A model generated the notes under the pieces. The model was not told where the DNA came from. It did not search any database and worked only from the letters and a program-made list of their open reading frames with translations. From contig NZ_FWFT01000001.1 of NCBI RefSeq assembly GCF_900172275.1, positions 186,001 to 250,000 of the forward strand: a stretch of 64,000 nucleotides of DNA, in the 5' to 3' direction. Positions 1 through 64,000 of the stretch are shown here, one piece after another (within the stretch, counting starts at the first letter, position 1; each line of letters starts with the position of its first letter). Both the position numbers and the translations under genes were made by a program. Source of the DNA: Pseudooctadecabacter jejudonensis (lineage in GTDB: Bacteria; Pseudomonadota; Alphaproteobacteria; Rhodobacterales; Rhodobacteraceae).

Positions 1-2
1 CT

Positions 3-608
3 CAGCCCTGGGTGTTGGTGTCAATTGCGATGGGCGGGGTATTGGCCGTTGTGTGGCGCGGCCCTGCGCGTTGGGTCGGCGTTGTCCCGATCATTATGGG
101 GTTTGCGGCGTGGCAGGTTGCGGACCGTCCTGATCTTTTGGTCGCTGACAGTGGATCGTTGATCGGGGTGATGACACCGCAGGGACGGGACGTGTCCAAG
201 GAACGGGGCGAAAGCTTTGCTGCGGGCAGTTGGCTTGAGAATGACGGCGGCCCCGTTCCCCAAGAACAAGCTTACGCGCGCGATGGCCTGATCGAAGACG
301 GGCGTATTGTTTGGGCCGTTTTGGGCGACACGCGCGTGGTCAATGTACGGGGGAAAACCGCGTTGGAGGCCTTGGGCGGATGTGGTGGCGCGGATGTCCT
401 GATCACCAACCAAGAGGCCTCATTCACTGGCTGTCAGGTCTACGATATCAACCGTCTAAGGAAAACGGGGGCCTTGGCTGGATGGGTCGAGGAGGGCCAG
501 CTGCGCCTTGAAAGCGTGCAGGACAGAGCAGGCGCCCGTCTGTGGAACTCTCGGACTGTCCAACGGCGCGCAACGCCGCTGGACCGAGTTCTTGCGTGGG
601 GGGACTGA
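3..608 (+). CDS. comEC: ComEC/Rec2-family competence protein, C-terminal part (cut by window edge)
   Basis: The frame is open at the left edge, so only about the last 201 residues are present. The first residues are hydrophobic (end of a membrane region) and are followed by a soluble tail with RPDLLVADSG, GRIVWAVLGD and LEALGGCGGADVLIT. In ComEC proteins this tail is a degenerate metallo-beta-lactamase-like domain behind the membrane channel for single-stranded DNA uptake. The gene is convergent with lexA, an arrangement common in Rhodobacterales. The identification rests on tail sequence style and neighbourhood, since the diagnostic membrane domain lies outside the window. Confidence 0.7.
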   Translation, partial: QPWVLVSIAMGGVLAVVWRGPARWVGVVPIIMGFAAWQVADRPDLLVADSGSLIGVMTPQGRDVSKERGESFAAGSWLENDGGPVPQEQAYARDGLIEDGRIVWAVLGDTRVVNVRGKTALEALGGCGGADVLITNQEASFTGCQVYDINRLRKTGALAGWVEEGQLRLESVQDRAGARLWNSRTVQRRATPLDRVLAWGD

Positions 609-629
609 CGCGCCTGTGCGGCGGGCGCC

Positions 630-1343
630 CTAATAGGACCGGATCAGCCCGACCAACCGGCCCTGAACCTTGACCTGATCATCGCGGAACAGCCGCGTTT
701 CATAGGCTGGGTTCGCGGCCTCAAGCGCGATGGCGTTGCCGTTGCGGCGGTAGCGTTTCAACGTCGCCTCCGCGTCTTCAACCAAAGCGACCACGATATC
801 ACCGTTGTCGGCTGTCTTGGTTTCGCGGATGATCACCACATCGCCGTCGTTTATGCCCGCGTCGATCATCGAATCGCCTTTTACCTCAAGGGCATAGTGT
901 TCCCCTTGGCCGACCATACCGGCCGGCACGGCGACGTTGTGGCTGACCTCTGAAATGGCGGCGATGGGCACACCTGCAGCGATGCGGCCCATGACCGGCA
1001 ATTCAATGGCGGCCGCCGACGTATCCAGCGTTTGCGCGGCCGTTGGCCTGCTGTCGGGGCGATCCCCGTCGATGACACGCGGCGCGAAGCCAGAGGGGGC
1101 AGAGGTTCCACCCAATTTTGCCTCAAGCGCTTCGGGCAGTTTCACGATCTCAAGCGCGCGGGCACGGTGGGCCAAACGGCGGATAAACCCGCGTTCTTCA
1201 AGGGCCGTGATCAGACGGTGAATGCCGGATTTCGACCGCAGATCAAGGGCTTCCTTCATCTCGTCAAAACTGGGTGGGACGCCGTCGCGCTGCACACGCT
1301 TGTGGATGAATTCCAGCAGATCAAGTTGCTTCTTGGTGAGCAT
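630..1343 (-). CDS. lexA: LexA SOS repressor
   Basis: 237 aa, normal LexA length. The N-terminal winged helix-turn-helix (residues 1-65) contains [18 protein letters not shown]. The Ala-Gly autocleavage site is A123-G124 in [11 protein letters not shown]. The catalytic dyad of the S24 peptidase domain is S158 in KGDSMIDAG and K196 in ATLKRYRR. It represses DNA-damage genes until RecA-stimulated self-cleavage. A GTTC-N7-GTTC operator lies 34 bp upstream of its start, so it should autoregulate. It sits downstream of moeA on the same strand but has its own promoter region. Confidence 0.97.
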
Positions 1344-1376
1344 TTGGCCCCTCTCTCAACACTATTGGTTGGGGAT

Positions 1377-1391
1377 GTTCTACTGCTGTTC
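1377..1391 (+). promoter_or_regulatory. SOS box (LexA operator) of lexA
   Basis: GTTC at 1377-1380, seven bases, GTTC at 1388-1391: an exact match to the alphaproteobacterial LexA site GTTC-N7-GTTC. It lies in the 72-bp gap between moeA and lexA, just upstream of the lexA start, which implies negative autoregulation. Confidence 0.85.
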
Positions 1392-1415
1392 CCGTTTTGT
1401 GTCAATATGTTCTGG

Positions 1416-2606
1416 CTAGATCGGATAGATTGTCACCGGATCGCCTGTATCCTTGGGACCATCGCCAATCGGGCGCAGCAACAGACAATTCGCATCCGCC
1501 AGCACCGTCAACATGGAGCTGTCTTGCTTATCAAAAGCCGTAACAGTGCGGCTTGTGTCCCCTTCGTCAAACACGGCGCGCATGTAGTGAGCGCGGGGGC
1601 CGCCCTTGGGCAGGGGGGCCGCCAGGCGCGCGGTCCGCCCTTTGGGCAGCACATCGGTCTGTCCAAGGGCACGGCGCACCATGGGCAGCAGGAACAAATG
1701 GCCACACACCACCGCGGAGACAGGGTTTCCAGGCAGGCCCAGGAATGCGGTGTCGCCCTTGGCACCCGCCATCAACGGCTTACCGGGACGCATGGCGATT
1801 TTGTGAAAACTGCGGGTGACGCCAAAGCGGTCAAGGGCGGGGGCGACAAGGTCATGATCGCCGACCGACGCCCCGCCGATGGTCACAATGAGATCCGCGC
1901 CCCATTCGGCGGCTTGCATCAACACGGCATCCAAGGCCTCGGGGGTGTCTGGCGCAATCGGCAAGACCAGCGGCTCGGCCCCGGATTGGGTCAGCATCGC
2001 CTGCAATGCAAAGACGTTGGATGCGATAATCTGATCGGGCGTGGGTGTGCCGCCCGGCATGATCAGTTCATCCCCGGTTGAGATCAACGCGACCTTGACG
2101 CGCCGCGCCACAGTCACATCAGCGTGGTTCATTGCCGCAATTAATGCAAGATCTGCAGCGGTTAGGACGCGTGGCGCTTTAAGGATGAAATCACTTTTGA
2201 AATCAGCGCCTTGCGGGCGAATATTGATGTTCTGGCCAAGGTCTTCGGTCAAGGTGATCGTGTCGCCGTCGCGGTCTACATTTTCCTGTATCACAACACG
2301 GTCGGCCCCGGCTGGAACCGGTGCGCCGGTGAAAATGCGGACGGCTTGAGACGGGCCGACAGTGCCGGCCCATCCGTGACCTGCCGCCGCTTCACCAACG
2401 ACTGTGAACACGTCGCCACGGGCGGCGTCACCGGACAAGATCGCATAGCCATCCATGGCGGAGGCAGAAAAAGGAGGCTGGTCGCGTCGCGCGGTTAGTG
2501 GGGCTGCGAGGGTACGGCCCAGACCTTGGGCCAGAGGCACTGTATCCGGCCCCGTTTGACGGATCAGGCCAAGGCAAAGCGCCTGCGCGTCTTCGACGCT
2601 GATCAT
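1416..2606 (-). CDS. moeA: Molybdopterin molybdotransferase MoeA
   Basis: 396 aa. It inserts molybdate into adenylated molybdopterin, the last common step of molybdenum cofactor synthesis. Visible marks are the N-terminal SAMDGYAI motif, [20 protein letters not shown] near the start of the MoCF domain, [11 protein letters not shown] and [11 protein letters not shown]. Its start overlaps the moaC stop (ATGA, 2603-2606), so it is translationally coupled in the trp-moa operon. It should serve the molybdenum hydroxylase encoded at 54-57.8 kb. Confidence 0.95.
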
Positions 2607-3079
2607 CCCTCAAACCGGCCGGATTTGCCGCCATCTTTGAGGGTCACGCGCAGCCCGCCGATTTCCATATCCTTTTGAACAGCCTTGAGCATATCGTAGA
2701 TCGTCAGGGCGGCGGTCGAGGCGGCGGTCAACGCCTCCATTTCAACGCCGGTCTGGCCGGTGGTCTTGACCGTGGCGGTGATGCGCACGCCGGGCAGGTT
2801 TGCATCCGGCGTCAGATCCAGCGCAACTTTAGTGATGGGCAGGGGGTGACACAGCGGGATCAGATCGGCTGTTTTCTTGGCGCCTTGTATGCCCGCAATG
2901 CGCGCGATGCCCAGCACGTCGCCTTTTTTAGCAGTACCTTCAGTAACATGTGTCAACGTCGTGGCCGACATTTTCACCCAAGCCTGCGCCGTGGCGATCC
3001 GGTCTGTGACAGCCTTGTCAGACACATCGACCATATGCGCCTGTCCGGACGGGTCAAAATGGCTGAGCCCGCCTGACAT
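2603..3079 (-). CDS. moaC: Cyclic pyranopterin monophosphate synthase MoaC
   Basis: 158 aa, early molybdenum cofactor synthesis (with MoaA it converts GTP to cPMP). Family motifs are [17 protein letters not shown] at the N-terminus, IPLCHPLPI and [11 protein letters not shown] chose the ATG at 3079, which overlaps the trpC stop as TGATG; a GTG one codon upstream (3082) is also possible. It is coupled to trpC upstream and moeA downstream. The mixed Trp/Moco operon is typical of Rhodobacterales. Confidence 0.95.
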
Positions 3080-3885
3080 CACATGCCGCCCGAGGTGGTC
3101 GGGTTGGCCAGCAGCGTGCGGGTGGCCGCGGCCACGTCGTCCTGTCGCATCAGACTTTCGCCGATGAGGAACGTGCGCGCGCCGTAGCGGGACATATCTG
3201 CCAGATCATCTGAGGTGTTCAGCCCGCTTTCGCAGACAATCAGCCTGTCGGCAGGGACATGTTTGGACAGGGTCCGTGTGGTATCCAACGTGGTCTCGAA
3301 CGTCTTGAGGTTGCGGTTGTTGATGCCCATGAGCGGCGATTTCAGGTGGCAGGCGCGCTCTAGCTCTTCGGCATTGTGGACTTCTAGCAGGACATCCATG
3401 CCCCAATCAAAGGCTGCGGCCTCAAGCTCTGCGGCTTGGGTGTCTTCGACGGAGGCAAGAATGATCAGGATCGCATCAGCGCCGAGCGCGCGGGCCTCTG
3501 CCACTTGATAGGTGTCGTACATGAAATCCTTGCGCAGCGCAGGCAGATCGACCGCGTCGCGGGCAGCGGTGAGGTAGTCGTCGGCGCCTTGGAAGCTTTC
3601 GACATCGGTCAGCACGCTCAGACATGTTGCGCCACCGTCGGCATAGGCCTGCGCCAGTGCGGGTGGGTCAAATTCTGCGCGGATCAGGCCTTTGGAGGGG
3701 CTGGCCTTCTTGATTTCTGCGATCAGACCGTAGCCTTCGCGGCTGGCCTCGGTCAGGCGGTCTGCAAAACCGCGCGTTGGGGAGGCATCGCGGGCGGCGG
3801 CCTCAACTTCCGACAGAGGGCGGCGGTCTTTGCACGCGGCGATATGGTCAAGTTTGTAAGCTTTGATTTTGTCGAGGATATCCAT
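3079..3885 (-). CDS. trpC: Indole-3-glycerol phosphate synthase
   Basis: 268 aa TIM barrel that closes the indole ring in tryptophan synthesis. Motifs: [56 protein letters not shown] and IVCESGL. The frame is open 36 codons further upstream through a repeat-like intergenic region, but homology begins at [11 protein letters not shown], so the start is the ATG at 3885. It lies 156 bp after trpD and directly abuts moaC. Confidence 0.95.
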
Positions 3886-3957
3886 GTAGAGAGACCTAGC
3901 GGTGGGACGCGGCAAAGGCAATTGCGCCTGCGGCGGGCGGGCGCAAAATTTCAAGGA

Positions 3958-4030
3958 AATTTTGGGGGGGCGTTGCCCCCAGGTGCAGGGCACCTTCCCC
4001 CAAGGTATTTTCGACCCAAAGAAGTCAGGC
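3958..4030. repeat. Dispersed intergenic palindromic repeat, copy A
   Basis: Between trpD and trpC. G-rich and C-rich inverted stems (GGGGGCGTTGCCCCC and AGGTGCAGGGCACCT) are followed by the tail AAGGTATTTTCGACCCAAAG. Tails of the same design (GAGGTATTTTT-ACCCAAAGAA) occur at 7430, 31553, 32433 and 49617. It may act as a weak terminator or RNA-processing hairpin inside the operon. Confidence 0.7.
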
Positions 4031-4041
4031 TGGCGCGCAGA

Positions 4042-5058
4042 TCAGGCGGCGGACGTGATCCGCGCTAGGGTTTCGAGGGCTGTTTTGGCCGCGCCGCTGT
4101 CGATGCTTTCGGCGGCCATTGCTGCGCCCGATTTCAAGGTTTCGACCTTGCCTGCGATCAACAAGGCAGCCGCGGCGTTGAGCAGGACGGCATCGCGGTA
4201 GGCGGAGTGTTCACCATCCAGCAAGGCGCGGAAGGCCTTTGCGTTGTCTGCGGGTGCGCCGCCCATGATGGCCTCAAACGGATGCACGGGCAGGCCTGCG
4301 TCCTCTGGGTGGACTTCGCGCGCCACGATCATGCCACCGGACAGGGCCGCCACGGCAGTGGGGCCTGTTATGGTAATTTCATCGGTCCCGTCCGAGCCAT
4401 GAACCAGCCAGGCGGCCTCGGACCCCAATTCCTTGAGTGTTTCGGCCATGGGAAAAATCAGATCGGGCGCAAAGGCGCCCGTCAGCTGGCGTTTTGCGCC
4501 CGCGGGATTGGTGAGAGGCCCAAGGATGTTGAAGATGGTCTTGGTGCCCAGTTCCTGACGCACGGGCATCACGTGTTTGATGGCAGGGTGGTGCATGGGG
4601 GCCATCATAAAGCCGATACCTGCCTCGGCCATTGCGCGTTCGACGACGTCGGCGCCAACCATTGTGTTCACGCCCATTTCACTGAGGGCATCGGCGGCCC
4701 CTGACAGGGAGCTGAGGTTTTTGTTGCCATGTTTGGCTACAGGCACGCCTGCGCCCGCCACCACAAAGGCTGTTGCGGTCGAGATGTTGAGCGTGCCTTT
4801 GCCGTCGCCCCCCGTGCCGACAATGTCGATTGCGCCGTCCGGAGCCGTGACTGGCACACATTTGGCGCGCATGACGGCGGCAGCCGCGGCGTATTCTGCA
4901 ACGCTTTCGCCGCGTGTGCGCATCGCCATCAGCAGACCCCCCATTTGTGCTTGGGTGGCGGTGCCGTTGAACAGCTCTTCAAAGGCGGCTTCGGCTTGTG
5001 CGCGAGCCAAAGGCCCTTCGGTGGCGGCGTAGATGATGGGTTTCATGGCGTCGCTCAT
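4042..5058 (-). CDS. trpD: Anthranilate phosphoribosyltransferase
   Basis: 338 aa. It joins anthranilate to PRPP in tryptophan synthesis. Family motifs: [18 protein letters not shown] (PRPP loop), [25 protein letters not shown]-type segment [14 protein letters not shown] and [11 protein letters not shown]. The start overlaps the trpG stop as ATGA (5055-5058), so the pair is translationally coupled. Confidence 0.96.
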
Positions 5059-5648
5059 GCGGCAGCCCCTTTTTTGGCAGGCAGAATGTCGAGAAAATTC
5101 TTTAGCATCGCGTGGCCGTGTTCCGACCGGATGCTTTCGGGGTGGAATTGGACGCCGTGGATTGGCAAATCGCGGTGTTGCAGCCCCATGATGGTGCCGT
5201 CGTCGAGCTCTGCTGTGACCTCAAGGCAGTCGGGTAGGGTGGCGCGGTCCACGATGAGGCTGTGGTAGCGTGTGGCCTGCAGAGGCGAGGGCAGGCCTGC
5301 AAAGACCGAAGCGCCGTGATGGTGCATCGCGCCCATTTTTCCATGGACGATTTCGTGGCATCGCACGACCTTGCCGCCGAAAGCCTCACCAATGGTTTGA
5401 TGCCCCAGACAAACCCCCATGAGCGGTGTTTTTGTCTCAGCCGCGGCTTGTGTCAGGGCCAAGCAAATGCCCGCTTGGGCAGGATCGCACGGACCAGGCG
5501 ACAAGACGATGCCGCTGGCCCCCATCCCGATCGCCTCTTGGACATCAATGGCGTCGTTGCGGCGCACGACCACATCGGCGCCAAGTTCACCAAAATAATG
5601 CACCAGATTATAGGTGAAACTATCGTAGTTGTCGATCAGCAGGAGCAT
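5055..5648 (-). CDS. trpG: Anthranilate synthase component II (glutamine amidotransferase)
   Basis: 197 aa class I glutamine amidotransferase supplying ammonia to TrpE. It shows [14 protein letters not shown] at the N-terminus, the catalytic Cys in MGVCLGHQ and the His-Glu pair in GVQFHPES. The reading frame continues far upstream, but only as the antisense of the low-complexity gene at 5833-7419; family homology starts at the ATG at 5648. It is separated from trpE by that opposite-strand gene. Confidence 0.96.
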
Positions 5649-5832
5649 GGATCCGCCACCTTTGGATAGGGTCAATTTGGGGCTACCGCAGGGGCGCGGC
5701 TCGCCTGTATACTGGCCACATACATGGGCCGGAGCGCGGGGGGGCGTCAAGGCCTGCAATGGGACGTCAAACCCCGTTATAAGGGGCAGGCAGCGCAGGC
5801 TGCCGCACGAGATCAAAGAAGAGGTGCAGTGC

Positions 5833-7419
5833 ATGCAAGGTTTTTTGGGTGGGATTGTCAGCGGCGGTCTGGTGTCGGTTCTGGCGTTGTCCGTGGCCTC
5901 TGTCGTGTCGGAAGCCCCACCCGGGGCCACGCCCCCTGCGCTACCGTTGGTGCAGGCCCCACAGGTAGACGTCGCGCCAAGCCCAGTGGCGGCCGCTGAT
6001 AGCGCAGAGCCTGCGTCAACGCCCGTGGGCAGTGTCTCCATTGAGGCGCCGGTGACGCCGGATCTGCCCGAGGGTGAGACGGCATCCAGTACGGATACGG
6101 CCCCTGTGCCGCAGACATCACAGGTGGCACCGCAGGACACGCAATCGGCGCCGCTGGCCGATACGGCCCCGCTTGACGCGCCTGAAGTGGTCGCGATTGA
6201 GGGCGCACTGGCCGCGCCAGAGACGCCAGCGGGCGCAGGGATTGAGGCCGAGCCGGTGGACCCAGTGTTTCCCAATCCGCAGTCATTGGCCCCCGAAACA
6301 CCACAAACCGAGGCGGATTTGACCGTCTCGACCGCGCCTGCGCCACAGGTGGTGGTGATCGAGCCCGAGGTCGCACCACAAGACGCCCCTGAACAGGCGG
6401 CTGTCGAAGGGGCGCAGGAGGTGTCTGACGCGGATCGAACGCAGGTGGCTGACGGCGCCACAGGAGAGGTTGCGGCCATTGCACCCGATCCGTCAGCTGA
6501 GGCACCGACGGCTGATGAAGATGTGTTTATTGTCGATCTTGAGGCCAATGAAGGGCCTACCACAGACGTCAGCCCAGCCCCGGAGGCCGCAGATATTGCG
6601 GCGGCCGTGCAACCCGCGCCACGCCTGCAACTTCAGGGGGACGGGAACACGCTTTTGGCGGATCGCGCGACGGGCGTGACGGTGCGCAGGCCTGGCGCCG
6701 TCGCGGATACGGATGCGCGTGAGACGGCGACTGAGGATGCGGCCCCTGTCAACGCCCTTGTTGATTTTGCGGCACCGGTGCCGGATGACGCCAGTGGGGC
6801 GTTGATGTCGATCGTCTTGATTGACGACGGGTCGATGTCTGCGGCGGCTGCTGCGTTGTCCGGTGTGCCTTTTCCGGTGACAATTGCCCTGGACCCGGAA
6901 CGGGCAGATGTGACGGAGGCGATGGAGGGTTATCGCGCAAATGGGTTCGAGGTTGCTGTTTTGGCAAAGGTGCCGGAAGGCGCGCAGCCTGCTGATGTGG
7001 AAGTCACCTTGCAAAGTGTCTTTCGGTCTGTGCCCGAAAGCCTTGCGGTGCTGGATATCGGGGACGGCGGCCTGCAATCGGACCGCGCCGTCACACAGCA
7101 GGCGATGGAGGCTTTGGCCGCCCAAGGTCGTGGATTTGTAACTGTCTCTCAAGGATTGAACATGGCGGGGCGCGCCGCGGAACAAGCGGGTGTGCCTGCG
7201 GCGACGGTGTACCGTGATTTGGATGCAGATGATCAAGACGCCCGGGTGATCCGGCGGTTCGTGGATCAAGCGGCATTTCGGGCGAGGCAGAATTCCGGTG
7301 TGGTGCTTGTTGGACGGGTGCGGCCTGATACCTTGTCGGCGTTGATCCTGTGGGGGACCGCGAATGATGAGGATCAAGTGTCTTTGGTGCCGTTGAGCGC
7401 TGTTTTAATGGCACAGTGA
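5833..7419 (+). CDS. Secreted/anchored divergent polysaccharide deacetylase-like protein with long Pro/Ala/Glu-rich linker
   Basis: 528 aa from the ATG at 5833; the frame is open upstream, but that ATG precedes a clear signal/anchor ([24 protein letters not shown]). Residues about 30-290 are low-complexity, rich in Pro, Ala, Glu, Thr and Val. The C-terminal ~220 residues ([62 protein letters not shown]) resemble the divergent polysaccharide deacetylase family (DUF610/PF04748), a NodB-like fold expected to act in the periplasm. Substrate unknown. It lies on the opposite strand between trpG and trpE. Confidence 0.65.
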
Positions 7420-7429
7420 CCCTGCGGGG

Positions 7430-7501
7430 CGGGGAGGGGGGACGCTGTCCCCCCCGACGCGTGCCGCGTCTCCCCCCCTGAGGTATTTTTCACCCAAAGA
7501 A
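7430..7501. repeat. Dispersed intergenic palindromic repeat, copy B
   Basis: It starts 10 bp after the stop of the deacetylase-like gene. Nested G/C stems (GGGGGGACGCTGTCCCCCC, then GACGCGTGCCGCGTC) end in GAGGTATTTTTCACCCAAAG. It probably serves as a terminator for the upstream gene while belonging to the dispersed family. Confidence 0.7.
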
Positions 7502-7671
7502 TTCGAGCCTCCATGGAATTGATCCGAGGGATCGATTTAGGCGAAGTAAGATCGGAGCGCAAAGCCGTCTCGTATGTGACCGGGTGAAGGTTCTTTGGTG
7601 AAAACTGTCGTCGACCCGAGCGGTCCCAAATTGGCAGCGTGGACAGTTCGATTGTCTGTGCGATTGACGCA

Positions 7672-8034
7672 TCACCTGCAAATCGATTGATCAACGACGG
7701 TCACATGCCAAGCCTTTGACCAACGACCCAAGCGGAGAAAAGCGCAGAGCGTGCCGTCGTCATCAATGAAGTTGGGCTGAGTGGCCAGTGGCGTTTCCTT
7801 GCCATTGGGCAGACGGACGACTGCACGAAAAGTCCGTAGGTTGCTGCCGGAGTTTACTGATGGACGTTCCCAATAGTGTTCGACGACGGCTAAATTTTGA
7901 TAACCGACGTCCTGTTTCGGTTCGGCAAGGTAGGCTACAAACCCAAGTCCGCTCATAACCATCAAAAACATCAATGCAGCAGATGCCACTTTGAACACGG
8001 CAAAGACATTTAACGATTCAATCCAGCGGCGCAT
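7672..8034 (-). CDS. Small single-pass membrane protein, unknown function
   Basis: 120 aa. One hydrophobic segment near the N-terminus (about residues 12-35, FKVASAALMFLMVMSGLGFVA), then a soluble part with two Cys (one near residue 94, one near the C-terminus) and FRAVVRLPNGKETPLAT. It starts 8 bp after the trpE stop on the same strand, so it is probably co-transcribed with trpE. I do not recognise a family. Confidence 0.6.
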   Translation of the reverse strand: MRRWIESLNVFAVFKVASAALMFLMVMSGLGFVAYLAEPKQDVGYQNLAVVEHYWERPSVNSGSNLRTFRAVVRLPNGKETPLATQPNFIDDDGTLCAFLRLGRWSKAWHVTVVDQSICR

Positions 8035-8042
8035 GGAGTGCC

Positions 8043-9545
8043 TTAACTGTTCCCCCGCCGAAAGGTCGCCGCATCTGCGGCAGCGCGGCGGATGGCGTTC
8101 GATTTATGGACGGTTTCCATGTATTCGGCGTGAGGATCGCTGTCATAGACAACACCGCCGCCGGCCTGAATATAAAGCTGGTCGCCCTTAAGGACCGCGG
8201 TGCGCAAGGCAATGCACATATCCATGTCACCATTGGCCGAGAAATACCCACACCCGCCGCCGTAGATGCCGCGTTTTTCGGGTTCCAACTCATCAATGAT
8301 CTCCATGGCCCGCACCTTGGGGGCACCCGACACGGTGCCGGCGGGCATGCCTGCAAAAAACGCACTCAGCGCGTCTTGATCATCGGCCAATTCGCCCACC
8401 ACGTTTGACACGATGTGCATGACGTGGCTGTAGCGTTCGACGATGAATTCTTCGGTCGGTTTGACTGTCCCGATCTTTGACACCTTCCCCGTGTCGTTGC
8501 GGCCAAGATCAAGGAGCATCAGATGTTCGGCGAGTTCCTTTTCATCCGCCATAAGATCCACCTCATTGGCGCGGTCTTCGTCGGGGGTCGCCCCACGGGG
8601 GCGGGTCCCGGCGATGGGGCGGATCGTGACTTCGTTGCCGAACACACGCACGAGGATCTCGGGGCTGGCGCCAATCACCTGATAGCCGCCGTAGTTGAAA
8701 AAGAACATAAACGGCGAGGGGTTTGTGCGCCGCAAGGACCGGTAAAGCGCGAAGGGCGGCTCTCGGAAGTCTTGGGTCCAGCGTTGGGCGGGGACCACCT
8801 GAAAGATGTCGCCTGCGCGAATGTAGTCCTTGGCTTTCTCAACGGCGGCCATGTAGCCGTCTTTGGTGAAATTCGACGTGGGCTCTGCCAACTCAGTTGG
8901 GGGCGCACTTGCCAGTTCGGTGTTGGGCGTGGGCAGTTCCAACGCGCGTTGGGCGTCCATGACGCGTTCGGCGGCTTGGGCGAAGGCGGCTTTGGCGGAC
9001 AGCCCGCTGCCTGTGTATGCGGGTGCAACAAGGATCACTTCGCCTTTAACACCGTCAAGAACCGCCACAACCGATGGCCGCATCAACACAGCGTCGGGCA
9101 GACACAGTGGATCAGGGTTCACGTTGGGCAGATGTTCCACCAGACGGATCATGTCGTAGCCCAGATAGCCGAACAGCCCTGCAGAGGCCGCGGGCAATTC
9201 GTCGGGCAATTCGATCCGGCTTTCGGCGATAAGCGCCCGCAGGTTGTCCAGAGGATCACCGGCCTGGACTTCAAACCCATCCTGGTCAAATCGCGCGGCG
9301 CGGTTGATGCGGCTGGTGGTGCCACGGCACTCCCAGATTAGATCGGGTTTCATACCGACGATGGAATACCGCCCGCGCACCTCTCCGCCTGTCACGGATT
9401 CAAGCAAGAACGAATGCAGGCCCGCGCCGTTGAGTTTCAGCATGAGCGACACAGGCGTGTCCAGATCCGCCGTCAGACGGGTGTAGACAATCTGATGTTT
9501 GCCCGCCTCAAAGCCGGTTTGAAAGGTCTCGAAATCAGGCGTCAT
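8043..9545 (-). CDS. trpE: Anthranilate synthase component I
   Basis: 500 aa chorismate-using subunit; with TrpG it makes anthranilate. C-terminal chorismate-binding motifs are clear: FQVVPAQRW, FFNYGGYQVIGASPEILVRV, PIAGTRPRG, ELAEHLMLLDLGRND, VMHIVSNV, GTVSGAPKVRAMEII and YIQAGGGVVYDSDP. The N-terminal LLESVTGG matches the feedback Trp-site region. It follows ppiD by 3 bp. No leader peptide or attenuator is visible between ppiD and trpE. Confidence 0.97.
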   Translation of the reverse strand: MTPDFETFQTGFEAGKHQIVYTRLTADLDTPVSLMLKLNGAGLHSFLLESVTGGEVRGRYSIVGMKPDLIWECRGTTSRINRAARFDQDGFEVQAGDPLDNLRALIAESRIELPDELPAASAGLFGYLGYDMIRLVEHLPNVNPDPLCLPDAVLMRPSVVAVLDGVKGEVILVAPAYTGSGLSAKAAFAQAAERVMDAQRALELPTPNTELASAPPTELAEPTSNFTKDGYMAAVEKAKDYIRAGDIFQVVPAQRWTQDFREPPFALYRSLRRTNPSPFMFFFNYGGYQVIGASPEILVRVFGNEVTIRPIAGTRPRGATPDEDRANEVDLMADEKELAEHLMLLDLGRNDTGKVSKIGTVKPTEEFIVERYSHVMHIVSNVVGELADDQDALSAFFAGMPAGTVSGAPKVRAMEIIDELEPEKRGIYGGGCGYFSANGDMDMCIALRTAVLKGDQLYIQAGGGVVYDSDPHAEYMETVHKSNAIRRAAADAATFRRGNS

Positions 9546-9548
9546 GGC

Positions 9549-11393
9549 TTATCGGAAGTTTGAGTGGATTGCGTTGATGGCCGCTTGGTTCAGTTGCACG
9601 TCGGTGTTGACCTGAATGTTGCGGGTATAAAGTTCATAGATGTCCTGCGCGATGCCTTGGGCGGCGGATTCAGACAGCGCAGTGGCCTCTGCAGCGAAGG
9701 CCGCGTCGGTTTCGTCGGCAGCCGTGATGGCGTCTAGACGCACAACAATGGCCCCGCCGTCATTTGGTAAAACGCGAATGTCGCCCACGGCCATGTCAAA
9801 GACGTCTGTCATGAAGGTCGGGGGGGTGCCATTTACAAAGGCGCGGCGGGTAAGGTTCGTTTCCTGAATGCTGTCCAGGTCTGCGGCAGAAAATTCGACC
9901 CCTTCGCGCAAACGTGCGGCGCGCGCCTCGGCCTCCTCCGCGATGGCTTCGGCCGTGGCTTCGGCTTCCCAGCCTGCAATCACGTCGGCGCGAATGTCGT
10001 CAAGGGCAGGAACCTCTGGCGCGCGGATGCTGACGACCTCGAGGGCAAAAAGGCCACCGTCGTCAAGTTCCTCAACCTCAGCAAAATCGCCCACATCGGT
10101 CGAAGCGGCCACGTCGCGGAAGGCGGCATAGGCAGCGATGCCGTCTGTGACATCTGTGGTCCAGTCGATGGTGCCCAGCTCCATCTCGGTCTGGTCGGCC
10201 ACATCGGCCAAAAGCGCGCCACCGGCCAGAAGGTTGGTGATCGGGTCGATTTGGTCTTCGATCATCCGACGCGCACGGGCGGCTGCCTGATCTTCACGCA
10301 GATCGGGCAGCGCCTGTTCAAAAGTCGTGTTGCGGGCCGCCAGAATGGCATTCATGCGGAACAGGGCAGGGCCCAGATCGGTGGGAAAGGGGCCGACGGT
10401 GTCGCCTGTCTGTGCCGCAAAAATGGCAGGGCCTGCCTCGTCCATCTGAGCCTCTGTTACGTCGCCAATGTCGACGTCATTCAAGGTCAGACCGCGTGCA
10501 GCCACCAGATCGGGGAAGGTTGTCTCTTCCGCTTCGATCTGCGCCAGCGCAGCCTCAGCTGCCTCGGCGTCGGAGAACACCAATTGTTCGACCAGACGAC
10601 GTTCGGGCTGTTGGAATTCCTCAAGCCGCGCGTCGTATTCGGCGCGCAATTCGTCTTCATCCACCGGCGTCTCGTCTTGGATCATATCGGGCGTCAGCCA
10701 GACATAGCGGATCTCGCGGGTCTCAAGGGTGCGGTACAGATCGGGATTTGCGTCATAATGCGCCTGAAGGTCATCCTCAGACGGTTCTGGCAGCACGATT
10801 TCAACGTCGGCCTCCGTTAAGGAGGCCCAGGTGAACGTCCGGCCCTCGCGGGAAAACTGCGCCAATGTGTCGGCATAGACCTGTGGATCGGGGATGCCGG
10901 TAAAGACCGCCCCCTGGATCAAGGCACGGGAAGCCTGATCGCGCAGGCTGTCTTCGTATTCGCGCACACTGAGGCCGGATTGCGCCAGCGCTTCGCGGTA
11001 TTGCGTCCGGTCAAATGAGCCGTCGATACCACGGAATGACGGTGTTGCCAGGACTTGTTCGCTGATCACCTCATCCCCGACGGACAGACCCAGTGTGGCG
11101 GCTTCGTTGTCAAGTGCCCGACGCCCGACGACCGCTTGCAACGCAAGGGCTGGAATGCCGTCGGCCTCGGCCTCGGGGAAGGAAATTGCGCGGCCTTGCT
11201 GGGCTGCGGCAGAGCGAATGCGGTTTTGGACTTCAAGGTAGTAGTTTTGTGCCGAAATCGGTTTCTCGCCCGCGCTGCCGATGGACCGAACGGTGCCCGT
11301 CAACCCGGTGGCACCAAACCCCATGAGACCGATAAAAAGAAGGCCCATGATGATCCATACGAAGAAGTTTCGCGTCTTACCTGCTTTGGCCAT
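9549..11393 (-). CDS. PpiD-like periplasmic peptidyl-prolyl isomerase (SurA_N / parvulin type)
   Basis: 614 aa. An N-terminal membrane anchor (NFFVWIIMGLLFIGLMGFG, residues ~9-28) is followed by a SurA-N-like chaperone region (GRRALDNEAATLGLSVGDEVI) and a degenerate parvulin domain (EETTFPDLVAARGLTLNDVD). The protein should assist folding of exported proteins from the periplasmic face. I chose the ATG at 11393 (MAKAGKTRNFF); the frame is open 20 codons further without homology. It is the first gene of the trpE transcription unit, as in other Rhodobacterales. Confidence 0.88.
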   Translation of the reverse strand: MAKAGKTRNFFVWIIMGLLFIGLMGFGATGLTGTVRSIGSAGEKPISAQNYYLEVQNRIRSAAAQQGRAISFPEAEADGIPALALQAVVGRRALDNEAATLGLSVGDEVISEQVLATPSFRGIDGSFDRTQYREALAQSGLSVREYEDSLRDQASRALIQGAVFTGIPDPQVYADTLAQFSREGRTFTWASLTEADVEIVLPEPSEDDLQAHYDANPDLYRTLETREIRYVWLTPDMIQDETPVDEDELRAEYDARLEEFQQPERRLVEQLVFSDAEAAEAALAQIEAEETTFPDLVAARGLTLNDVDIGDVTEAQMDEAGPAIFAAQTGDTVGPFPTDLGPALFRMNAILAARNTTFEQALPDLREDQAAARARRMIEDQIDPITNLLAGGALLADVADQTEMELGTIDWTTDVTDGIAAYAAFRDVAASTDVGDFAEVEELDDGGLFALEVVSIRAPEVPALDDIRADVIAGWEAEATAEAIAEEAEARAARLREGVEFSAADLDSIQETNLTRRAFVNGTPPTFMTDVFDMAVGDIRVLPNDGGAIVVRLDAITAADETDAAFAAEATALSESAAQGIAQDIYELYTRNIQVNTDVQLNQAAINAIHSNFR

Positions 11394-11465
11394 GACTGCA
11401 CGCCCCTGAAATCCCGTTTGCCCCTGTCTATGTGGGTGCTGCACGGGGTGCAAGTGAAGTTGGCG

Positions 11466-12635
11466 CTAGCTGGGTTGGAATGCCGCCAGACGGTCAAACA
11501 AGGTTGTGATGGCGGCGCGGTCGACGTTGGCAAAGGCGATGCGCAGATGCTGCGTCCCACCGCTCTGAGGCATAAAGAAGGTCCCCGGCAGGGTCAGCAC
11601 ACCTGCGTCGCGCACCAGCACGCGGGCCAATTCATCAGATGGGAGGGGGAAGGGATGCCGGAGGTAGGCGAAATAGGCCCCGCAGCCCTCAAGCTGCCAG
11701 CCTTTTTCGGCCAGTCGCGGCATTTGCTCCTCGATGGCGGCCCGTCGGTCGAGAATTTCAAGGCGTTCGCCCGCCAACCATTCGCCCAGGTTCTCCATCC
11801 CCCAAAGAGCGGCGCGCTGGCCCAGTTGGTTGGGGCAGATAGTGACGGTATCAAGAAACTTCTCAACCTCACGCAGTCGCTCGGTTGAGGCGATCATGGC
11901 GCCAATGCGGTGGCCGGTCAAACGGTAGGCTTTTGAAAAAGAATACAGTTGGATCAGGGTGTCGCCCCACTCGGGATCGCAGAACAAAGGGTGCGGGGCA
12001 CCGGTTCGGCTGTCGAAATCGCGATAGGTTTCATCGATAATGAGCGCGACACCACAACGACGGGCCAGATCGGCAAAGGCCTGTACCGTTTCAGCCGGAT
12101 ATTCCACACCGCCAGGATTGTTGGGGGTCACCAGCACAATGGCGCGGGTCTTGTCGGTGATCAGGTGGGCTGCATCCTCGGCGCTGGGGATCAAGCCAGC
12201 CTGTGCCGTCAAAGGCACGGTCGTGACGCCTGCCATGTCGAGCCACATTCGGTGGTTGAAGTAGTAGGGGACAGGCAAAATCACCTCGTCGCCTTCGGCA
12301 CACAATGTGGCGATTGCAGCGGTGAAGGCTTGATTGCAGCCTGATGTGATGGCCACGTTGTCGTCCGAGATAGAACCCCCGTAGGCCGCAGACCAATCCA
12401 GCGCGACCCTCTCGCGAAGGAAAGGCAGGCCCAAAACCGGCCCGTACAAGTGACTTTCGTCATCTTCAACGACGATCCGCGCCAGTTCCTGACGCAGCGC
12501 CAATGGCGGAGGATCAACAGGGGCGGCTTGGCTGACGTTGATCAAGGGGCGATCAGAAAAATCGACACCATCGAGCCAGCGGCGGGCCTCCATCACCGGG
12601 GGGGGAAACGTGGTGGCGGTGCGCGAAAACGTCAT
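11466..12635 (-). CDS. Class I/II PLP-dependent aminotransferase
   Basis: 389 aa. Fold-type I aminotransferase: AITSGCNQAFTAAIATLC near the PLP phosphate site, TPNNPGGVEYP, LIIDETYRDF with the PLP-contacting Asp, and the Schiff-base lysine K235 in YSFSKAYRLTGHRIG. LRIAFANV near the end carries the carboxylate-binding Arg. It probably acts on an amino acid; the exact substrate cannot be told. No operon partner is evident: repeat-rich intergenic DNA lies toward gpt. Confidence 0.88.
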   Translation of the reverse strand: MTFSRTATTFPPPVMEARRWLDGVDFSDRPLINVSQAAPVDPPPLALRQELARIVVEDDESHLYGPVLGLPFLRERVALDWSAAYGGSISDDNVAITSGCNQAFTAAIATLCAEGDEVILPVPYYFNHRMWLDMAGVTTVPLTAQAGLIPSAEDAAHLITDKTRAIVLVTPNNPGGVEYPAETVQAFADLARRCGVALIIDETYRDFDSRTGAPHPLFCDPEWGDTLIQLYSFSKAYRLTGHRIGAMIASTERLREVEKFLDTVTICPNQLGQRAALWGMENLGEWLAGERLEILDRRAAIEEQMPRLAEKGWQLEGCGAYFAYLRHPFPLPSDELARVLVRDAGVLTLPGTFFMPQSGGTQHLRIAFANVDRAAITTLFDRLAAFQPS

Positions 12636-12654
12636 AGGGGGGCCTCTTGTCGCG

Positions 12655-12752
12655 TCGGTTGGATGCCTCCGGCGGGAGTTTTTTGGGTCAGATGAAAAGG
12701 GCGCCCTTCTTCATCTTGGCACATACAACTCCCCCCGGAGGGCCGGGGTGAT
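12655..12752. repeat. Dispersed intergenic repeat, divergent copy
   Basis: It contains CCTCCGGCGGGAG followed by TTTTTTGGGTCAGATG, then TTCATCTTGGC and ACAACTCCCCCCGGAGG. The TTCATCTTGGC...ACAACTC part recurs at 42840, so two related repeat modules seem to be joined here, in the gap between the aminotransferase start and the gpt stop. Confidence 0.5.
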
Positions 12753-12754
12753 GT

Positions 12755-13285
12755 TTAGTCCTTGCCTCGATAGGGCTCGACGTACTGCAGGGCCATGTCC
12801 CATGGAAAGAAAATCCATGTGTCTTGGCTGACGCCGGTGATGAACGTGTCCACCTGTGGTTCGCCCTCAGGCTTGGCGTAGACGGTGGCAAAGTGGGCGT
12901 TGGGATATAGCTGACGCACCAGTTCCAGCGTTTTGCCGCTGTCGACCAGATCATCGATGATCAGGATCCCCGTGCCGTCGCCCATGACGTCGGCGTCTGG
13001 TGCCTTGAGGACCTGCGCCTCACGACGTTGATCGGCTTTGCCGCCGCCCGCGTGATAGGACATGACCGAAATGGTATCGACTTTGCGGATATCCAATTCG
13101 CGCGCGACGATCATTGCGGGGGCCATGCCGCCACGGGTGATGGCGACAACCGCGCGCCATGCGCCACCATCGGGGCCTTTCCCATCCAGCCGCCACGCCA
13201 AGGCGCGGCTGTCGCGGTGGATCTGATCCCATGAGATGTGGAAGCCTTTTTCGTGGGGCAGGCGGCCCTCTGCGCTGGTGCTCAT
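12755..13285 (-). CDS. gpt: Xanthine phosphoribosyltransferase
   Basis: 176 aa type I phosphoribosyltransferase. The PRPP-binding motif is [36 protein letters not shown] is the other conserved loop. The enzyme salvages xanthine/guanine to XMP/GMP in the cytoplasm. It follows fabI by 5 bp, so the two are co-transcribed. Purine salvage here complements the urate degradation genes at 34-39 kb. Confidence 0.92.
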
Positions 13286-13290
13286 TGCGC

Positions 13291-14103
13291 TTAATCCTTG
13301 TTGGGGGACATGTCGGGCGCGTCGACGGCCTTCATGCCGACCACATGATAGCCCGCATCGACATGATGGGTTTCGCCGGTCACACCTGCGCTGAGGTCGG
13401 ACAACAGATAAAGCGCGGACCCGCCGACCTCATCAATGCTGACGTTCTTGCGCAGGGGCGAGTTATATTCGTTCCATTTCAGGATGTATCGGAAATCGCC
13501 AATGCCGGATGCTGCGAGCGTTTTGATCGGACCCGCCGAAATTGCGTTGACGCGGATGCCGTCCTTGCCCAGATCTTCAGCCAGATAGCGCACGCTGGCC
13601 TCAAGGGCGGCTTTGGCGACACCCATGACGTTGTAATGCGGCATGATCCGCTCTGCGCCGTAATAGGTCAACGTGATCGCGCTTCCGCCAGCATTCATCA
13701 TTTTTTCTGCGCGCTGCATCACGGCTGTGAAAGAATAGACCGAGATATCCATGGTCATCCGGAAGTTGTCTGCGCTGGTGTCTACGTAGCGGCCGCGCAA
13801 CTCATTTTTATCTGAAAAGCCAATGGCATGGACAACGAAGTCAATGTTGTCCCACTGTTCCTTAATGCCGTCAAACAGCGCATCGATTGAGGTCGCATCT
13901 GACACATCACACGGCAGAACCATGTCTGAGCCCAGCTTTTCAGCCAGCGGTCCGACCCGTTTTTTCAAGGCTTCCCCCTGATACGAAAACGCAAGCTCGG
14001 CGCCGGCCTCGGACAGCGCCTTGGCAATGCCCCATGCGATGGATTTATCGTTTGCCAGCCCCATAATCAGGCCGCGTTTTCCCTGCATCAAATTGGATGA
14101 CAT
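13291..14103 (-). CDS. fabI: Enoyl-ACP reductase (FabI)
   Basis: 270 aa SDR-type NADH enoyl reductase of fatty acid synthesis. [16 protein letters not shown] is the FabI-type nucleotide-binding motif; the catalytic Tyr/Lys lie in [36 protein letters not shown] follows. The frame is open 12 codons further upstream, but [15 protein letters not shown] starts at the ATG at 14103, preceded by a purine-rich stretch. It is divergent from pdxH with a 160-bp shared promoter region. Confidence 0.95.
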
Positions 14104-14263
14104 AATTTCCTTTCGGGCCCCAAGGGCCGCCCCACACATCTCGCGTTCGGTTTAGGCGATAGGGCGATCCTCTTCAAGTGAGGGCGGATCCGACCTCAAT
14201 CGGGGTTGACCCGCCCCGCCAGAACGCCACCTTGCACCCCGTAACGGACCAAAAGGACAGATT

Positions 14264-14884
14264 ATGGCAGATCGAAGCGGAAAATTCGCAGGCGAGGACC
14301 CGTTTGAAATCGTTCGGACATGGATGGCGGACGCAGAGGCGTCAGAGCCCAACGACCCCAATGCCATTGCACTGTCGACGGTGGACGCGTCTGGGTTGCC
14401 CAATGCGCGGATGGTCTTGCTTAAGGACGTCGAAAGCTATGGCGACGGCGATGGCGCGTTTGTCTTCTACACCAATTATTCCAGCCAGAAGGGGCAGGAA
14501 CTGGACCAATCCGGTAAAGCGGCATTTGTGATGCATTGGAAAAGTCTGCGTCGCCAAATTCGTGTGCGGGGCACTGTGACCCGCGAAGAGGGAGAGGCGG
14601 CGGATGCCTATTTTTCGTCCCGCAGTCTCAAAAGCAGGCTTGGTGCAATCGCGTCGAAGCAGTCTCAGCCCTTGTCATCCCGTGCGGCGTTGGTGGCTGA
14701 GGTCGCTAAGGTGACGGCCAAACACGGCACAAATCCGGATCGTCCCGACTTCTGGGGTGGGTTCAGACTCTCGCCGGTTGAGATTGAGTTTTGGGCTGAC
14801 GGCGACTTTCGGTTGCATGATCGGTTCAAGTGGTCGCGCGAAGGGCGAAATGCCCCTTGGTCAATTGACAGATTGAACCCCTAA
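14264..14884 (+). CDS. pdxH: Pyridoxamine 5'-phosphate oxidase
   Basis: 206 aa FMN enzyme producing pyridoxal phosphate. Motifs: [67 protein letters not shown] and the C-terminal IDRLNP. An AAAAGGA ribosome-binding site lies 7 bp before the ATG. It supplies the cofactor for the many PLP enzymes in this window. Confidence 0.95.
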
Positions 14885-15001
14885 ATTTCGCGCTTCGTGA
14901 AAATCTACCCCCGAAATGCGCTTGTATTGCTGGGTGTATCAGGTCATGTTTGCGCTAAAGATGGGCCGGATTGCCAGAAGGCATGACGGTAAGGGCAAGA
15001 C

Positions 15002-15529
15002 ATGACAAATGATCAAAATGTCGGTGCGGTAATTGACGGCAACGTTAAGTGGTTCGACCCAACGAAGGGGTTCGGCTTTGTGGTCGCGCGTGACGGTGGC
15101 CCTGACATTTTGCTGCATGCGAACGTCCTGCGCACCTATGGGCAAAGCTCCGTTGCGGAGGGTGCCGCGATCACGGTCTCAGTGGTTGAGACCGAACGCG
15201 GCCTTCAAGCAACAGAGGTGGTGTCTATCGATCAGGAAAGCCACCCCATCGCAGTTCTGGGGGACTTCGCGGACTTCGACCCCGAGGAGATCATGAACGC
15301 GCCCGTTGAGGCTGCACGCGTAAAGTGGTTCGACAAAGTCAAAGGCTTCGGGTTCGCAAATGTCTTTGGGCAATCCGCTGACGTCTTTGTGCATGTCGAA
15401 GTCTTGCGTCAGGCGGGCTTCGCTGATCTGATCCCGGGCGAGGCGATTGCGCTGCGGACCATTGACGGCAAACGCGGGCTGATGGCCGCTGAGGTTTTGC
15501 CATGGGAAAGTGCGACCGACAAAAGCTGA
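15002..15529 (+). CDS. Tandem cold-shock-domain protein
   Basis: 175 aa with two cold-shock domains. The first (residues ~10-75) has GNVKWFDPTKGFGFVV (RNP1-like); the second (~105-170) has ARVKWFDKVKGFGFANV and DVFVHVEVLRQAGF (RNP2-like). It is expected to bind single-stranded nucleic acid or act as an RNA chaperone. Duplicated CSD proteins of this length are common in Rhodobacterales. The end overlaps the following DUF192 gene by 28 bp, indicating a bicistronic unit. Confidence 0.92.
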   Translation: MTNDQNVGAVIDGNVKWFDPTKGFGFVVARDGGPDILLHANVLRTYGQSSVAEGAAITVSVVETERGLQATEVVSIDQESHPIAVLGDFADFDPEEIMNAPVEAARVKWFDKVKGFGFANVFGQSADVFVHVEVLRQAGFADLIPGEAIALRTIDGKRGLMAAEVLPWESATDKS

Positions 15530-15993
15530 CAGCCATAGGGGCCGGTGCGGTCTTCTTGATGGCGGCGCAGGTCTCTGCGGAGGTGTGTTCCGCGGACAGT
15601 GTTTCAGTGCGGGGCGCATTTGGCGAGGCGGAGTTCACGGTTACGGTTGCGGATGACGCGGCCGAACGGGGGCAGGGGCTGATGTTCGTAGAACAGATGG
15701 GCCCGTTTGAAGGAATGTTGTTTGTATTTGCGCGCCCGCAGCCGACCAGTTTCTGGATGCGCAACACACTGATCCCGCTGGACATGATTTTCGTGGGTGC
15801 CGATGGTGTCATCGACAAAATCCACGAAAACGCTGTGCCGCTTGATGAAACCCCGATCTTTGGCGGTGAGGAAATCATGTATGTGCTTGAGATCAATGGC
15901 GGCATGTCTGACCGTTTGGGCCTGACTGCCGGGGATCAGATCCGGCACCCACAGCTTACCGGTGACGTCGTTTGGCCCTGTGACGACAATTAA
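15502..15993 (+). CDS. DUF192 family exported protein
   Basis: 163 aa with an N-terminal signal peptide (LTAIGAGAVFLMAAQVSA). The DUF192 core is obvious: AAERGQGLMFVEQMGPFEGMLFVF, FWMRNTLIPLDMIFV and YVLEINGGMSDRLGLTAGD. Function is not established for the family. It overlaps the cold-shock gene's 3' end by 28 bp and ends about 60 bp before tRNA-Pro. Confidence 0.88.
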   Translation: MGKCDRQKLTAIGAGAVFLMAAQVSAEVCSADSVSVRGAFGEAEFTVTVADDAAERGQGLMFVEQMGPFEGMLFVFARPQPTSFWMRNTLIPLDMIFVGADGVIDKIHENAVPLDETPIFGGEEIMYVLEINGGMSDRLGLTAGDQIRHPQLTGDVVWPCDDN

Positions 15994-16055
15994 CACCTTT
16001 TGGGCAAATTACCTCTTTTCAAATCAGACAACACGCCTTAGATCAGGCCTCGGTC

Positions 16056-16132
16056 CGGGGCGTGGCGCAGCCTGGTAGCGCACCTGTTTTGGGTACAGGG
16101 GGTCGGATGTTCGAATCATCTCGCCCCGACCA
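16056..16132 (+). tRNA. tRNA-Pro (anticodon UGG)
   Basis: 77 nt including an encoded CCA. Acceptor arms CGGGGCG (16056-16062) and CGCCCCG (16122-16128) pair perfectly. The anticodon stem CCTGT/ACAGG closes the seven-base loop TTTGGGT with anticodon TGG. The T-arm carries GTTCGAATC. Confidence 0.95.
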
Positions 16133-16163
16133 TCTTCACATATCGTGATACAGCGGGCCGTCC

Positions 16164-16628
16164 CTATAAGGGGCGGCCGCCTGCTGTTTTCAATAGCGCT
16201 GTGAATTCTGCGGCGATCCGGTCGTCGGGAAAGCGCAGTTGTTGTATTTGCCCATCGCGTCCGGGGACGCGGATGTAGCTGTCCGCCGTCACCAGGTAGC
16301 CGGTCTGGTCCGATTGTCCGGTAAAGGCGATGACAAAGCGGGGCAGGTTTTCCACGGTTCCGTTGTATTCCAGAATCAGGGCGGCCGCGGACGCTGGGTC
16401 TGGCAACGATTCGCATCGCACCTCATTGGGGTTCGGGCGGACGACCATTTGGCCCGGGCCACTGCAAACGGCCTCCCCCCCTTCAAACAAAGCGTCGGGA
16501 TAGCCTTGAAAATAGGCCTGAACCGCACCTTGTGGTTGTGCGCCTGCGGAAAACGACCCACTAGATGATGTGGTATCTCCGCAGGCGGCCACACCACATA
16601 TCGCAACCATTGAGAGGTATTTCATCAT
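16164..16628 (-). CDS. Small putative lipoprotein, unknown function
   Basis: 154 aa. MKYLSMVAICGVAAC is a lipoprotein signal with lipobox VAAC, so the mature protein should be lipidated at that Cys. The rest has two more Cys (SGPGQ and RCESLPD segments) and a C-terminal segment YLVTADSYIRVPGRDGQIQQL. A good Shine-Dalgarno (AAGGAAG) precedes two adjacent ATGs (16628 and 16625). The family is not recognised. A hairpin near 16158-16179 may terminate it toward tRNA-Pro. Confidence 0.7.
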   Translation of the reverse strand: MMKYLSMVAICGVAACGDTTSSSGSFSAGAQPQGAVQAYFQGYPDALFEGGEAVCSGPGQMVVRPNPNEVRCESLPDPASAAALILEYNGTVENLPRFVIAFTGQSDQTGYLVTADSYIRVPGRDGQIQQLRFPDDRIAAEFTALLKTAGGRPL

Positions 16629-16717
16629 TTACTTCCTTTGATCGGAGCGTGTCCGCCTTGCCACATCTAGAGCCGCACCGTGCGACCTCAAGTCAGGGTG
16701 TCCGCCCTCGGCCTGCC

Positions 16718-16726
16718 TGTGGATAA
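16718..16726 (-). promoter_or_regulatory. DnaA box
   Basis: TGTGGATAA, the exact reverse complement of the consensus TTATCCACA. It lies about 450 bp upstream of nrdJ. A single box of 9 bp can occur by chance, so its role is inferred from position only. Confidence 0.45.
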
Positions 16727-16962
16727 CTCATGCATTGCGTGAGGTATTAACCATAGTGTGCTGTCATTCTTTGAGTTTTTGCAACTGCGGCTGTGTCCTG
16801 CCCGGCCCGTTGTCCTGTGTGCAAGTATGAGGGGGAATCGGGGATCAATTTCGCGGTAATATCGTTAACACTGGGTCAAGAAGATTTAATCCATATTTAG
16901 GGTAAAAATTCCGTTGACCCCCTAGGTGTAGTTGCGCCAAGTTGTGCGAGCTGGATCGAACG

Positions 16963-16978
16963 ACACAACATATAGTGG
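16963..16978. promoter_or_regulatory. NrdR-like box
   Basis: ACACAACATATAGTGG matches 14 of 16 positions of the NrdR box (ACACWATATATWGTGT type). NrdR boxes normally come in pairs about three to four helical turns apart; I could not find a convincing partner, so the call is tentative. Confidence 0.4.
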
Positions 16979-17039
16979 CGAGGCCAGCGTGGGACAGGTA
17001 ACGACGCATCAGCACGCCAATCGGTGAACTGAGGTTGCG

Positions 17040-17059
17040 GCCCCTCTGGCGGAGGGGGC
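17040..17059. other. GC-rich hairpin in the nrdJ leader
   Basis: GCCCCTC (17040-17046), five-base loop, GAGGGGGC (17052-17059). There is no T-run after it, so it is more likely a leader structure than a terminator. Confidence 0.45.
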
Positions 17060-17179
17060 GGCGTCGTGCGGCCCGCGCTCAACGATCGATCCTGCAAGAC
17101 ACGCCAGCCTACACCACGGGTTGGATGACGGGACATTGGATCGCCGCAGAGACGGCACGCTAGGACAGGGGCACCTATT

Positions 17180-20100
17180 ATGAAGATCGAACGTAATTTC
17201 ACAAAGTCCGGACAGGACGCCTACGCAGAGGTGGCGTTCAAATCCGCTACGTCTGAGATCCGCAATCCGGATGGGACGGTTGTCTTTAAGCTGGACGATT
17301 GTGAAATCCCGGACGCGTGGAGCCAGGTGGCCTCCGATGTGATTGCGCAGAAATATTTCCGCAAGGCGGGCGTTCCGTCTGACACCGTAAAGGTCGAAGA
17401 GAAGGGCGTTCCTGAGTTCCTGTGGCGCTCGGCCCCGGCTGAGGGTGCCACCATGGGCGGTGAGACGTCGGCCAAGCAGGTGTTTGATCGTCTGGCCGGT
17501 GCATGGACGTACTGGGGCTGGAAAGGTGGTTATTTCACCACCGAAGAGGACGCCCGCACCTATTTTGACGAAATGCGCTACATGTTGGCGACCCAGCGGG
17601 CGGCCCCGAACAGCCCGCAGTGGTTCAACACCGGCTTGCATTGGGCTTACGGCATCGATGGGCCTGCACAGGGCCACCACTACGTGGACTACAAAACCAA
17701 GAAACTGACGAAATCGACGTCATCTTATGAACACCCCCAGCCACACGCCTGTTTCATCCAGTCCGTGGCCGATGATCTGGTGAACGACGGCGGCATCATG
17801 GATCTGTGGGTCCGTGAGGCGCGCCTGTTCAAATACGGCTCCGGCACCGGCACCAACTTTTCCTCCCTTCGCGGTGAGGGCGAGGCGCTGTCCGGTGGTG
17901 GCAAATCCTCCGGCTTGATGGGGTTCCTGAAAATCGGTGACCGTGCAGCTGGTGCGATCAAATCCGGCGGCACAACCCGCCGCGCGGCCAAGATGGTGAT
18001 CGTTGACGCCGACCACCCCGATATCGAAGAGTTCATTAACTGGAAGGTGCTGGAAGAGCAGAAAGTGGCGTCCATCGTCGCGGGCTCCAAAATGCACGAA
18101 GCCAAGCTCAACGACATCTTTGCCGCCATTCGCGGCTGGGACGGGGCCGAGGCAGACGCCTATGACCCCAAAAAGAACGAGCAGCTGAAAACAGCCATCC
18201 GTGACGCCAAAAAGGTCATGATCCCAGAGACATACGTCAAACGTGTGCTGGATTATGCAAAGCAGGGTCACACATCGATCGAATTCCCGACCTATGATAC
18301 GGATTGGGATAGCGAGGCCTATAACTCGGTGTCCGGCCAGAACTCCAACAACTCGATCCGCGTCACCGACGCCTTCCTGAAGGCCGTCGAAGACGATGCC
18401 AACTGGAAGCTGATCAACCGTAAGAACGGTGAGGTCGCTAAGGTGATCAAAGCGCGTGAGCTGTGGGAAAAGGTCGGCCACGCCGCTTGGGCCTGTGCTG
18501 ATCCAGGCATCCAGTATCACGACACGGTCAACGCCTGGCACACATGCCCCGCCGATGGTGAGATCCGTGGATCGAACCCGTGTTCCGAATACATGTTCCT
18601 TGATGACACGGCTTGTAATCTGGCGTCCATGAACCTGCTGACCTTCTACAAAGACGGCACGTTCCAGGTCGAGGACTACATGCATGCGTCCCGTTTGTGG
18701 ACCGTCACGTTGGAAATCTCTGTGATGATGGCGCAGTTCCCGTCCAAGGAAATTGCCCAGCGGTCCTATGATTTCCGCACGCTGGGTCTGGGTTATGCCA
18801 ACATCGGCGGCCTGCTGATGAATATGGGTCTGGGCTATGACAGCGATGAGGGCCGTGCCTTGGCCGGTGCGCTGACCGCCATCATGACCGGTGTCAGCTA
18901 CGCGACATCTGCCGAAATGGCCGGTGAGCTGGGGCCCTTCCCGGGCTACAAAAAGAACGCCGACAACATGCTGCGCGTCATCCGCAACCACCGCAACGCG
19001 GCCTATGGGGCGTCCGACGGGTACGAAGCCCTCGAGATTAAGCCTGTCGCCTTGGATCACGCCAATTGCCCCGACACCCGCCTTGTCGATCTGGCGATGT
19101 CTTGCTGGGACGAAGCGTTGAAGCTTGGCGAACAGCACGGCTACCGCAACGCACAGGCCACCGTGATTGCCCCAACAGGCACCATCGGTCTGGTCATGGA
19201 TTGCGACACAACCGGGATTGAGCCCGACTTCGCGCTGGTGAAGTTCAAGAAGCTGGCCGGTGGCGGTTATTTCAAGATCATCAACCAGTCGGTGCCTGCG
19301 GCCTTGGCGAAACTGGGCTATTCTTCCAGCCAGTCTGAGGAAATCGTGTCCTACGCCGTGGGCCACGGCACGCTGGGCAACGCACCGGGCATCAACCACA
19401 CGTCGCTGGTGGGTCACGGGTTTGGTCAGGCCGAGATCGACAAGATCGAAGCGGCCTTGCCATCGGCCTTCGACATCCGCTTCGTGTTCAACCAGTGGAC
19501 GCTGGGCGAAGAGTTCTGCAAAGACGTGCTGGGCATTCCGGCCGACAAGCTGAACGACCCGACGTTTGATCTGCTCAAGTCCCTTGGGTTCTCCAAGGCC
19601 GATGTGGATGCTGCCAATGATCACGTCTGCGGGACCATGACGCTGGAAGGTGCACCGCACCTGAAAGAAGAGCATTATGTCGTCTTCGACTGCGCCAACC
19701 CCTGCGGTAAGAAGGGCAAGCGGTTCCTGTCCGTGAACTCGCACATCGACATGATGGCTGCGGCACAGTCCTTCATCTCCGGCGCGATCTCAAAGACGAT
19801 CAACATGCCCAACGATGCGACCATCGAAGATTGCCAAAAGGCCTATGAACGCAGCTGGGCCATGGGGATCAAGGCCAACGCGCTTTACCGAGATGGGTCC
19901 AAGTTGTCCCAGCCCCTCGCGGCAGCGTTGATCGAGGATGATGACGAGGCCGCAGAGGTTCTCGAATCCGGCTCCACCATGGAGAAGGCACAGGTCATCG
20001 CCGAAAAGATCATCGAAAAGGTCGTCGTCAAAGAGGTCATCAAATCGCACCGCGAGAAGATGCCCGAACGCCGCAAGGGCTACACCCAAAAGGCCATCGT

Positions 20101-20854
20101 TGGTGGGCACAAGGTCTATCTGCGCACCGGGGAATATGAAGACGGCAATCTGGGTGAGATCTTCATCGACATGCACAAGGAAGGCGCTGGCTTCCGTGCG
20201 ATGATGAACAACTTTGCCATCGCCGTGTCCGTGGGCCTGCAGTACGGCGTGCCGCTGGAGGAGTTCGTAGACGCCTTCACCTTCACCAAGTTTGAACCGG
20301 CTGGCATGGTTCAGGGCAACGACAGCATCAAGAACGCAACGTCGATCCTTGACTATATCTTCCGCGAATTGGCTGTGTCCTATCTGGACCGCACCGATCT
20401 GGCCCATGTGAAGCCCGAAGGCGCGTCTTTCGATGATCTGGGTCGTGGTGAGGAAGAGGGCGTGTCCAACATCTCTGAGCCGTCTGAGACCGCGGCGACG
20501 AAGTCTCTCGAGGTGCTTAAGCAGATCAGCTCCACCGGCTACCTGCGTAAGCGCGTGCCAAACGAACTGGTTGTGTTGCAAGGCGGGGCAGGGGCTGTGG
20601 CCTTTACAGATGGGGACGCCGCAGTTGCGTTGGACACCATTGTGCCGGCGGTCAGTGCAGGCGGCGGCATGGCGCAAGCGACCGGCGGGGCCACGGCTGT
20701 GTCCTCCGGTACGGTCAGCATGTCGGCCCGCGACAAGGCCAAGATGCAAGGCTACGAAGGCGATCCATGCGGCGAGTGCGGCAACTACACGCTGGTGCGC
20801 AACGGCACCTGCATGAAGTGCAACACCTGCGGTGGCACGTCCGGCTGCAGCTGA
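17180..20854 (+). CDS. nrdJ: Vitamin B12-dependent (class II) ribonucleoside-diphosphate reductase
   Basis: 1224 aa, the long NrdJ form typical of Rhodobacterales. It reduces ribonucleotides with adenosylcobalamin. The finger-loop motif N466-P-C468-S-E470 holds the catalytic Cys; [23 protein letters not shown] and [17 protein letters not shown] are other family hallmarks. The C-terminus has Cys-rich [14 protein letters not shown] and [13 protein letters not shown], presumably metal-binding and redox. A large opposite-strand frame inside it is an artefact of codon bias. Confidence 0.97.
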
Positions 20855-20863
20855 TACGAGTTC

Positions 20864-20890
20864 CGAAGGCGGGCACTGCGCCCGCCTTCG
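20864..20890 (+). terminator. Stem-loop after nrdJ
   Basis: CGAAGGCGGGC / GCCCGCCTTCG with a 5-base loop, 10 bp after the nrdJ stop. There is no T-run; a second, canonical terminator follows at 20961. Confidence 0.6.
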
Positions 20891-20960
20891 TGAGAGCCCT
20901 CAGGCCGCAGGCAGAATACCGGGCGGTACACTAGAATGAGCCTGAGTGGCGAGACTTACA

Positions 20961-20992
20961 GGGGGGACTTCGGTCCCCCCTTTTTTCTTTTT
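20961..20992 (+). terminator. Rho-independent terminator of nrdJ
   Basis: GGGGGGAC-TTCG-GTCCCCCC, an 8-bp perfect stem with a UUCG tetraloop, followed at once by TTTTTTCTTTTT. The left inverted repeat of the transposon-like element starts within the last T of this tract (20992). Confidence 0.93.
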
Positions 20993-21016
20993 GTCAGAAG
21001 CCGTAATTTTGTCGGA
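20992..21016 (+). repeat. Left terminal inverted repeat (25 bp)
   Basis: Begins TGTCAGAAGCCGTAATTTTG. Pairs with the right repeat with mismatches only at positions 4, 8 and 19. It lies directly after the nrdJ terminator T-tract. An AATTTCAAAATT motif follows at 21016-21027 and recurs near the right end. Confidence 0.8.
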
Positions 21017-21165
21017 ATTTCAAAATTCCCTGAATATCGGATGCTGATCTTCAGGCTGAATGTTTGAGGGTGCTCAGGGAGAGGACGGCGTACAACTTAT
21101 AATAGGCATTCTTTGGAGTTCGTCGACGATGAGTAGGGCGGGATCGTTTCGTTTGGCTCCCGTGG

Positions 21166-22173
21166 ATGTTCGAAGTTGTGGAGTGTGAACCCGATCAGGA
21201 GGTCAATGACGGTGGCCAATTTGAAGAACATGTCGCGCGGCGGCTTGCTGGTGAACAGCCAGACGGTTGGGCTCGTCACTTTCCGATTGGCGCGTTAGGC
21301 GCAATTTGTGAGATGCTGGGCGTCTCATTGATATCTGGAAAGACCGCAACCCTTCGGTCTCTGTCAAAACTAGAGCTGGCAATTGCGACATCGGCGGGGT
21401 TTCGACTTATTAACGCAGATAAATCTGAAGTGGTCGCATACTTTGAAAACCTCAGATTGAGCCCGGGCAAACCGCAGGACCGCCCTCAAGCCCAGTACGG
21501 CCGGATATATGATTGGCGAAAACGCGGGGCAGGGTATGGCCCTGAATATGAGCCACTTCGGGAGGCTTTGCGCCAACACATATTGGGTAGCTGGCCACTT
21601 GGGGCTGGTGAACAGGCACTCGACCACGTTTTGACCGAACGGCGGCTACATTCGATCAGGACCGCGGCAAAGACCCATGATCTTCATCCGAAACGTTTGC
21701 GGCGCCTTTTGGTCGATGCTGACATCATACCGGAGACGGATCGCCCTGATTTCGAGGTTATCTTTGATGCGAATGCAGCTAAGGAATTGCTCGAACAGGC
21801 AAGTGGTTCAGTTGCATTCTCTGCGGCCCAAAAGGGATTGGGGCTTACACGAGGACAAATGGAGACACTGACAAAAGCAGATCTGATCAAGCCTGGCGAG
21901 GGAGGAGACAGTGCTCGCCCAAGATTTACGGAGGCGACCATCGTGTCGTGGCTGGAGTTCTTGGGGTCCTTTCCTGAATCCGATAAATGGGCGTCGTTGA
22001 CCAGTATTTCTGACGCAGTTCGAAAGCACGGGGTGCCTACAGATCGGATCTTGAACCACATTTTGGAGGGTCGCTTGAAAAGAGTTTTCAGAGCCAAGGA
22101 GCAGAATGTCTTTTCTTCGATCCTAATCGACAAATATGAGGTTTATGTACTTCTTAAGGAGTTAAACGCTTAA
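21166..22173 (+). CDS. TniQ-like transposition protein, probably N-terminally truncated
   Basis: 335 aa. The segment ILGSWPLGAGEQALDHVL...RRLHSIRTAAKTHDLHPKR, with RLRRLLVDADII after it, resembles the helix-turn-helix C-terminal part of TniQ/TnsD-like targeting proteins. The typical N-terminal Zn-finger portion is absent; upstream frames hold stops between 21100 and 21160, suggesting loss of the 5' part. In Tn5053-like elements TniQ works with TniA and TniB in target selection. GC content is lower than in neighbouring genes. The family call is by pattern memory and needs a profile search. Confidence 0.55.
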   Translation: MFEVVECEPDQEVNDGGQFEEHVARRLAGEQPDGWARHFPIGALGAICEMLGVSLISGKTATLRSLSKLELAIATSAGFRLINADKSEVVAYFENLRLSPGKPQDRPQAQYGRIYDWRKRGAGYGPEYEPLREALRQHILGSWPLGAGEQALDHVLTERRLHSIRTAAKTHDLHPKRLRRLLVDADIIPETDRPDFEVIFDANAAKELLEQASGSVAFSAAQKGLGLTRGQMETLTKADLIKPGEGGDSARPRFTEATIVSWLEFLGSFPESDKWASLTSISDAVRKHGVPTDRILNHILEGRLKRVFRAKEQNVFSSILIDKYEVYVLLKELNA

Positions 22174-22819
22174 TTCCACACCGATGGCGCGATGTCCAAG
22201 AGTGTGGGGTGGAAGGTGGAAGTGTTGCCTTAAACCGATGGGCGGGAAGGAGACATTCGCTGCGGATGCAATGTGAAAGCTCCTTAGATCTGAAAGCGGA
22301 CATTGAAAGTACAAAGGCCCGAACTGATGGGGCCCCACACATTTTTGAACGGACCTGGTTCTAAACGCAGACGTCAGAGGTTCTTTTCCAGTTTGGCAAA
22401 TGACCCAGCCAGAGTTGGATCTGTCTGCAAAAGCAGTTGATAGTCGTGTCAGCGCAGGGGCCAGAAGGGTTTCCTGACCAAGGCTTCAATTGTACATCGC
22501 GCAGGGTCTTGAAGGCCGTTCAACTTAATACAAACCGCTCTCACTGTTGGGGCGAGTCTTGGTCCCGATTTCTTTCCGCGATTTTACTTCGATAGCCTTG
22601 AGGTGATCGGATCAAGCACAGGCGGGCTGGGACACTTCGGCGGCGATGGGCGCTGTTGTTCGAAGCCTTCGCCTGAGAGACGGCACTGGACGAGGGTGCA
22701 GGACTGTTCGCCCGGGAAAAAGGGCTGCTCTGTTACCCTGGGCATGCCGAATCTTTTAGTATCGGATGCCTCTGCAATGACACAATATTCCAAGTGCCAC
22801 TGTAGATGGACGCAAACGG
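22174..22819. other. Gene-poor stretch inside the element
   Basis: 646 bp between the TniQ-like gene and the LacI gene. Only short frames without recognisable domains are present. Segments such as GGAAGGAGACATTCGCTGC and AAAGCGGACATTG look like decayed intergenic filler. I see no RNA gene or intact coding region. Confidence 0.5.
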
Positions 22820-23860
22820 TCACTCTTCAGTTCCGGGCGCAAGCCGATCCCGGGCTGAAGCTGTCGGCCTTGCGGTTGTCGTCCGTTCGACCAGCTCGTT
22901 TTTCACGGTGATCTTGGCGTCTGGACGACGATACTCGTTTCGTCGGCTGACGGCCAATTCAATTGCCTTGGCAAATATCCCAAGCATGTTTTGTCGCACC
23001 GATGTCAGCTGATAGGACTGGAAGCGTCCGGTCTCGGTGTCGTCGTGGCCGACCACTTGGATATCGTCGGGTATGTTCAATCCGAAGTCCAGTCGCAGGA
23101 CATCCATTGCGCCAATCGCCATCGCATCATTGGCGGCAACAACGGCATCCAGGTTCGTGACGCTTGCCCCCAAAGCGCGGATCGCGGACTGGCCGCCATT
23201 ATAGGTGAAGGCGTCCTCAAGCACGATTGGCTCTGGCAGGCCCTTTGCCGTGCAGGCCTCGACAAATCCACGGCACCGCTCTGCCGAGACCCAATTGTTG
23301 CCGCCACCGCCCAGGAACACGCAGTGCCTGGCCCCCGATGCATGCAGCATGTCCACGACGTCATGCATGATCGCGTCATTGGGTGAGCACACCGCATCAA
23401 CCCCCGCACATTCGGATTGCCGGTTTATCATCACAAGAGGGACGCCCGCATCGGTGCAATGCACTGCGGCCTCGCGGGAAATGCTGGCCGCGCACAGGAT
23501 CATATCCACGCGTTTTTCCAACAGTTGGCGGATGGCCGCGTCGCCCATATCCGTCGGATCAACGATCTGGATGAGGAGGGCATCGCCGGTCTCGGACATC
23601 AGGTCGACGGCGCTTTTCAAGGCCAGCGGATAGTTCTGCTGCGCGTATTGCGTGACCACCAGACCCGCCAGACGGCTGCGCCCAAGACTGAGGGATTTGG
23701 CAATCGGGTTCGGGACAAACCCCAATTCGTGGGCGGCAGCCAGAACCCTCTCACGGGTCGTTTTCGACGCACTTCCATTGGGGGAAAACACGCGGGACAC
23801 AGCGGATTGGCTGACCCCGGCCAGTCTGGCCACGTCATAGGATGTTGCGCGCTTGTCCAA
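22820..23860 (-). CDS. LacI-family transcriptional regulator
   Basis: 346 aa from a TTG at 23860. The N-terminal HTH is textbook (TSYDVARLAGVSQSAVSRVF), with a hinge (RERVLAAAHELGFVPNPIAKSL) and a periplasmic-binding-protein-like effector domain ending in VVAANDAMAIGAMDVLR and VVGHDDTETGRFQSYQLTSV. The frame is open upstream into the divergent sulfatase gene; no ATG fits, and the TTG has a purine-rich AAAAGGCACGGA before it. It probably controls the divergent sulfatase-transporter operon through the palindrome at 23929. Confidence 0.88.
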   Translation of the reverse strand: MDKRATSYDVARLAGVSQSAVSRVFSPNGSASKTTRERVLAAAHELGFVPNPIAKSLSLGRSRLAGLVVTQYAQQNYPLALKSAVDLMSETGDALLIQIVDPTDMGDAAIRQLLEKRVDMILCAASISREAAVHCTDAGVPLVMINRQSECAGVDAVCSPNDAIMHDVVDMLHASGARHCVFLGGGGNNWVSAERCRGFVEACTAKGLPEPIVLEDAFTYNGGQSAIRALGASVTNLDAVVAANDAMAIGAMDVLRLDFGLNIPDDIQVVGHDDTETGRFQSYQLTSVRQNMLGIFAKAIELAVSRRNEYRRPDAKITVKNELVERTTTARPTASARDRLAPGTEE

Positions 23861-23900
23861 GATATTCCGTGCCTTTTGGTGACAATCCGACTCAAAGTTA

Positions 23901-23944
23901 TTGACAGAATACCGCAATCCGTCCAGCCTTGCATGCGGATGCAA
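23901..23944 (+). promoter_or_regulatory. Promoter element and palindromic LacI-type operator before the sulfatase gene
   Basis: A TTGACA box lies at 23901-23906. TTGCATGCGGATGCAA (23929-23944) is a perfect 6-4-6 inverted repeat between it and the sulfatase start. Its place in the 105-bp divergent gap next to the LacI gene makes it the best operator candidate. The -10 box is not clear. Confidence 0.55.
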
Positions 23945-23965
23945 AGCTTGAGAGGGGAGGCTCGG

Positions 23966-25501
23966 GTGGGACGCAAGATCCTTTTCATCACCACGGATGA
24001 GCAGCGTTTTGACGCGCTTGGCTGCTATGGTGGAAAGGTGGCGAAAACGCCCGTTGCCGACGGATTGGCGCGCGACGGCATCCGCTATGACCGCGCCTAT
24101 AATCAGAACGTGACCTGCATGCCCGCGCGATCGTCCATCGTGACGGGGCAATATGTGTCGACCCACGGGGTTCTGCGCAACGGCTACGCCTTGCCGGAAA
24201 ATGACCCTTCAATCGCGCGCTACCTGAACGAGCAGGCGGGCTATCGCACAGCGATTGTCGGCAAGGCCCATTGGCAGCCGATGACCGATCACACCTGTTG
24301 GGAGGCGTCGGCCGCAGGGCGCGGCGATCATGGGCCGCACCGCGGGTTCGAGTATCTGTCGCTGGCCGCTCATAGCGGCATCTCTTACCGGTGCGAGCTG
24401 CACTATAACCGGTGGCTGAAAGAGAATTATCCCGAGCACGTGGACTCGTTCTATCCGCCCGTGGGCCCCGAAAACGGGCCCAACAATCAGACAGGGGGCG
24501 AGAGCGACGCGATTCAAGTCCATCACAATGCTTGCCCGAAGAAGGCCTATCACACCGATTGGGTGGCTGAGACGTCGATCAATTGGCTTGATACCCTGGA
24601 CAAGGATGAGGATTGGTTTTTGTGGGTCAGTTTCCCCGACCCGCACCACCCGTTCGACCCGCCCGTGTCCGAGAAAGATCGCATCGACTGGCGCGATCTG
24701 GATCTGCCGGACGCGCACCCGGAGACCGACGAAAAGATCCGCGAGATCCTGGCCCAGAAGCCAAAGCACTGGCTGGAATTCTACGACGGCATCACCGACA
24801 TCGCCGACGAGACGCCCGATCAGTTCGTCCCCAAGACCATGACCCACGACAACGTGCGTGAGATCAACGCCATGGTCCACATCCAGAATGAGCTGGTGGA
24901 CGATGCCATGGGCCGCCTGATGGCCTATCTGAAGGCGCGCGGTTGGGACGAAGATACCGACATCATCTATTGCTCGGACCACGGCACCAATCAGGGCGAC
25001 TTTGGCCTGATGTTCAAAGGGCCGTTCCACACCGATGGGCTGATGCGGCTGCCGTTCATCTGGCGGCCTGCGCCCTCGGCCAGTGTGGCGGGCGGCACGG
25101 TCATCGCGGACCCTGTGGGTCACATTGATCTGGCCCCGACCTTTGCCCAGATCGCGGGGCTTCCGGTGCCCGATTGGGTCGAAGGCAAACCGCTGCCCAC
25201 CGAGGCAGACCCCGAACGGGACTGCGTGTTCTGCGAATGGGATGCGGAACGTCACGGCATCCAGATCAAGATGCGCAGCATTTATGACCGGTCGGGGTAT
25301 CTCTGCACGGCCTATGACCCGACGAATTATTATGACGGAACCGAGGGCGAGCTTTACGATCTGAAATCCGACCCACGGCAATGGTCCAACCTGTGGGACG
25401 CACCAGATCACGCCGACACCAAGGCCGCCCTTGTGGCCAAGATCAACCAACACACACCCGCGCCGCGCGAGCCAGCCCTGGTCCGCATGGCGCGCACCTG
25501 A
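23966..25501 (+). CDS. Type I (formylglycine) sulfatase, cytoplasmic
   Basis: 511 aa. The sulfatase signature C51-M-P-A-R55 followed by SSIVTGQY is the CxPxR type, in which Cys becomes formylglycine. Metal and active-site segments ILFITTDEQRFDALGCYG (N-terminal Asp pair), VGKAHWQP, FPDPHHPFDPP and YCSDHGTNQGDFGLMFKG fit the alkaline phosphatase/sulfatase superfamily. The GTG at 23966 is chosen because GGGGAGG lies 4 bp before it. There is no signal peptide, so it should act in the cytoplasm on an imported sulfate ester; the substrate is unknown. First gene of the sulfatase-tctCBA-FGE operon. Confidence 0.92.
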   Translation: MGRKILFITTDEQRFDALGCYGGKVAKTPVADGLARDGIRYDRAYNQNVTCMPARSSIVTGQYVSTHGVLRNGYALPENDPSIARYLNEQAGYRTAIVGKAHWQPMTDHTCWEASAAGRGDHGPHRGFEYLSLAAHSGISYRCELHYNRWLKENYPEHVDSFYPPVGPENGPNNQTGGESDAIQVHHNACPKKAYHTDWVAETSINWLDTLDKDEDWFLWVSFPDPHHPFDPPVSEKDRIDWRDLDLPDAHPETDEKIREILAQKPKHWLEFYDGITDIADETPDQFVPKTMTHDNVREINAMVHIQNELVDDAMGRLMAYLKARGWDEDTDIIYCSDHGTNQGDFGLMFKGPFHTDGLMRLPFIWRPAPSASVAGGTVIADPVGHIDLAPTFAQIAGLPVPDWVEGKPLPTEADPERDCVFCEWDAERHGIQIKMRSIYDRSGYLCTAYDPTNYYDGTEGELYDLKSDPRQWSNLWDAPDHADTKAALVAKINQHTPAPREPALVRMART

Positions 25502-25542
25502 GAGCGACGAAGACCAAAACACGACAACCGGGAGGAAATAAC

Positions 25543-26478
25543 ATGAAACTAAGAACCACACTTGCCAGTGTTGCAGCCCTGACGCTGAGCACGGGCGCGG
25601 CACTTGCCGAATATCCTGAACGCACCATCAACATGGTTATCCCTTTCAGCGCGGGTGGCGGCACGGACGTCCCCGGGCGCTTCTTTGCGGCAGAGATGGA
25701 AAAGCTGCTTGGCCAGAATATCGTCGCCACCAACGTGGAAGGCGCGGGCGGCACCATCGGTGCAACCCAGCAGGCGGATGCGCCGGCGGATGGGTACAAC
25801 CTGCTCTTTGCGCCTGTCGGCACGATGACAACCCAGCCGCATCTGCGCAACACCAGCTACAACGTGGACAGCTGGACGCCGATCTGCATGGTCAGCGAAG
25901 GCCCCTATTATCTGGTGGTCGGTGCCGATAGCGGGATTGAGTCGGTGGAAGATTACAAGGCGATCACGGCCAATGGCGGGCCACGGTTCGTGGGCGCGGG
26001 CCCGGGGTCCATGGATCACGTCGCACAGCTGACGCTGGACAGTGAATTGGGGATTGAACAGCAGTATCTGCCGACAGGCGGCGGGGCGGACAAGGCCACC
26101 GAGATTGGTGGCGGTCGCGCTGACGCGTCGGTCTGGTTTGCCGATTTCGACACCCGCTTCAACTTCAACGCATTGGCGATCATGGCCGATGAACGCTCCG
26201 ATCAGCACCCTGACATCCCGACCATGCAGGAATTGGGATATGACGTGAACGTGTCGATCTGGTTCGGCCTGTTTGCCCAGGACGACGCCCCCGCCGAGGC
26301 CGTTGAAACGCTGTCTGCCGCCTGTGAAACCGCCGTCAGCACGGACAGCTTCAAGGAAAACATGGCCGGCGCGAACCGCCTGATCCGCTACATGGGGACG
26401 GACGAGTTCGGTGACTTTTTCCGGAGGACCTTTGAGTTGAACGGAGAGTTGATGCGCAAGGCAGGCCTTGTGAACTGA
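25543..26478 (+). CDS. Tripartite tricarboxylate transporter solute-binding protein (TctC type)
   Basis: 311 aa with a signal peptide (LRTTLASVAALTLSTGAALA). The BUG/TctC fold is seen in YPERTINMVIPFSAGGGTDV, GAGGTIGATQQADAPADGYN and GGADKATEIGGGRADASVWF. It would capture the substrate in the periplasm for TctBA. GGGAGGA lies 7 bp before the ATG. The position between a sulfatase and TctBA suggests an organosulfate ligand, by inference only. Confidence 0.92.
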   Translation: MKLRTTLASVAALTLSTGAALAEYPERTINMVIPFSAGGGTDVPGRFFAAEMEKLLGQNIVATNVEGAGGTIGATQQADAPADGYNLLFAPVGTMTTQPHLRNTSYNVDSWTPICMVSEGPYYLVVGADSGIESVEDYKAITANGGPRFVGAGPGSMDHVAQLTLDSELGIEQQYLPTGGGADKATEIGGGRADASVWFADFDTRFNFNALAIMADERSDQHPDIPTMQELGYDVNVSIWFGLFAQDDAPAEAVETLSAACETAVSTDSFKENMAGANRLIRYMGTDEFGDFFRRTFELNGELMRKAGLVN

Positions 26479-26532
26479 TCTGACTGTACCCGCCGGGGTG
26501 ATCCCGGCGGGCAATCCAAAGGCTGAGTTTCA

Positions 26533-26991
26533 ATGCAGAAGACGCTTGATATTGTTCTGGCCAGCGCGTTTCTGCTGGCGGGTCTTGGTCTGTTGTCCAT
26601 GACATTCGGAGAGGCGTTCGACATCCGCACCTTCGGCGGCGATGTGGGCCCCGCCTTTGCCCCGCGTCTGTTTCTGGCGGCCTGGTCTGTCTTCGCGGCT
26701 GTCGCCTTGATGTCGGCCCTCAGGTCCACGCCGGGCGATATGGACAGAATCAACATGACGCAGTTTCTGACCGTTATCGTCATTGCGACCGTCACCGCGC
26801 TGGCCATGACGCGGATCGGGTTCGTCTTTGCCGCCGTGCCGGGACTGGCCGCGTTCTGCTGGGCCTTCGGGTATCGAAGGATCGGCGTGCTGGCGATCAT
26901 CAGCGTCACCGTCCCTGTCAGCATCTGGGCGCTCTTCACTTTCGGGTTTGAGCTGTTATTGCCCCGCTCCCCATGGTTCTATCAGATCTGA
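26533..26991 (+). CDS. Tripartite tricarboxylate transporter small membrane subunit (TctB type)
   Basis: 152 aa with four predicted hydrophobic segments (e.g. IVLASAFLLAGLGLLSM, LTVIVIATVTALAM). The motif FGGDVGPAFAPRLFLAAW matches the conserved N-terminal GP-xxFP-like region of TctB. It lies between TctC and TctA, 3 bp before tctA. Confidence 0.88.
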   Translation: MQKTLDIVLASAFLLAGLGLLSMTFGEAFDIRTFGGDVGPAFAPRLFLAAWSVFAAVALMSALRSTPGDMDRINMTQFLTVIVIATVTALAMTRIGFVFAAVPGLAAFCWAFGYRRIGVLAIISVTVPVSIWALFTFGFELLLPRSPWFYQI

Positions 26992-26994
26992 TTC

Positions 26995-28467
26995 ATGGAA
27001 AACCTCAGCCTCGCCATTTCCCAATTCTCAACCTTCGGCGTCCTTGTGGCTTTGGTCATCGGGTGCCTGTGGGGCCTGCTGGCGGGCGCGCTGCCCGGGA
27101 TGGGCACGGTGGCCGCCCTGATCGTGGCCTTGCCCTTTACCTTCGGCATGAGCACCGAAAGCTCAATCGCGCTGTTTCTTGGGATCTATGTCACCTCCGT
27201 CTATGGCGGCTCTATCTCGGCTATTCTGATCAACACGCCCGGCACGCCGCAATCGGCGGCGACGGTGCTGGACGGCTATCCCATGGCGCGGGCAGGGCAG
27301 GCGGATCTGGCCATTGGCTGGGCCACGTTGGCATCCTTCATCGGGGGCGTCTTTTCCCTGATCGTGCTGATCGTCGCCGCCCCCCTTCTGGCGGCGGTGT
27401 CGATCTCCTTCGGGCCCGCCGCGATCTTTGCCATCATCGTCTTCGCGCTGACCTGTATTGCCTGGGTGTCCGAGGGCAGCACAATCAAGGGGCTTCTGGG
27501 CGCCTCAGTAGGCCTGTGGCTGACCACCATCGGCCCCGACGATTTGACGGGCCTCACTCGGTTTGATTTCGGACAGCAGGAGCTGCGCGGCGGCCTGTCC
27601 CTGATCCCCGTCCTGATCGGCTTGTTTGCACTGAGCGAAGTCTTCTACCGCGCGGCCTTCTATTTCACGTCAAAGCCATCGGATGTGCAAAACGTGGGCT
27701 TCAAATTGCCCCCCTGGGCGGACATTCGGATCCGCGCGCCGCAGTTCCTGCGCTCCTCCATCATCGGCACCTTTGTCGGCATCCTCCCCGGCACCGGGGC
27801 GACGGCAGCCACCTTTGTCAGCTATTCGGAGGCGCGCCGCACCTCGCCCCGGGCCGAGAATTTTGGCAAGGGCGAGCCCGATGGATTGATCGCGTCCGAG
27901 GCGTCCAACAACGCCGTCACCGGGGGCGCGCTGATCCCGACGCTGGCACTTGGCATTCCCGGCGACGGGGGCACTGTTGTGCTGCTGGGTGTGTTGACGA
28001 TCCAGGGGCTGACGCCCGGCTATGATCTGGTCAACAACAACCCCCACATCCTGACCGGCGCGTTTTTGATGCTGATGGTGGCGAATATCGTCATGTTCGC
28101 CCTTGGTGCATTCAGCGGCCGGATTTTCTCACGCATCCTTGGCATGCCGGAGCCGATCCTTATGGGGCTGATCCTCATGTTTTCACTGGTTGGTGCCTTT
28201 GTCGTCCGCGGCAATCCGGTGGATGTCACCGTCTGTGTTGTGGCGGGTGTGGCGGGCGTGATCCTGCGCTTCGGACGTTATCCCATTGCGCCGATTGTCA
28301 TTGGCATGGCCCTTGGCACGACCTTCGAGACAAAGCTGCGTCAGGGCATGATCAGCGCGCGCGGCGATTTCGTGACCTTTTTGCAGGATCCCATTGCCCT
28401 TGGCATTCTGGGCCTGACCGCTCTGGTCGTGCTGGTCCCGACGTTGAAGCGGCGCAAGGCGCGTTAA
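26995..28467 (+). CDS. Tripartite tricarboxylate transporter large membrane subunit (TctA type)
   Basis: 490 aa polytopic inner-membrane protein. TctA hallmarks: GCLWGLLAGALPGMGTVAAL, YVTSVYGGSISAILINTPGT, GIVGILPGTGATAATFVSY-like segment FVGILPGTGATAATF, and ASNNAVTGGALIPTLALGIPG. It forms the translocation channel with TctB. The next gene (FGE) begins 10 bp after its stop. Confidence 0.95.
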   Translation: MENLSLAISQFSTFGVLVALVIGCLWGLLAGALPGMGTVAALIVALPFTFGMSTESSIALFLGIYVTSVYGGSISAILINTPGTPQSAATVLDGYPMARAGQADLAIGWATLASFIGGVFSLIVLIVAAPLLAAVSISFGPAAIFAIIVFALTCIAWVSEGSTIKGLLGASVGLWLTTIGPDDLTGLTRFDFGQQELRGGLSLIPVLIGLFALSEVFYRAAFYFTSKPSDVQNVGFKLPPWADIRIRAPQFLRSSIIGTFVGILPGTGATAATFVSYSEARRTSPRAENFGKGEPDGLIASEASNNAVTGGALIPTLALGIPGDGGTVVLLGVLTIQGLTPGYDLVNNNPHILTGAFLMLMVANIVMFALGAFSGRIFSRILGMPEPILMGLILMFSLVGAFVVRGNPVDVTVCVVAGVAGVILRFGRYPIAPIVIGMALGTTFETKLRQGMISARGDFVTFLQDPIALGILGLTALVVLVPTLKRRKAR

Positions 28468-28477
28468 AGGGCGACGC

Positions 28478-29395
28478 GTGACCAAAGCCTGTTGCACCCC
28501 CACGACGGACGGTTCTGACGGCGCGCCCTTTGTTGAGGCGATCCAAAAGATCATCCCCGCCGACGCCGGCCAACAGTCCGAGCTGAGGGCAGCGCTGATC
28601 AATATCCCCGGCGGGTTCTTCGACATGGGCGCACGGAAATCGCGCTTTCCGAAGGACCGCGACAGCCCGCGCAGGCGGGTCAAGGTCGCGCCATTCCGCA
28701 TCGCCCCATACGCGGTCACGAACCGGGACTACGGGCGGTTCGTCATGGCAACGGGGTATCGCACGGTGGCAGAGGTTGAGGGATGGTCCTTCGTCTTTCA
28801 ACTTTTTCTGCAAAGCCCCGAGCAGTTTCAATCGCCGCCCGGATTGCCGTGGTGGCGCAAAGTTGATGGGTCGTTCTGGGCGGCACCCGAAGGGCCCGCT
28901 AGTCACGTGGATGACCGGCCCGACCATCCGGTCGTCCATATCAGTTGGTATGATGCGCAGGCCTATTGCCGTTGGTCGGGCCTGCGTCTGCCGTCCGAGG
29001 CAGAGTGGGAACGCGCCGCGCGTGGCGGCATCGCACGGGCGAAGTTTCCCTGGGGCAACAGCTTCATGCCCGGTGGCGCGCACGCGATGAACACCTGGCA
29101 GGGGCATTTCCCGCATGAGAACACGGGCGAAGATGGCCACATCGGCACAGCACCCGTGGACGCGTTTTCCGCGAACGGGTTCGGGTTGCACAACATGACG
29201 GGCAATGTGTGGGAATGGGCGGCGGATTTGTTCGACGACACATCCGCATTGGGTGCGCGTGTGCAGCGCGGTGGATCGTTCTTGTGCCATGACAGCTATT
29301 GCGACCGATACCACGTCCATTCGCGCACCGGCACCGAACCGGACAGCTCAGCCGGTCATTCGGGGTTTCGCGTTGCCGCAGATGTCGAAGCGTGA
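28478..29395 (+). CDS. Formylglycine-generating enzyme (SUMF1 family)
   Basis: 305 aa. It converts the sulfatase signature Cys to formylglycine. FGE features: INIPGGFFDMGA, VTNRDYGRFV, HPVVHISWYDAQAYCRWSG, RLPSEAEWERAARGG, MTGNVWEWAADLF and RGGSFLCHDSYCDRY with the C270/C275 pair at the spacing of the copper-binding active-site Cys. GTG start. It is encoded in the same operon as the CMPAR sulfatase, which makes the module self-sufficient. Confidence 0.93.
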   Translation: MTKACCTPTTDGSDGAPFVEAIQKIIPADAGQQSELRAALINIPGGFFDMGARKSRFPKDRDSPRRRVKVAPFRIAPYAVTNRDYGRFVMATGYRTVAEVEGWSFVFQLFLQSPEQFQSPPGLPWWRKVDGSFWAAPEGPASHVDDRPDHPVVHISWYDAQAYCRWSGLRLPSEAEWERAARGGIARAKFPWGNSFMPGGAHAMNTWQGHFPHENTGEDGHIGTAPVDAFSANGFGLHNMTGNVWEWAADLFDDTSALGARVQRGGSFLCHDSYCDRYHVHSRTGTEPDSSAGHSGFRVAADVEA

Positions 29396-29417
29396 TCCGG
29401 CAAACGGGGCAGGTTTA

Positions 29418-30398
29418 ATGAAACACGCTATAGACAGTGGGGGCCTTGAACCGCCAGTGTCCCCAAGTATGACCTCAAGAATCCGGCTTAAACATCTTCA
29501 GGCGTTTCGCGCGATCGTGAATGCGGGGTCGATTACGGCGGCGACCCGTATGGTCAACCTGTCCCAACCTGCGATCAGCCGGTTGCTGGCTGTTTTGGAG
29601 GAAGAACTTGGGTTCAAGCTTTTCTACCGTCGGGGACGCCGCCTTGTTGCGACCGTCGAAGGGCAATCGTTCTTTCGGCGCATCGAGGGAACGCTGAGCG
29701 GCATTGACGACATCCCCTCGATCGCGGCGGATGTTCGGGTCAACAGCTACGGGCGGTTGCGCATTTGCAGCATCGGCCCCCTGCTTTTGGGGGATTATCT
29801 GCCGAAAGCAACGGCGCGCTTTCAAGGAGATTTTCCGGACGCCAAAGTCACGATGGAATGGCGACGGCGCGAAGACATCGACGAATGGGTGTCAAGCCGT
29901 CAGGCCGACATTGGCTTCACGCTTTTGCCAATCGAAAGCAATTCCGTGACCTGGCGCAAGCTGATCACAGTGCGTGCTGTGGCGATCTTTCCCAAGGGCC
30001 AGTGTTTTGACGGGCGCGAGACCGTACATGCGTCCGAGCTACGGGATGAGACGACAGTTCTGCCGAAACAAAACGTGCGCCTCAGGCAGTATAGCGACGC
30101 CGCCATGTTCGGGGATCAAGGGGATATGCGCGTTGATATCGAAACCTCGACCGCCGTGACCTCCTGCCATCTGGTGGCCAACAATGTCGGTGTCGGCATC
30201 AGCGATCCGTTCAGTGTTTCCGGTCTGGGCCGCGACCGGTTGGGGATCGCGCGCCTTGAGCCGGAGCTGACCCTGACCTATTGCGCGATTTGGCCCAAAG
30301 ATCGGGAGCCCTCACAGCAAGCCATGGATTTTTTGGATGCGGTCGCACAGGTCGGTGGCGAATTTTTTGAAGCCTTTCCAGAGGCTTGCCCTGTGTGA
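29418..30398 (+). CDS. LysR-family transcriptional regulator
   Basis: 326 aa from the ATG at 29418 (GGGGCAGG just upstream); the ATG at 29469 before TSRIRLKHLQAF is an alternative. The HTH is LKHLQAFRAIVNAGSITAATRMVNLSQPAISR, followed by LEEELGFKLFYRRGRR. The effector domain follows (GRLRICSIGPLLLG, SCHLVANNVGVGISDPF). It follows the FGE gene and precedes a broken tctC, whose regulation it may once have served. Confidence 0.88.
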   Translation: MKHAIDSGGLEPPVSPSMTSRIRLKHLQAFRAIVNAGSITAATRMVNLSQPAISRLLAVLEEELGFKLFYRRGRRLVATVEGQSFFRRIEGTLSGIDDIPSIAADVRVNSYGRLRICSIGPLLLGDYLPKATARFQGDFPDAKVTMEWRRREDIDEWVSSRQADIGFTLLPIESNSVTWRKLITVRAVAIFPKGQCFDGRETVHASELRDETTVLPKQNVRLRQYSDAAMFGDQGDMRVDIETSTAVTSCHLVANNVGVGISDPFSVSGLGRDRLGIARLEPELTLTYCAIWPKDREPSQQAMDFLDAVAQVGGEFFEAFPEACPV

Positions 30399-30464
30399 TC
30401 CTCTGAGACCAGGCGCGGGAGGACGCGCATGTGCCAACATCTCGGGCACACAAGAGAGGAAAAA

Positions 30465-30744
30465 ATGCTGAAAAAAACAACAACTGTTACGGCGGCTCTG
30501 TTGGCCGTTCTGGTCACGCCTGCACTGGCGGAATGGCCCGAGCGGCACATCAACATCACCGTACCGTGGCAGGCCGGGGCTGGCGCCGTCGACCAGATGA
30601 CGCGTCAGTTGCAGGCCACCGTGGCCGAGGGTGACTTGTCGTCCCAACCGATCACCGTCTTCAACGTCGGTTGTCCGATTCCGATCGGTTTGCGGCAAGG
30701 GCTGTAGACAGAGGCCGATGGCTACAAGGGCGGAGTCTCAGCTT
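30465..30744 (+). pseudogene. TctC-type solute-binding protein, truncated
   Basis: A good RBS (AGAGAGGA) and an intact signal peptide (LLAVLVTPALA), then WPERHINITVPWQAGAGAVDQMTRQL as in TctC. The frame meets TAG at 30705 inside IGLRQGL*TEADGYKGG, where TctC homologs read through a DGY motif. After about 30744 homology stops and TniB-like sequence begins in another frame. So this is a nonsense-mutated and truncated second TctC. Confidence 0.75.
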
Positions 30745-31293
30745 CGTCGTGACAGCTATCTGGTCATCAATATCGATGAGGCACAGCACTTATTTGCGGA
30801 CAAAACAGCGAACGAGATCCAAGTGATTTTGAACGGTCTAAAAGATCTCATGAAACGGCCGGGTTGGCCGGTGCTGCCTATTTACTCCGGCTTACCGGAG
30901 CTCTTGGATTATGCGAACGAAAATGAGCAGCTGACGAGCCTGATCGAACCGATCACCTATGATGATATCGCCTAAAATGAGATCAGCCTGAACGAGGTTG
31001 ATTCAATTCCGGTTACATTCTCGGAAGTCGTTGGATTAGACCCAACCGGAGTGCGCAATTCAGATGCCTTCAATCGGTTGATCCATGCTTCTAATGGTCG
31101 ATGGGGCAGATTGATCGAGCTGATCATTCACGCATTGGCTGAAATCTATGTCGAACATCCGGATTGAAAGGAGATTCTCACCAGCGAACTTGCTCTGATT
31201 TTTCAACGATGGACCGGAGTGTCGGATGCGGCAAATGTCTTCTAAGGTGATAACCCATATCGGATTTCAGTGGGCGTACTCTACCGTCAATAG
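30736..31293 (+). pseudogene. TniB-like AAA ATPase fragment with nonsense mutations
   Basis: One continuous frame interrupted by TAA (30973), TGA (31165) and TAA (31243), ending at TAG (31291). It begins within SYLVINIDEAQHLFADKTANEI, a Walker B region as in TniB/TnsC transposition ATPases. Then come PVLPIYSGLPELLDYAN, DDIA*NEISLNEVDSIPVTF, SNGRWGRLIELIIHALAEI and LALIFQRWTGVSDAANVF. The N-terminal Walker A half is gone; the break abuts the TctC remnant. AT content is higher than in the cargo. Confidence 0.7.
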
Positions 31294-31473
31294 CCAACGA
31301 CCGATCTTAAATAAACCAATGACCCCGTAGCTGTTTCAGTTGCGGAGTTTTTATTTTATCTTATTGAAAACATGGGTAATTTTGAAATTGAGGCCGTAAA
31401 TATTGAAATTTCAAAATTGAGAGCATTTAAGTTGCTGAAAAAATACACTTATTCACCGAGGCCTGAAGCGTCC
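31294..31473. other. AT-rich subterminal region of the element
   Basis: It contains AATTTTGAAATT (31378-31389) and its inverse AATTTCAAAATT (31407-31418), the latter also found beside the left end (21016-21027). Repeated subterminal motifs are expected as transposase (TniA/TnsB) binding sites. No credible gene. Confidence 0.5.
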
Positions 31474-31498
31474 TCCGACGAAATTACGGCATCTAACA
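31474..31498 (-). repeat. Right terminal inverted repeat (25 bp)
   Basis: Read inward on the minus strand it begins TGTTAGATGCCGTAATTTCG, 22/25 identical to the left repeat. The sequence after it (CCCAAAGTGGG...) does not duplicate the five bases before the left end. Confidence 0.8.
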
Positions 31499-31552
31499 CC
31501 CAAAGTGGGTCTGGACCTGCAGCCACTGTCGACGACAGCGGGTGAAGGACGT

Positions 31553-31605
31553 TGGACCAGAGACCAAAATACTTTGGGGGGAAACTTGCGTCTCCCCCCT
31601 TTGCC
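31553..31605 (-). repeat. Dispersed palindromic repeat copy downstream of sodC (probable terminator)
   Basis: On the minus strand: GGGGGG (31599-31594), 12-base loop, CCCCCC (31581-31576), then AAAGTATTTTGG, similar in plan to the other intergenic copies. It lies about 75 bp after the sodC stop and probably ends its transcript. Confidence 0.5.
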
Positions 31606-31678
31606 ACTGCTCGACGTTGCAGTGTTTCAGATCGGCGTCGTCAACTGGGGGGTGGTGTCGTGCCGATCTGGCCTGTCC

Positions 31679-32221
31679 TTAGCTCGCTTGCACGATGCCG
31701 CAGACAATCCGTGCGCCCGCGCCACCGATGGGCTGAGAGACCTGGTCGTCCATTTCTGCATGGATGACGATGGCCGTGCCGTCGCCGTCCAACAGGGGTT
31801 CATCACCGCCGTCCAAAAAGACGCCATCCTTGAAGAATTGCATCTCGCCGACGCCGTCAGAGCCCACAAAGATGTTGCCCAAATCGCCTTGGCCTGGACC
31901 TGCGGCATTCAGAAGGCCATGTTCGCCTTCGCCTTCACCGTGGTGACCGTGCGAGGAGGTAAAGCCGTCATCGGCTGCGCACTGGGCGGTCCGGTGAAAG
32001 TGGATGCCCTTGGCACCCGGGGGCAGGTCGGTGACGCGCACATGGACCAAGACGCCATGGGGCGTTTGGGTGATTTCCGCCATACCAATTTCAGCCCCTT
32101 CGAGGTTCTGGAGCGCCGCAGTGGCGGATGTGATATGGCCGCCGGCGAGGGATATTTGGCCGGTCAGGCCAACCGCGACAGTCATGCTTGTTGCTGCAAT
32201 AAATGAGAGGGCCGTTTTCAT
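31679..32221 (-). CDS. sodC: Periplasmic Cu/Zn superoxide dismutase-like protein
   Basis: 180 aa with a signal peptide (ALSFIAATSMTVAVGLTGQISLA). Cu-site histidines appear in KGIHFHRTAQC and VIHAEMDD; the C-terminal GGAGARIVCGIV holds the disulfide Cys. The zinc loop has EHGLLNAAGPGQGDLGNI, where most SodC proteins have GPHxGD, so one expected Zn-ligand His seems replaced. An alternative start lies 9 codons upstream; AAAGGA precedes the ATG at 32221. Confidence 0.85.
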   Translation of the reverse strand: MKTALSFIAATSMTVAVGLTGQISLAGGHITSATAALQNLEGAEIGMAEITQTPHGVLVHVRVTDLPPGAKGIHFHRTAQCAADDGFTSSHGHHGEGEGEHGLLNAAGPGQGDLGNIFVGSDGVGEMQFFKDGVFLDGGDEPLLDGDGTAIVIHAEMDDQVSQPIGGAGARIVCGIVQAS

Positions 32222-32400
32222 GGTCGTGTCCTTTGTTGAAGTGTTCATGACAACAGAACACCGTCACTTTGCGATCTATTCGATGCTTGGATCAGGGTGG
32301 GGATCACGATCGGTCACAGCGCGGTGAGGACGATGGTTTGCCCGAAGGGTTTCGGCCGCGCGGCTTGTTGATTTTAGGTGATGGACGTGACGTAAGGCAC

Positions 32401-32431
32401 CGGATCGGATGGGCATCGCCCATCCGATCCG
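32401..32431. repeat. Perfect 14-bp-stem hairpin beside repeat copy C
   Basis: CGGATCGGATGGGC (32401-32414), loop ATC, and its exact complement (32418-32431). It directly abuts the 54-bp dispersed unit at 32433. Confidence 0.75.
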
Positions 32432-32432
32432 G

Positions 32433-32486
32433 CCTAAAATTATATAATTTTAGGGCCTCCGGCGGAGGTATTTTTGACCCAAAGAA
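32433..32486 (+). repeat. Dispersed 54-bp repeat unit, copy C
   Basis: A perfect AT-rich palindrome (CCTAAAATTATA and its mirror, 32433-32454), then the short hairpin CCTCCGGCGGAGG, then TATTTTTGACCCAAAGAA. 53 of 54 bases are identical to 49617-49670. Confidence 0.9.
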
Positions 32487-32854
32487 ACGAGGGCCCCGCA
32501 ACTTAAGACCTGTGGTCCCCGGACATCTCCTTTGCGCGTTGACAGGCAGTTTGATCTGACCGGTGCTGGCGGCCTGTGCTGTGCAGGTGATGTGTGTCGG
32601 CAGCGAGGGGGATTTTGTATTGGGTGAGACCCTGTCCTTTGTTTCGGCTGCAAGTGTGACCCTGCAGCCCAACGACCGACGCCCGCCCTTCACGTGGGCA
32701 ACGGACGTGCAATAGACCTAGGAGGACGAGTGAGGCATGCAATTGAGCTGTGGACCACGTCCCCCAAATCAATCGCCACTTCGATCAAACGTTTCAGCCA
32801 GGCGCGCTAACCTTTGGGCTTGTCGTGCCGATATAGGCGCATAACACTGATCCT
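32487..32854. other. Gene-free stretch between sodC and the short-chain dehydrogenase
   Basis: Only short frames without recognisable domains. The region leads into remnants of a luciferase-like monooxygenase and probably represents decayed sequence. Confidence 0.45.
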
Positions 32855-33051
32855 GTGCCCACGTTTGAGCGCCATATCGAACGCGCCCGACTTGCGGATG
32901 ATCTTGGCTTTTGGGCGCTTGGACTGCAGGATGTGCCGTTCAATGTCTCCAACTTCGGGGATGCAGGGCAAATCTGAGATCGGTTTGTTTATCTCTGTTC
33001 GCTGGGGGGGCGGACCAATGACATCGGCCCAGGGGCCGTGTCGGTAATGAG
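32855..33051 (+). pseudogene. Luciferase-like monooxygenase fragment
   Basis: Frame: FERHIERARLADDLGFWALG, then LQDVPFNVSNFGDAGQI, a TGA at 32975, then DRFVYLCSLGGRTNDIGPGAVSVMS. This follows the N-terminal region of flavin-dependent LLM-class oxidoreductases (TIGR03571-like: ...GFxAlWxRDVP...FGDxGQxxDPxxYL...T). The rest of the gene is missing. A following in-frame tail (about 33120-33222, NLAGLEVTVNRLADEPLAKF) is unassigned. Confidence 0.5.
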
Positions 33052-33230
33052 CCGCTGCGCCCTCCGGCCTATGGGGCAAGGGCGGCGTGTTATGCCGATG
33101 CGCCCTCGGCCGGGCGGGGGGCATCAACCCCGGCGGCCTGCCGTCGCGTTTCAATCTGGCCGGTCTTGAGGTTACGGTAAACCGGCTGGCGGATGAACCG
33201 CTGGCGAAATTCAGCATTTAGGAACCTTAC

Positions 33231-34010
33231 ATGACCAAAACGATCCTCATCACAGGCGCAACGGACGGCATCGGTCTTTTGACCGCCCAAAAACTCGCCT
33301 CTGAGGGGCATAAGGTTCTGATCCATGGCCGAAGTGCGGACAAGCTGACCGCAGCGGCGGACGCGGTGGGGGGACGTCCACAGACCTACCGCGCGGATCT
33401 GAGCCGCATGGAGGAGGTCGAAACCCTCGCACAGGCGGTGATCGCCGATCACGGCACGCTTGATGTGGTCATCAACAACGCAGGTGTTCTCAAATCCCCG
33501 ATCGTTGAAACCGAAGCGGGCCGCGATATCCGTTTTGATGTAAACACCATCGCCCCTTACATTCTTGCGCTGCGGCTTTTGCCGCGTGTTCCGAACGACG
33601 GACGCATTGTTAACCTATCCTCAGCAGCGCAATCGCCAGTCGATCTGAACGCCCTGCGCACCTTCCGCCCGATGGGGGACATGGATGCCTACGCACAAAG
33701 CAAATTGGCCATCACCATCTGGACAGCGGAACTTGCCAAAGCCCTACCAGAGGGGCCGGTTGTGGTGTCGGTGAACCCTGGATCGTTGCTGGCGTCAAAG
33801 ATGGTTAAGGACGGTTTCGGTATTGCGGGCAACGATTTGAACATCGGCGCAGACATCTTGATCCGGGCCGCGTTGGGCGATGATTTTGCAACCGCCAGCG
33901 GCCGATATTTCGACAACGACAGTGGGGATTTTGGACCCATCCAAGCGACCGCAGCAGAGGCGGCCTCTTTGATGCAGGCCCTGTATGACATCACAGGGCT
34001 GTCCTTTTAA
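33231..34010 (+). CDS. Short-chain dehydrogenase/reductase
   Basis: 259 aa Rossmann-fold oxidoreductase. The nucleotide motif TGATDGIG is at residues 9-16, NNAG at 82-85, and the catalytic Ser-Tyr-Lys comprises S130/S131, Y154 and K158 (YAQSK). C-terminal YFDNDSGDFGPIQATA resembles retinol-dehydrogenase-like SDRs. Substrate unknown. A TTAGGAACC stretch precedes the ATG. Confidence 0.88.
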   Translation: MTKTILITGATDGIGLLTAQKLASEGHKVLIHGRSADKLTAAADAVGGRPQTYRADLSRMEEVETLAQAVIADHGTLDVVINNAGVLKSPIVETEAGRDIRFDVNTIAPYILALRLLPRVPNDGRIVNLSSAAQSPVDLNALRTFRPMGDMDAYAQSKLAITIWTAELAKALPEGPVVVSVNPGSLLASKMVKDGFGIAGNDLNIGADILIRAALGDDFATASGRYFDNDSGDFGPIQATAAEAASLMQALYDITGLSF

Positions 34011-34099
34011 AGCGTCATGTTTTCCATGAGGCGTGCTCATGCGATCTATTGCGACCTGCAGACTGTGACCACCCAACAGCGCGAAGGCTGGCCGCGCGA

Positions 34100-34546
34100 C
34101 CCATCCGGCCACGCAGCGCAAAGATGCCTGATCTACCGGATCAAGGGGCGACCAGAAGCTGACGGTATGCTGCCCCTCGACGAAGTAATACGGCCCATCT
34201 TGATGCCACGGCGTGGGTTTGGATGTACCGGGTTCCTTGACCAGAACATGATCATGGAAGAGCTGCACGCCGTCAGATTCCATCAGGTCGGCCGCAACCT
34301 CCGCCGCCGGAGACGCGGCGATGGCTGTGTGAAACTCAGGAACACGCCCCCAATTAAAACAATCAACAAAGAACCGCCCGCCTTCGCCGTCTTTCAGGTT
34401 TTCGGCGGCATAGGGGCCCGGCTCTGCCATGTTGCGGGCGACACCTTTTCGCAAAAGATCGACCTGACCCCGAAACAGTCCGTTAATCAGGACAACACCG
34501 TCCCGCTGATAGGTTTCGATGTCAGAGGCGGTGACAAGGGGGGCAT
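34100..34546 (-). pseudogene. Phytanoyl-CoA dioxygenase family (PhyH) remnant
   Basis: Minus-strand frame reads DIETYQRDGVVLINGLFRG, RFFVDCFNWGRVPEF, GVQLFHDHVLVKEPGT and TPWHQDGPYYFVEGQHTVSFW (HxD iron-binding motif), as in PhyH dioxygenases. The plausible ATG (34546) is out of frame because of a run of six C/G (34538-34543). Homology stops after SLRCVAG near 34104, so both a frameshift and a 3' truncation are visible. Confidence 0.7.
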
Positions 34547-34603
34547 GGCGTTGGCCTTTCGTTTATGTGCTGCGCAACGAGAAGGTTCATATCACGAAGG
34601 ACG

Positions 34604-35851
34604 TCAGTGGTCCCTGCCCAACGCGCGTCCCTCACGCACCCAAGCCACGATCAACTGGCGGGCTTCGTCGGACATTTGAACGGCGTTGGGGGGCGGCATG
34701 GCGTGGCTGACACCCGCTTGCAGGAAAATGGCCTCAGCGTGGCGGGCGACGTCTGCTTCGGTTTCAAGATGGACCCCTTTGGGCGCCCATTGCATGTTGC
34801 CCCAAACCGGTTCGCGGGCATGGCACATGGAACAATTGCCGCGCACCGTGTAGTAGGCCTGATCGAATGACGCGGCGCTGGCGAACTGCTGTTCATAAGG
34901 CGTCAGCTCGGCGGCCTCGAGGGTGTCATAATCCCCATCCCATGTTGATGCGGTGGACAGCCAGGCAATGGCGATCATCAGCAACACAGTCACCGCCCAC
35001 GTCCAGTGCGGGCCGGATCCGGTGCGGTGCATGGTGTTGAAATAATGGCGGATGGTCACACCTGTCAGAAAGATCAGTGAGGCGATGATCCATGCGTATT
35101 GGGTGCCAAACGACAGCGGGTAATGGTTGGACAGCATCAGAAAGACAACGGGCAACGTCAGGTAGTTGTTATGCGTTGACCGCACCTTGGCAATCTTGCC
35201 GTACTTGGCATCCGGTGTGCGGCCTTCTTTAAGGTCTTGGACCACGATCCGCTGGTTTGGCATGATCTGAAAGAACACGTTTGCCGTCATGATTGTCGCG
35301 GTGAAGGCACCAAGATGCAGCAAGGCCGCCCGGCCCGTGAAAATCTGGTTGTAGCCCCAGGACATGACGACAAGCATCACGAACAGCAGCACCATCAAAA
35401 GCGTGGGCGTGTCGGCCAGTTTGGATTTGCAGGCGGCGTCATAGATCAGCCAACCGATGGTCAAGGAACCGGCCGAAATCACGATCCCCTGCCACAAGGC
35501 CAAATCGGCTTTGGTTGGATCCAACAGGTAAAGTTCACCACCAACCCAGTAAATGATCATCAACAAGGCCGCCCCCGACAGCCAGGTCGCGTAGCTTTGC
35601 CATTTGTGCCATGTCAGGTGTTCGGGCATCCGCGCGGGCGCCACCATGTATTTGACCGTGTGATAAAAGCCGCCGCCGTGGACCTCCCATTCTTCGCCGT
35701 GGGCGCCCTCGGGCAGGGCGTCGTTGGGCTTCAGCATCAGGTCGAGTGCGATGAAATAGAACGACGCCCCGATCCAGGCCATCGCCGTTATGACGTGCAA
35801 CCAACGCACGCTGAACGCGATCCAGTCCCATAGAATTGCGACATCATACAT
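34604..35851 (-). CDS. puuD: Urate hydroxylase PuuD (membrane urate oxidase with cytochrome c domain)
   Basis: 415 aa. Multi-pass N-terminal part (WLHVITAMAWIGASFYFIALD, YMVAPARMPEHLTWHKWQSYATW, IMPNQRIVVQDLKEGR) and a C-terminal cytochrome c domain with C340-SM-C343-H344 and HAMPPPNAVQMSD as distal Met region. PuuD-type enzymes oxidise urate to 5-hydroxyisourate, passing electrons to the respiratory chain. It is divergent from the LysR gene and close to the rest of the urate pathway. Confidence 0.92.
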   Translation of the reverse strand: MYDVAILWDWIAFSVRWLHVITAMAWIGASFYFIALDLMLKPNDALPEGAHGEEWEVHGGGFYHTVKYMVAPARMPEHLTWHKWQSYATWLSGAALLMIIYWVGGELYLLDPTKADLALWQGIVISAGSLTIGWLIYDAACKSKLADTPTLLMVLLFVMLVVMSWGYNQIFTGRAALLHLGAFTATIMTANVFFQIMPNQRIVVQDLKEGRTPDAKYGKIAKVRSTHNNYLTLPVVFLMLSNHYPLSFGTQYAWIIASLIFLTGVTIRHYFNTMHRTGSGPHWTWAVTVLLMIAIAWLSTASTWDGDYDTLEAAELTPYEQQFASAASFDQAYYTVRGNCSMCHAREPVWGNMQWAPKGVHLETEADVARHAEAIFLQAGVSHAMPPPNAVQMSDEARQLIVAWVREGRALGRDH

Positions 35852-35947
35852 GGGGGGGCTCCCTGATTCCTTGTGGAAATTCTATGCGATTGTAAATTCT
35901 TCTGGTATGCAGGCAGAATGCCAAACAGTCTCAAAAAAAATTAAACA

Positions 35948-36880
35948 ATGTCCTATCTCGATAATATCCGGACGTTTGTCCGTGTCTATGAGTTGGGCAG
36001 CATGTCCGCCGCGGGGCGCGATTTGCGCATTTCTCCCGCACTGACGTCCAGCCGGATTTCGCAGCTGGAGGACCGATTGAGCGTGCGTCTGTTCCGGCGC
36101 ACCACCCGCAGCCTGACCCCGACAGAGCAGGGCAAGGCGTTCTATGGCGGGGCGTGTGAAATCCTCGATTCCGTTGAGGCGGCAGAGGCGCAGGTGGTCA
36201 ATATGACTGAAAATCCCAAGGGATCGCTTTATGTGGCGGCCCCCCTTGGTGTGGGGCGGCGGTTGATCGCGCCGCAAGTGCCTGCCTTTCTGGAAAAGTA
36301 CCCTGAGGTGTCGATCCGCCTGCGTCTGACGGACCGAAAGGTCGATCTGACGACGGAGGGCCTCGATCTGTCGTTCTTTCTTGGCCAGCCCGAAGACAGC
36401 GCGCTGCGGATCCGCAAGATCGCCGATGTGGACCGCGTTTTGTGCGCCTCACCCGAATATATTGAGGCGCGCGGGATGCCCTATACGGGCGCGGATCTGA
36501 CCACTGGGGCGCATGAGTGTTTGAACCTGCGTTTTCCGGGGGCCACTGAATTTCAATGGCCGCTGATGACACGCGACAGCGTCAAAAAATATTCGGTGAA
36601 AGGCCGCTATGAAAGCGACGATGGCGATGTGCTGACCGATTGGGCGCTGGCCGGTCACGGCATCGCCATGAAGCCGGTGTTTGAGGTGGCCAACCATATT
36701 TCAAACGGGCGCTTGGTGCCAGTTGCCGTTCAAAACCCGCCCGAGCCAATCCAGATGGCCTGTTTGTTCACCCACAGAAAGCGGCAAGATCCCAAAGCAC
36801 GGTTGTTCATGGATTTCGTGATTGATCGCATTTCAAAGGACATTCGAAATGCGACCATTCAGGCTCAGCTGCCGCGATAG
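35948..36880 (+). CDS. LysR-family regulator of the urate cluster
   Basis: 310 aa. [26 protein letters not shown] followed by [28 protein letters not shown] is of the AaeR/CrgA-like LysR subgroup. Effector domain includes [19 protein letters not shown] and [17 protein letters not shown]. It lies between divergent puuD and convergent uraH and overlaps the uraH end by 16 bp, so a role in purine catabolism control is likely but inferred. Confidence 0.88.
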
Positions 36881-37218
36881 GTCTGGTAGCCGAAGGGCGA
36901 GAGCAGCAGCGGCACGTGGTAGTGTGACGCCTCCGACATGCCAAAGCGCAGAGGGATCACGTCCAGAAACCGCGGCGCTTCTGGTGCCACACCGCTGGCA
37001 TCCAGATAGGCGCCTGCGTGAAAGACCAATTCATAGGTTCCGATTTCAAACCTGTCTGCGGGCAGGATCTGTTCATCCGTGCGACCGTCATCGTTGGTGT
37101 GCAGGGTTTTCAGGTGCGTACGTGTTTCACCGTCGATCTTGAACAGCTCAATCTTGAGGCCCTCAGCGGGGCGGCCCCGTGCCGTATCAAGAACGTGCGT
37201 TGTGAGATAGCCAGCCAT
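36865..37218 (-). CDS. uraH: 5-hydroxyisourate hydrolase
   Basis: 117 aa transthyretin-like protein. Family ends are intact: [14 protein letters not shown] at the N-terminus and the C-terminal tetrapeptide [23 protein letters not shown] is the signature. It hydrolyses 5-hydroxyisourate from PuuD to OHCU. It is convergent with the LysR gene and divergent from puuE. Confidence 0.95.
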
Positions 37219-37370
37219 GTTTGCCTCCTGCGCAAAAGTTGTGCCGTTTATAGGGTAGGTGCCGTATGACGGGCAAAGGCAAGGTCACTTAGGGTCTTTC
37301 AAAGTTTTTTTGAAAGAACGGAGAGTTTTTCTGTCATAGGGTCCGTTAACTCTTTCTCAAGGACGGTTCC

Positions 37371-38783
37371 GTGAAACGATACCCCCGCGATATGACCGGA
37401 TACGGTGAAACCCCGCCCCAGGCCAATTGGCCCAATGGTGCGAAAATTGCCGTTCAAATCGTGCTAAACTACGAAGAAGGCGGGGAAAATAACATCCTGC
37501 ACGGGGATCCCGCGTCCGAGGCGTTCCTGTCCGAAATCACGGGCGCACAGCCGTGGCCGGGGCTGCGGCATTGGAATATGGAATCACTTTACGAATACGG
37601 CAGCCGTGCCGGGTTCTGGCGTGTGCATCGGATGTTGTCCGATCTGCCGGTGACAGTCTACGGCGTCGCCACTGCATTGGCCCGCGCGCCGGACCAAGTG
37701 GCCGCGATGAAACGGGCGGGCTGGGAAATCGCGTCGCACGGGTTGAAGTGGGTCGAACACAAAGACATGGCCGAGGAGGAGGAACGCGCGCAAATCGCCG
37801 AAGCCATCCGTCTTCATGCCGAAGTTACAGGCGAAGCCCCGCGCGGCTGGTACACGGGCCGGTGTTCCAACAATACCGTCGATCTGGCCGCCGAAACGGG
37901 CCAATTCGCTTATATAGCGGACAGCTACGCGGATGATCTGCCCTATTGGGTCAAGGCAGGCGGGCGCGATCAGTTGATCATGCCCTACACAATGGATTGC
38001 AACGACATGCGGTTCGGCATTCAGGCGGGGTTCACCAACGGGGCGCAGTTTGAAAGCTACCTCAAGGACAGCTTTGATTATTTGTACGAAGAGGGGCAGG
38101 CGGGCCGTCCTGCGATCCTCTCTATCGGTTTGCATTGCCGCATTGTCGGCCGCCCCGGCCGCGCCGCTGCCCTGCGCCGCGCGATTGAGCACATGAAGTC
38201 CCACAACGGGGTCTGGTTCGCCACGCGTCTTGAGATTGCCGATCACTGGGCGAAAGAGCATCCCCCCAAAACAAACGAGCGTCCGTCCCTCATGTCGCGT
38301 GAGACCTTCGTGGCGGAATTTGGCGGCATCTTTGAACATTCGCCTTGGATTGCGGAAGGTGCGTATGATCTGGAATTGGGTCCGGCCCATGACACGGCCG
38401 CTGGGGTGCACAACGCGCTGTCGCGGGTGTTCCGCACCGCGTCCGAAGATCAACGCCTTGGCGTGTTGACCGCGCATCCTGATCTTGCGGGAAAACTGGC
38501 CGCAGCGGGACAGCTGACGGCGGACAGCACAGCAGAGCAAGCGGGCGCGGGTCTGGACCTTCTGACAGACGATGAGCGCGCGACATTCCAGAAGCTGAAC
38601 GCCGATTACGTCGAAAAGCACGGTTTTCCGTTCATCATCGCCGTGAAGGACAATGACAAGGCGTCGATCCTTGAGGCCTTCCACCGCCGTATCGACAACA
38701 GTCGTGACGTTGAATTCGCTGAGGCGTGCCGTCAGGTCGAGCGTATCGCAGAGCTGCGCCTAATGGAGAAGCTGGGCGCATGA
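37371..38783 (+). CDS. puuE: Bifunctional allantoinase PuuE / OHCU decarboxylase UraD
   Basis: 470 aa fusion. Residues 1-~305 are the polysaccharide-deacetylase-like allantoinase (YPRDMTGYGETPPQANWPNGAKIAVQIVLNYEEG, ASHGLKWVEH, GWYTGRCSNNTVDLAAE). Residues ~310-470 are OHCU decarboxylase (VLTAHPDLAGKL, LNADYVEKHGFPFIIAVKDN). The fused enzyme makes (S)-allantoin and opens it to allantoate. The stop overlaps the allA start as ATGA. Confidence 0.95.
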   Translation: MKRYPRDMTGYGETPPQANWPNGAKIAVQIVLNYEEGGENNILHGDPASEAFLSEITGAQPWPGLRHWNMESLYEYGSRAGFWRVHRMLSDLPVTVYGVATALARAPDQVAAMKRAGWEIASHGLKWVEHKDMAEEEERAQIAEAIRLHAEVTGEAPRGWYTGRCSNNTVDLAAETGQFAYIADSYADDLPYWVKAGGRDQLIMPYTMDCNDMRFGIQAGFTNGAQFESYLKDSFDYLYEEGQAGRPAILSIGLHCRIVGRPGRAAALRRAIEHMKSHNGVWFATRLEIADHWAKEHPPKTNERPSLMSRETFVAEFGGIFEHSPWIAEGAYDLELGPAHDTAAGVHNALSRVFRTASEDQRLGVLTAHPDLAGKLAAAGQLTADSTAEQAGAGLDLLTDDERATFQKLNADYVEKHGFPFIIAVKDNDKASILEAFHRRIDNSRDVEFAEACRQVERIAELRLMEKLGA

Positions 38784-39283
38784 GCCGCATCATCCATATT
38801 CAGCCGCTGACGAAAGAGGCCTTCACCCCGTTTGGCGACGTTTTGGACACCGACGGTGCGCCGGACAAGGTGATCAATCAGGGCAAATGCGGCCGCTATC
38901 ACGACCGCGCCCACCTTGATTTCAACGGAGGCCGTGCAGGCGTCAGCCTGTTTAATGCGCAGCCGCGCAGCTTACCACTGTCCTTGCAGATGGTTGAACG
39001 CCATCCCGACGGGTCACAGGCCTTCATCCCGATGTCGGAACATGGCTTTCTGATCGTCGTCGCCCCCGACGCGGGCGGCACCCCCGGCACACCCATCGCG
39101 TTTGAAAGCACACCCGGACAAGCGATCAATTTTCATCGCGGGACCTGGCACGGCGTGCTAACCCCGCTGTCAGCCCCTGGTCTTTTTGCGGTCGTCGACC
39201 GTATCGGCACGGGCGCGAATTTAGAAGAACACTGGTTTGACGACCCTTATGTCGTGACGCCAGCCACCAAGCCCACAGCATAG
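38780..39283 (+). CDS. allA: Ureidoglycolate lyase
   Basis: 167 aa from the ATG at 38780 (ATGA overlap with puuE); a longer frame upstream has no homology. Motifs: PLTKEAFTPFGDVLDT, FNAQPRSLPLSLQMVERHP, SQAFIPMSEHGFLIVVAP and INFHRGTWHGVLTPL. It splits ureidoglycolate into glyoxylate and urea, so it feeds the bhc cycle encoded just downstream. Confidence 0.94.
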   Translation: MSRIIHIQPLTKEAFTPFGDVLDTDGAPDKVINQGKCGRYHDRAHLDFNGGRAGVSLFNAQPRSLPLSLQMVERHPDGSQAFIPMSEHGFLIVVAPDAGGTPGTPIAFESTPGQAINFHRGTWHGVLTPLSAPGLFAVVDRIGTGANLEEHWFDDPYVVTPATKPTA

Positions 39284-39320
39284 CGGGCAAAATAACCTCA
39301 GGGAACAAGGGACTTCAACA

Positions 39321-40634
39321 ATGACAACAACCTATTCAGATCCAAATGTGACACCGCCCATCGGGCAAGCCGTCCCGCTTGGGTTTCAACACGTGCTGGC
39401 GATGTTCGCCTCAAACGTCACACCGTCGATTATCGTTGGTCAGGCCGCAGGCCTTGCATTCGGCAGCCCTGATCTGATTTTTCTGATCCAGATGGCCATG
39501 CTGTTTGCAGGGGTTGCGACGCTCTTCCAGACTGTTGGCATTGGCCCCATCGGCGCACGCCTTCCGATCATGCAAGGCACAAGTTTTGCCTTTGTTGGGG
39601 TGCTTGCGGGGGTTGCGGCGACGCTTGGGCTGGGCGTGGCCCTGACCGCCTGTATCATCGGCGGTGTGGTGCATTTCATCCTTGGCGGATTTATCAAGCA
39701 CCTGCGCTGGTTGTTCCCGCCGCTGGTCACCGGCCTCGTGATCTTGGCCATTGGCCTGTATCTGATCCCTGTTGCGATCAAATACGCGGCAGGCGGTGCG
39801 GCTGAATTCCAGATGGCTGCGGACAGCTTCGGTTCGCTGAAGCATTGGTCGGTCGCCCTGACCGTGATCATCGTGTCGCTGCTGATCAAGTTCTTCACCA
39901 AAGGGGCGCTGTCCAACTCTGCGATCCTTTTGGGCCTTCTGGCCGGTTATGGGTTGGCGTTCGTTCTGGGCATGGTCAATTTCGCGCCTGTTGCCGGGGC
40001 TGGCTGGTTCACACAGATCACGCCTCTGCCCTACGGGTTTGAATTCAACCTTGGTGCTGTGATTGCCGTGACATTGGTGTCCATCGTCTCCGCCATTGAA
40101 ACCGTGGGGGATGCCTCTGCCACCGCCAAGGCGGGCGCGCAGCGTGATGCAACGGACGAAGAGATCGCAGGTGCGACCTATGCGGACGGTCTGGGCACGG
40201 CTGTCGCAGGTGTGTTCGGCGGTCTGCCCAACACGTCCTTCAGCCAGAACGTCGGCATTGTCGGGATGACCGGCATCATGTCGCGCCACGTCGTGACGAT
40301 TGCTGGCCTGATCATGATCGTCTGTGGCTTGATCCCGAAAGTGGGTGCCGTCATTGCATCGATGCCACTGCCTGTGCTGGGTGGCGGTGTGATCGTGATG
40401 TTCGGTATGGTCGCAGCCGCTGGCCTGAACATGCTGAGCGAGATCACAATGAGCCGTCGCAACATGATCATCATTGCTGTGTCGCTGGCCTTTGGTCTGG
40501 GTCTGAACCTTGTGCCGACTGCCGTCCAGTATCTGCCGGATACGATCCGTGTGCTGGCGACATCTGCTGTGGCACCTACCGCGCTGATGGCTGTGATCCT
40601 CAATTTGGTCCTGCCTCACGAAGACGCCACATAA
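39321..40634 (+). CDS. NCS2-family urate/xanthine permease
   Basis: 437 aa, about 12-14 hydrophobic segments. NCS2 features: PLGFQHVLAMFASNVTPSIIVGQA, GTSFAFVGVL, a signature-like segment VSIVSAIETVGDASATAK, and GLPNTSFSQNVGIVGMTG. Substrate inferred from the cluster as urate or xanthine. It follows allA by 37 bp in the same direction and is closed by the terminator at 40656. Confidence 0.9.
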   Translation: MTTTYSDPNVTPPIGQAVPLGFQHVLAMFASNVTPSIIVGQAAGLAFGSPDLIFLIQMAMLFAGVATLFQTVGIGPIGARLPIMQGTSFAFVGVLAGVAATLGLGVALTACIIGGVVHFILGGFIKHLRWLFPPLVTGLVILAIGLYLIPVAIKYAAGGAAEFQMAADSFGSLKHWSVALTVIIVSLLIKFFTKGALSNSAILLGLLAGYGLAFVLGMVNFAPVAGAGWFTQITPLPYGFEFNLGAVIAVTLVSIVSAIETVGDASATAKAGAQRDATDEEIAGATYADGLGTAVAGVFGGLPNTSFSQNVGIVGMTGIMSRHVVTIAGLIMIVCGLIPKVGAVIASMPLPVLGGGVIVMFGMVAAAGLNMLSEITMSRRNMIIIAVSLAFGLGLNLVPTAVQYLPDTIRVLATSAVAPTALMAVILNLVLPHEDAT

Positions 40635-40655
40635 AACATCTGTGCATCAACACCA

Positions 40656-40693
40656 CATGGCGGCGCCTGACCGGTGCCGCCATGTTCGTTTTT
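40656..40693 (+). terminator. Rho-independent terminator of the puuE-allA-permease operon
   Basis: CATGGCGGC (40656-40664), 11-base loop, GCCGCCATG (40676-40684), then TTCGTTTTT. Confidence 0.8.
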
Positions 40694-40809
40694 AGGGCGA
40701 TCAAATCGCAGTGTGCGTAGGCCGCATCCATGATCAATCCGACCTTTGGCTCAGCGCAGGCCAGCTCGGCGTCACCACAGGCGCGGGCAAGGGCGTGACG
40801 GTACGGCGC

Positions 40810-41802
40810 CTACGCGCGCGCAGCCATGTGTCGGGTCATGTCGATCATGCGGGCTGAAAAGCCCCATTCGTTGTCGTACCACCCAAACAAACGCAGTTGG
40901 TTTTGTCCCAGGATTTGGGTTTCCCGTGTGGCGAGGATCAGGGATTCAGGTCGCGCGCGCATATCCGTCGACACGCAAGGATCCTCCGTCACCCCGATCA
41001 CAGGATCGTCCCGAAACAGGTTTTGGATAAAATCCCCGAGCGGTTCATCGCGAACGCCAGACAGTTGAATGACGGCATCCACCGCAGACACCGAAAGACT
41101 GGGCACGCGCACGGCGGACACGGTCAAGCGGTCCTGAAATTCGGGCAGCACCTGGGTGATCTGATGCGCCGCGCTGGTGGTGGTGGGGATCATCGACACG
41201 GCCGCGGCGCGGCTGCGTTCCAGTGACGGGCCGGGCACATCGACGGTGGGCTGACTGCCCGTATAGCAATGGATCGTCGTGATATGCGCCCTCTCAATCC
41301 CGAGCCCCAGATCGACCGCGCGCATCAGGGGCGCAATCGCGTTGGTCGTGCAGGAGGCATTTGACACAATGCGATGTTGGCCCAGCTCACGCTCGTTGGC
41401 GCCCATGACAACCGTGACATCAGCGACGGGCGAGGGGCCGGAAATCAGGACCGCATCCGCGCCAGCGGTCAAACCCGCCTCAGCCACGTCGCGGGTCACG
41501 GCGCGGCCCGTGCATTCCAGAACCACATCAACGCCGGTCAAATCGACCTTCGCCAAATCCGTATGGGTCCAGACGGGAACCGCGTGATCTCCTGCGGTTA
41601 AAACATCACCTGACAGGTGCACCTGTCCAGGGAACGGGCCGTAGACGCTGTCGTATTTGAACAGATAGGCACAGGTTTCGGGCGGCGCGATATCATTGAT
41701 CGCCACGACCTCAATGTCGCTATGTTGGGCGCCTGTCAAAAGTTGCCGCAGCACCGTTCGGCCGATACGGCCGAACCCGTTTATGACCACTCGGATCGTC
41801 AT
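40810..41802 (-). CDS. gap: Glyceraldehyde-3-phosphate dehydrogenase
   Basis: 330 aa from the ATG at 41802; the longer frame upstream runs into bhcD antisense. NINGFGRIGR-type start VINGFGRIGRTVLRQ, catalytic C151 in SNASCTTNAIAPL, HCYTGSQPTVD and WYDNEWGFSARM. IND after the second strand suggests NAD preference. It starts 31 bp after bhcD on the same strand, so it is probably the fifth gene of the bhc operon, where it could serve gluconeogenesis from C2 carbon. An erythrose-4-phosphate dehydrogenase role cannot be excluded. Confidence 0.88.
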   Translation of the reverse strand: MTIRVVINGFGRIGRTVLRQLLTGAQHSDIEVVAINDIAPPETCAYLFKYDSVYGPFPGQVHLSGDVLTAGDHAVPVWTHTDLAKVDLTGVDVVLECTGRAVTRDVAEAGLTAGADAVLISGPSPVADVTVVMGANERELGQHRIVSNASCTTNAIAPLMRAVDLGLGIERAHITTIHCYTGSQPTVDVPGPSLERSRAAAVSMIPTTTSAAHQITQVLPEFQDRLTVSAVRVPSLSVSAVDAVIQLSGVRDEPLGDFIQNLFRDDPVIGVTEDPCVSTDMRARPESLILATRETQILGQNQLRLFGWYDNEWGFSARMIDMTRHMAARA

Positions 41803-41833
41803 GCTCAGCCTTTCCCTTCCGGCCGCAAGATCG

Positions 41834-42799
41834 CTAAAAATCGACCTCGATCGCGACACCCTTTTCGACGGCCAGATTAACGACTGACGCAGCGACAGCA
41901 AGATCTTGCAGACCGACGCCGGTGCCGTCGAACACAGTGATCTCATCGTCTGACGCACGGCCCGCGTGGGTGCCGTTGATGACCGCACCAATCTGATAAA
42001 CATCACTTTCTTTGATAAGCCCTGCGGCCACCGCGTGCTGCGCTTCGCCAATGGAAACCGACTGGGCAACTTCATCGGTAAAGACTGTCGCACGGGACAG
42101 CAATGCGGCCTCGACCTCTTGCTTGCCCTTGGTGTCAGTGCCCATGCAGGCGATATGCGTGCCAGGGCTGACGTGATCAGCCATCAATGAGGGTGTAAAG
42201 GCGGATGTGATCGAAATGATGACGTCTGCGTCTTTCATTCCAGGCAGATCGACAGCTTCAAACGGAACACCAGCGTCTGCCGCAACCTTTTCGATGTTGG
42301 ACAGCATATCGGGGTGGTAGTTCCACCCGATGACCTTCTCATATGCGCGCGTTTCCAGTGCCGCACCCAACTGGAACGTGGCCTGGTGACCTGCGCCAAT
42401 CATGCCCAGAACCTTGACGTCCTTGCGGGCCAGATGTTTGATAGACACAGACGACGCCGCAGCCGTCCGCAAGGCCGTCAACAGGTTACCCCCCACCATG
42501 GCCTTGGCCTTGCCGGTGTCAGGATCAAACAGAAAGACAGTGGACTGGTGATTGATCTCACCCCGTTTTTCAAGGTTGTGGGGCCAATACCCGCCTGCCT
42601 TCAATCCCAACGTCAGCCCCGCCTGATCAAAGCCGCCCTTGAACCCATAAAGCGCATCCTCATGGCCGATCGCTTCACGAACAACGGGAAAGTTATAGGC
42701 GTCTTTAGACGCCATGGCCGCAAAGACCTTTTCCACCGCCTCAAACGCCGCTTCAGGGGTCATTAGGTTTGCAATCTCACGTTCAGGGACGATCAACAT
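41834..42799 (-). CDS. bhcD: Iminosuccinate reductase BhcD (ornithine cyclodeaminase/mu-crystallin family)
   Basis: 321 aa. OCD-family marks: LKAGGYWPHNLEKRGEINHQSTVFLFDPDTG, NLLTALRTAAASSV, LGMIGAGHQATFQLGAALE and IACMGTDTKGKQEVE. In the bhcABCD arrangement this protein is the NADH-dependent iminosuccinate reductase that regenerates aspartate. ATG at 42799; the frame upstream is not homologous. Last of the four bhc genes, separated from bhcC by 120 bp with a hairpin. Confidence 0.93.
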   Translation of the reverse strand: MLIVPEREIANLMTPEAAFEAVEKVFAAMASKDAYNFPVVREAIGHEDALYGFKGGFDQAGLTLGLKAGGYWPHNLEKRGEINHQSTVFLFDPDTGKAKAMVGGNLLTALRTAAASSVSIKHLARKDVKVLGMIGAGHQATFQLGAALETRAYEKVIGWNYHPDMLSNIEKVAADAGVPFEAVDLPGMKDADVIISITSAFTPSLMADHVSPGTHIACMGTDTKGKQEVEAALLSRATVFTDEVAQSVSIGEAQHAVAAGLIKESDVYQIGAVINGTHAGRASDDEITVFDGTGVGLQDLAVAASVVNLAVEKGVAIEVDF

Positions 42800-42835
42800 C
42801 AGGCAGCTCCTTTGGGTGCGACGCGCGCGGCGCCC

Positions 42836-42905
42836 CATTTTCATCTTGGCGTTACAACTCTCAGGGGGTCTGGGGGCAGACTGCCCCCAGCGGATCGGAT
42901 TGGCG
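42836..42905. repeat. Hairpin/dispersed repeat between bhcC and bhcD
   Basis: TTCATCTTGGCGTTACAACTC (also near 12710) followed by CTGGGGGCAG-A-CTGCCCCCAG, a 10-bp perfect stem with a one-base loop. It may tune relative bhcC/bhcD expression. Confidence 0.55.
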
Positions 42906-42919
42906 AAGCCAATTCGAAA

Positions 42920-44083
42920 TCAATAGGCACGACCACGCGCGCTGACGGGCCAGACAACCTCAACCTTGCCGCCACGAACCCCAACATACCAGTCGTGGAC
43001 GTTTGCGGTCGGGTCACAGTGGCCCGGCACCAGCTTCAGCTTTTCGTTGATCGCCAGAACGCCGCCTGCATCCATGACCACACCGTGTTCATCCGAACAT
43101 TTGACGTATTCCACATCGTCGCGTCCAAAGATCACGGGCAAACCGCTATCAACCGACTGCGCCTTCAGGCCTGCATCCACGATCGCTTTGTCCGCCTTGG
43201 CGTGGGACATCACCGACGTCAGCAGGAACATTGCGTTTTCCCATTCGCCGCGATCAATACGGTTGCCGTTTTCATCAAGGATCCGACCATAGTCGGCGTC
43301 CATAAACGCGTAAGATCCACATTGAAGTTCGTTGTAAACGCCTGAGTTGCTTTCGAAATAATACGACCCGGTCCCGCCGCCGCCCACGATGTCACATTCC
43401 AGTCCATGGGCTTTAAGCGTATCAACCGCATCTTTGACCTGTGCCACGGCCACTTCGATTTTCGCCTTGCGGTCGTCATAGCTGTCAAGGTGTTGCATCG
43501 CGCCCTGATAGGCTTGAATGCCCGCAAACTTGAGGCCCTCTGCCGCGTCGATCGCTTTCGCAATCTCAATCACGGCGGGGGTGGTCGTTACACCGCACCG
43601 GCCAGCGCCGCAGTCGATCTCGACCAGGCATTCAATCTGCGTGCCGTGCTTTTGGGCCGCGGCAGACAGGTCAGCCACGTTGTCCACGTCATCCACACAG
43701 CAAATGGTGCGCGCGCCCAACTTGGGCAGGCGGGCCAGACGGTCGATCTTGGCAGGCTCGCGGACTTGGTTGGACACCAGCACGTCAGTGACGCCGCCAC
43801 GGGCGAACACCTCAGCCTCGGACACCTTCTGACAGCACACACCACAGGCACCGCCCAACTCTTGTTGCAGCAGCTGCACATCGACAGATTTGTGCATCTT
43901 GCCGTGGGTGCGGTGCCGCATCCCGTGCGCCTTGGCATAGTCGCCCATCTTCTTGATGTTCCGCTCAAGCGCATCAAGGTCAAGCACCAGCGCAGGGGTT
44001 TGAATTTCGCTCTCGTCCATGCCGGGCTTTGCGGGGATGTCGTAGCCCACTTCATAGTCGTCGAATGATGTTACGTCTTTCAT
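42920..44083 (-). CDS. bhcC: beta-Hydroxyaspartate aldolase BhcC
   Basis: 387 aa fold-type III PLP enzyme (D-threonine aldolase-like). TPALVLDLDALERNIKKMGDY, RHRTHGKMHKSVDVQLLQQE (PLP Lys region), CLVEIDCGAGRCGV, DIVGGGGTGSY and the metal-site segment PGHCDPTANVHDWYVGVRGG. It condenses glycine and glyoxylate to beta-hydroxyaspartate. ATG at 44083 with GGAG upstream; an upstream in-frame extension overlaps bhcB and is rejected. It lies 13 bp after bhcB. Confidence 0.94.
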   Translation of the reverse strand: MKDVTSFDDYEVGYDIPAKPGMDESEIQTPALVLDLDALERNIKKMGDYAKAHGMRHRTHGKMHKSVDVQLLQQELGGACGVCCQKVSEAEVFARGGVTDVLVSNQVREPAKIDRLARLPKLGARTICCVDDVDNVADLSAAAQKHGTQIECLVEIDCGAGRCGVTTTPAVIEIAKAIDAAEGLKFAGIQAYQGAMQHLDSYDDRKAKIEVAVAQVKDAVDTLKAHGLECDIVGGGGTGSYYFESNSGVYNELQCGSYAFMDADYGRILDENGNRIDRGEWENAMFLLTSVMSHAKADKAIVDAGLKAQSVDSGLPVIFGRDDVEYVKCSDEHGVVMDAGGVLAINEKLKLVPGHCDPTANVHDWYVGVRGGKVEVVWPVSARGRAY

Positions 44084-44096
44084 CTCAAGTCTCCGT

Positions 44097-45047
44097 TCAT
44101 TTGATCCACGGCAGTGTGTCGAGGTCGACATTTCCGCCCGTTACGATGACGCCCACACGCTTGCCGGCGAAAAAGTCTCTGTTCTTGAGGATGATCGCCA
44201 AAGGCACGGCACAGCTGGCCTCCATGACGATGCGCAAGTGTTTCCATGTCAGTTTCATCGCATCGATGATCTCTGCGTCCGATGCCGTCTGGATGTCGGT
44301 GACGTGGTTTGACACAAAATGCCACGTGCGGTCTTTCAATGGTACCAGCAGCCCATCGGCAATCGTCTTGGGCGCATCGTCTGCGATGATGTGGCCCGCC
44401 TTGAAACTGCGATAGGCGTCGTCGGCCTGTTCCGGCTCGGCCGCGATGATCTGCACCTCGGGCGCCAGGGTGGACAACGTCAGGCAGGTGCCTGAAATCA
44501 TGCCGCCGCCGCCGATGGGGGCCACCATCATGTCCAGCCCGTCGGTCTGTTCCATGAACTCTTTGGAACAGGTGCCTTGCCCTGCAATCACACGCGGGTC
44601 GTTGTAGGGATGCACGAAATCGCCCCCCGTTTCGGCCTGCACCCGTGCGAAGGTCTCCTCGCGGGATGATGTGGACGGCTCACATTCGGTGATCTTGCCA
44701 CCATAGCGCCGCACGGTTTCCTTCTTCGCCTGCGGTGCCGTTTTGGGCATCACCACATTGCACGGAATGCTGCGAAGCATGGCCGCATAAGACAGACACG
44801 AGGCGTGGTTCCCGCTGGAATGCGTCGCCACACCTGCTTTGGCCTGTTCATCATCCAGCCCGAACACCGCGTTCGTCGCACCGCGCACCTTGAAGGCCCC
44901 GGGGGTCTGGAAGTTTTCGCACTTAAAGAACAGCTCAGCCCCCGTCAGTTCATTGAGATAGGCCGAGGTCATCACCGGCGTGCGTACGATGTGCGGCGCG
45001 ATCCGCGCATGGGCGTCCAGCATGTCTTGATAGGTGGGGATATACAT
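44097..45047 (-). CDS. bhcB: beta-Hydroxyaspartate dehydratase BhcB
   Basis: 316 aa threonine dehydratase-like PLP enzyme (fold II). K53 in QTPGAFKVRGATNA binds PLP; SSGNHASCLSYAA is the substrate loop and GGGGMISG the phosphate loop. It eliminates ammonia from beta-hydroxyaspartate to give iminosuccinate. It starts 9 bp after the bhcA stop. Confidence 0.94.
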   Translation of the reverse strand: MYIPTYQDMLDAHARIAPHIVRTPVMTSAYLNELTGAELFFKCENFQTPGAFKVRGATNAVFGLDDEQAKAGVATHSSGNHASCLSYAAMLRSIPCNVVMPKTAPQAKKETVRRYGGKITECEPSTSSREETFARVQAETGGDFVHPYNDPRVIAGQGTCSKEFMEQTDGLDMMVAPIGGGGMISGTCLTLSTLAPEVQIIAAEPEQADDAYRSFKAGHIIADDAPKTIADGLLVPLKDRTWHFVSNHVTDIQTASDAEIIDAMKLTWKHLRIVMEASCAVPLAIILKNRDFFAGKRVGVIVTGGNVDLDTLPWIK

Positions 45048-45056
45048 GTCCTCTCC

Positions 45057-46223
45057 TTATGATCCGTGACGGTAGAAATCCTGAGCGGCCGCCACGCCAG
45101 AGCCCAGTTTGATATCAAGGCCAAGGTCCACCATGACCATTTCAGCCACGCCCAGACCGGACAGCATCATCGCATCCGTCAGCATACCCAGGTGGCCGAT
45201 GCGGAAGACTTTGCCCGCGACCTCACCCAGACCGACGCCGAAGGCCATGCCGTATTGTTCGGCCGCGACAGTCACGATGTCTGTGGCGTTGAACCCGTCA
45301 GGCGTGCGGATGGCGGAGACACTATCAGAATAGACGTCAGGTGAATTGGCGCAGAGCGTCAGGCCCCAAGCGTCAACCGCATGACGCACGCCTGTGGCGA
45401 TGCGGGTGTGGCGGGCGAAGACGTTCTCAAGCCCCTCGTCCTCGATCATGTTCAGCGACGCCAGCAACCCGCGCAGCAGGCCGACGGGCGGCGTGTAGGG
45501 GAACGCATTGGCGTCATAGCCCTTTTGCATGTCGTTTACGTCAAAGAAGGTGCGGGGCAGGGTCGCAGTTTGGGTCGCAGCCAGTGCCTTGTCCGAAAAC
45601 CCCACGATAGCGAGGCCCGCAGGCAACATGAACCCTTTTTGCGACCCCGTTACGGCAACATCCACGCCCCAGTCGTCCATGCGAAAATCCATCGACCCGA
45701 TGGAGGACACCCCATCCACAAACAGCATCGCAGGGTGGCCCGCGGCATCCAAGGCGGCGCGCACAGCAGCGATGTCGGATTTAACACCGGTCGCGGTCTC
45801 GTTGTGGGTGGCCAATACGACCTTGATGTCGTGGTTTTTGTCGGCCTTCAGGATCTTTTCGTACTTGGCCGCAGGCAGGCCATCGCCCCATGGTGTTTCG
45901 ACGACCTGCACATCCAGCTTGTGACGTTCGCACATATCGATCCAGCGGTGCGAAAACATGCCATTGCGCGCGGCCAGAATTTTGTCGCCCTCAGACAGGC
46001 AATTGGACAGCGCCGTTTCCCAGCCGCCGGTGCCCGTGGAGGGGAAGATAAAGATATGCGCGTTTGTCGATTTCAACACGCGGCGCACACCGTCCAACAC
46101 GGGGTGCAGGATATCGCCAAACAAAGACGAGCGGTGATCAATCGTCGGCATGGCGCACGCCTGAAGGAGGTGTTCGGGCATATTGGTCGGGCCAGGGATG
46201 AAGACCGGGTTTTGGAAGCTCAT
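45057..46223 (-). CDS. bhcA: Aspartate-glyoxylate aminotransferase BhcA
   Basis: 388 aa class V aminotransferase. FIPGPTNMPEHLLQ, FPSTGTGGWETALSNCLSEGD, LFVDGVSSIGSMDFRMDDW and PLP lysine K196 in VTGSQKGFMLP. It transfers the amino group of aspartate to glyoxylate, giving glycine for BhcC and releasing oxaloacetate. First gene of bhcABCD, divergent from bhcR. Confidence 0.95.
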   Translation of the reverse strand: MSFQNPVFIPGPTNMPEHLLQACAMPTIDHRSSLFGDILHPVLDGVRRVLKSTNAHIFIFPSTGTGGWETALSNCLSEGDKILAARNGMFSHRWIDMCERHKLDVQVVETPWGDGLPAAKYEKILKADKNHDIKVVLATHNETATGVKSDIAAVRAALDAAGHPAMLFVDGVSSIGSMDFRMDDWGVDVAVTGSQKGFMLPAGLAIVGFSDKALAATQTATLPRTFFDVNDMQKGYDANAFPYTPPVGLLRGLLASLNMIEDEGLENVFARHTRIATGVRHAVDAWGLTLCANSPDVYSDSVSAIRTPDGFNATDIVTVAAEQYGMAFGVGLGEVAGKVFRIGHLGMLTDAMMLSGLGVAEMVMVDLGLDIKLGSGVAAAQDFYRHGS

Positions 46224-46283
46224 AACGAAATCCTCTGCAGTTTCCGATGGTATATCGGGGCGAATGCTGTCGTGCTATTTTTT

Positions 46284-46368
46284 TGAAATCATTTTTCACA
46301 AACGGAGAATCTCGATTTTTGACGTATTGTCAGTGGGTTGTATTTTTCATATTGTGAAAATGATTTTC
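46284..46368. promoter_or_regulatory. Probable BhcR binding region between bhcA and bhcR
   Basis: The AT-rich 165-bp gap has two inverted copies of a GAAA-TCATTTT-CACAA motif: 46285-46301 (plus) and 46368-46352 (minus). Each copy is itself near-palindromic (TGAAA-N5-TTTCA at 46284-46298; GAAAA-TGA-TTTTC at 46356-46368). A further TTTTCA-N5-TGAAAA spans 46344-46360. Placement before both divergent starts fits an IclR-type autoregulated switch. Confidence 0.6.
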
Positions 46369-46388
46369 TAATCTCAAAAAGGTGCACC

Positions 46389-47225
46389 ATGGACTCCCCT
46401 GAAAACGCCCCCGCGGCAGGCCGTCGCGCACGCGGTCGTCCCCGTGGTTGGGATGACAAGACCGAACAAAACACCATCAAATCGCTGGACCGCGCGATGG
46501 AGGTGTTTGAGTTCCTGAGCGAAGCACAGGGTAAGGCCCTCACCAGCATCGCATCTGAGATGGGGCAATCACCCGCCACCGTGTACCGTATCTTGGTCAC
46601 GCTGGAGGGGCGGGGCCTGGTGGAGTTCGATACAGATGATCAAAGCTGGCACATCGGGGCCAAGGCGTTTGTCATCGGAGCGCGGTTTTTGCGACGAACG
46701 TCACTGGTGGAGCGCGCGCGCCCGATCCTGCGCCGCCTCATGGAGGCCACAGGAGAGACAGCGAACCTTGGCGCCGAACGGGACGGGTCTGTTTTGTTCC
46801 TCAGTCAGGTTGAAACCCATTCCAACATCCGTGCCTTCTTTCCACCTGGGTCCCTGTCTCCGATGCATTCCTCGGGGATCGGCAAGGCACTGCTGGCACA
46901 AATGGACGAGGGTCAGATCGGCCAGATCATCGGGGATGGCCCGCTTGACACGTTCACCTCGCACACTCTCACGACACGCCGTGACTTGTTGGAGGATTTG
47001 GCCCGCATCAAGGTGCGCGGTTATTCGATTGATGCAGAGGAAAAGAACCTTGGCATGCGGTGCATCGCGGCACCTGTGTTTGACGTGAACGCAGAGGCCG
47101 TCGCGGGGCTGTCCGTTTCGGGCCCCACCAGCCGCATCCGCGAGGTGGATATAGACCACCTCAGCCGCGCCGTGATGGAGGCCGCGTCAGACCTCACAGC
47201 GGCCATCGGTGGCGTCGCACGTTAG
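46389..47225 (+). CDS. bhcR: IclR-family regulator BhcR
   Basis: 278 aa from the ATG at 46389 (AAAAAGG upstream). N-terminal AT-hook-like basic stretch GRRARGRPRGW, then IclR HTH SLDRAMEVFEFLSE...LTSIASEMGQSPATVYRILVTLEGRGLVEF, and the C-terminal ligand domain (LGAERDGSVLFLSQVE, SSGIGKALLAQM, NLGMRCIAAPVFD). In known bhc clusters the divergent IclR gene controls bhcABCD in response to glyoxylate. Its end overlaps the ureidoglycine aminohydrolase gene by 4 bp. Confidence 0.93.
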   Translation: MDSPENAPAAGRRARGRPRGWDDKTEQNTIKSLDRAMEVFEFLSEAQGKALTSIASEMGQSPATVYRILVTLEGRGLVEFDTDDQSWHIGAKAFVIGARFLRRTSLVERARPILRRLMEATGETANLGAERDGSVLFLSQVETHSNIRAFFPPGSLSPMHSSGIGKALLAQMDEGQIGQIIGDGPLDTFTSHTLTTRRDLLEDLARIKVRGYSIDAEEKNLGMRCIAAPVFDVNAEAVAGLSVSGPTSRIREVDIDHLSRAVMEAASDLTAAIGGVAR

Positions 47226-48055
47226 CCTTTTGGCGTGATCCGCAGGTTCATGTGGCGGTTCACGTCTTTATACAGCAGATACCGGAACTTGCCCGGCCCA
47301 CCGGCGTAACAGGCCTGCGGGCAAAAGGCGCGTAGCCACATGTAATCGCCGGCCTCAACCTCAACCCAATCGTTGTTCAGGTTGTAGACGGCCTTGCCCT
47401 CAAGCACATAAAGTCCGTGTTCCATGACGTGGGTTTCCAGGAACGGAATGACCGCGCCGGCCTCGAAGGTGACGATGGTGACGTGCATGTCGTGGCGCAA
47501 ATCGGTCGGATCCACAAAACGCGTTGTCGCCCATTTGCCCTCGGTGTCCGGCATGACCGTGGGCGCAATATCCTGTTCGTTGGTGATGATGACATCTGGG
47601 GCATCAAGGCCCGGCACGACCTCATAGGATTTGCGCAGCCAATGGAACCGCGCGACCGCAGAGGAGGTGTTGCGCAAGGTCCAGCCGCAATCGGGTGGCA
47701 AATAGGCATAACCGCCTGCCGTCAGCGTGTGGGTTTCGCCGTTCACTGTCACATCGACTGATCCTTCAACGACGAACAAAACGCCTTCGGCCTGATCGTC
47801 GAGTTCGGGCCGGTTAGAGCCGCCCCCGGTCTGCACTTCCATGATATAGTGGGAAAATGTCTCGGCAAAGCCGGTCATCGGGCGGGCAATCACCCAAAGG
47901 CGGGTGTCGTCCCAGAACGGCAGAAAGCTGGTCACGATATCGCGCATCGTGCCTTTGGGGATCACCGCATAAGCGGCCTTAAAGATCGCCCGATCTGTCA
48001 GCAGTTGCGTCTGAGGGGGGTGGCCGCCCGTGGGCGCAAAATAGGTGTTTGACAT
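47222..48055 (-). CDS. allE: (S)-ureidoglycine aminohydrolase
   Basis: 277 aa bicupin. YAVIPKGTMRDIVTSFLPFWDDTRLWVIARP, FSHYIMEVQTGGGSNRPE, GYAYLPPDCGWTLRN, and the second-cupin metal site LETHVMEHGLYVLEGKAVYNLN...WVEVEAGDYMWLRAFCPQACY match UGHY/YlbA. It releases ammonia from ureidoglycine to give ureidoglycolate, the AllA substrate. It is placed beside bhcR, tying purine breakdown to glyoxylate use. Confidence 0.93.
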   Translation of the reverse strand: MSNTYFAPTGGHPPQTQLLTDRAIFKAAYAVIPKGTMRDIVTSFLPFWDDTRLWVIARPMTGFAETFSHYIMEVQTGGGSNRPELDDQAEGVLFVVEGSVDVTVNGETHTLTAGGYAYLPPDCGWTLRNTSSAVARFHWLRKSYEVVPGLDAPDVIITNEQDIAPTVMPDTEGKWATTRFVDPTDLRHDMHVTIVTFEAGAVIPFLETHVMEHGLYVLEGKAVYNLNNDWVEVEAGDYMWLRAFCPQACYAGGPGKFRYLLYKDVNRHMNLRITPKG

Positions 48056-48119
48056 GACAGATCCACGCTGCGGTTACTGTGTCATGATGCGCGGTTTCAC
48101 CGCCCGCGACCACAGGCCC

Positions 48120-48276
48120 TCATCGCAAAAGACCTTTCATGAACTTTTGAAAATAGGTCGGATCATCAGCCTCACCCAACAGATAGAACGGTCGCTTTTG
48201 GCCAAGGGCCCGTCCAATGAATGAAGCAGGGCGGCCCCATTTGAAACATCGCTGCGCGGTGTTCCAAGGACGGCTA
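48120..48276 (-). other. Possible decayed coding tail after the TetR gene
   Basis: A minus-strand frame reads FKWGRPASFIGRALGQKRPF and continues YLLGEADDPTYFQKFMKG to a TGA at 48120. It looks protein-like but has no start and is out of frame with the TetR stop at 48277. It could be a remnant 3' end or chance. No other feature is seen between 48056 and 48276. Confidence 0.3.
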
Positions 48277-48849
48277 TTATGGGCAAAGCCACGCGTTCAA
48301 GTAAACCATCAGTCTGCTTTGCACGTCTTGATCCGTGTGCAATGCGCAAAAGCTCAACGCGACGGCATTGATGCAAAAGGACTGCACCCCTTCGGCTTGA
48401 AGGTCCGTGGTTATATCGGTTCGAAACGGACTGTCCTTCAGCTGGCCCGCCAAGATCCGGTGGTGGCGGTAAATGGCTGTGGCAATGTCCCCGATGTCCT
48501 CAATGGCGAGGGCCCCTGACATGCGCAGGAAGACATCAAAGACAAAGCGATCACGCGAGAGGAATTGCAGAAGTGGGGTTGAATGCGCGACGAGGTCATC
48601 CACCGTATCGAACCGCGGGATGGCTTCCATATCATCAAGAAGGACGTTCAGCCTTTCCCCGATAAGGACGTCCATGAGGGCGTCTTTGTCTTTGAAATGA
48701 GAAAAGAATGTTCCCTTGGCGACCTGGGCGCGTCTGACCACATCCTGGGTGCGGAGGGCCTCAAACCCAGCGTCGGTCACGATCTGTCGCGCAGACTCCA
48801 TGAGCAGTTCTCGGGTTCTCAAGGTTCTTTGCTGTACCGTGCGTTTCAT
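48277..48849 (-). CDS. TetR-family repressor
   Basis: 190 aa. HTH RELLMESARQIVTDAGFEALRTQDVVRRAQVAKGTFFSHFKDKDALM is typical; the C-terminal ligand domain is not assignable. Divergent from a flavodoxin-fold oxidoreductase gene, with two perfect TGACCGCGGTCA palindromes between them that it should bind. Confidence 0.9.
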   Translation of the reverse strand: MKRTVQQRTLRTRELLMESARQIVTDAGFEALRTQDVVRRAQVAKGTFFSHFKDKDALMDVLIGERLNVLLDDMEAIPRFDTVDDLVAHSTPLLQFLSRDRFVFDVFLRMSGALAIEDIGDIATAIYRHHRILAGQLKDSPFRTDITTDLQAEGVQSFCINAVALSFCALHTDQDVQSRLMVYLNAWLCP

Positions 48850-48868
48850 GCTTTTTTCTAGGAAAATA

Positions 48869-48913
48869 ATTGACCGCGGTCAATATTGCTGCAATGAAAT
48901 GACCGCGGTCAAT
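48869..48913. promoter_or_regulatory. Twin TetR operators
   Basis: Two perfect palindromes TGACCGCGGTCA (48871-48882 and 48900-48911), start-to-start 29 bp (close to three helical turns), each flanked by A/T. The first lies 22 bp before the TetR start, the second 18 bp before the oxidoreductase start, so one repressor could control both. Confidence 0.85.
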
Positions 48914-48928
48914 TTAAGGGTCTGTCTT

Positions 48929-49522
48929 ATGGCGCAAAAACGCATCTTCGTTCTAAATGGTCATCCGGCCGCATCGTCCTTATCCAGGCTCTTTGCGGAA
49001 AAATATGTCCACGCTGCACAAAAGGCAGGTCATGATCTGCGCATCACACATCTGCACGATCTGGACTTCGATATCGATTTTGAAAATGGCGGATATGACA
49101 ATGCGAAACCATTGGAACCGAGCCTGCAGACGGTTTTTCATGATCTTGAATGGAGCGAGCATTTCGTCCTTTTGACCCCGATGTGGTGGGGCGGGCTGCC
49201 TGCCAAGCTCAAAGGATTGATCGACCGCGCCTTCTTACCTGGGGCTGCCTTTGATACGCGCAAGTCAACGCTGCTCGGGTTGCCGATGCCATTGTTGTTA
49301 GGTCGCACGGCACGGGTGATTATGACGTCAGACACACCAAACTGGTTTTTCCGCTTTGTTTATAGATACGCGATGGTGCGACAGCTGCGGTCGCAGATAC
49401 TGGGGTTCGTCGGTTTCAAGCCGACACGCGTCACGCACTTCTCAGGCGCAAGCCATCCCGATGTGGCAACTGTTGAAGCTTGGTCCAAAATCGTCACCAA
49501 GCTTGGACTGCATGCTGCATGA
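48929..49522 (+). CDS. NAD(P)H-dependent oxidoreductase, flavodoxin fold (quinone reductase-like)
   Basis: 197 aa from the ATG at 48929. FVLNGHPAASSLSRLFAEKY at the FMN-phosphate site and LLTPMWWGGLPAKLKGLIDRAFLPGAAF are hallmarks of the NQO1/MdaB/KefF-like family. It probably reduces quinones or electrophiles with FMN or FAD. Controlled by the adjacent divergent TetR gene, so likely induced by a toxic compound. Confidence 0.88.
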   Translation: MAQKRIFVLNGHPAASSLSRLFAEKYVHAAQKAGHDLRITHLHDLDFDIDFENGGYDNAKPLEPSLQTVFHDLEWSEHFVLLTPMWWGGLPAKLKGLIDRAFLPGAAFDTRKSTLLGLPMPLLLGRTARVIMTSDTPNWFFRFVYRYAMVRQLRSQILGFVGFKPTRVTHFSGASHPDVATVEAWSKIVTKLGLHAA

Positions 49523-49616
49523 ACGTTGGGCGTTATGGCGACGACACTGTCCCATGCAGGCTTGAAAACCGGCCTCTGCCCGCGGATCATTCGCTTACAC
49601 CGAGAGGGAAGCCTGT

Positions 49617-49670
49617 CCTAAAATTATATAATTTTAGGGCCTCCGGCGGAGGTATTTTTCACCCAAAGAA
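49617..49670 (+). repeat. Dispersed 54-bp repeat unit, copy D
   Basis: Same order as at 32433: 22-bp AT palindrome, CCTCCGGCGGAGG hairpin, TATTTTTCACCCAAAGAA tail. One base differs between the copies. It sits between the oxidoreductase gene and the convergent LOG-family gene. Confidence 0.9.
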
Positions 49671-49719
49671 GGCAGGGCGCAGCGCCATGGATTTTGAATC
49701 CTCGTGGTCCAACGGGCGG

Positions 49720-50277
49720 TCAATTGGCATGCTGTGACAAGGTGTCTTCAAGTGCCGTGACCGTATCCACCATCGTGATGAAGTCCAACAGCGAAGCATC
49801 GGCGAAGCCTTGGTTGACCACGTGATGCATGAGATCCAACAGTGGGGCCCAATAGTCGTTGATGTTCAGCACCACAATGGGTTTTGCGTGCAGGTCAAGT
49901 TGGCGCCATGTCAGGGCCTCGAACATCTCATCGAGTGAGCCTGCGCCTCCGGGCAACAGGACAATCGCATCCGCGTTCATCAACATCACCTTTTTGCGTT
50001 CGTGCATGGTTTCGGTGACGATAAATGTCGACAGGTCTGTTTTGCCGACCTCCCAATCCATCAAATGTTGCGGGATGACGCCAAACGTCGTGCCGCCTGC
50101 CGTTTGCGTGGCGCGGGCCACGCGGCCCATCAATCCGACGTCGCCCGCACCGTAAACCAGCCGCCAGTCTTGACGAGCCAGCATCTTGCCTGTGTCTTCG
50201 GCAGCCCCAGCATAGGCGGGGTCAGACCCGTCGCGGGATCCGCAATAGACGCAGACAGAAAAGGGCCGCTGGGACAT
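49720..50277 (-). CDS. LOG-family (TIGR00730) Rossmann protein
   Basis: 185 aa. VCVYCGSRDGSDPAYA at the N-terminus, LVYGAGDVGLMGRVA, HERKKVMLMNADAIVLLPGGAGSLDEMFEALTW (PGG-x-G-[ST]-x-x-E motif). The family includes cytokinin riboside 5'-monophosphate phosphoribohydrolases and nucleotide hydrolases of unclear bacterial role. It is divergent from the LysM gene. Confidence 0.9.
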   Translation of the reverse strand: MSQRPFSVCVYCGSRDGSDPAYAGAAEDTGKMLARQDWRLVYGAGDVGLMGRVARATQTAGGTTFGVIPQHLMDWEVGKTDLSTFIVTETMHERKKVMLMNADAIVLLPGGAGSLDEMFEALTWRQLDLHAKPIVVLNINDYWAPLLDLMHHVVNQGFADASLLDFITMVDTVTALEDTLSQHAN

Positions 50278-50394
50278 GATGACTTCCGATCACAGGTTCG
50301 AGGGAGATGTAAAGGTTGTTTTGACCCCTGATACCGCCGTTGTTAAGGTCTGCCAAGGCTGCGTGACAGCTAGGGCTGTCCGCAGGGGCGGCAC

Positions 50395-51888
50395 ATGTCG
50401 GGGAGGACAGGCGTGCAGACATCAACACTTGCCTTATTGGGCGGAGGGGTCGTGGCTGCGGCTGTGACAGCGGCGGTCGTTTTTCGGCCCGTGCCACCGG
50501 CCGATGCGCCCACCGAGGATGCCGTCACCGCAGCGGTATCGACGGGTGCGGCACCTTCCGCGACGGAAGGGGGTTCTGTCGAGGTTGCGGACATCGCCGG
50601 TGAGGAGCCTGCCGAGGCTGCGAACATCGCCGTGGTGGAACCTGCCGAAGTGCCTGTTGCAGTGGAAGACGATGTGGCGGATACAGCCGCAGCTATGCCG
50701 CAAGAGGTGGACGAGCCCGTCAGCCAAGCGGACGTTCCCGATGAGATCACGGAGCCCGCGCCCGCCCCCCTTGAGCCCCCTGTGCTGACGGATATGCGGT
50801 TTGAGGCTGATGGCGGGTTGGTTCTTGCAGGGACCACTCAGCCAGGGGCAGATGTTTCTATCCGTGTTGACGGCCAAGAGGTGGCGCGTCTGACGGCGGA
50901 TGGGCAGGGGGGCTTTTTCCACGTGGACCTCTTGGGGTTTTCGGATGTGCCGCGGGTGGTGTCTGTTGTTGCGGATCCTGATGGGGCGGCGATTGACGCG
51001 GACAGGACATTCGTTTTGCAGGCCAACCCCGCGCCCGTTGTGGTGGCGGCGGCGGAGCCTGTCGTGACACAAACCACCGCGTCTGAGGAGGAGGCCGTGG
51101 CCCCCACCCAAGACCCAGCCTCGGCTGAGGTGCCGGTCAATTCGCAGACCGCCACGGAGGTTGCGGAGACTGGGGTTGATACAGAGACACCGCAAGAGGC
51201 AGCACCGGAACCTCAGCCTGCGGACGTAACCGAAGACACCCCACCTGAGGCGCCGCCGGTTGAAACCACAGTGGCGCAAGCCCCAACTGTGGCCCCGGTG
51301 GAACCGGTTGAGGCTGCCCAACCCACAGCGCCTGCCATCCTTGCCATCACAAACGAGGGGGTTGAGGTGGTGCAGCCCGATCTTTCCGATGTGTCACCAG
51401 CCGTGATGTCGAGTGTGGCACTGGATACGATTACCTATGATCCGGATGGGGATGTGGTGCTGGGGGGGCGTGCCTTGGGTGATGGGTTCGTGCAGGTTTA
51501 CGTGGACAACGCCCCCGTCAGCCGGTTGCCCGTTGACCCAGATGGCACATGGCGTGGTGACCTGCCGGATGTGGACACAGGTGTCTATACGTTGCGGATT
51601 GATGAGGTGGACGCGCGCGGCGATGTGGTCAGCCGCATCGAAACCCCCTTTCTGCGCGAAGACCCAGAGACGGTTGCGGATGTTCTGGCCGAGGAGGTGG
51701 ATGATCCGTCGTTCACGGTTGCCACGCGCACGGTTCAGCCGGGGGCGACCCTGTGGGCCATTGCCGAAGAACGTTATGGGGCGGGAGTCCTTTATGTCAC
51801 TGTGTTTGAGGCCAACCGCGACCGTATCCGCGATCCTAACCTGATTTACCCCGGACAGGTGTTTGTGCTGCCTGAGGGCGATCATTGA
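50395..51888 (+). CDS. Membrane-anchored LysM-domain protein with acidic Pro/Ala/Glu-rich linkers
   Basis: 497 aa. N-terminal anchor ([19 protein letters not shown], residues ~13-31), two Ala/Pro/Glu/Val-rich linkers, and two short related modules ([20 protein letters not shown] and [19 protein letters not shown]) that look like bacterial Ig-like repeats. The C-terminal LysM is [20 protein letters not shown]...[21 protein letters not shown]. It should bind peptidoglycan in the periplasm. Its stop overlaps the TTG start of the XdhC gene. Confidence 0.85.
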
Positions 51889-52862
51889 CCGAAACAGACG
51901 CGATTCCAGAGACAGCTTTGGCATGGCATCGCGCGGGCGCGCCTGTGGCCGTTGCAACCGTGGTTGAAACCTGGGGGTCGGCCCCGCGGCCTGTGGGCAG
52001 CCAGTTGGTGATGGATGGCAACGCGCGGATGGAAGGGTCTGTTTCGGGCGGGTGCGTGGAAGGCGCTGTGATCGTCGAGGCACTCGAGGCGATGGAGGAC
52101 GGTGGGCCGCGTCTGTTGGAGTTTGGCGTGACTGACGATGAGGCCTTTGCCGTCGGTCTGGCCTGCGGCGGGCGCATCCGCGTTCTGGTGGAACCCGTGG
52201 GGCAGGCGATGCCTGTCGATCTGTTGGAAACCTTGGTGGCCAGAAGGGCCACGATGACGCCGGTGGCCTATGTGGCCGACCTTGAGGGGGATGCGCGGCA
52301 TTTGTCGGATCTGGCGGCCTACCCTGATCGGTTTCGTTTGGATCGGTCGGGGATTGAGGCGGATGGGCGCACCTTTGTGGCCATTCACAACCCGCCGTTG
52401 CGGATGGTCGTGGTGGGGGGCGTTCACATCGCGCAACATCTAATTCCGATGGCGCGCGCTTGTGGGTATGCGGTCACGCTGGTCGATCCACGGCCCGCCT
52501 TTGCCTCACCTGACAGGTTCCCGGACACCACGATGTGTGACGATTGGCCGGATGAGGCTTTGGCCGGTTTGGGTCTTGATGCGCGCACGGCGGTCGTGAC
52601 CTTGACCCATGATCCCAAACTGGACGATCCGGCGATCCGTTCGGCCTTGGGCGCGCCGGTGTTCTATCTTGGCTGTCTCGGCTCAACCCGGACCCATGCC
52701 AAACGCGTGGCGCGACTGCAGGAGGCAGGCTTTGCCGCCGAGGATATCGCCCGCATCGCGGCCCCTGTGGGCCTTGATATCGGCGGGCGGTCCCCGGCTG
52801 AGATCGCGGTGAGCATCATGGCCGAGGTGACCGCACGTCTGCGTCAGGGGGCTGATGCGTGA
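51885..52862 (+). CDS. XdhC/CoxI-family molybdenum hydroxylase maturation factor
   Basis: 325 aa from TTG 51885 (TTGA overlap with the LysM gene stop). [21 protein letters not shown] and [16 protein letters not shown] are the XdhC_CoxI motif, [13 protein letters not shown] follows, and a C-terminal Rossmann part ([50 protein letters not shown]). XdhC binds and sulfurates/hands over the molybdenum cofactor. Neighbouring coxSLM is the evident client. Confidence 0.92.
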
Positions 52863-53857
52863 ACTTTCACCGTGTTCCGGTCTTGGCGGCGGAGGGGGCT
52901 ATTTTGGCTCATGCAACGGTTTGTGCGGGGAAAAGCTCGCGTTCAAACGTGATTGCCAAGGGGACAAAGCTGACGTCGGACCACGTCACCGCTTTGCTGG
53001 CGGCGGGGGTCGAAACCGTGCAAGTGGCACAGCTTGACGCAGGCGACATCGTCGAGAATGAGGCCGCGACCTATGTGGCGCGCAAGCTGATCGAGGGGCA
53101 GCCCTGCGTGCACATGAGCACGGCCCTTGGCGGGCGGGTGAACATTCAGGCCGATTGTGCTGGGGTTGCAGCGTTGGAGGTGGACGCAATCCACCGCATG
53201 AATGCCGTCGATCCGGGCATCACCGTGGCCACCGTGCAGCCATGGATGCGGATGGGCGCGGGTGGCCTCATGGCGACGATTAAGATCATCCCGTTTGCGG
53301 TGCCTCAGCGGGCGCTGCATGACGCAGGTGCGGTTGCATGCGGTGCGATTGGCCTTCGACCGCCGGTGTTGGATACAGCCACGTTGATTGAAACCCGCGT
53401 CCGTCCGCAGGCCCCGCCGGACAAGGGGCGTCGTGCGATGCAAACACGGTTGGACAGGTTCGGGGTGTCGCTGACGGACCGTCTTGTCGTCCCCCATGAG
53501 GAAAGATCCATCTGTGAGGCCATCGAAACCGCGCGGTCCGATCTGATTTTGATCCTGACAGACACCGCCACGTCCGATCTGTACGATACCGCACCTGCGG
53601 CTTTGCGTCTCGCGGGCGGGGACGTCATCCACTACGGCATGCCCGTCGATCCCGGCAATCTGTTGTTTTTGGGTAAGATCGGGTCACGGCCCGTGATTGG
53701 CCTTCCGGGATGTGCGCGATCGCCCGCGTTGAATGGGGCCGATTGGGTCATGGAACGTGTGATCTGCGGCGTGGATGTCACGGCGGCGGACATCATGGGC
53801 ATGGGGGTGGGCGGACTGCTCAAGGATATTCCGGAACGGGGCAAGCCACGCAGGTAA
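52859..53857 (+). CDS. Molybdopterin-binding (MoCF/MoeA-like) protein
   Basis: 332 aa from GTG 52859, overlapping the XdhC stop (GTGA). N-terminal AILAHATVCAG...KGTKLTSDHVTALLAAGVETV resembles the MoeA-N/molybdopterin-binding module; the C-terminal half has a MoCF-like DLILILTDTATSDLYDTAPAALRLAGGDVIHYGMPVDPGNLLFLG...VIGLPGCARSPALNG. Similar proteins occur fused to or beside MobA-like nucleotidyltransferases in cox/xdh clusters. Probably delivers or tailors the cofactor for CoxL; exact reaction unknown. Confidence 0.8.
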   Translation: MNFHRVPVLAAEGAILAHATVCAGKSSRSNVIAKGTKLTSDHVTALLAAGVETVQVAQLDAGDIVENEAATYVARKLIEGQPCVHMSTALGGRVNIQADCAGVAALEVDAIHRMNAVDPGITVATVQPWMRMGAGGLMATIKIIPFAVPQRALHDAGAVACGAIGLRPPVLDTATLIETRVRPQAPPDKGRRAMQTRLDRFGVSLTDRLVVPHEERSICEAIETARSDLILILTDTATSDLYDTAPAALRLAGGDVIHYGMPVDPGNLLFLGKIGSRPVIGLPGCARSPALNGADWVMERVICGVDVTAADIMGMGVGGLLKDIPERGKPRR

Positions 53858-53971
53858 CACTCTGTTGATCGCCGAACCCCGCCCCATGCGGCACTGCAGC
53901 GGAAAAAGAGGTTCTCAGATCAACCGATGCGTGCTTAACTCTAGGGAAATACAAAACAACGGGAGGACGCC

Positions 53972-54457
53972 ATGGCACAGGTCTCAATGACTGTGAATGG
54001 AAAAACTGTCAGCGGTGAGGTCGAAGGCCGCACCTTGCTGGCTGAATTTTTGCGCGAAGGATTGAATTTGACCGGCACGCATATTGGCTGTGACACCAGT
54101 CAGTGCGGAGCCTGCGTCGTTCATGTGAACGGGGAGGCCGTGAAGTCCTGCACCATGTTCGCTATGGAAGCAGACGGTGCCGATGTGGGCACGATCGAAG
54201 GTCAGGCCAATGCGGACGGGTCGTTGAACGTGATCCAGCAGGCGTTTCAGGACCACCATGGGTTGCAGTGCGGATTTTGTACGCCGGGCATGGTCATGTC
54301 CGCGGCGGCGCTGCTGAAAGAGAACCCCAAACCCAGCGAGGCAGAGGTGCGGACCTATCTTGAAGGCAACATCTGCCGCTGCACGGGCTACCACAACATC
54401 GTCAAGGCGATCATGGCCGCATCTGGTCAGGACGTAAGCGCCATCGCGGCTGAGTAA
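53972..54457 (+). CDS. coxS: Molybdenum hydroxylase small subunit, 2x[2Fe-2S] (CoxS type)
   Basis: 161 aa. N-terminal plant-type [2Fe-2S] cluster with [16 protein letters not shown] and KSC, C-terminal helical cluster with [10 protein letters not shown] and [13 protein letters not shown]: all eight Cys are present. It carries electrons from the Mo site to FAD. A GGGAGGA RBS precedes the ATG. First gene of coxS-coxL-coxM. Confidence 0.93.
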
Positions 54458-54553
54458 GTACACAGCTTATCGCGGCCTTACGGCTCTCTTCGCAGGAGGA
54501 GGCGAAGAGACGACCGATAGGGCGCGTTGAGCCATTTTTTGGGAGGATTTTGA

Positions 54554-56920
54554 ATGCCAAAGGACAATGGAATTGGAGCCGCGACCACGCGGCGCGAGGA
54601 CATCCGGTTTTTGACCGGCGAAGGACAGTACACCGACGATATTAATCTGACAGGTCAGGCCCACGCCGTATTTGCCCGCTCGGACGTGGCGAATGGTGTG
54701 ATCAAAAGCATCGACACCACTGCCGCGATGGACATGCCGGGCGTTCTGGCGGTTTTCACCGGTGAGGACTTTACCGAAGTGGGCGGCAACCCCGCAGGTT
54801 GGCTGATCAATTCACGCGACGGGGAGCCCATGAAGGAACCCAAGCGGCCCGTGCTGGCACACGGCAAGGTCCGCCACGTGGGTGACGCCTATGCCGCTGT
54901 CATTGCGGAAACCAAACAGCAGGCCCGCGACGCCGTTGAGGCCCTTGAGGTTGAGATCGAGGAATTGCCCGCCGTCATCGACATGGCGTCAGCCATTGGG
55001 GGCGGTGAACTGGTCCACGACGAGATTGAAACCAACGTCTGTTTCGATTGGGGTTGGATCGAAGACAACCGTGCGGCAACAGACGAGGCGATCAAAAACG
55101 CGCCTCATGTCACCACATTGGAACTGGTGAACAACCGTCTGGTGCCCAACGCGATGGAGCCACGGGCCTCCACTGCCGATTACAATCCCGGCACCGATGA
55201 ATACACGCTTTATACCACGTCGCAGAACCCGCATCTGACGCGGCTGCTGATATCGGCCTTTGTGCTGGGCATTCCCGAAAACAAGCTGCGGGTTGTGGCC
55301 CCTGATGTGGGCGGCGGTTTTGGGTCAAAGATTTACCATTACGGCGAAGAAGCCTTGGTGCTGGCGGCGGCGAAAAAGCTGAAACGTCCAGTCAAGTGGA
55401 CGGCCTCCCGGACAGAGGCGTTTTTGACAGACGCGCACGGGCGCGATCACGTCACGAAAATCGAACTGGCCTGCGAAAAAGACGGCACGTTCATCGCCTT
55501 CCGCACGGAAACGATGGCCAATGTGGGCGCCTATCTGTCGAACTTTTCGACCGCAACACCGACCTTCCTGCATGGCACCTTGATGGCCGGAAATTACACG
55601 GTACCCAATGTCTATGTGAACGTGAAGGCGGTGTTCACGAACACGGCCCCCGTGGATGCCTACCGCGGGGCAGGGCGGCCCGAGGCCACCTATTCCATCG
55701 AACGGGTCATCGATATGGCGGCACGTGAGTTGGGGATGGACCCGATTGAGCTCCGCCGCAAAAACTTCATCAAGCCGGATCAATACCCCTTCGCCAGCGC
55801 CGCCGGTCTGGAGTACGACAGCGGCAATTACGACGCGCAGATGGACAAACTTGAGGCGATGATTGACCGCGACGGCTTTGCCGCGCGGCGCGCCGAGAGT
55901 GAGAAAAACGGCAAGCTGCGGGGGCTTGGCGTGAACGCCTATATCGAGGCATGTGGCATCGCGCCGTCCAATCTGGTGGGTGTGCTTGGGTCCCGCGTGG
56001 GTCTTTACGATGCAGCGACCGTGCGGGTGAACGCCACCGGCAACCTGTCCGTCATGGTCGGCGCACACAGCCACGGGCAAGGCCATGAAACCGCCTTTCC
56101 GCAGGTGGTGGCCGATATGCTGGGCATCGAGGCGGAAAGCATCGATATCGTGCATGGCGACACAGCGAAAATTCCGTTCGGCATGGGCACCTACGGGTCG
56201 CGCAGTTTGGCCGTCTGTGGGTCCGCTGTGGTCCGCGCCACAGAAAAGATCATCGCCAAGGCCAAGAAGATCGCGGCACATATGCTCGAAGCCTCTGACG
56301 GGGATATTGAGCTGAAAGACGGCCAATTCAGCGTCGCAGGCACCGACAAATCTGTCAGCTTCGGAGAGGTGGCGCTGAAGGCCTACATCCCTCATCAGTT
56401 TCCCATCGAAGATATCGAGCCGGGGCTGGAGGAAACGGCGTTCTATGACCCCGCAAACTTCACCTATCCGTCCGGCGCCTATGCCTGTGAGGTTGAGGTC
56501 GATCCTCAGACCGGCAAAGTCACCGTGGACCGTTTTGCCGCGGCCGATGATTTTGGCAACATTATCAATCCGATGATCGTGACGGGGCAGGTCCATGGCG
56601 GCCTTGCCCAAGGCATCGGGCAGGCTTTGGTTGAAAACACGACCTATGATGAGAACGGTCAACTCCTCAGCGCGTCTTACATGGATTACTGCATGCCGCG
56701 CGCAGATGATCTGCCGTTCTATCAGGTGGATCATTCGGATGGTACGCCGTGCACGCACAACCCACTGGGTGTGAAGGGCTGTGGTGAGGCGGGGGCCATC
56801 GGATCGCCGCCGACGATCATCAATGCCGTGGTAGATGCCTTGCAATCGGGCGGGCATGACGTGGCACATGTGGATATGCCGCTGACCCCGTCACGGGTCT
56901 GGACTGCGATGCAGGGGTAG
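54554..56920 (+). CDS. coxL: Molybdenum hydroxylase large subunit (CoxL type, form II)
   Basis: 788 aa. Active-site loop A369-YRGAG-R375 is the form II (BMS) signature, not the AYXCSFR loop of true form I CO dehydrogenase. Catalytic Glu E745 lies in [13 protein letters not shown]. Other Mo-pterin motifs: [24 protein letters not shown] and [12 protein letters not shown]. Gene order S-L-M also fits form II. The physiological substrate of form II enzymes is uncertain; CO oxidation should not be assumed. Confidence 0.9.
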
Positions 56921-56921
56921 G

Positions 56922-56996
56922 GGGCAAGGGGGCTGTCTGCCCCCGGCCTTCGGCCTCCCCCGAGGATATTTGAGAAACAAAGACAGGCAGGACGAC
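56922..56996. repeat. Dispersed intergenic repeat between coxL and coxM
   Basis: GGGGGCTGTCTGCCCCC and GGCCTTCGGCC hairpins, then CCCCCGAGGATATTTGAGAA and ACAAAGACAGG, a divergent member of the GAGGTATTTTT-family. It splits the cox operon between large and medium subunits. Confidence 0.6.
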
Positions 56997-57030
56997 CCAT
57001 AGGTCCCGAGTGTCTGGAAAGAGAGACGAA

Positions 57031-57819
57031 ATGTATGAATTTGAAATGACACGGCCCACCACGATTGCCGATGCGGCCAAGGCCTTGGGTGATGAAGACG
57101 CGCAGGCTTTGGGTGGCGGGCAGACGTTGATCCCGACGTTGAAACAACGGTTGGCGATGCCGTCTGCGCTGGTGAGCCTTGGGGCCATCCCTGAGATGAA
57201 GGGCGTGTGCATGTCGGACGCCGGCGAGGTTTGCGTTGGCGGGGCGACACCCCATGCGGTCGTCGCGGCTGAGGCCACCGCCTATCCTGGGTTGGCGGGG
57301 CTGGCGGCCCATATTGGCGATCCGGCTGTGCGCAATCGTGGCACGGTTGGCGGATCCCTGGCCAACAACGACCCATCGGCCTGTTATCCAGCGGCGGCCT
57401 TGGCGTCTGGTGCCACCATCGTGACCAACACCCGTGAGATTGCAGCGGATGACTATTTTCAAGGCATGTTCTCGACGGCGCTTGAGGACGGCGAGATCAT
57501 CACAGAGGTCCGTTTTCCGGTCCCTGAGGTCTCGCATTACGAAAAGTTCGTTCAGCCTGCGTCGCGCTTTGCCTTGGTGGGTGTGATGGTGGCCAAATTC
57601 GCAGACGGTGTGCGTGTGGCTGTGACGGGCGCATCGGAAGACGGTGTCTATCGCTGGACTGAGGCGGAGGCGGCACTGTCGGCATCCTTTAGCGCGGATG
57701 CCCTGGCCGATCTGGCTGTCAGCGGTGATGGTATGATTTCCGATTTGCACGGGTCGGGCGACTACCGCGCCCATTTGGTCAAGGTCATGACAGGACGTGC
57801 CGTGGCCAAAGCGGCCTGA
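57031..57819 (+). CDS. coxM: Molybdenum hydroxylase medium subunit, FAD-binding (CoxM type)
   Basis: 262 aa from ATG 57031 (GGAAAGAGAGACG upstream); a GTG 7 codons earlier is less likely. FAD motifs: ALGGGQTLIPTLKQRLAMPSALVSLG, HIGDPAVRNRGTVGGSLANNDPSACYPAA. It passes electrons from CoxS to an acceptor. Followed by a shared bidirectional terminator. Confidence 0.92.
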   Translation: MYEFEMTRPTTIADAAKALGDEDAQALGGGQTLIPTLKQRLAMPSALVSLGAIPEMKGVCMSDAGEVCVGGATPHAVVAAEATAYPGLAGLAAHIGDPAVRNRGTVGGSLANNDPSACYPAAALASGATIVTNTREIAADDYFQGMFSTALEDGEIITEVRFPVPEVSHYEKFVQPASRFALVGVMVAKFADGVRVAVTGASEDGVYRWTEAEAALSASFSADALADLAVSGDGMISDLHGSGDYRAHLVKVMTGRAVAKAA

Positions 57820-57835
57820 TCTATCGTCAATTGGA

Positions 57836-57876
57836 CAAAAAAGAACCGCCGCCTCAATCATCGAGACGGCGGTTTT
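57836..57876. terminator. Bidirectional terminator between coxM and infC
   Basis: ACCGCCGCCTC / GAGACGGCGGT stem (57845-57873, one mismatch) with an A-run on the left and TTTT on the right, between two convergent genes. Confidence 0.8.
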
Positions 57877-57920
57877 GATGCAATCGCGGAATGCACGAGG
57901 CGTTCAGCGCCGTGACCGTT

Positions 57921-58472
57921 TCAGCCCTTTTGTGGCAAAGGCCCGATCATCATGACCATTTGACGGCCTTCCATCTTAGGGAAGTTCTCGACCTTGCCGT
58001 GTTCTTTGGTGTCTTCGGCCACACGTTCAAGCAGTTCACGGCCCAGGTTCTGGTGGGCCATTTCACGGCCGCGGAACCGCAAGGTCACCTTTACCTTGTC
58101 GCCGTTCTCCAAAAACTTGAAGACGTTGCGCATTTTCACGTCGTAGTCGTTGGTGTCGGTGTTAGGCCGGAATTTAACCTCTTTAACCTCAATGACTTTT
58201 TGCTTCTTGCGGGCCTCGCTCTCGCGTTTTTGCTGTTCGTATTTGAACTTGCCAAAATCCATGATTTTGCACACGGGAGGGGTGGCATTGGGTGAAATTT
58301 CGACCAGATCGAGACCGGCGTCTTCCGCCATCATCAAAGCGCGTTCTGGTTTGACGACGCCGACGTTTTCACCCTCAGCGCCAATCAGGCGGATTTCAGG
58401 GGCGCGGATACGGTCGTTGACGCGCGGGCCGGTTTCACGTTGGGGCGGCGCGTTGTGGGGTCTGCGGGCTAT
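57921..58472 (-). CDS. infC: Translation initiation factor IF-3
   Basis: 183 aa if started at the ATA codon at 58472 ([22 protein letters not shown]). N-domain [18 protein letters not shown], linker [29 protein letters not shown]-domain [32 protein letters not shown] and QMVMMIGP. No ATG/GTG/TTG exists upstream of residue 44 in frame, and starting there would delete the N-domain. Non-AUG starts are known for infC and allow IF-3 autoregulation. An AGGACA RBS precedes the ATA. Confidence 0.88.
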
Positions 58473-58676
58473 GGGTCTTGTCCTTTGATTGTTTGTCTAT
58501 GAATGCTGTAAGGTAAACCTGACGCAAGGCTACTTCAAGGCGCAAATGCAGTTCGCACGACGGCAATTTCAGGGGAATGGTGCCCCCCGCTTCCCGCTTT
58601 TCATTGCCAGGACCGCATGTCATATAGCCGTCCAAGGTCCAGTTTGGGGGCCATGTTTGTTTGAAGGACAATGATC

Positions 58677-59732
58677 ATGAGAGGGACGATCTCAATTCTC
58701 GTCATCGCAGTGCTGGGCTTTTTTGGCTACCAGTGGGGCGTAAACGGTAAAGCACCGGCTGAAGTTTTTGCAGGCGCAACTGAGGCTGCATCCGACGCCG
58801 CAGAGGGCGCTGTTGAGGCCGCATCGGACGCCGCTGAGGGCGCCGCAGACATGGCGTCTGATGCCGCGGATGCTGTGACTGAAACAGCAGGTGACGCAGT
58901 GGACGCCGCCGGTGAGATGGCCTCTGACGCGGCGGATGCCGTTGAAGGCGCTGTGGAAGGTGCTGTTGAGGCCGCAGAAGGCGCAGCGGATGCTGTTGCA
59001 GACGCAGCCGAAGGCGCTGTGGATGCCGCAGGTGAGGCGCTTGAGGGGGCCGCCGATGCGGTCGAGGGGGCTGTTGAAGACGTCTCTGACGCGGTTGAGG
59101 GTGCTGTCGAAGGCGCAACCGACGAAGCCGCAGAAGCCGCCGCTGCCGCTGAGGAAGAGGCCGCTGCTGCTGCCGCCGCTGCTGAGGAAGAGGCTGCTGC
59201 CGCCGCGGCTGCCGCTGAAGAAGAGGCAGCTGCCGCTGCCGCCGCTGCTGAAGAAGCCGCCGCCGCCGAGGCCGCTGCTGCCGAAGAAGAGGCTGCCGCC
59301 GCCGCCGAAGCTGCCGCCGCCGAAGCTGCCGCCGCTGCCGCCGTCGAAGACGCCACAGCCGCCACTGAAGACACCGCAGCCGCCCTTGAGGATGCCGCCG
59401 CTGCAGAAGCAGCCGACGCTGTCGCCGAGGGGGCCGAAACAGTGTCTGAGGCCGCTGATGTCGCCACGGAACTGGCAACAGAAGCCGTGGAAGCTGGTGA
59501 GGCCGCACAGGAGGCAATCAGCGATGTGGCCGAGGCTGCCGATGGCATGGATCTCAGCACTCTTTTGACAACCGACGGCTTCGATTTTGACGCTGTGGCA
59601 CAGTTGATCGAAAACTCCTCGCTGGACGATCAGACCAAAGCCGTGTCCCGCGCAGCCCTGATCGGCGCGCAGCGCAATCCCGATCTTCTGGAAGGGACAT
59701 TGCAGCGTCTGGGCGAACGCCTGGGTCAGTAA
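58677..59732 (+). CDS. Membrane-anchored Ala/Glu-rich repeat protein
   Basis: 351 aa from the ATG at 58677 (GAAGGA 8 bp upstream; an ATG at 58671 is too close). One N-terminal membrane segment (ISILVIAVLGFFGYQWGV), then ~250 residues of Ala-rich helix: first AADAVEGAV-like repeats, then EEE-A8 units of exactly 11 residues, then Ala/Glu/Asp-rich sequence. A compact C-terminal domain ends the protein (LTTDGFDFDAVAQLIENSSL, LIGAQRNPDLLEGTLQRLG). Not recognised; possibly a periplasmic spacer or LEA-like protein. Its antisense frames are long only because of codon bias. Confidence 0.8.
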   Translation: MRGTISILVIAVLGFFGYQWGVNGKAPAEVFAGATEAASDAAEGAVEAASDAAEGAADMASDAADAVTETAGDAVDAAGEMASDAADAVEGAVEGAVEAAEGAADAVADAAEGAVDAAGEALEGAADAVEGAVEDVSDAVEGAVEGATDEAAEAAAAAEEEAAAAAAAAEEEAAAAAAAAEEEAAAAAAAAEEAAAAEAAAAEEEAAAAAEAAAAEAAAAAAVEDATAATEDTAAALEDAAAAEAADAVAEGAETVSEAADVATELATEAVEAGEAAQEAISDVAEAADGMDLSTLLTTDGFDFDAVAQLIENSSLDDQTKAVSRAALIGAQRNPDLLEGTLQRLGERLGQ

Positions 59733-59763
59733 GACTGGGTCAGTAACGCACTGGCCGAAAATG

Positions 59764-59793
59764 AAAGGGCCGCTCGATTGAGCGGCCCTTTTT
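59764..59793. terminator. Bidirectional terminator between the Ala-rich gene and fpr
   Basis: AAAGGGCCGCTC-GATT-GAGCGGCCCTTT followed by TTG, a perfect 12-bp stem between convergent genes. Confidence 0.9.
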
Positions 59794-59812
59794 GCATTCA
59801 AGTGTGCGTTCC

Positions 59813-60667
59813 TTAATCGAGGAACGCTTTCTCAACCACGTAATGGGCGGGTTTGGAATTGGCGCCTTCCTCCAGCCCGTACCCCTCGAACATCTCTTTG
59901 AGTTCAAGATTAAAGGCCAGGTTGCCGCAGATCATCGCGCGGTCTGTCTCTGCATTCAAAGGCTCTACACCGAGATCGGCAAAGGCCTCGCCCGATTTCA
60001 TCAGATCGGTGATCCGGCCCATTTTTGGGCTCTCTTCGCGGGTTGTGGTGGGGTAGTATTTGATCTTTTTCCAGAAACCGTCCCCGATGACGTCATTCAG
60101 AAGCTCATCCTGTTTCAGGCTCTCGATCAGATCGCGGCCATAGGTCAGCTCCCCCACCTCTCGGCAGGTGTGGGTGATGATAACCTCATCATAATCCTCA
60201 TAGGTCTGCGGTTCGCGCAATAACGAGGCAAAGGGGGCAAATCCGGTGCCGGTGGCAAAGAACCACAACCGCTGACCTGGCAACAGCGCATCATGCACCA
60301 GCGTGCCCACAGGTTTGGGGCGCAAGATCACCTCGTCCCCCACCTTGATGTGCTGCAATTTACTGGTCAGCGGCCCGTCTGGCACCTTGATGGAATAGAA
60401 CTCCATCTCTTCATCCCAGCTGGGGGAGGCGATGGAATAGGCGCGCAAAAGCGGCTTTTGCTTGCCGGTCTCAGGGTGCGGGTCGCCCATCAGGCCGATC
60501 ATCACAAACTCGCCCGACCGGAATCGCAACGATGCGGGCCGCGTGCAGCGGAAGCTGAACAAACGGTCGGTGTAGTGTTTGACGTCGGTCACCGTCTGCG
60601 CGTCAGGCAGGGCGGGGACAGCTTTGGTTTTCTCTTGGGTCACGGGTGTCATTTCTGTCATGTGCAT
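59813..60667 (-). CDS. fpr: Ferredoxin/flavodoxin-NADP reductase
   Basis: 284 aa bacterial-type FNR. FAD motif RAYSIASP, NADP region LWFFATGTGFAPFASLLREP, TYGRDLIESL and MICGNLAFNLELKEMFEGYGL; the C-terminus YVVEKAFLD matches the subclass. It supplies or drains ferredoxin electrons, and its location behind cysI-cysH suggests reductant for sulfite reductase. Two close ATGs exist; the first (60667) is used. Confidence 0.93.
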   Translation of the reverse strand: MHMTEMTPVTQEKTKAVPALPDAQTVTDVKHYTDRLFSFRCTRPASLRFRSGEFVMIGLMGDPHPETGKQKPLLRAYSIASPSWDEEMEFYSIKVPDGPLTSKLQHIKVGDEVILRPKPVGTLVHDALLPGQRLWFFATGTGFAPFASLLREPQTYEDYDEVIITHTCREVGELTYGRDLIESLKQDELLNDVIGDGFWKKIKYYPTTTREESPKMGRITDLMKSGEAFADLGVEPLNAETDRAMICGNLAFNLELKEMFEGYGLEEGANSKPAHYVVEKAFLD

Positions 60668-60733
60668 CTGGCGCAGGGTACAGCCTGCGTTCCTTTAGTT
60701 ACGCTGTGATCTTGGTCAGGGAAAGGGGGCGCG

Positions 60734-61153
60734 TCAGCCGCGCAGGCGGGCCTGATAGCTATGGGCCTGCCAATCGGCGCGCCGCAGCCACTGATCTTGT
60801 GGCTGCCGTGCAGCCAGATCAGCGTTGATCTCAACCTCGTCAAAACCTGACCGGCGGGCCATGGCATACTGATCCGCGATCACATGACCCCGGGCCCGCA
60901 ACCGCCCCTGAAACCCCATCCGGCGCAGCTGGGCCGCAATGGTAAACCCGCGCCCGTCCGAAAAACTGGGGAAATCCACACGGATCAGATCAATCGCGTC
61001 CAACCGGCCTCGCAACGCGGCAGGCTCCGCATCCGAGGCCAGATCCACCCCGATGGCCACCCCATCATTGGCGGCAAGCTCCTCCAATGGCACGATCTGG
61101 GCGCCCCAGTCATCCGCAGAAAACCCGCTATCATTCACAATCACAGACATCAT
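60734..61153 (-). CDS. DUF934 family protein of the sulfite reduction cluster
   Basis: 139 aa. IRVDFPSFSDGRGFTIAAQLRRMGFQGRLRARGHVIADQYAMARRSGFDEVE is typical of DUF934, nearly always encoded beside cysI/cysH in alphaproteobacteria. It is thought to be an accessory of assimilatory sulfite reduction; biochemical role unknown. It lies 65 bp after cysH. Confidence 0.88.
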   Translation of the reverse strand: MMSVIVNDSGFSADDWGAQIVPLEELAANDGVAIGVDLASDAEPAALRGRLDAIDLIRVDFPSFSDGRGFTIAAQLRRMGFQGRLRARGHVIADQYAMARRSGFDEVEINADLAARQPQDQWLRRADWQAHSYQARLRG

Positions 61154-61218
61154 CTGTCCTTTCTCATACGGCCGAGAGAGACGCGCGGCCCCCCTTCATC
61201 TGACCAGAAAAACTCACT

Positions 61219-61938
61219 TCAAACGGTGCGTTCCGCGCCGTCCTTGCCGAAATGGATCCCACATTCCGTCTTGCTCTGATCACGCCACCGACCCGCGCGC
61301 GCCGCTTCCCCGTGGCCAACTGGCGACGTGCAGGGCGCACAGCCGATGCTGGGATAGCCCTTGGCGACCAGCGGATGACGCGGCAAATTGTGTGTCTCAA
61401 TGTAGTCGCGCAGATCTTCGGTGTCCCAATGGGCCAGCGGATTAACCTTGATGCGGGGCAATTCGCCCAAGGGGCGGTCGACGTCAAACAAATCCAACGC
61501 CGCACGGGCCCCGCCTTGATGCCGTTTGCGCCCCGTGATCCAGGCATCCACTCCACGCAGGGTCTTTTGCAAAGGCTCGGTCTTGCGCAGGTGGCAACAG
61601 GCATCGGGATCGTGCAAGTGCAACAGGTTTTCGTTGTCGTGCTCAAACACCGCGGACCGTGGGGCACGGATCACTTCGACATTCGTCAGGCCCAAGGCAT
61701 CTGCCACATCCTGTTGATACTGCAACGTTTCCTCAAACAGCATCTCGGTGTCGATAAAGACCACGCGCGCCGCCGGGTTCACCTGTGCGGCCATGTGCAA
61801 CAGAACCACCGACTCCGCCCCGAAGGAGCTGACGAGTGCGGTTTCCCCCAGCATTGTCAACGCATGGACCACGACATCCTGTGCCGGTTTGTCGGCGAAC
61901 AGGCGGTTTAGGGTTTGTGTACGTCCGTCAAGCGGCAT
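61219..61938 (-). CDS. cysH: Adenylylsulfate (APS) reductase, CysH family
   Basis: 239 aa from the ATG at 61938. LVSSFGAESVVLLHM, VVFIDTEMLFEETLQY, CCHLRKTEPL with the Cys pair, WITGRKRHQGGAR, and GCAPCTSPV plus the C-terminal KTECGIHFG catalytic Cys. The CC...CxxC set binds a [4Fe-4S] cluster and points to APS rather than PAPS as substrate. Its start overlaps the cysI end by 11 bp. Confidence 0.93.
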   Translation of the reverse strand: MPLDGRTQTLNRLFADKPAQDVVVHALTMLGETALVSSFGAESVVLLHMAAQVNPAARVVFIDTEMLFEETLQYQQDVADALGLTNVEVIRAPRSAVFEHDNENLLHLHDPDACCHLRKTEPLQKTLRGVDAWITGRKRHQGGARAALDLFDVDRPLGELPRIKVNPLAHWDTEDLRDYIETHNLPRHPLVAKGYPSIGCAPCTSPVGHGEAARAGRWRDQSKTECGIHFGKDGAERTV

Positions 61939-63595
61939 GGGATTTGGCCTCCTGTGGGTAAAGGATTGCCTTGAAAGGGGCCGCACCCAGACGACGATAG
62001 GTCTGAATAAAGGTCTCGCCTTCGTCCACCCGCAGATCAAGATAACCAAGCATCAGGCGCTCAATCGCGGGCACGATTTCGTCGTAGGCAAAGCCGGGGC
62101 CCGCGCGCTCTCCGATGGCGGCGTCTTGCGTGGCGTCCCCGCCCAGCGTGATCTGGTAGTTTTCGACGCCCGCGCGATCAAGGCCGAGGATCCCGATATG
62201 GCCCACGTGGTGGTGCCCACAGGCGTTGATGCAGCCTGAGATCTTGATCTTCATCTCGCCCACGTCATGTTCGATTTTCAACGCATCGACCCGTTCTGCG
62301 ATCTGCTGCGCGATGGGGATTGATCGCGCTGTGGCGAGAGCACAGTAATCCATGCCCGGACAGGCAATGATGTCAGAGGCCAGGCCAATATTGGCGGTGG
62401 CCAGATCATTTGCCCGCAGGATCTTGTAAATCGCAGGCAGGTCCGATTTGTGGACATGGGGCAGGATGACGTTCTGTTCATGGCTGATGCGCAATTCATC
62501 ATGGCCAAACTGACGCGCAAGGTCTGCCATCACGCGCATCTGATCTGCTGTGGCATCGCCAGGGGTGGCCCCATGTTTTTTCAGCGAGATGCTGACGATG
62601 GCGTAGCCGTCGGCCTTGTGGTCCGTCAGGTTCGTGTCCGCCCAGGAACGGAATAAGGGGTCTGCGGCGTAAGCTCTGTCAAAGAGGTCCGTTTCAGCAT
62701 TGCGGAACGCAGGGGCTGCGAACTGGGCTTCGATATCGCGCAACATGTCTTGGTCCACGCCCGAGAATGACGGCTTGATGGCCGCAAAACGGTCTTCCAC
62801 GCGTTTGGAAATCTCATCGATGCCATGCTCATGCACGGTGATCTTGATGCGCGCCTTATATTTGTTGTCGCGGCGGCCCAAGCGGTTCCAGACGGAGACG
62901 ACGGCCTCGGTGTAGGGCAGCAGGTCTTCCAAGGGCAGGAAATCGCGCAGCACCTTGCCAATCATCGGGGTGCGGCCAAGGCCACCGCCGACGATGACGC
63001 GCACGCCAGGCTGGCCGTCTTGGTCCAACAGCTGCAGGCCGATGTCGTGGGCGCGGATCACGGCGCGGTCGTTGTCCGCACCGGTCACGGCAATCTTGAA
63101 CTTGCGGGGCAGGAACTGAAATTCAGGGTGATCCGTGGACCACTGACGCAGCAATTCCGCGATGGGGCGGGGGTCTGCGACCTCATCCTTGGCGGCACCT
63201 GCGAAGTGGTCGGCAGTGACATTTCTTATTGTGTTTCCAGAGGTTTGGATGGCGTGCATGCCGACGTCGGCCAGGTCGGACAGCATGTCGGGCACGTCTT
63301 TCAGGGCAGGCCAGTTGTACTGGATGTTCTGGCGCGTGGTGAAATGGCCGTAGCCTTTGTCATAGGTCTCTGCCAGATGGGCCAAGCGGTCCATCTGCGC
63401 GCTGTTTAATGTGCCATATGGAATGGCCACGCGCAGCATGTAGGCGTGCAGTTGCAGGTACAGACCGTTCATCAAACGCAGGGGTTTGAATTCATCCTCG
63501 GTCAGGGAGCCATCGATCCGGCGTTCCACCTGACCGCGGAATTGGGCCACACGTTCACGCACGAAAGCCTCATCGAAGTCATTGTAATTATACAT
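61928..63595 (-). CDS. cysI: Sulfite reductase hemoprotein (siroheme/[4Fe-4S])
   Basis: 555 aa from the ATG at 63595; an upstream open frame overlaps DUF2849 without homology. Siroheme/cluster Cys are in ACPGMDYCALA and SGCINACGHHHVGHIG. HFTTRQNIQYNW and GGGLGRTPMIGKVLRDFLP are family motifs. It reduces sulfite to sulfide with six electrons. It starts 8 bp inside the 3' end of the DUF2849 gene. Confidence 0.93.
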   Translation of the reverse strand: MYNYNDFDEAFVRERVAQFRGQVERRIDGSLTEDEFKPLRLMNGLYLQLHAYMLRVAIPYGTLNSAQMDRLAHLAETYDKGYGHFTTRQNIQYNWPALKDVPDMLSDLADVGMHAIQTSGNTIRNVTADHFAGAAKDEVADPRPIAELLRQWSTDHPEFQFLPRKFKIAVTGADNDRAVIRAHDIGLQLLDQDGQPGVRVIVGGGLGRTPMIGKVLRDFLPLEDLLPYTEAVVSVWNRLGRRDNKYKARIKITVHEHGIDEISKRVEDRFAAIKPSFSGVDQDMLRDIEAQFAAPAFRNAETDLFDRAYAADPLFRSWADTNLTDHKADGYAIVSISLKKHGATPGDATADQMRVMADLARQFGHDELRISHEQNVILPHVHKSDLPAIYKILRANDLATANIGLASDIIACPGMDYCALATARSIPIAQQIAERVDALKIEHDVGEMKIKISGCINACGHHHVGHIGILGLDRAGVENYQITLGGDATQDAAIGERAGPGFAYDEIVPAIERLMLGYLDLRVDEGETFIQTYRRLGAAPFKAILYPQEAKSHAA

Positions 63596-63893
63596 GATTT
63601 TGCTCCTGCTTGCCGTGCGCATAATTGGACGGGCCGCGGGTGCGGAAGGCCTCGCGGAAGTGGGTGGGCTCGGGTCCGTTGTCGCCCTCTTTGGCATCGG
63701 CCAGATAAGCGCCGGCGATGACGTCTGCTTGACCCTGCGCCTGAAGCAGACGCAGATCGGCGTGGGCCTCATCTGTCATCAATTCCGCATCGGCGATGTC
63801 GGTGGACCATGTGTCCTGGGCCGTGAACCAGACCGCGTCGCCTTCGAGCAGACGGTTCGCAGTCACGACTTTGGGGGTGAATTGACGGGGCAT
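63588..63893 (-). CDS. DUF2849 family protein
   Basis: 101 aa. VTANRLLEGDAVWFTAQDTWSTDIADAEL, and LRLLQAQGQADVIAGAYLADAKEG match the small DUF2849 proteins found between cysG and cysI. Function unknown. Its ATG overlaps the cysG stop (TGATG) and its end overlaps cysI by 8 bp. Confidence 0.88.
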   Translation of the reverse strand: MPRQFTPKVVTANRLLEGDAVWFTAQDTWSTDIADAELMTDEAHADLRLLQAQGQADVIAGAYLADAKEGDNGPEPTHFREAFRTRGPSNYAHGKQEQNHV

Positions 63894-64000
63894 CAGAGGG
63901 CCTCCTGCGGGGCAAAATTGGCGGTATGGTTTGCGTATGGCTGGCGTATGGCAGGCGTATGGCTGGCCGCCAGCGCATCACGGGGGGCGAGGCCGAGGAA
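63893..64000 (-). CDS. cysG: Siroheme synthase CysG, C-terminal end (cut by window edge)
   Basis: The minus-strand frame FLGLAPRDALAASHT... ends NFAPQEAL* at 63893, overlapping the DUF2849 start. Only about 35 residues are visible, so the call rests on position (cysG-DUF2849-cysI-cysH) and the terminal APQEAL style. The tail contains three near-copies of an 11-bp unit (63936-63970). Confidence 0.55.
   Translation of the reverse strand, partial: FLGLAPRDALAASHTPAIRQPYANHTANFAPQEAL
63936..63971. repeat. Three 11-bp tandem units in the cysG tail
   Basis: GCGTATGGCTG repeated three times with one substitution in the middle copy. Because 11 is not a multiple of three, the coded tail (SHTPAIRQPYANHT) is not itself repetitive. 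Confidence 0.6.

Follow-up and report, generated by a model that had tools for sequence, protein, structure and literature searches.

The window, a 64,000-nucleotide stretch of the Pseudooctadecabacter jejudonensis genome, carries a gene that we take, by similarity, to be nrdJ, encoding a B12-dependent ribonucleotide reductase. It is followed by a structured RNA and by a 10.5-kb interval bounded by terminal inverted repeats (IRs), in which the remnants of two transposition genes flank a block of regulators, a sulfatase, a sulfatase-modifying factor, and a tripartite tricarboxylate transporter (TTT) (Table 1).

Table 1. Features of the nrdJ-downstream locus, in window coordinates
Feature	Position	Strand	Basis or remark
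nrdJ (presumed), host gene with insertion site on its 3' side	17180..20854	+	ORF; downstream site compared across loci
Host RNA copy with terminator-like hairpin, directly 5' of left IR	20863..20988	+	Covariance model R1, 85.6 bits
Left terminal IR (TGT end)	20992..21016	+	137 bp 3' of nrdJ stop
Left subterminal AATTTCAAAATT	21016..21027	+	Also present at L005 left end; TnsB site (putative)
tniQ remnant, ~codon 157 to end; has lost 5' region and the N-terminal TniQ domain	21154..22173	+	Similarity to relatives
LacI-type regulator (start approximate), within block replacing tnsA/tnsB	22820..23850	-	Pfam LacI, Peripla_BP_3
Sulfatase (start approximate)	24008..25501	+	Pfam Sulfatase, 1.5e-30
TTT genes tctC-tctB-tctA	25546..28467	+	Pfam TctC, TctB, TctA
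Formylglycine-generating-enzyme-like sulfatase-modifying factor	28478..29395	+	Pfam FGE-sulfatase, 3.7e-73
LysR-type regulator (start approximate)	29496..30398	+	Pfam HTH_1, LysR_substrate
Second, truncated tctC-like gene	30465..30707	+	N-terminal similarity to first tctC; no own Pfam match
tnsC/tniB remnant, ~residues 136-277 of 326, TAA at 30973-30975 inside	30739..31164	+	TnsC alignments
Right subterminal cluster, three AATTTCAAAATT-like motifs	31378..31418		Putative TnsB sites
Right terminal IR	31474..31498	-	IR match to left end

Ends and gene remnants of the interval

The sequence-only reading had proposed 25-bp IRs at both borders, and these proved sound: they agree at 22 of 25 bases, have TGT...ACA ends, found no match at ≤3 mismatches in 100 dinucleotide shuffles of the window, and have no third copy at that threshold in the whole 3.41-Mb genome. 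The subterminal motifs it had described on both sides were also recovered, with exact copies of AATTTCAAAATT at 21016 (+), 31378 (-), and 31407 (+) and a one-mismatch copy at 31399, against about 0.008 exact copies expected by chance in 64 kb; at ≤2 mismatches there were 11 matches against 3.1 expected. The interval thus shows the terminal and subterminal repeats of a Tn7-like element. A search of 295 family genomes with the end sequence, which the same reading had called for, yielded only two matches outside the window's own genome (G229 and G217, three mismatches each). We took both as chance; the control gave one match (G236), and the G229 match lies 140 kb from that genome's nrdJ. The left ends of G270 and G298, which differ from that of the window at 6/25 and 7/25 positions, were located through TniQ rather than through the end sequence, and no right end was found outside the window.

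The left gene is a TniQ, as had been suspected, reduced to its C-terminal two thirds. Its ORF (21166-22173) gave no match to Pfam TniQ because the N-terminal part modeled by Pfam is missing; the proposed profile check succeeded instead in the L005 relative, which is 61-62% identical to the window's copy and matches Pfam TniQ at 1.2e-18 over its N-terminal part, and the TniQ of G270 matches at 7.1e-6. The TniQ-domain protein of a Tn7-like element was therefore recognized through L005 and G270, the window copy aligning outside that domain. The ORF also matched 20 alphaproteobacterial plasmid records (best E 1e-29), 14 of which cover at least 80% of it and 10 of which are annotated TniQ. A PDB search with the TniQ N-terminus returned no TniQ or TnsD chain.

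At the opposite border, the right gene retains a C-terminal portion, broken by a stop codon, of a TnsC/TniB protein, the AAA ATPase expected of Tn7-like elements. The TniB-like fragment claimed here fell below the cut-off of Pfam TniB (E 0.0086) but aligned with the TnsC of Paracoccus plasmid pFER4 over 30739-31164 (E 1.7e-15) and with that of G171 over 30766-31143 (E 7.8e-26); a DNA search of the fragment against plasmids gave no match. Both tnsA and tnsB are absent from the window, and the predicted loss of tniA/tnsB and most of tniB/tnsC is borne out.

The sulfatase/TTT genes occupy the place of tnsA, tnsB, and the 5' part of tnsC and end at the truncated tctC, which meets the transposon remnant near 30670-30740; the similarity between the two tctC genes (repeat D8) amounts to 74% over 35 nt and was also judged by eye. 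The sulfatase, searched against plasmids only, had a best row of 34% identity. Judged from the sequence, the block is a replacement of the transposase genes rather than classic cargo, because it sits at their position and abuts the truncated tctC. As it stands, the interval is bordered by CTTTT on the left and CCCAA on the right, with no target-site duplication. Its right flank shows no synteny with that of G145, the sole genus-mate compared: the block that follows nrdJ in G145 is found in the window's genome at 541-549 kb of the same contig, and G145 has neither sulfatase/TTT genes nor sodC at that place. The present right flank may therefore not be original, and, since it differs from that of G145, neither the empty site nor an original target duplication could be reconstructed. 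With the missing duplication, the position of the block, the truncated tctC, and the dissimilar right flank, the earlier proposal that the interval moved as one element is not borne out.

The nrdJ-downstream site and its structured RNA in relatives

The site 3' of nrdJ was compared in 37 loci plus G395 and G396; the 37 were hand-picked, chiefly among the highest-ranking entries of the nrdJ list (278 genomes), and hence non-random. Five genomes (the window's, L005, G270, G298, and G395) share a left end there, at 1, 27, 37, 88, and 137 bp from the nrdJ stop, the last being the window; G396 has an nrdJ-RNA-tniQ remnant without a recognizable IR. TniQ occurred at E ≤ 1e-15 in 32 of 394 family genomes, the three closest (E ≤ 6.5e-30, the window's own included) all lying beside nrdJ, and nrdJ was absent from 24 further TniQ loci (3.2-3.8 kb each). 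In an nrdJ tree of 23 rows, which included 4 of the 5 element-bearing genomes, these four hosts require four label changes, at least two of them forced by starred branches, and a single change sufficed in 0% of 200 bootstrap trees. That five genomes have the same left end next to nrdJ, the four placed in the tree being scattered, points to site-specific insertion, and this comparative evidence, with left ends 1-137 bp after nrdJ, agrees with the insertion of many Tn7-like elements beside a conserved gene. TnsD-directed insertion usually occurs at a fixed distance, and the varying stop-to-IR distance would count against TnsD-type targeting at nrdJ. No intact copy of the element was found.

The RNA natively follows nrdJ, as a pattern count found in 28 of 34 element-free loci; this count misses two copies found by covariance model (G005 and G246). 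Model R1 was built from 29 sequences, the window's copy among them, and alignment A1 holds 29 native RNAs (28 relatives plus the window). The window RNA is 84% identical to the native G145 copy, and 16 of 20 genomes have the RNA, each with one strong copy, including those of the window, G270, G298, and L005. Rfam gave no match for the RNA; an identity with mmgR/suhB was rejected, the weak match lying over the terminator (22.7 bits vs gathering 41, E 0.44).

In four of the five element genomes (L005, G270, G298, and G395), an RNA copy lies between the IR and tniQ, and no host copy precedes the IR; the window has the order RNA-IR-tniQ, and its element lacks an RNA copy of its own. The identities between G298 and G395 are 80% for the nrdJ 3' end, 95% for the spacer, 100% for the RNA, and 97% for tniQ; those between G298 and G270 are 76%, 81%, 95%, and 89%. 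Native RNAs in A1 are at most 83.5% identical among 406 pairs. By these identities, IR, spacer, RNA, and tniQ clearly moved as one unit among G298, G395, and G270. L005, whose identity to these three is 65-66% in the spacer, 79-80% in the RNA, 62-66% in tniQ, and 73-78% in nrdJ, offers no sign of recent joint transfer of element parts. In G298 and G396, the nrdJ ends are 94% identical (573 aligned nt; 90% by gapped blastn) and the RNAs 76%. In G270, G298, and G395, the T run after the RNA terminator hairpin ends ~15 nt before the tniQ start.

Classification and proposed history

The gene order in G395 is IR-RNA-tniQ-tnsA. Its TnsA, the protein that separates Tn7-like elements from Tn5053 and that the window lacks, is modestly supported: it reached 4.5e-5 with Pfam TnsA-like_N (24.4 bits vs a cut-off of 26.5) and 0.0016 with NCBIfam TnsA-like, far below cut-off, and it matched at 4.9e-26 a pFER4 protein that we took as TnsA and that has no Pfam match itself; Pfam gave no or chance-level matches for the TnsA of pFER4, G067, and G309. 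A 78-residue reading after tnsA in G395 is a putative tnsB by position only, and the TnsB of pFER4, used as query, gave no match there. The order tniQ-tnsA-tnsB-tnsC recurs in three more distant loci (G171, G309, and G127), and tniQ follows tnsC in L062, L063, and L065; no convincing ends emerged when IRs were sought around the element in G171. By the gene order of its relative, the interval is a decayed remnant that is Tn7-like rather than Tn5053-like, because G395 shows IR-tniQ-tnsA and not the tniA-tniB-tniQ order without TnsA of Tn5053/Tn402. The sequence-only reading was thus right to see a TniQ/TniB-class remnant, a member of the Tn7 superfamily with true ends and two recognizable gene fragments. 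Its assignment to the Tn5053 type does not hold, and the order tniQ...tnsC, which it considered unusual or rearranged, is not a rearrangement, given the order in G395. It remarked on neither the insertion site beside nrdJ nor the RNA copy.

We consider it probable that the locus as a whole is the remnant of a TnsA-bearing Tn7-like transposon that was targeted beside nrdJ and later gutted. The ancestral plan would have been IR - nrdJ-downstream RNA copy - tniQ - tnsA - tnsB - tnsC - IR, with tnsB and the right half supplied from related loci. The long TniQ (~490 codons) is most likely a TnsD-type selector for the nrdJ 3' part and/or the following RNA gene, and would have directed insertion just downstream of nrdJ. 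In the window's genome, the element would have entered directly after the host RNA terminator; an internal deletion, which we infer because the element carries no RNA copy, may then have fused the left end to mid-tniQ and removed that copy. In a second event, the sulfatase/TTT block would have taken the place of tnsA, tnsB, and tnsC's 5' half, and the element can no longer move by itself. The relatives suggest the opposite outcome: nrdJ is now followed by the element's copy, with no host RNA copy to be seen, so that one RNA would have been kept. Tentatively, and with slightly more doubt than belief, we propose a Tn7-like family for which the nrdJ-RNA locus of Rhodobacteraceae serves as attachment site and whose members bring along a complete RNA copy of their own. 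Each insertion could then swap the host RNA for that of the element, and, since the T run ends so close to the tniQ start, the RNA may also control whether the target selector is expressed.

The enclosure of the block by two matching ends, and the frequency of cargo in Tn7-like elements (PMC8649781), would suit a 10.5-kb transposon that moved as a unit with the sulfatase/TTT genes as ordinary cargo. We regard this as unlikely, since tniQ and the 3' half of tnsC border the block, at the place of tnsA in G395, the junction truncates a tctC, the flanks show no target duplication, and the G+C content of the block (0.56-0.65) departs from that of tniQ and the right end (0.43-0.54). Vertical inheritance of a single ancient insertion beside nrdJ, with loss in most lineages, is improbable despite the decay of every copy, the mere two label changes that are forced, and the L005 element, whose divergence equals or exceeds that of its nrdJ: G298, G395, and G270 agree far better in spacer, RNA, and tniQ than in nrdJ, no bootstrap tree needs just one change, the IR follows a host RNA in the window alone, and the RNAs of G298 and G396 differ far more than their nrdJ ends.

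The single strong RNA copy per genome and the IR-less remnant in G396 could also mean that the RNA is the host copy everywhere, next to a resident tniQ and downstream of an unrelated IR. This is very improbable given the identical RNAs and 95% spacers of G298 and G395 beside nrdJ ends of 80%, the lower ceiling among native RNAs, and the RNA-IR-tniQ order of the window. A guide role for the RNA, which would select targets together with TniQ and stand in for recognition by protein, might be read from its adjoining tniQ in L005, G270, G298, G395, and G396 and from CAST elements, which carry guides against their own attachment sites (PMC11406308); recognition by a long TnsD-type TniQ requires no guide, and we find this reading scarcely credible.

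Relation to known systems and significance

The end structure of Tn7 matches that of the interval. Tn7 is described as combining TnsABC with TnsD and inserting at glmS (PMC11406308, PMC2918618); the nrdJ-associated elements resemble it in TnsA, TnsC, a TniQ-domain selector, and insertion next to a conserved host gene, at its 3' end. Unlike Tn7, they lie beside nrdJ at a varying distance, have tniQ at the left end ahead of tnsA, and hold a copy of a host structured RNA within that end. Tn5053/Tn402 elements have the order tniA-tniB-tniQ-tniR and TGT ends of ~25 bp. TniQ and TniB homologues and such ends are shared with them; tnsA after tniQ in G395 and the gene order are not. Tn5053 targets plasmid resolution sites (PMC11406308, Table 1).

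The loci of Paracoccus ferrooxidans pFER4, G171, G309, and G127 have the same protein set as we infer for the window's element family, with tniQ before tnsABC in the latter three and divergent from it in pFER4. The TnsC proteins of pFER4 and G171 are 42% (77 residues) and 38% identical to the window fragment, and the TniQ proteins are 28% identical (pFER4 to the window's, G171 to that of L005); no nrdJ occurs in the stretches of pFER4 (by annotation) or of G171, G309, and G127 (by tblastn). I-F3 CASTs sit at ffs, the SRP RNA gene, and other Tn7-like elements target tRNA genes (PMC11406308); there too the element attaches at or next to a gene for a small structured RNA, but the nrdJ-associated elements differ in carrying a full RNA copy. 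No CRISPR array or Cas effector gene caught attention among the ORFs that were read.

The locus would add nrdJ as an attachment site, of which we found no report in the searchable Tn7 literature, and would present a transposon end that carries, moves, and apparently substitutes a host structured RNA. It opens tests of the role of the nrdJ-downstream RNA and of Tn7-like selectors that may read an RNA gene as a landing site.

Transposon ends and gene remnants

The interval immediately 3' of nrdJ, which encodes a B12-dependent ribonucleotide reductase, is a decayed Tn7-like transposon remnant bordered by two 25-bp terminal inverted repeats (IRs) that begin with TGT and are identical at 22 positions. 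At a tolerance of ≤3 mismatches, no match of the IR type was obtained in 100 shuffles of the window, and no third copy was present in the window's whole genome. Subterminal AATTTCAAAATT motifs were found at both ends, against an expectation of 0.008 exact copies in 64 kb, confirming both the paired repeats and the flanking motifs proposed in the sequence-only reading. No target duplication was seen at the window element, and its right flank showed no synteny with the genus-mate G145. In G145, nrdJ is followed by a block (L015) that includes FAD oxidoreductase and enolase genes; the window's genome has this block ~330 kb off and in reverse orientation, which marks a rearrangement in one or the other genome, with one of its ends close to the element. 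Neither an intact element nor a right end beyond the window's was found in our sample of five genomes with an IR (six including G396), mostly draft contigs.

Coordinates of features in the window and in related stretches
Feature	Stretch	Position	Strand
nrdJ	window	17180-20854	+
Conserved RNA	window	20863-20988	
Element	window	20992-31498	
Left IR	window	20992-21016	
tnsC remnant	window	30739-31164	
Right IR	window	31474-31498	
Repetitive 353-aa ORF	window	58671-59732	
Block following nrdJ in G145	window's genome	G000:C5:541594-549411	
tniQ-tnsA-tnsB-tnsC locus of G309	L103	9842-19194	
PYLIS_3 match	L025	2207-2306	-

The same reading had placed a TniQ-like gene at the left end and a TniB-like ATPase fragment at the right. 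The left assignment stands through its relatives: of the 20 plasmid records that the gene matched, 10 carry a TniQ annotation, and it aligned from about codon 157 on to the TniQ proteins of G395 and of locus L005, the latter a Pfam TniQ match at 1.2e-18. The window gene itself had no Pfam TniQ match because the modelled part of the protein is missing. The right-hand fragment was borne out as a C-terminal part of a TnsC, with one in-frame stop, and no similarity to tnsA or tnsB rose above noise in the window.

In G395, nrdJ is followed by an IR, a 174-bp spacer, the RNA described below, tniQ (broken ~200 codons in), tnsA (Pfam TnsA-like_N, 4.5e-5, slightly below cut-off), and a short reading that, by position only, we take to be where tnsB begins. 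The order tniQ-tnsA-tnsB-tnsC occurs in more distant loci of G171, G309, and G127; tniQ is placed after tnsC in L062 and L063 and is divergent on the Paracoccus ferrooxidans plasmid pFER4. The tnsB genes of related loci in G067, G262, and G309 matched Mu-transpos_C and rve, and that of G067 also matched solved TnsB chains (2.3e-6). The window order, with tniQ on the left and tnsC on the right, is what an ancestral tniQ-tnsABC plan would leave, and the earlier suggestion of an unusual or rearranged architecture therefore falls away. Genes for a sulfatase, the tripartite tricarboxylate transporter TctCBA, a formylglycine-generating-enzyme-like factor, and LysR/LacI regulators stand where tnsA, tnsB, and half of tnsC, on its 5' side, belong. 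We read this block, which has a truncated tctC at its end, as a later replacement. Its G+C content (0.56-0.65) is the same as that of the outer flanks; tniQ, at 0.49-0.54, and the right end, at 0.43, depart from this range. Elsewhere in the window, the 353-aa ORF appeared by eye to be very alanine- and glutamate-rich after a signal-anchor-like start.

Insertion beside nrdJ

L005 was the sole confirmed relative of the window TniQ among genome contigs (1 of 36 pattern matches); its tniQ likewise lies 3' of nrdJ with the same IR in front, and the contig stops 1.7 kb past the match. TniQ was detected at E ≤ 1e-15 in 32 of 394 family genomes, and nrdJ adjoins each of the closest three (the window's own, G298, and G270; E ≤ 6.5e-30), as well as the tniQ of G395, a genus-mate of G298. 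nrdJ was absent from 24 other TniQ loci of that search (3.2-3.8 kb examined each) and from the 20-kb stretches L062, L063, L065, and L066. In G309, a tRNA-Ala gene lies ~3.4 kb beyond tniQ, a possible case of a related transposon sited at a tRNA gene.

The window, G270, and G298/G395 represent different genera. In a 23-row nrdJ tree that leaves out G395 and G396, the four element hosts require four label changes, at least two of them forced by starred branches, and a single change suffices in 0% of 200 bootstrap trees. From this scatter we conclude that insertion occurred repeatedly at one site beside nrdJ; four separate events are not forced. Attachment sites named for Tn7-like elements in the available portion of PMC11406308 comprise glmS, yhiN, comM, parE, tRNA genes, guaC, yciA, ffs, and rsmJ, with plasmid resolution sites as the targets of Tn5053. 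Neither nrd nor ribonucleotide appears as a word in the main text of PMC10293859 or PMC8649781, and none of the matches listed in our literature search (subscription literature and bioRxiv outside its scope) named a Tn7-like element at nrdJ or ribonucleotide reductase, in Rhodobacterales or Rhodobacteraceae, or with a duplicated attachment-site RNA.

A conserved RNA, native and carried

A conserved RNA of ~120 nt, consisting of a hairpin, a GCCGCAGGC...GGGCGGT core, and a terminator-like hairpin, follows nrdJ in most Rhodobacteraceae loci compared. In 28 of 34 element-free loci, a pattern search placed it ≤800 bp past the stop codon of nrdJ; a covariance model added two copies near nrdJ (G005 and G246), G010 carries it 112 kb from nrdJ, and the model search did not find it in G100, G247, or G097. 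In the alignment of 29 sequences (28 relatives and the window), 96.2% of cells were paired and 12 of 22 pairs had changed on both sides, a level reached in 0 of 500 shuffles and far above slid controls. This covariation supports the RNA structure, a caveat being that the structure itself came from the same alignment. Across 20 genomes of our choosing, with 150 candidates scored per genome, the RNA was present in 16, with one strong copy in each; G240 gave two extra weak matches. Rfam 15 scans returned no match above threshold for this RNA, and an mmgR/suhB identity, suggested by a sub-threshold match only, was rejected. Separately, a stretch from a relative (L025) matched Rfam PYLIS_3, the pyrrolysine insertion sequence of mttB (40.6 bits vs a gathering score of 38). 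We found no report of an RNA beside nrdJ in the available literature, including word searches of Ruegeria and Paracoccus sRNA papers (PMC4809877 and PMC5107571, without supplements; subscription literature and bioRxiv excluded). Short ORFs with a metalloprotease-like HEIAHFF/HEIGHYF motif, noted by eye, lie between nrdJ and the RNA in G141 (L032 after 156) and G005 (L080 after 257), and G106 and G171 have other small ORFs at this position; the interval thus seems to gain genes.

In the window, the RNA lies directly 5' of the left IR; in L005, G270, G298, and G395, it lies inside the element, between the IR and tniQ. This internal copy was the sole one found in the genomes of L005, G270, and G298, and the search in G395 and G396 covered nrdJ-region stretches only. 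Between G298 and G395, identity was 80% at the nrdJ 3' end, 95% in the spacer, 100% in the RNA, and 97% in tniQ; the corresponding values for G298 and G270 were 76%, 81%, 95%, and 89%. Native RNAs reached at most 83.5% (406 pairs, by a different alignment method). Because the spacer, RNA, and tniQ are more alike than the nrdJ 3' end, and the RNAs exceed the native maximum, these comparisons demonstrate an RNA copy that travels with the element in this group. L005 is too divergent for joint transfer to be judged (RNA 79-80%, nrdJ 73-78%). G396 resembles G298 closely at the nrdJ end (94% identity) but has a different RNA (76%). Directly after this RNA come the first and last parts of a decayed tniQ, and no IR is recognisable. 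Recombination between a host and an element copy would leave this arrangement if the element had inserted 3' of the host's RNA, the position seen in the window.

A model of target recognition

The ends, the gene fragments, the common site, the mobile RNA copy of the G298/G395/G270 group, and one strong RNA copy in each searched genome that has it are established. The model built on them, which we hold as likely, though slightly less so in view of the tnsB and TnsA evidence, is as follows. A TniQ of about 490 codons, a length composed of the L005 N-terminus and the window C-terminus, would recognize nrdJ and/or the RNA gene in the manner of TnsD; the available portion of PMC10293859 takes a TniQ length of >400 residues to indicate direct target selection. 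That the RNA directly guides targeting is a weak alternative. Under TnsD-type recognition, the element would insert after the RNA, and one of the two resulting copies would later be lost. The window would have lost that of the element, and L005, G270, G298, and G395 that of the host, with G396 keeping a host-like or hybrid RNA. The left IR lies at a variable distance beyond the nrdJ stop (137 bp in the window, 88 in L005, 37 in G298, 27 in G270, and 1 in G395). We count this against the model, together with the failure to find an intact element, a second right end, or a target duplication, the non-syntenic right flank, and the small number of genomes. Loss of the host RNA copy would also explain the variable distance. 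In G270, G298, and G395, the terminator hairpin is followed by a T run whose end lies, by eye, ~15 nt before the tniQ start, and the RNA may possibly further act in attenuation before tniQ.
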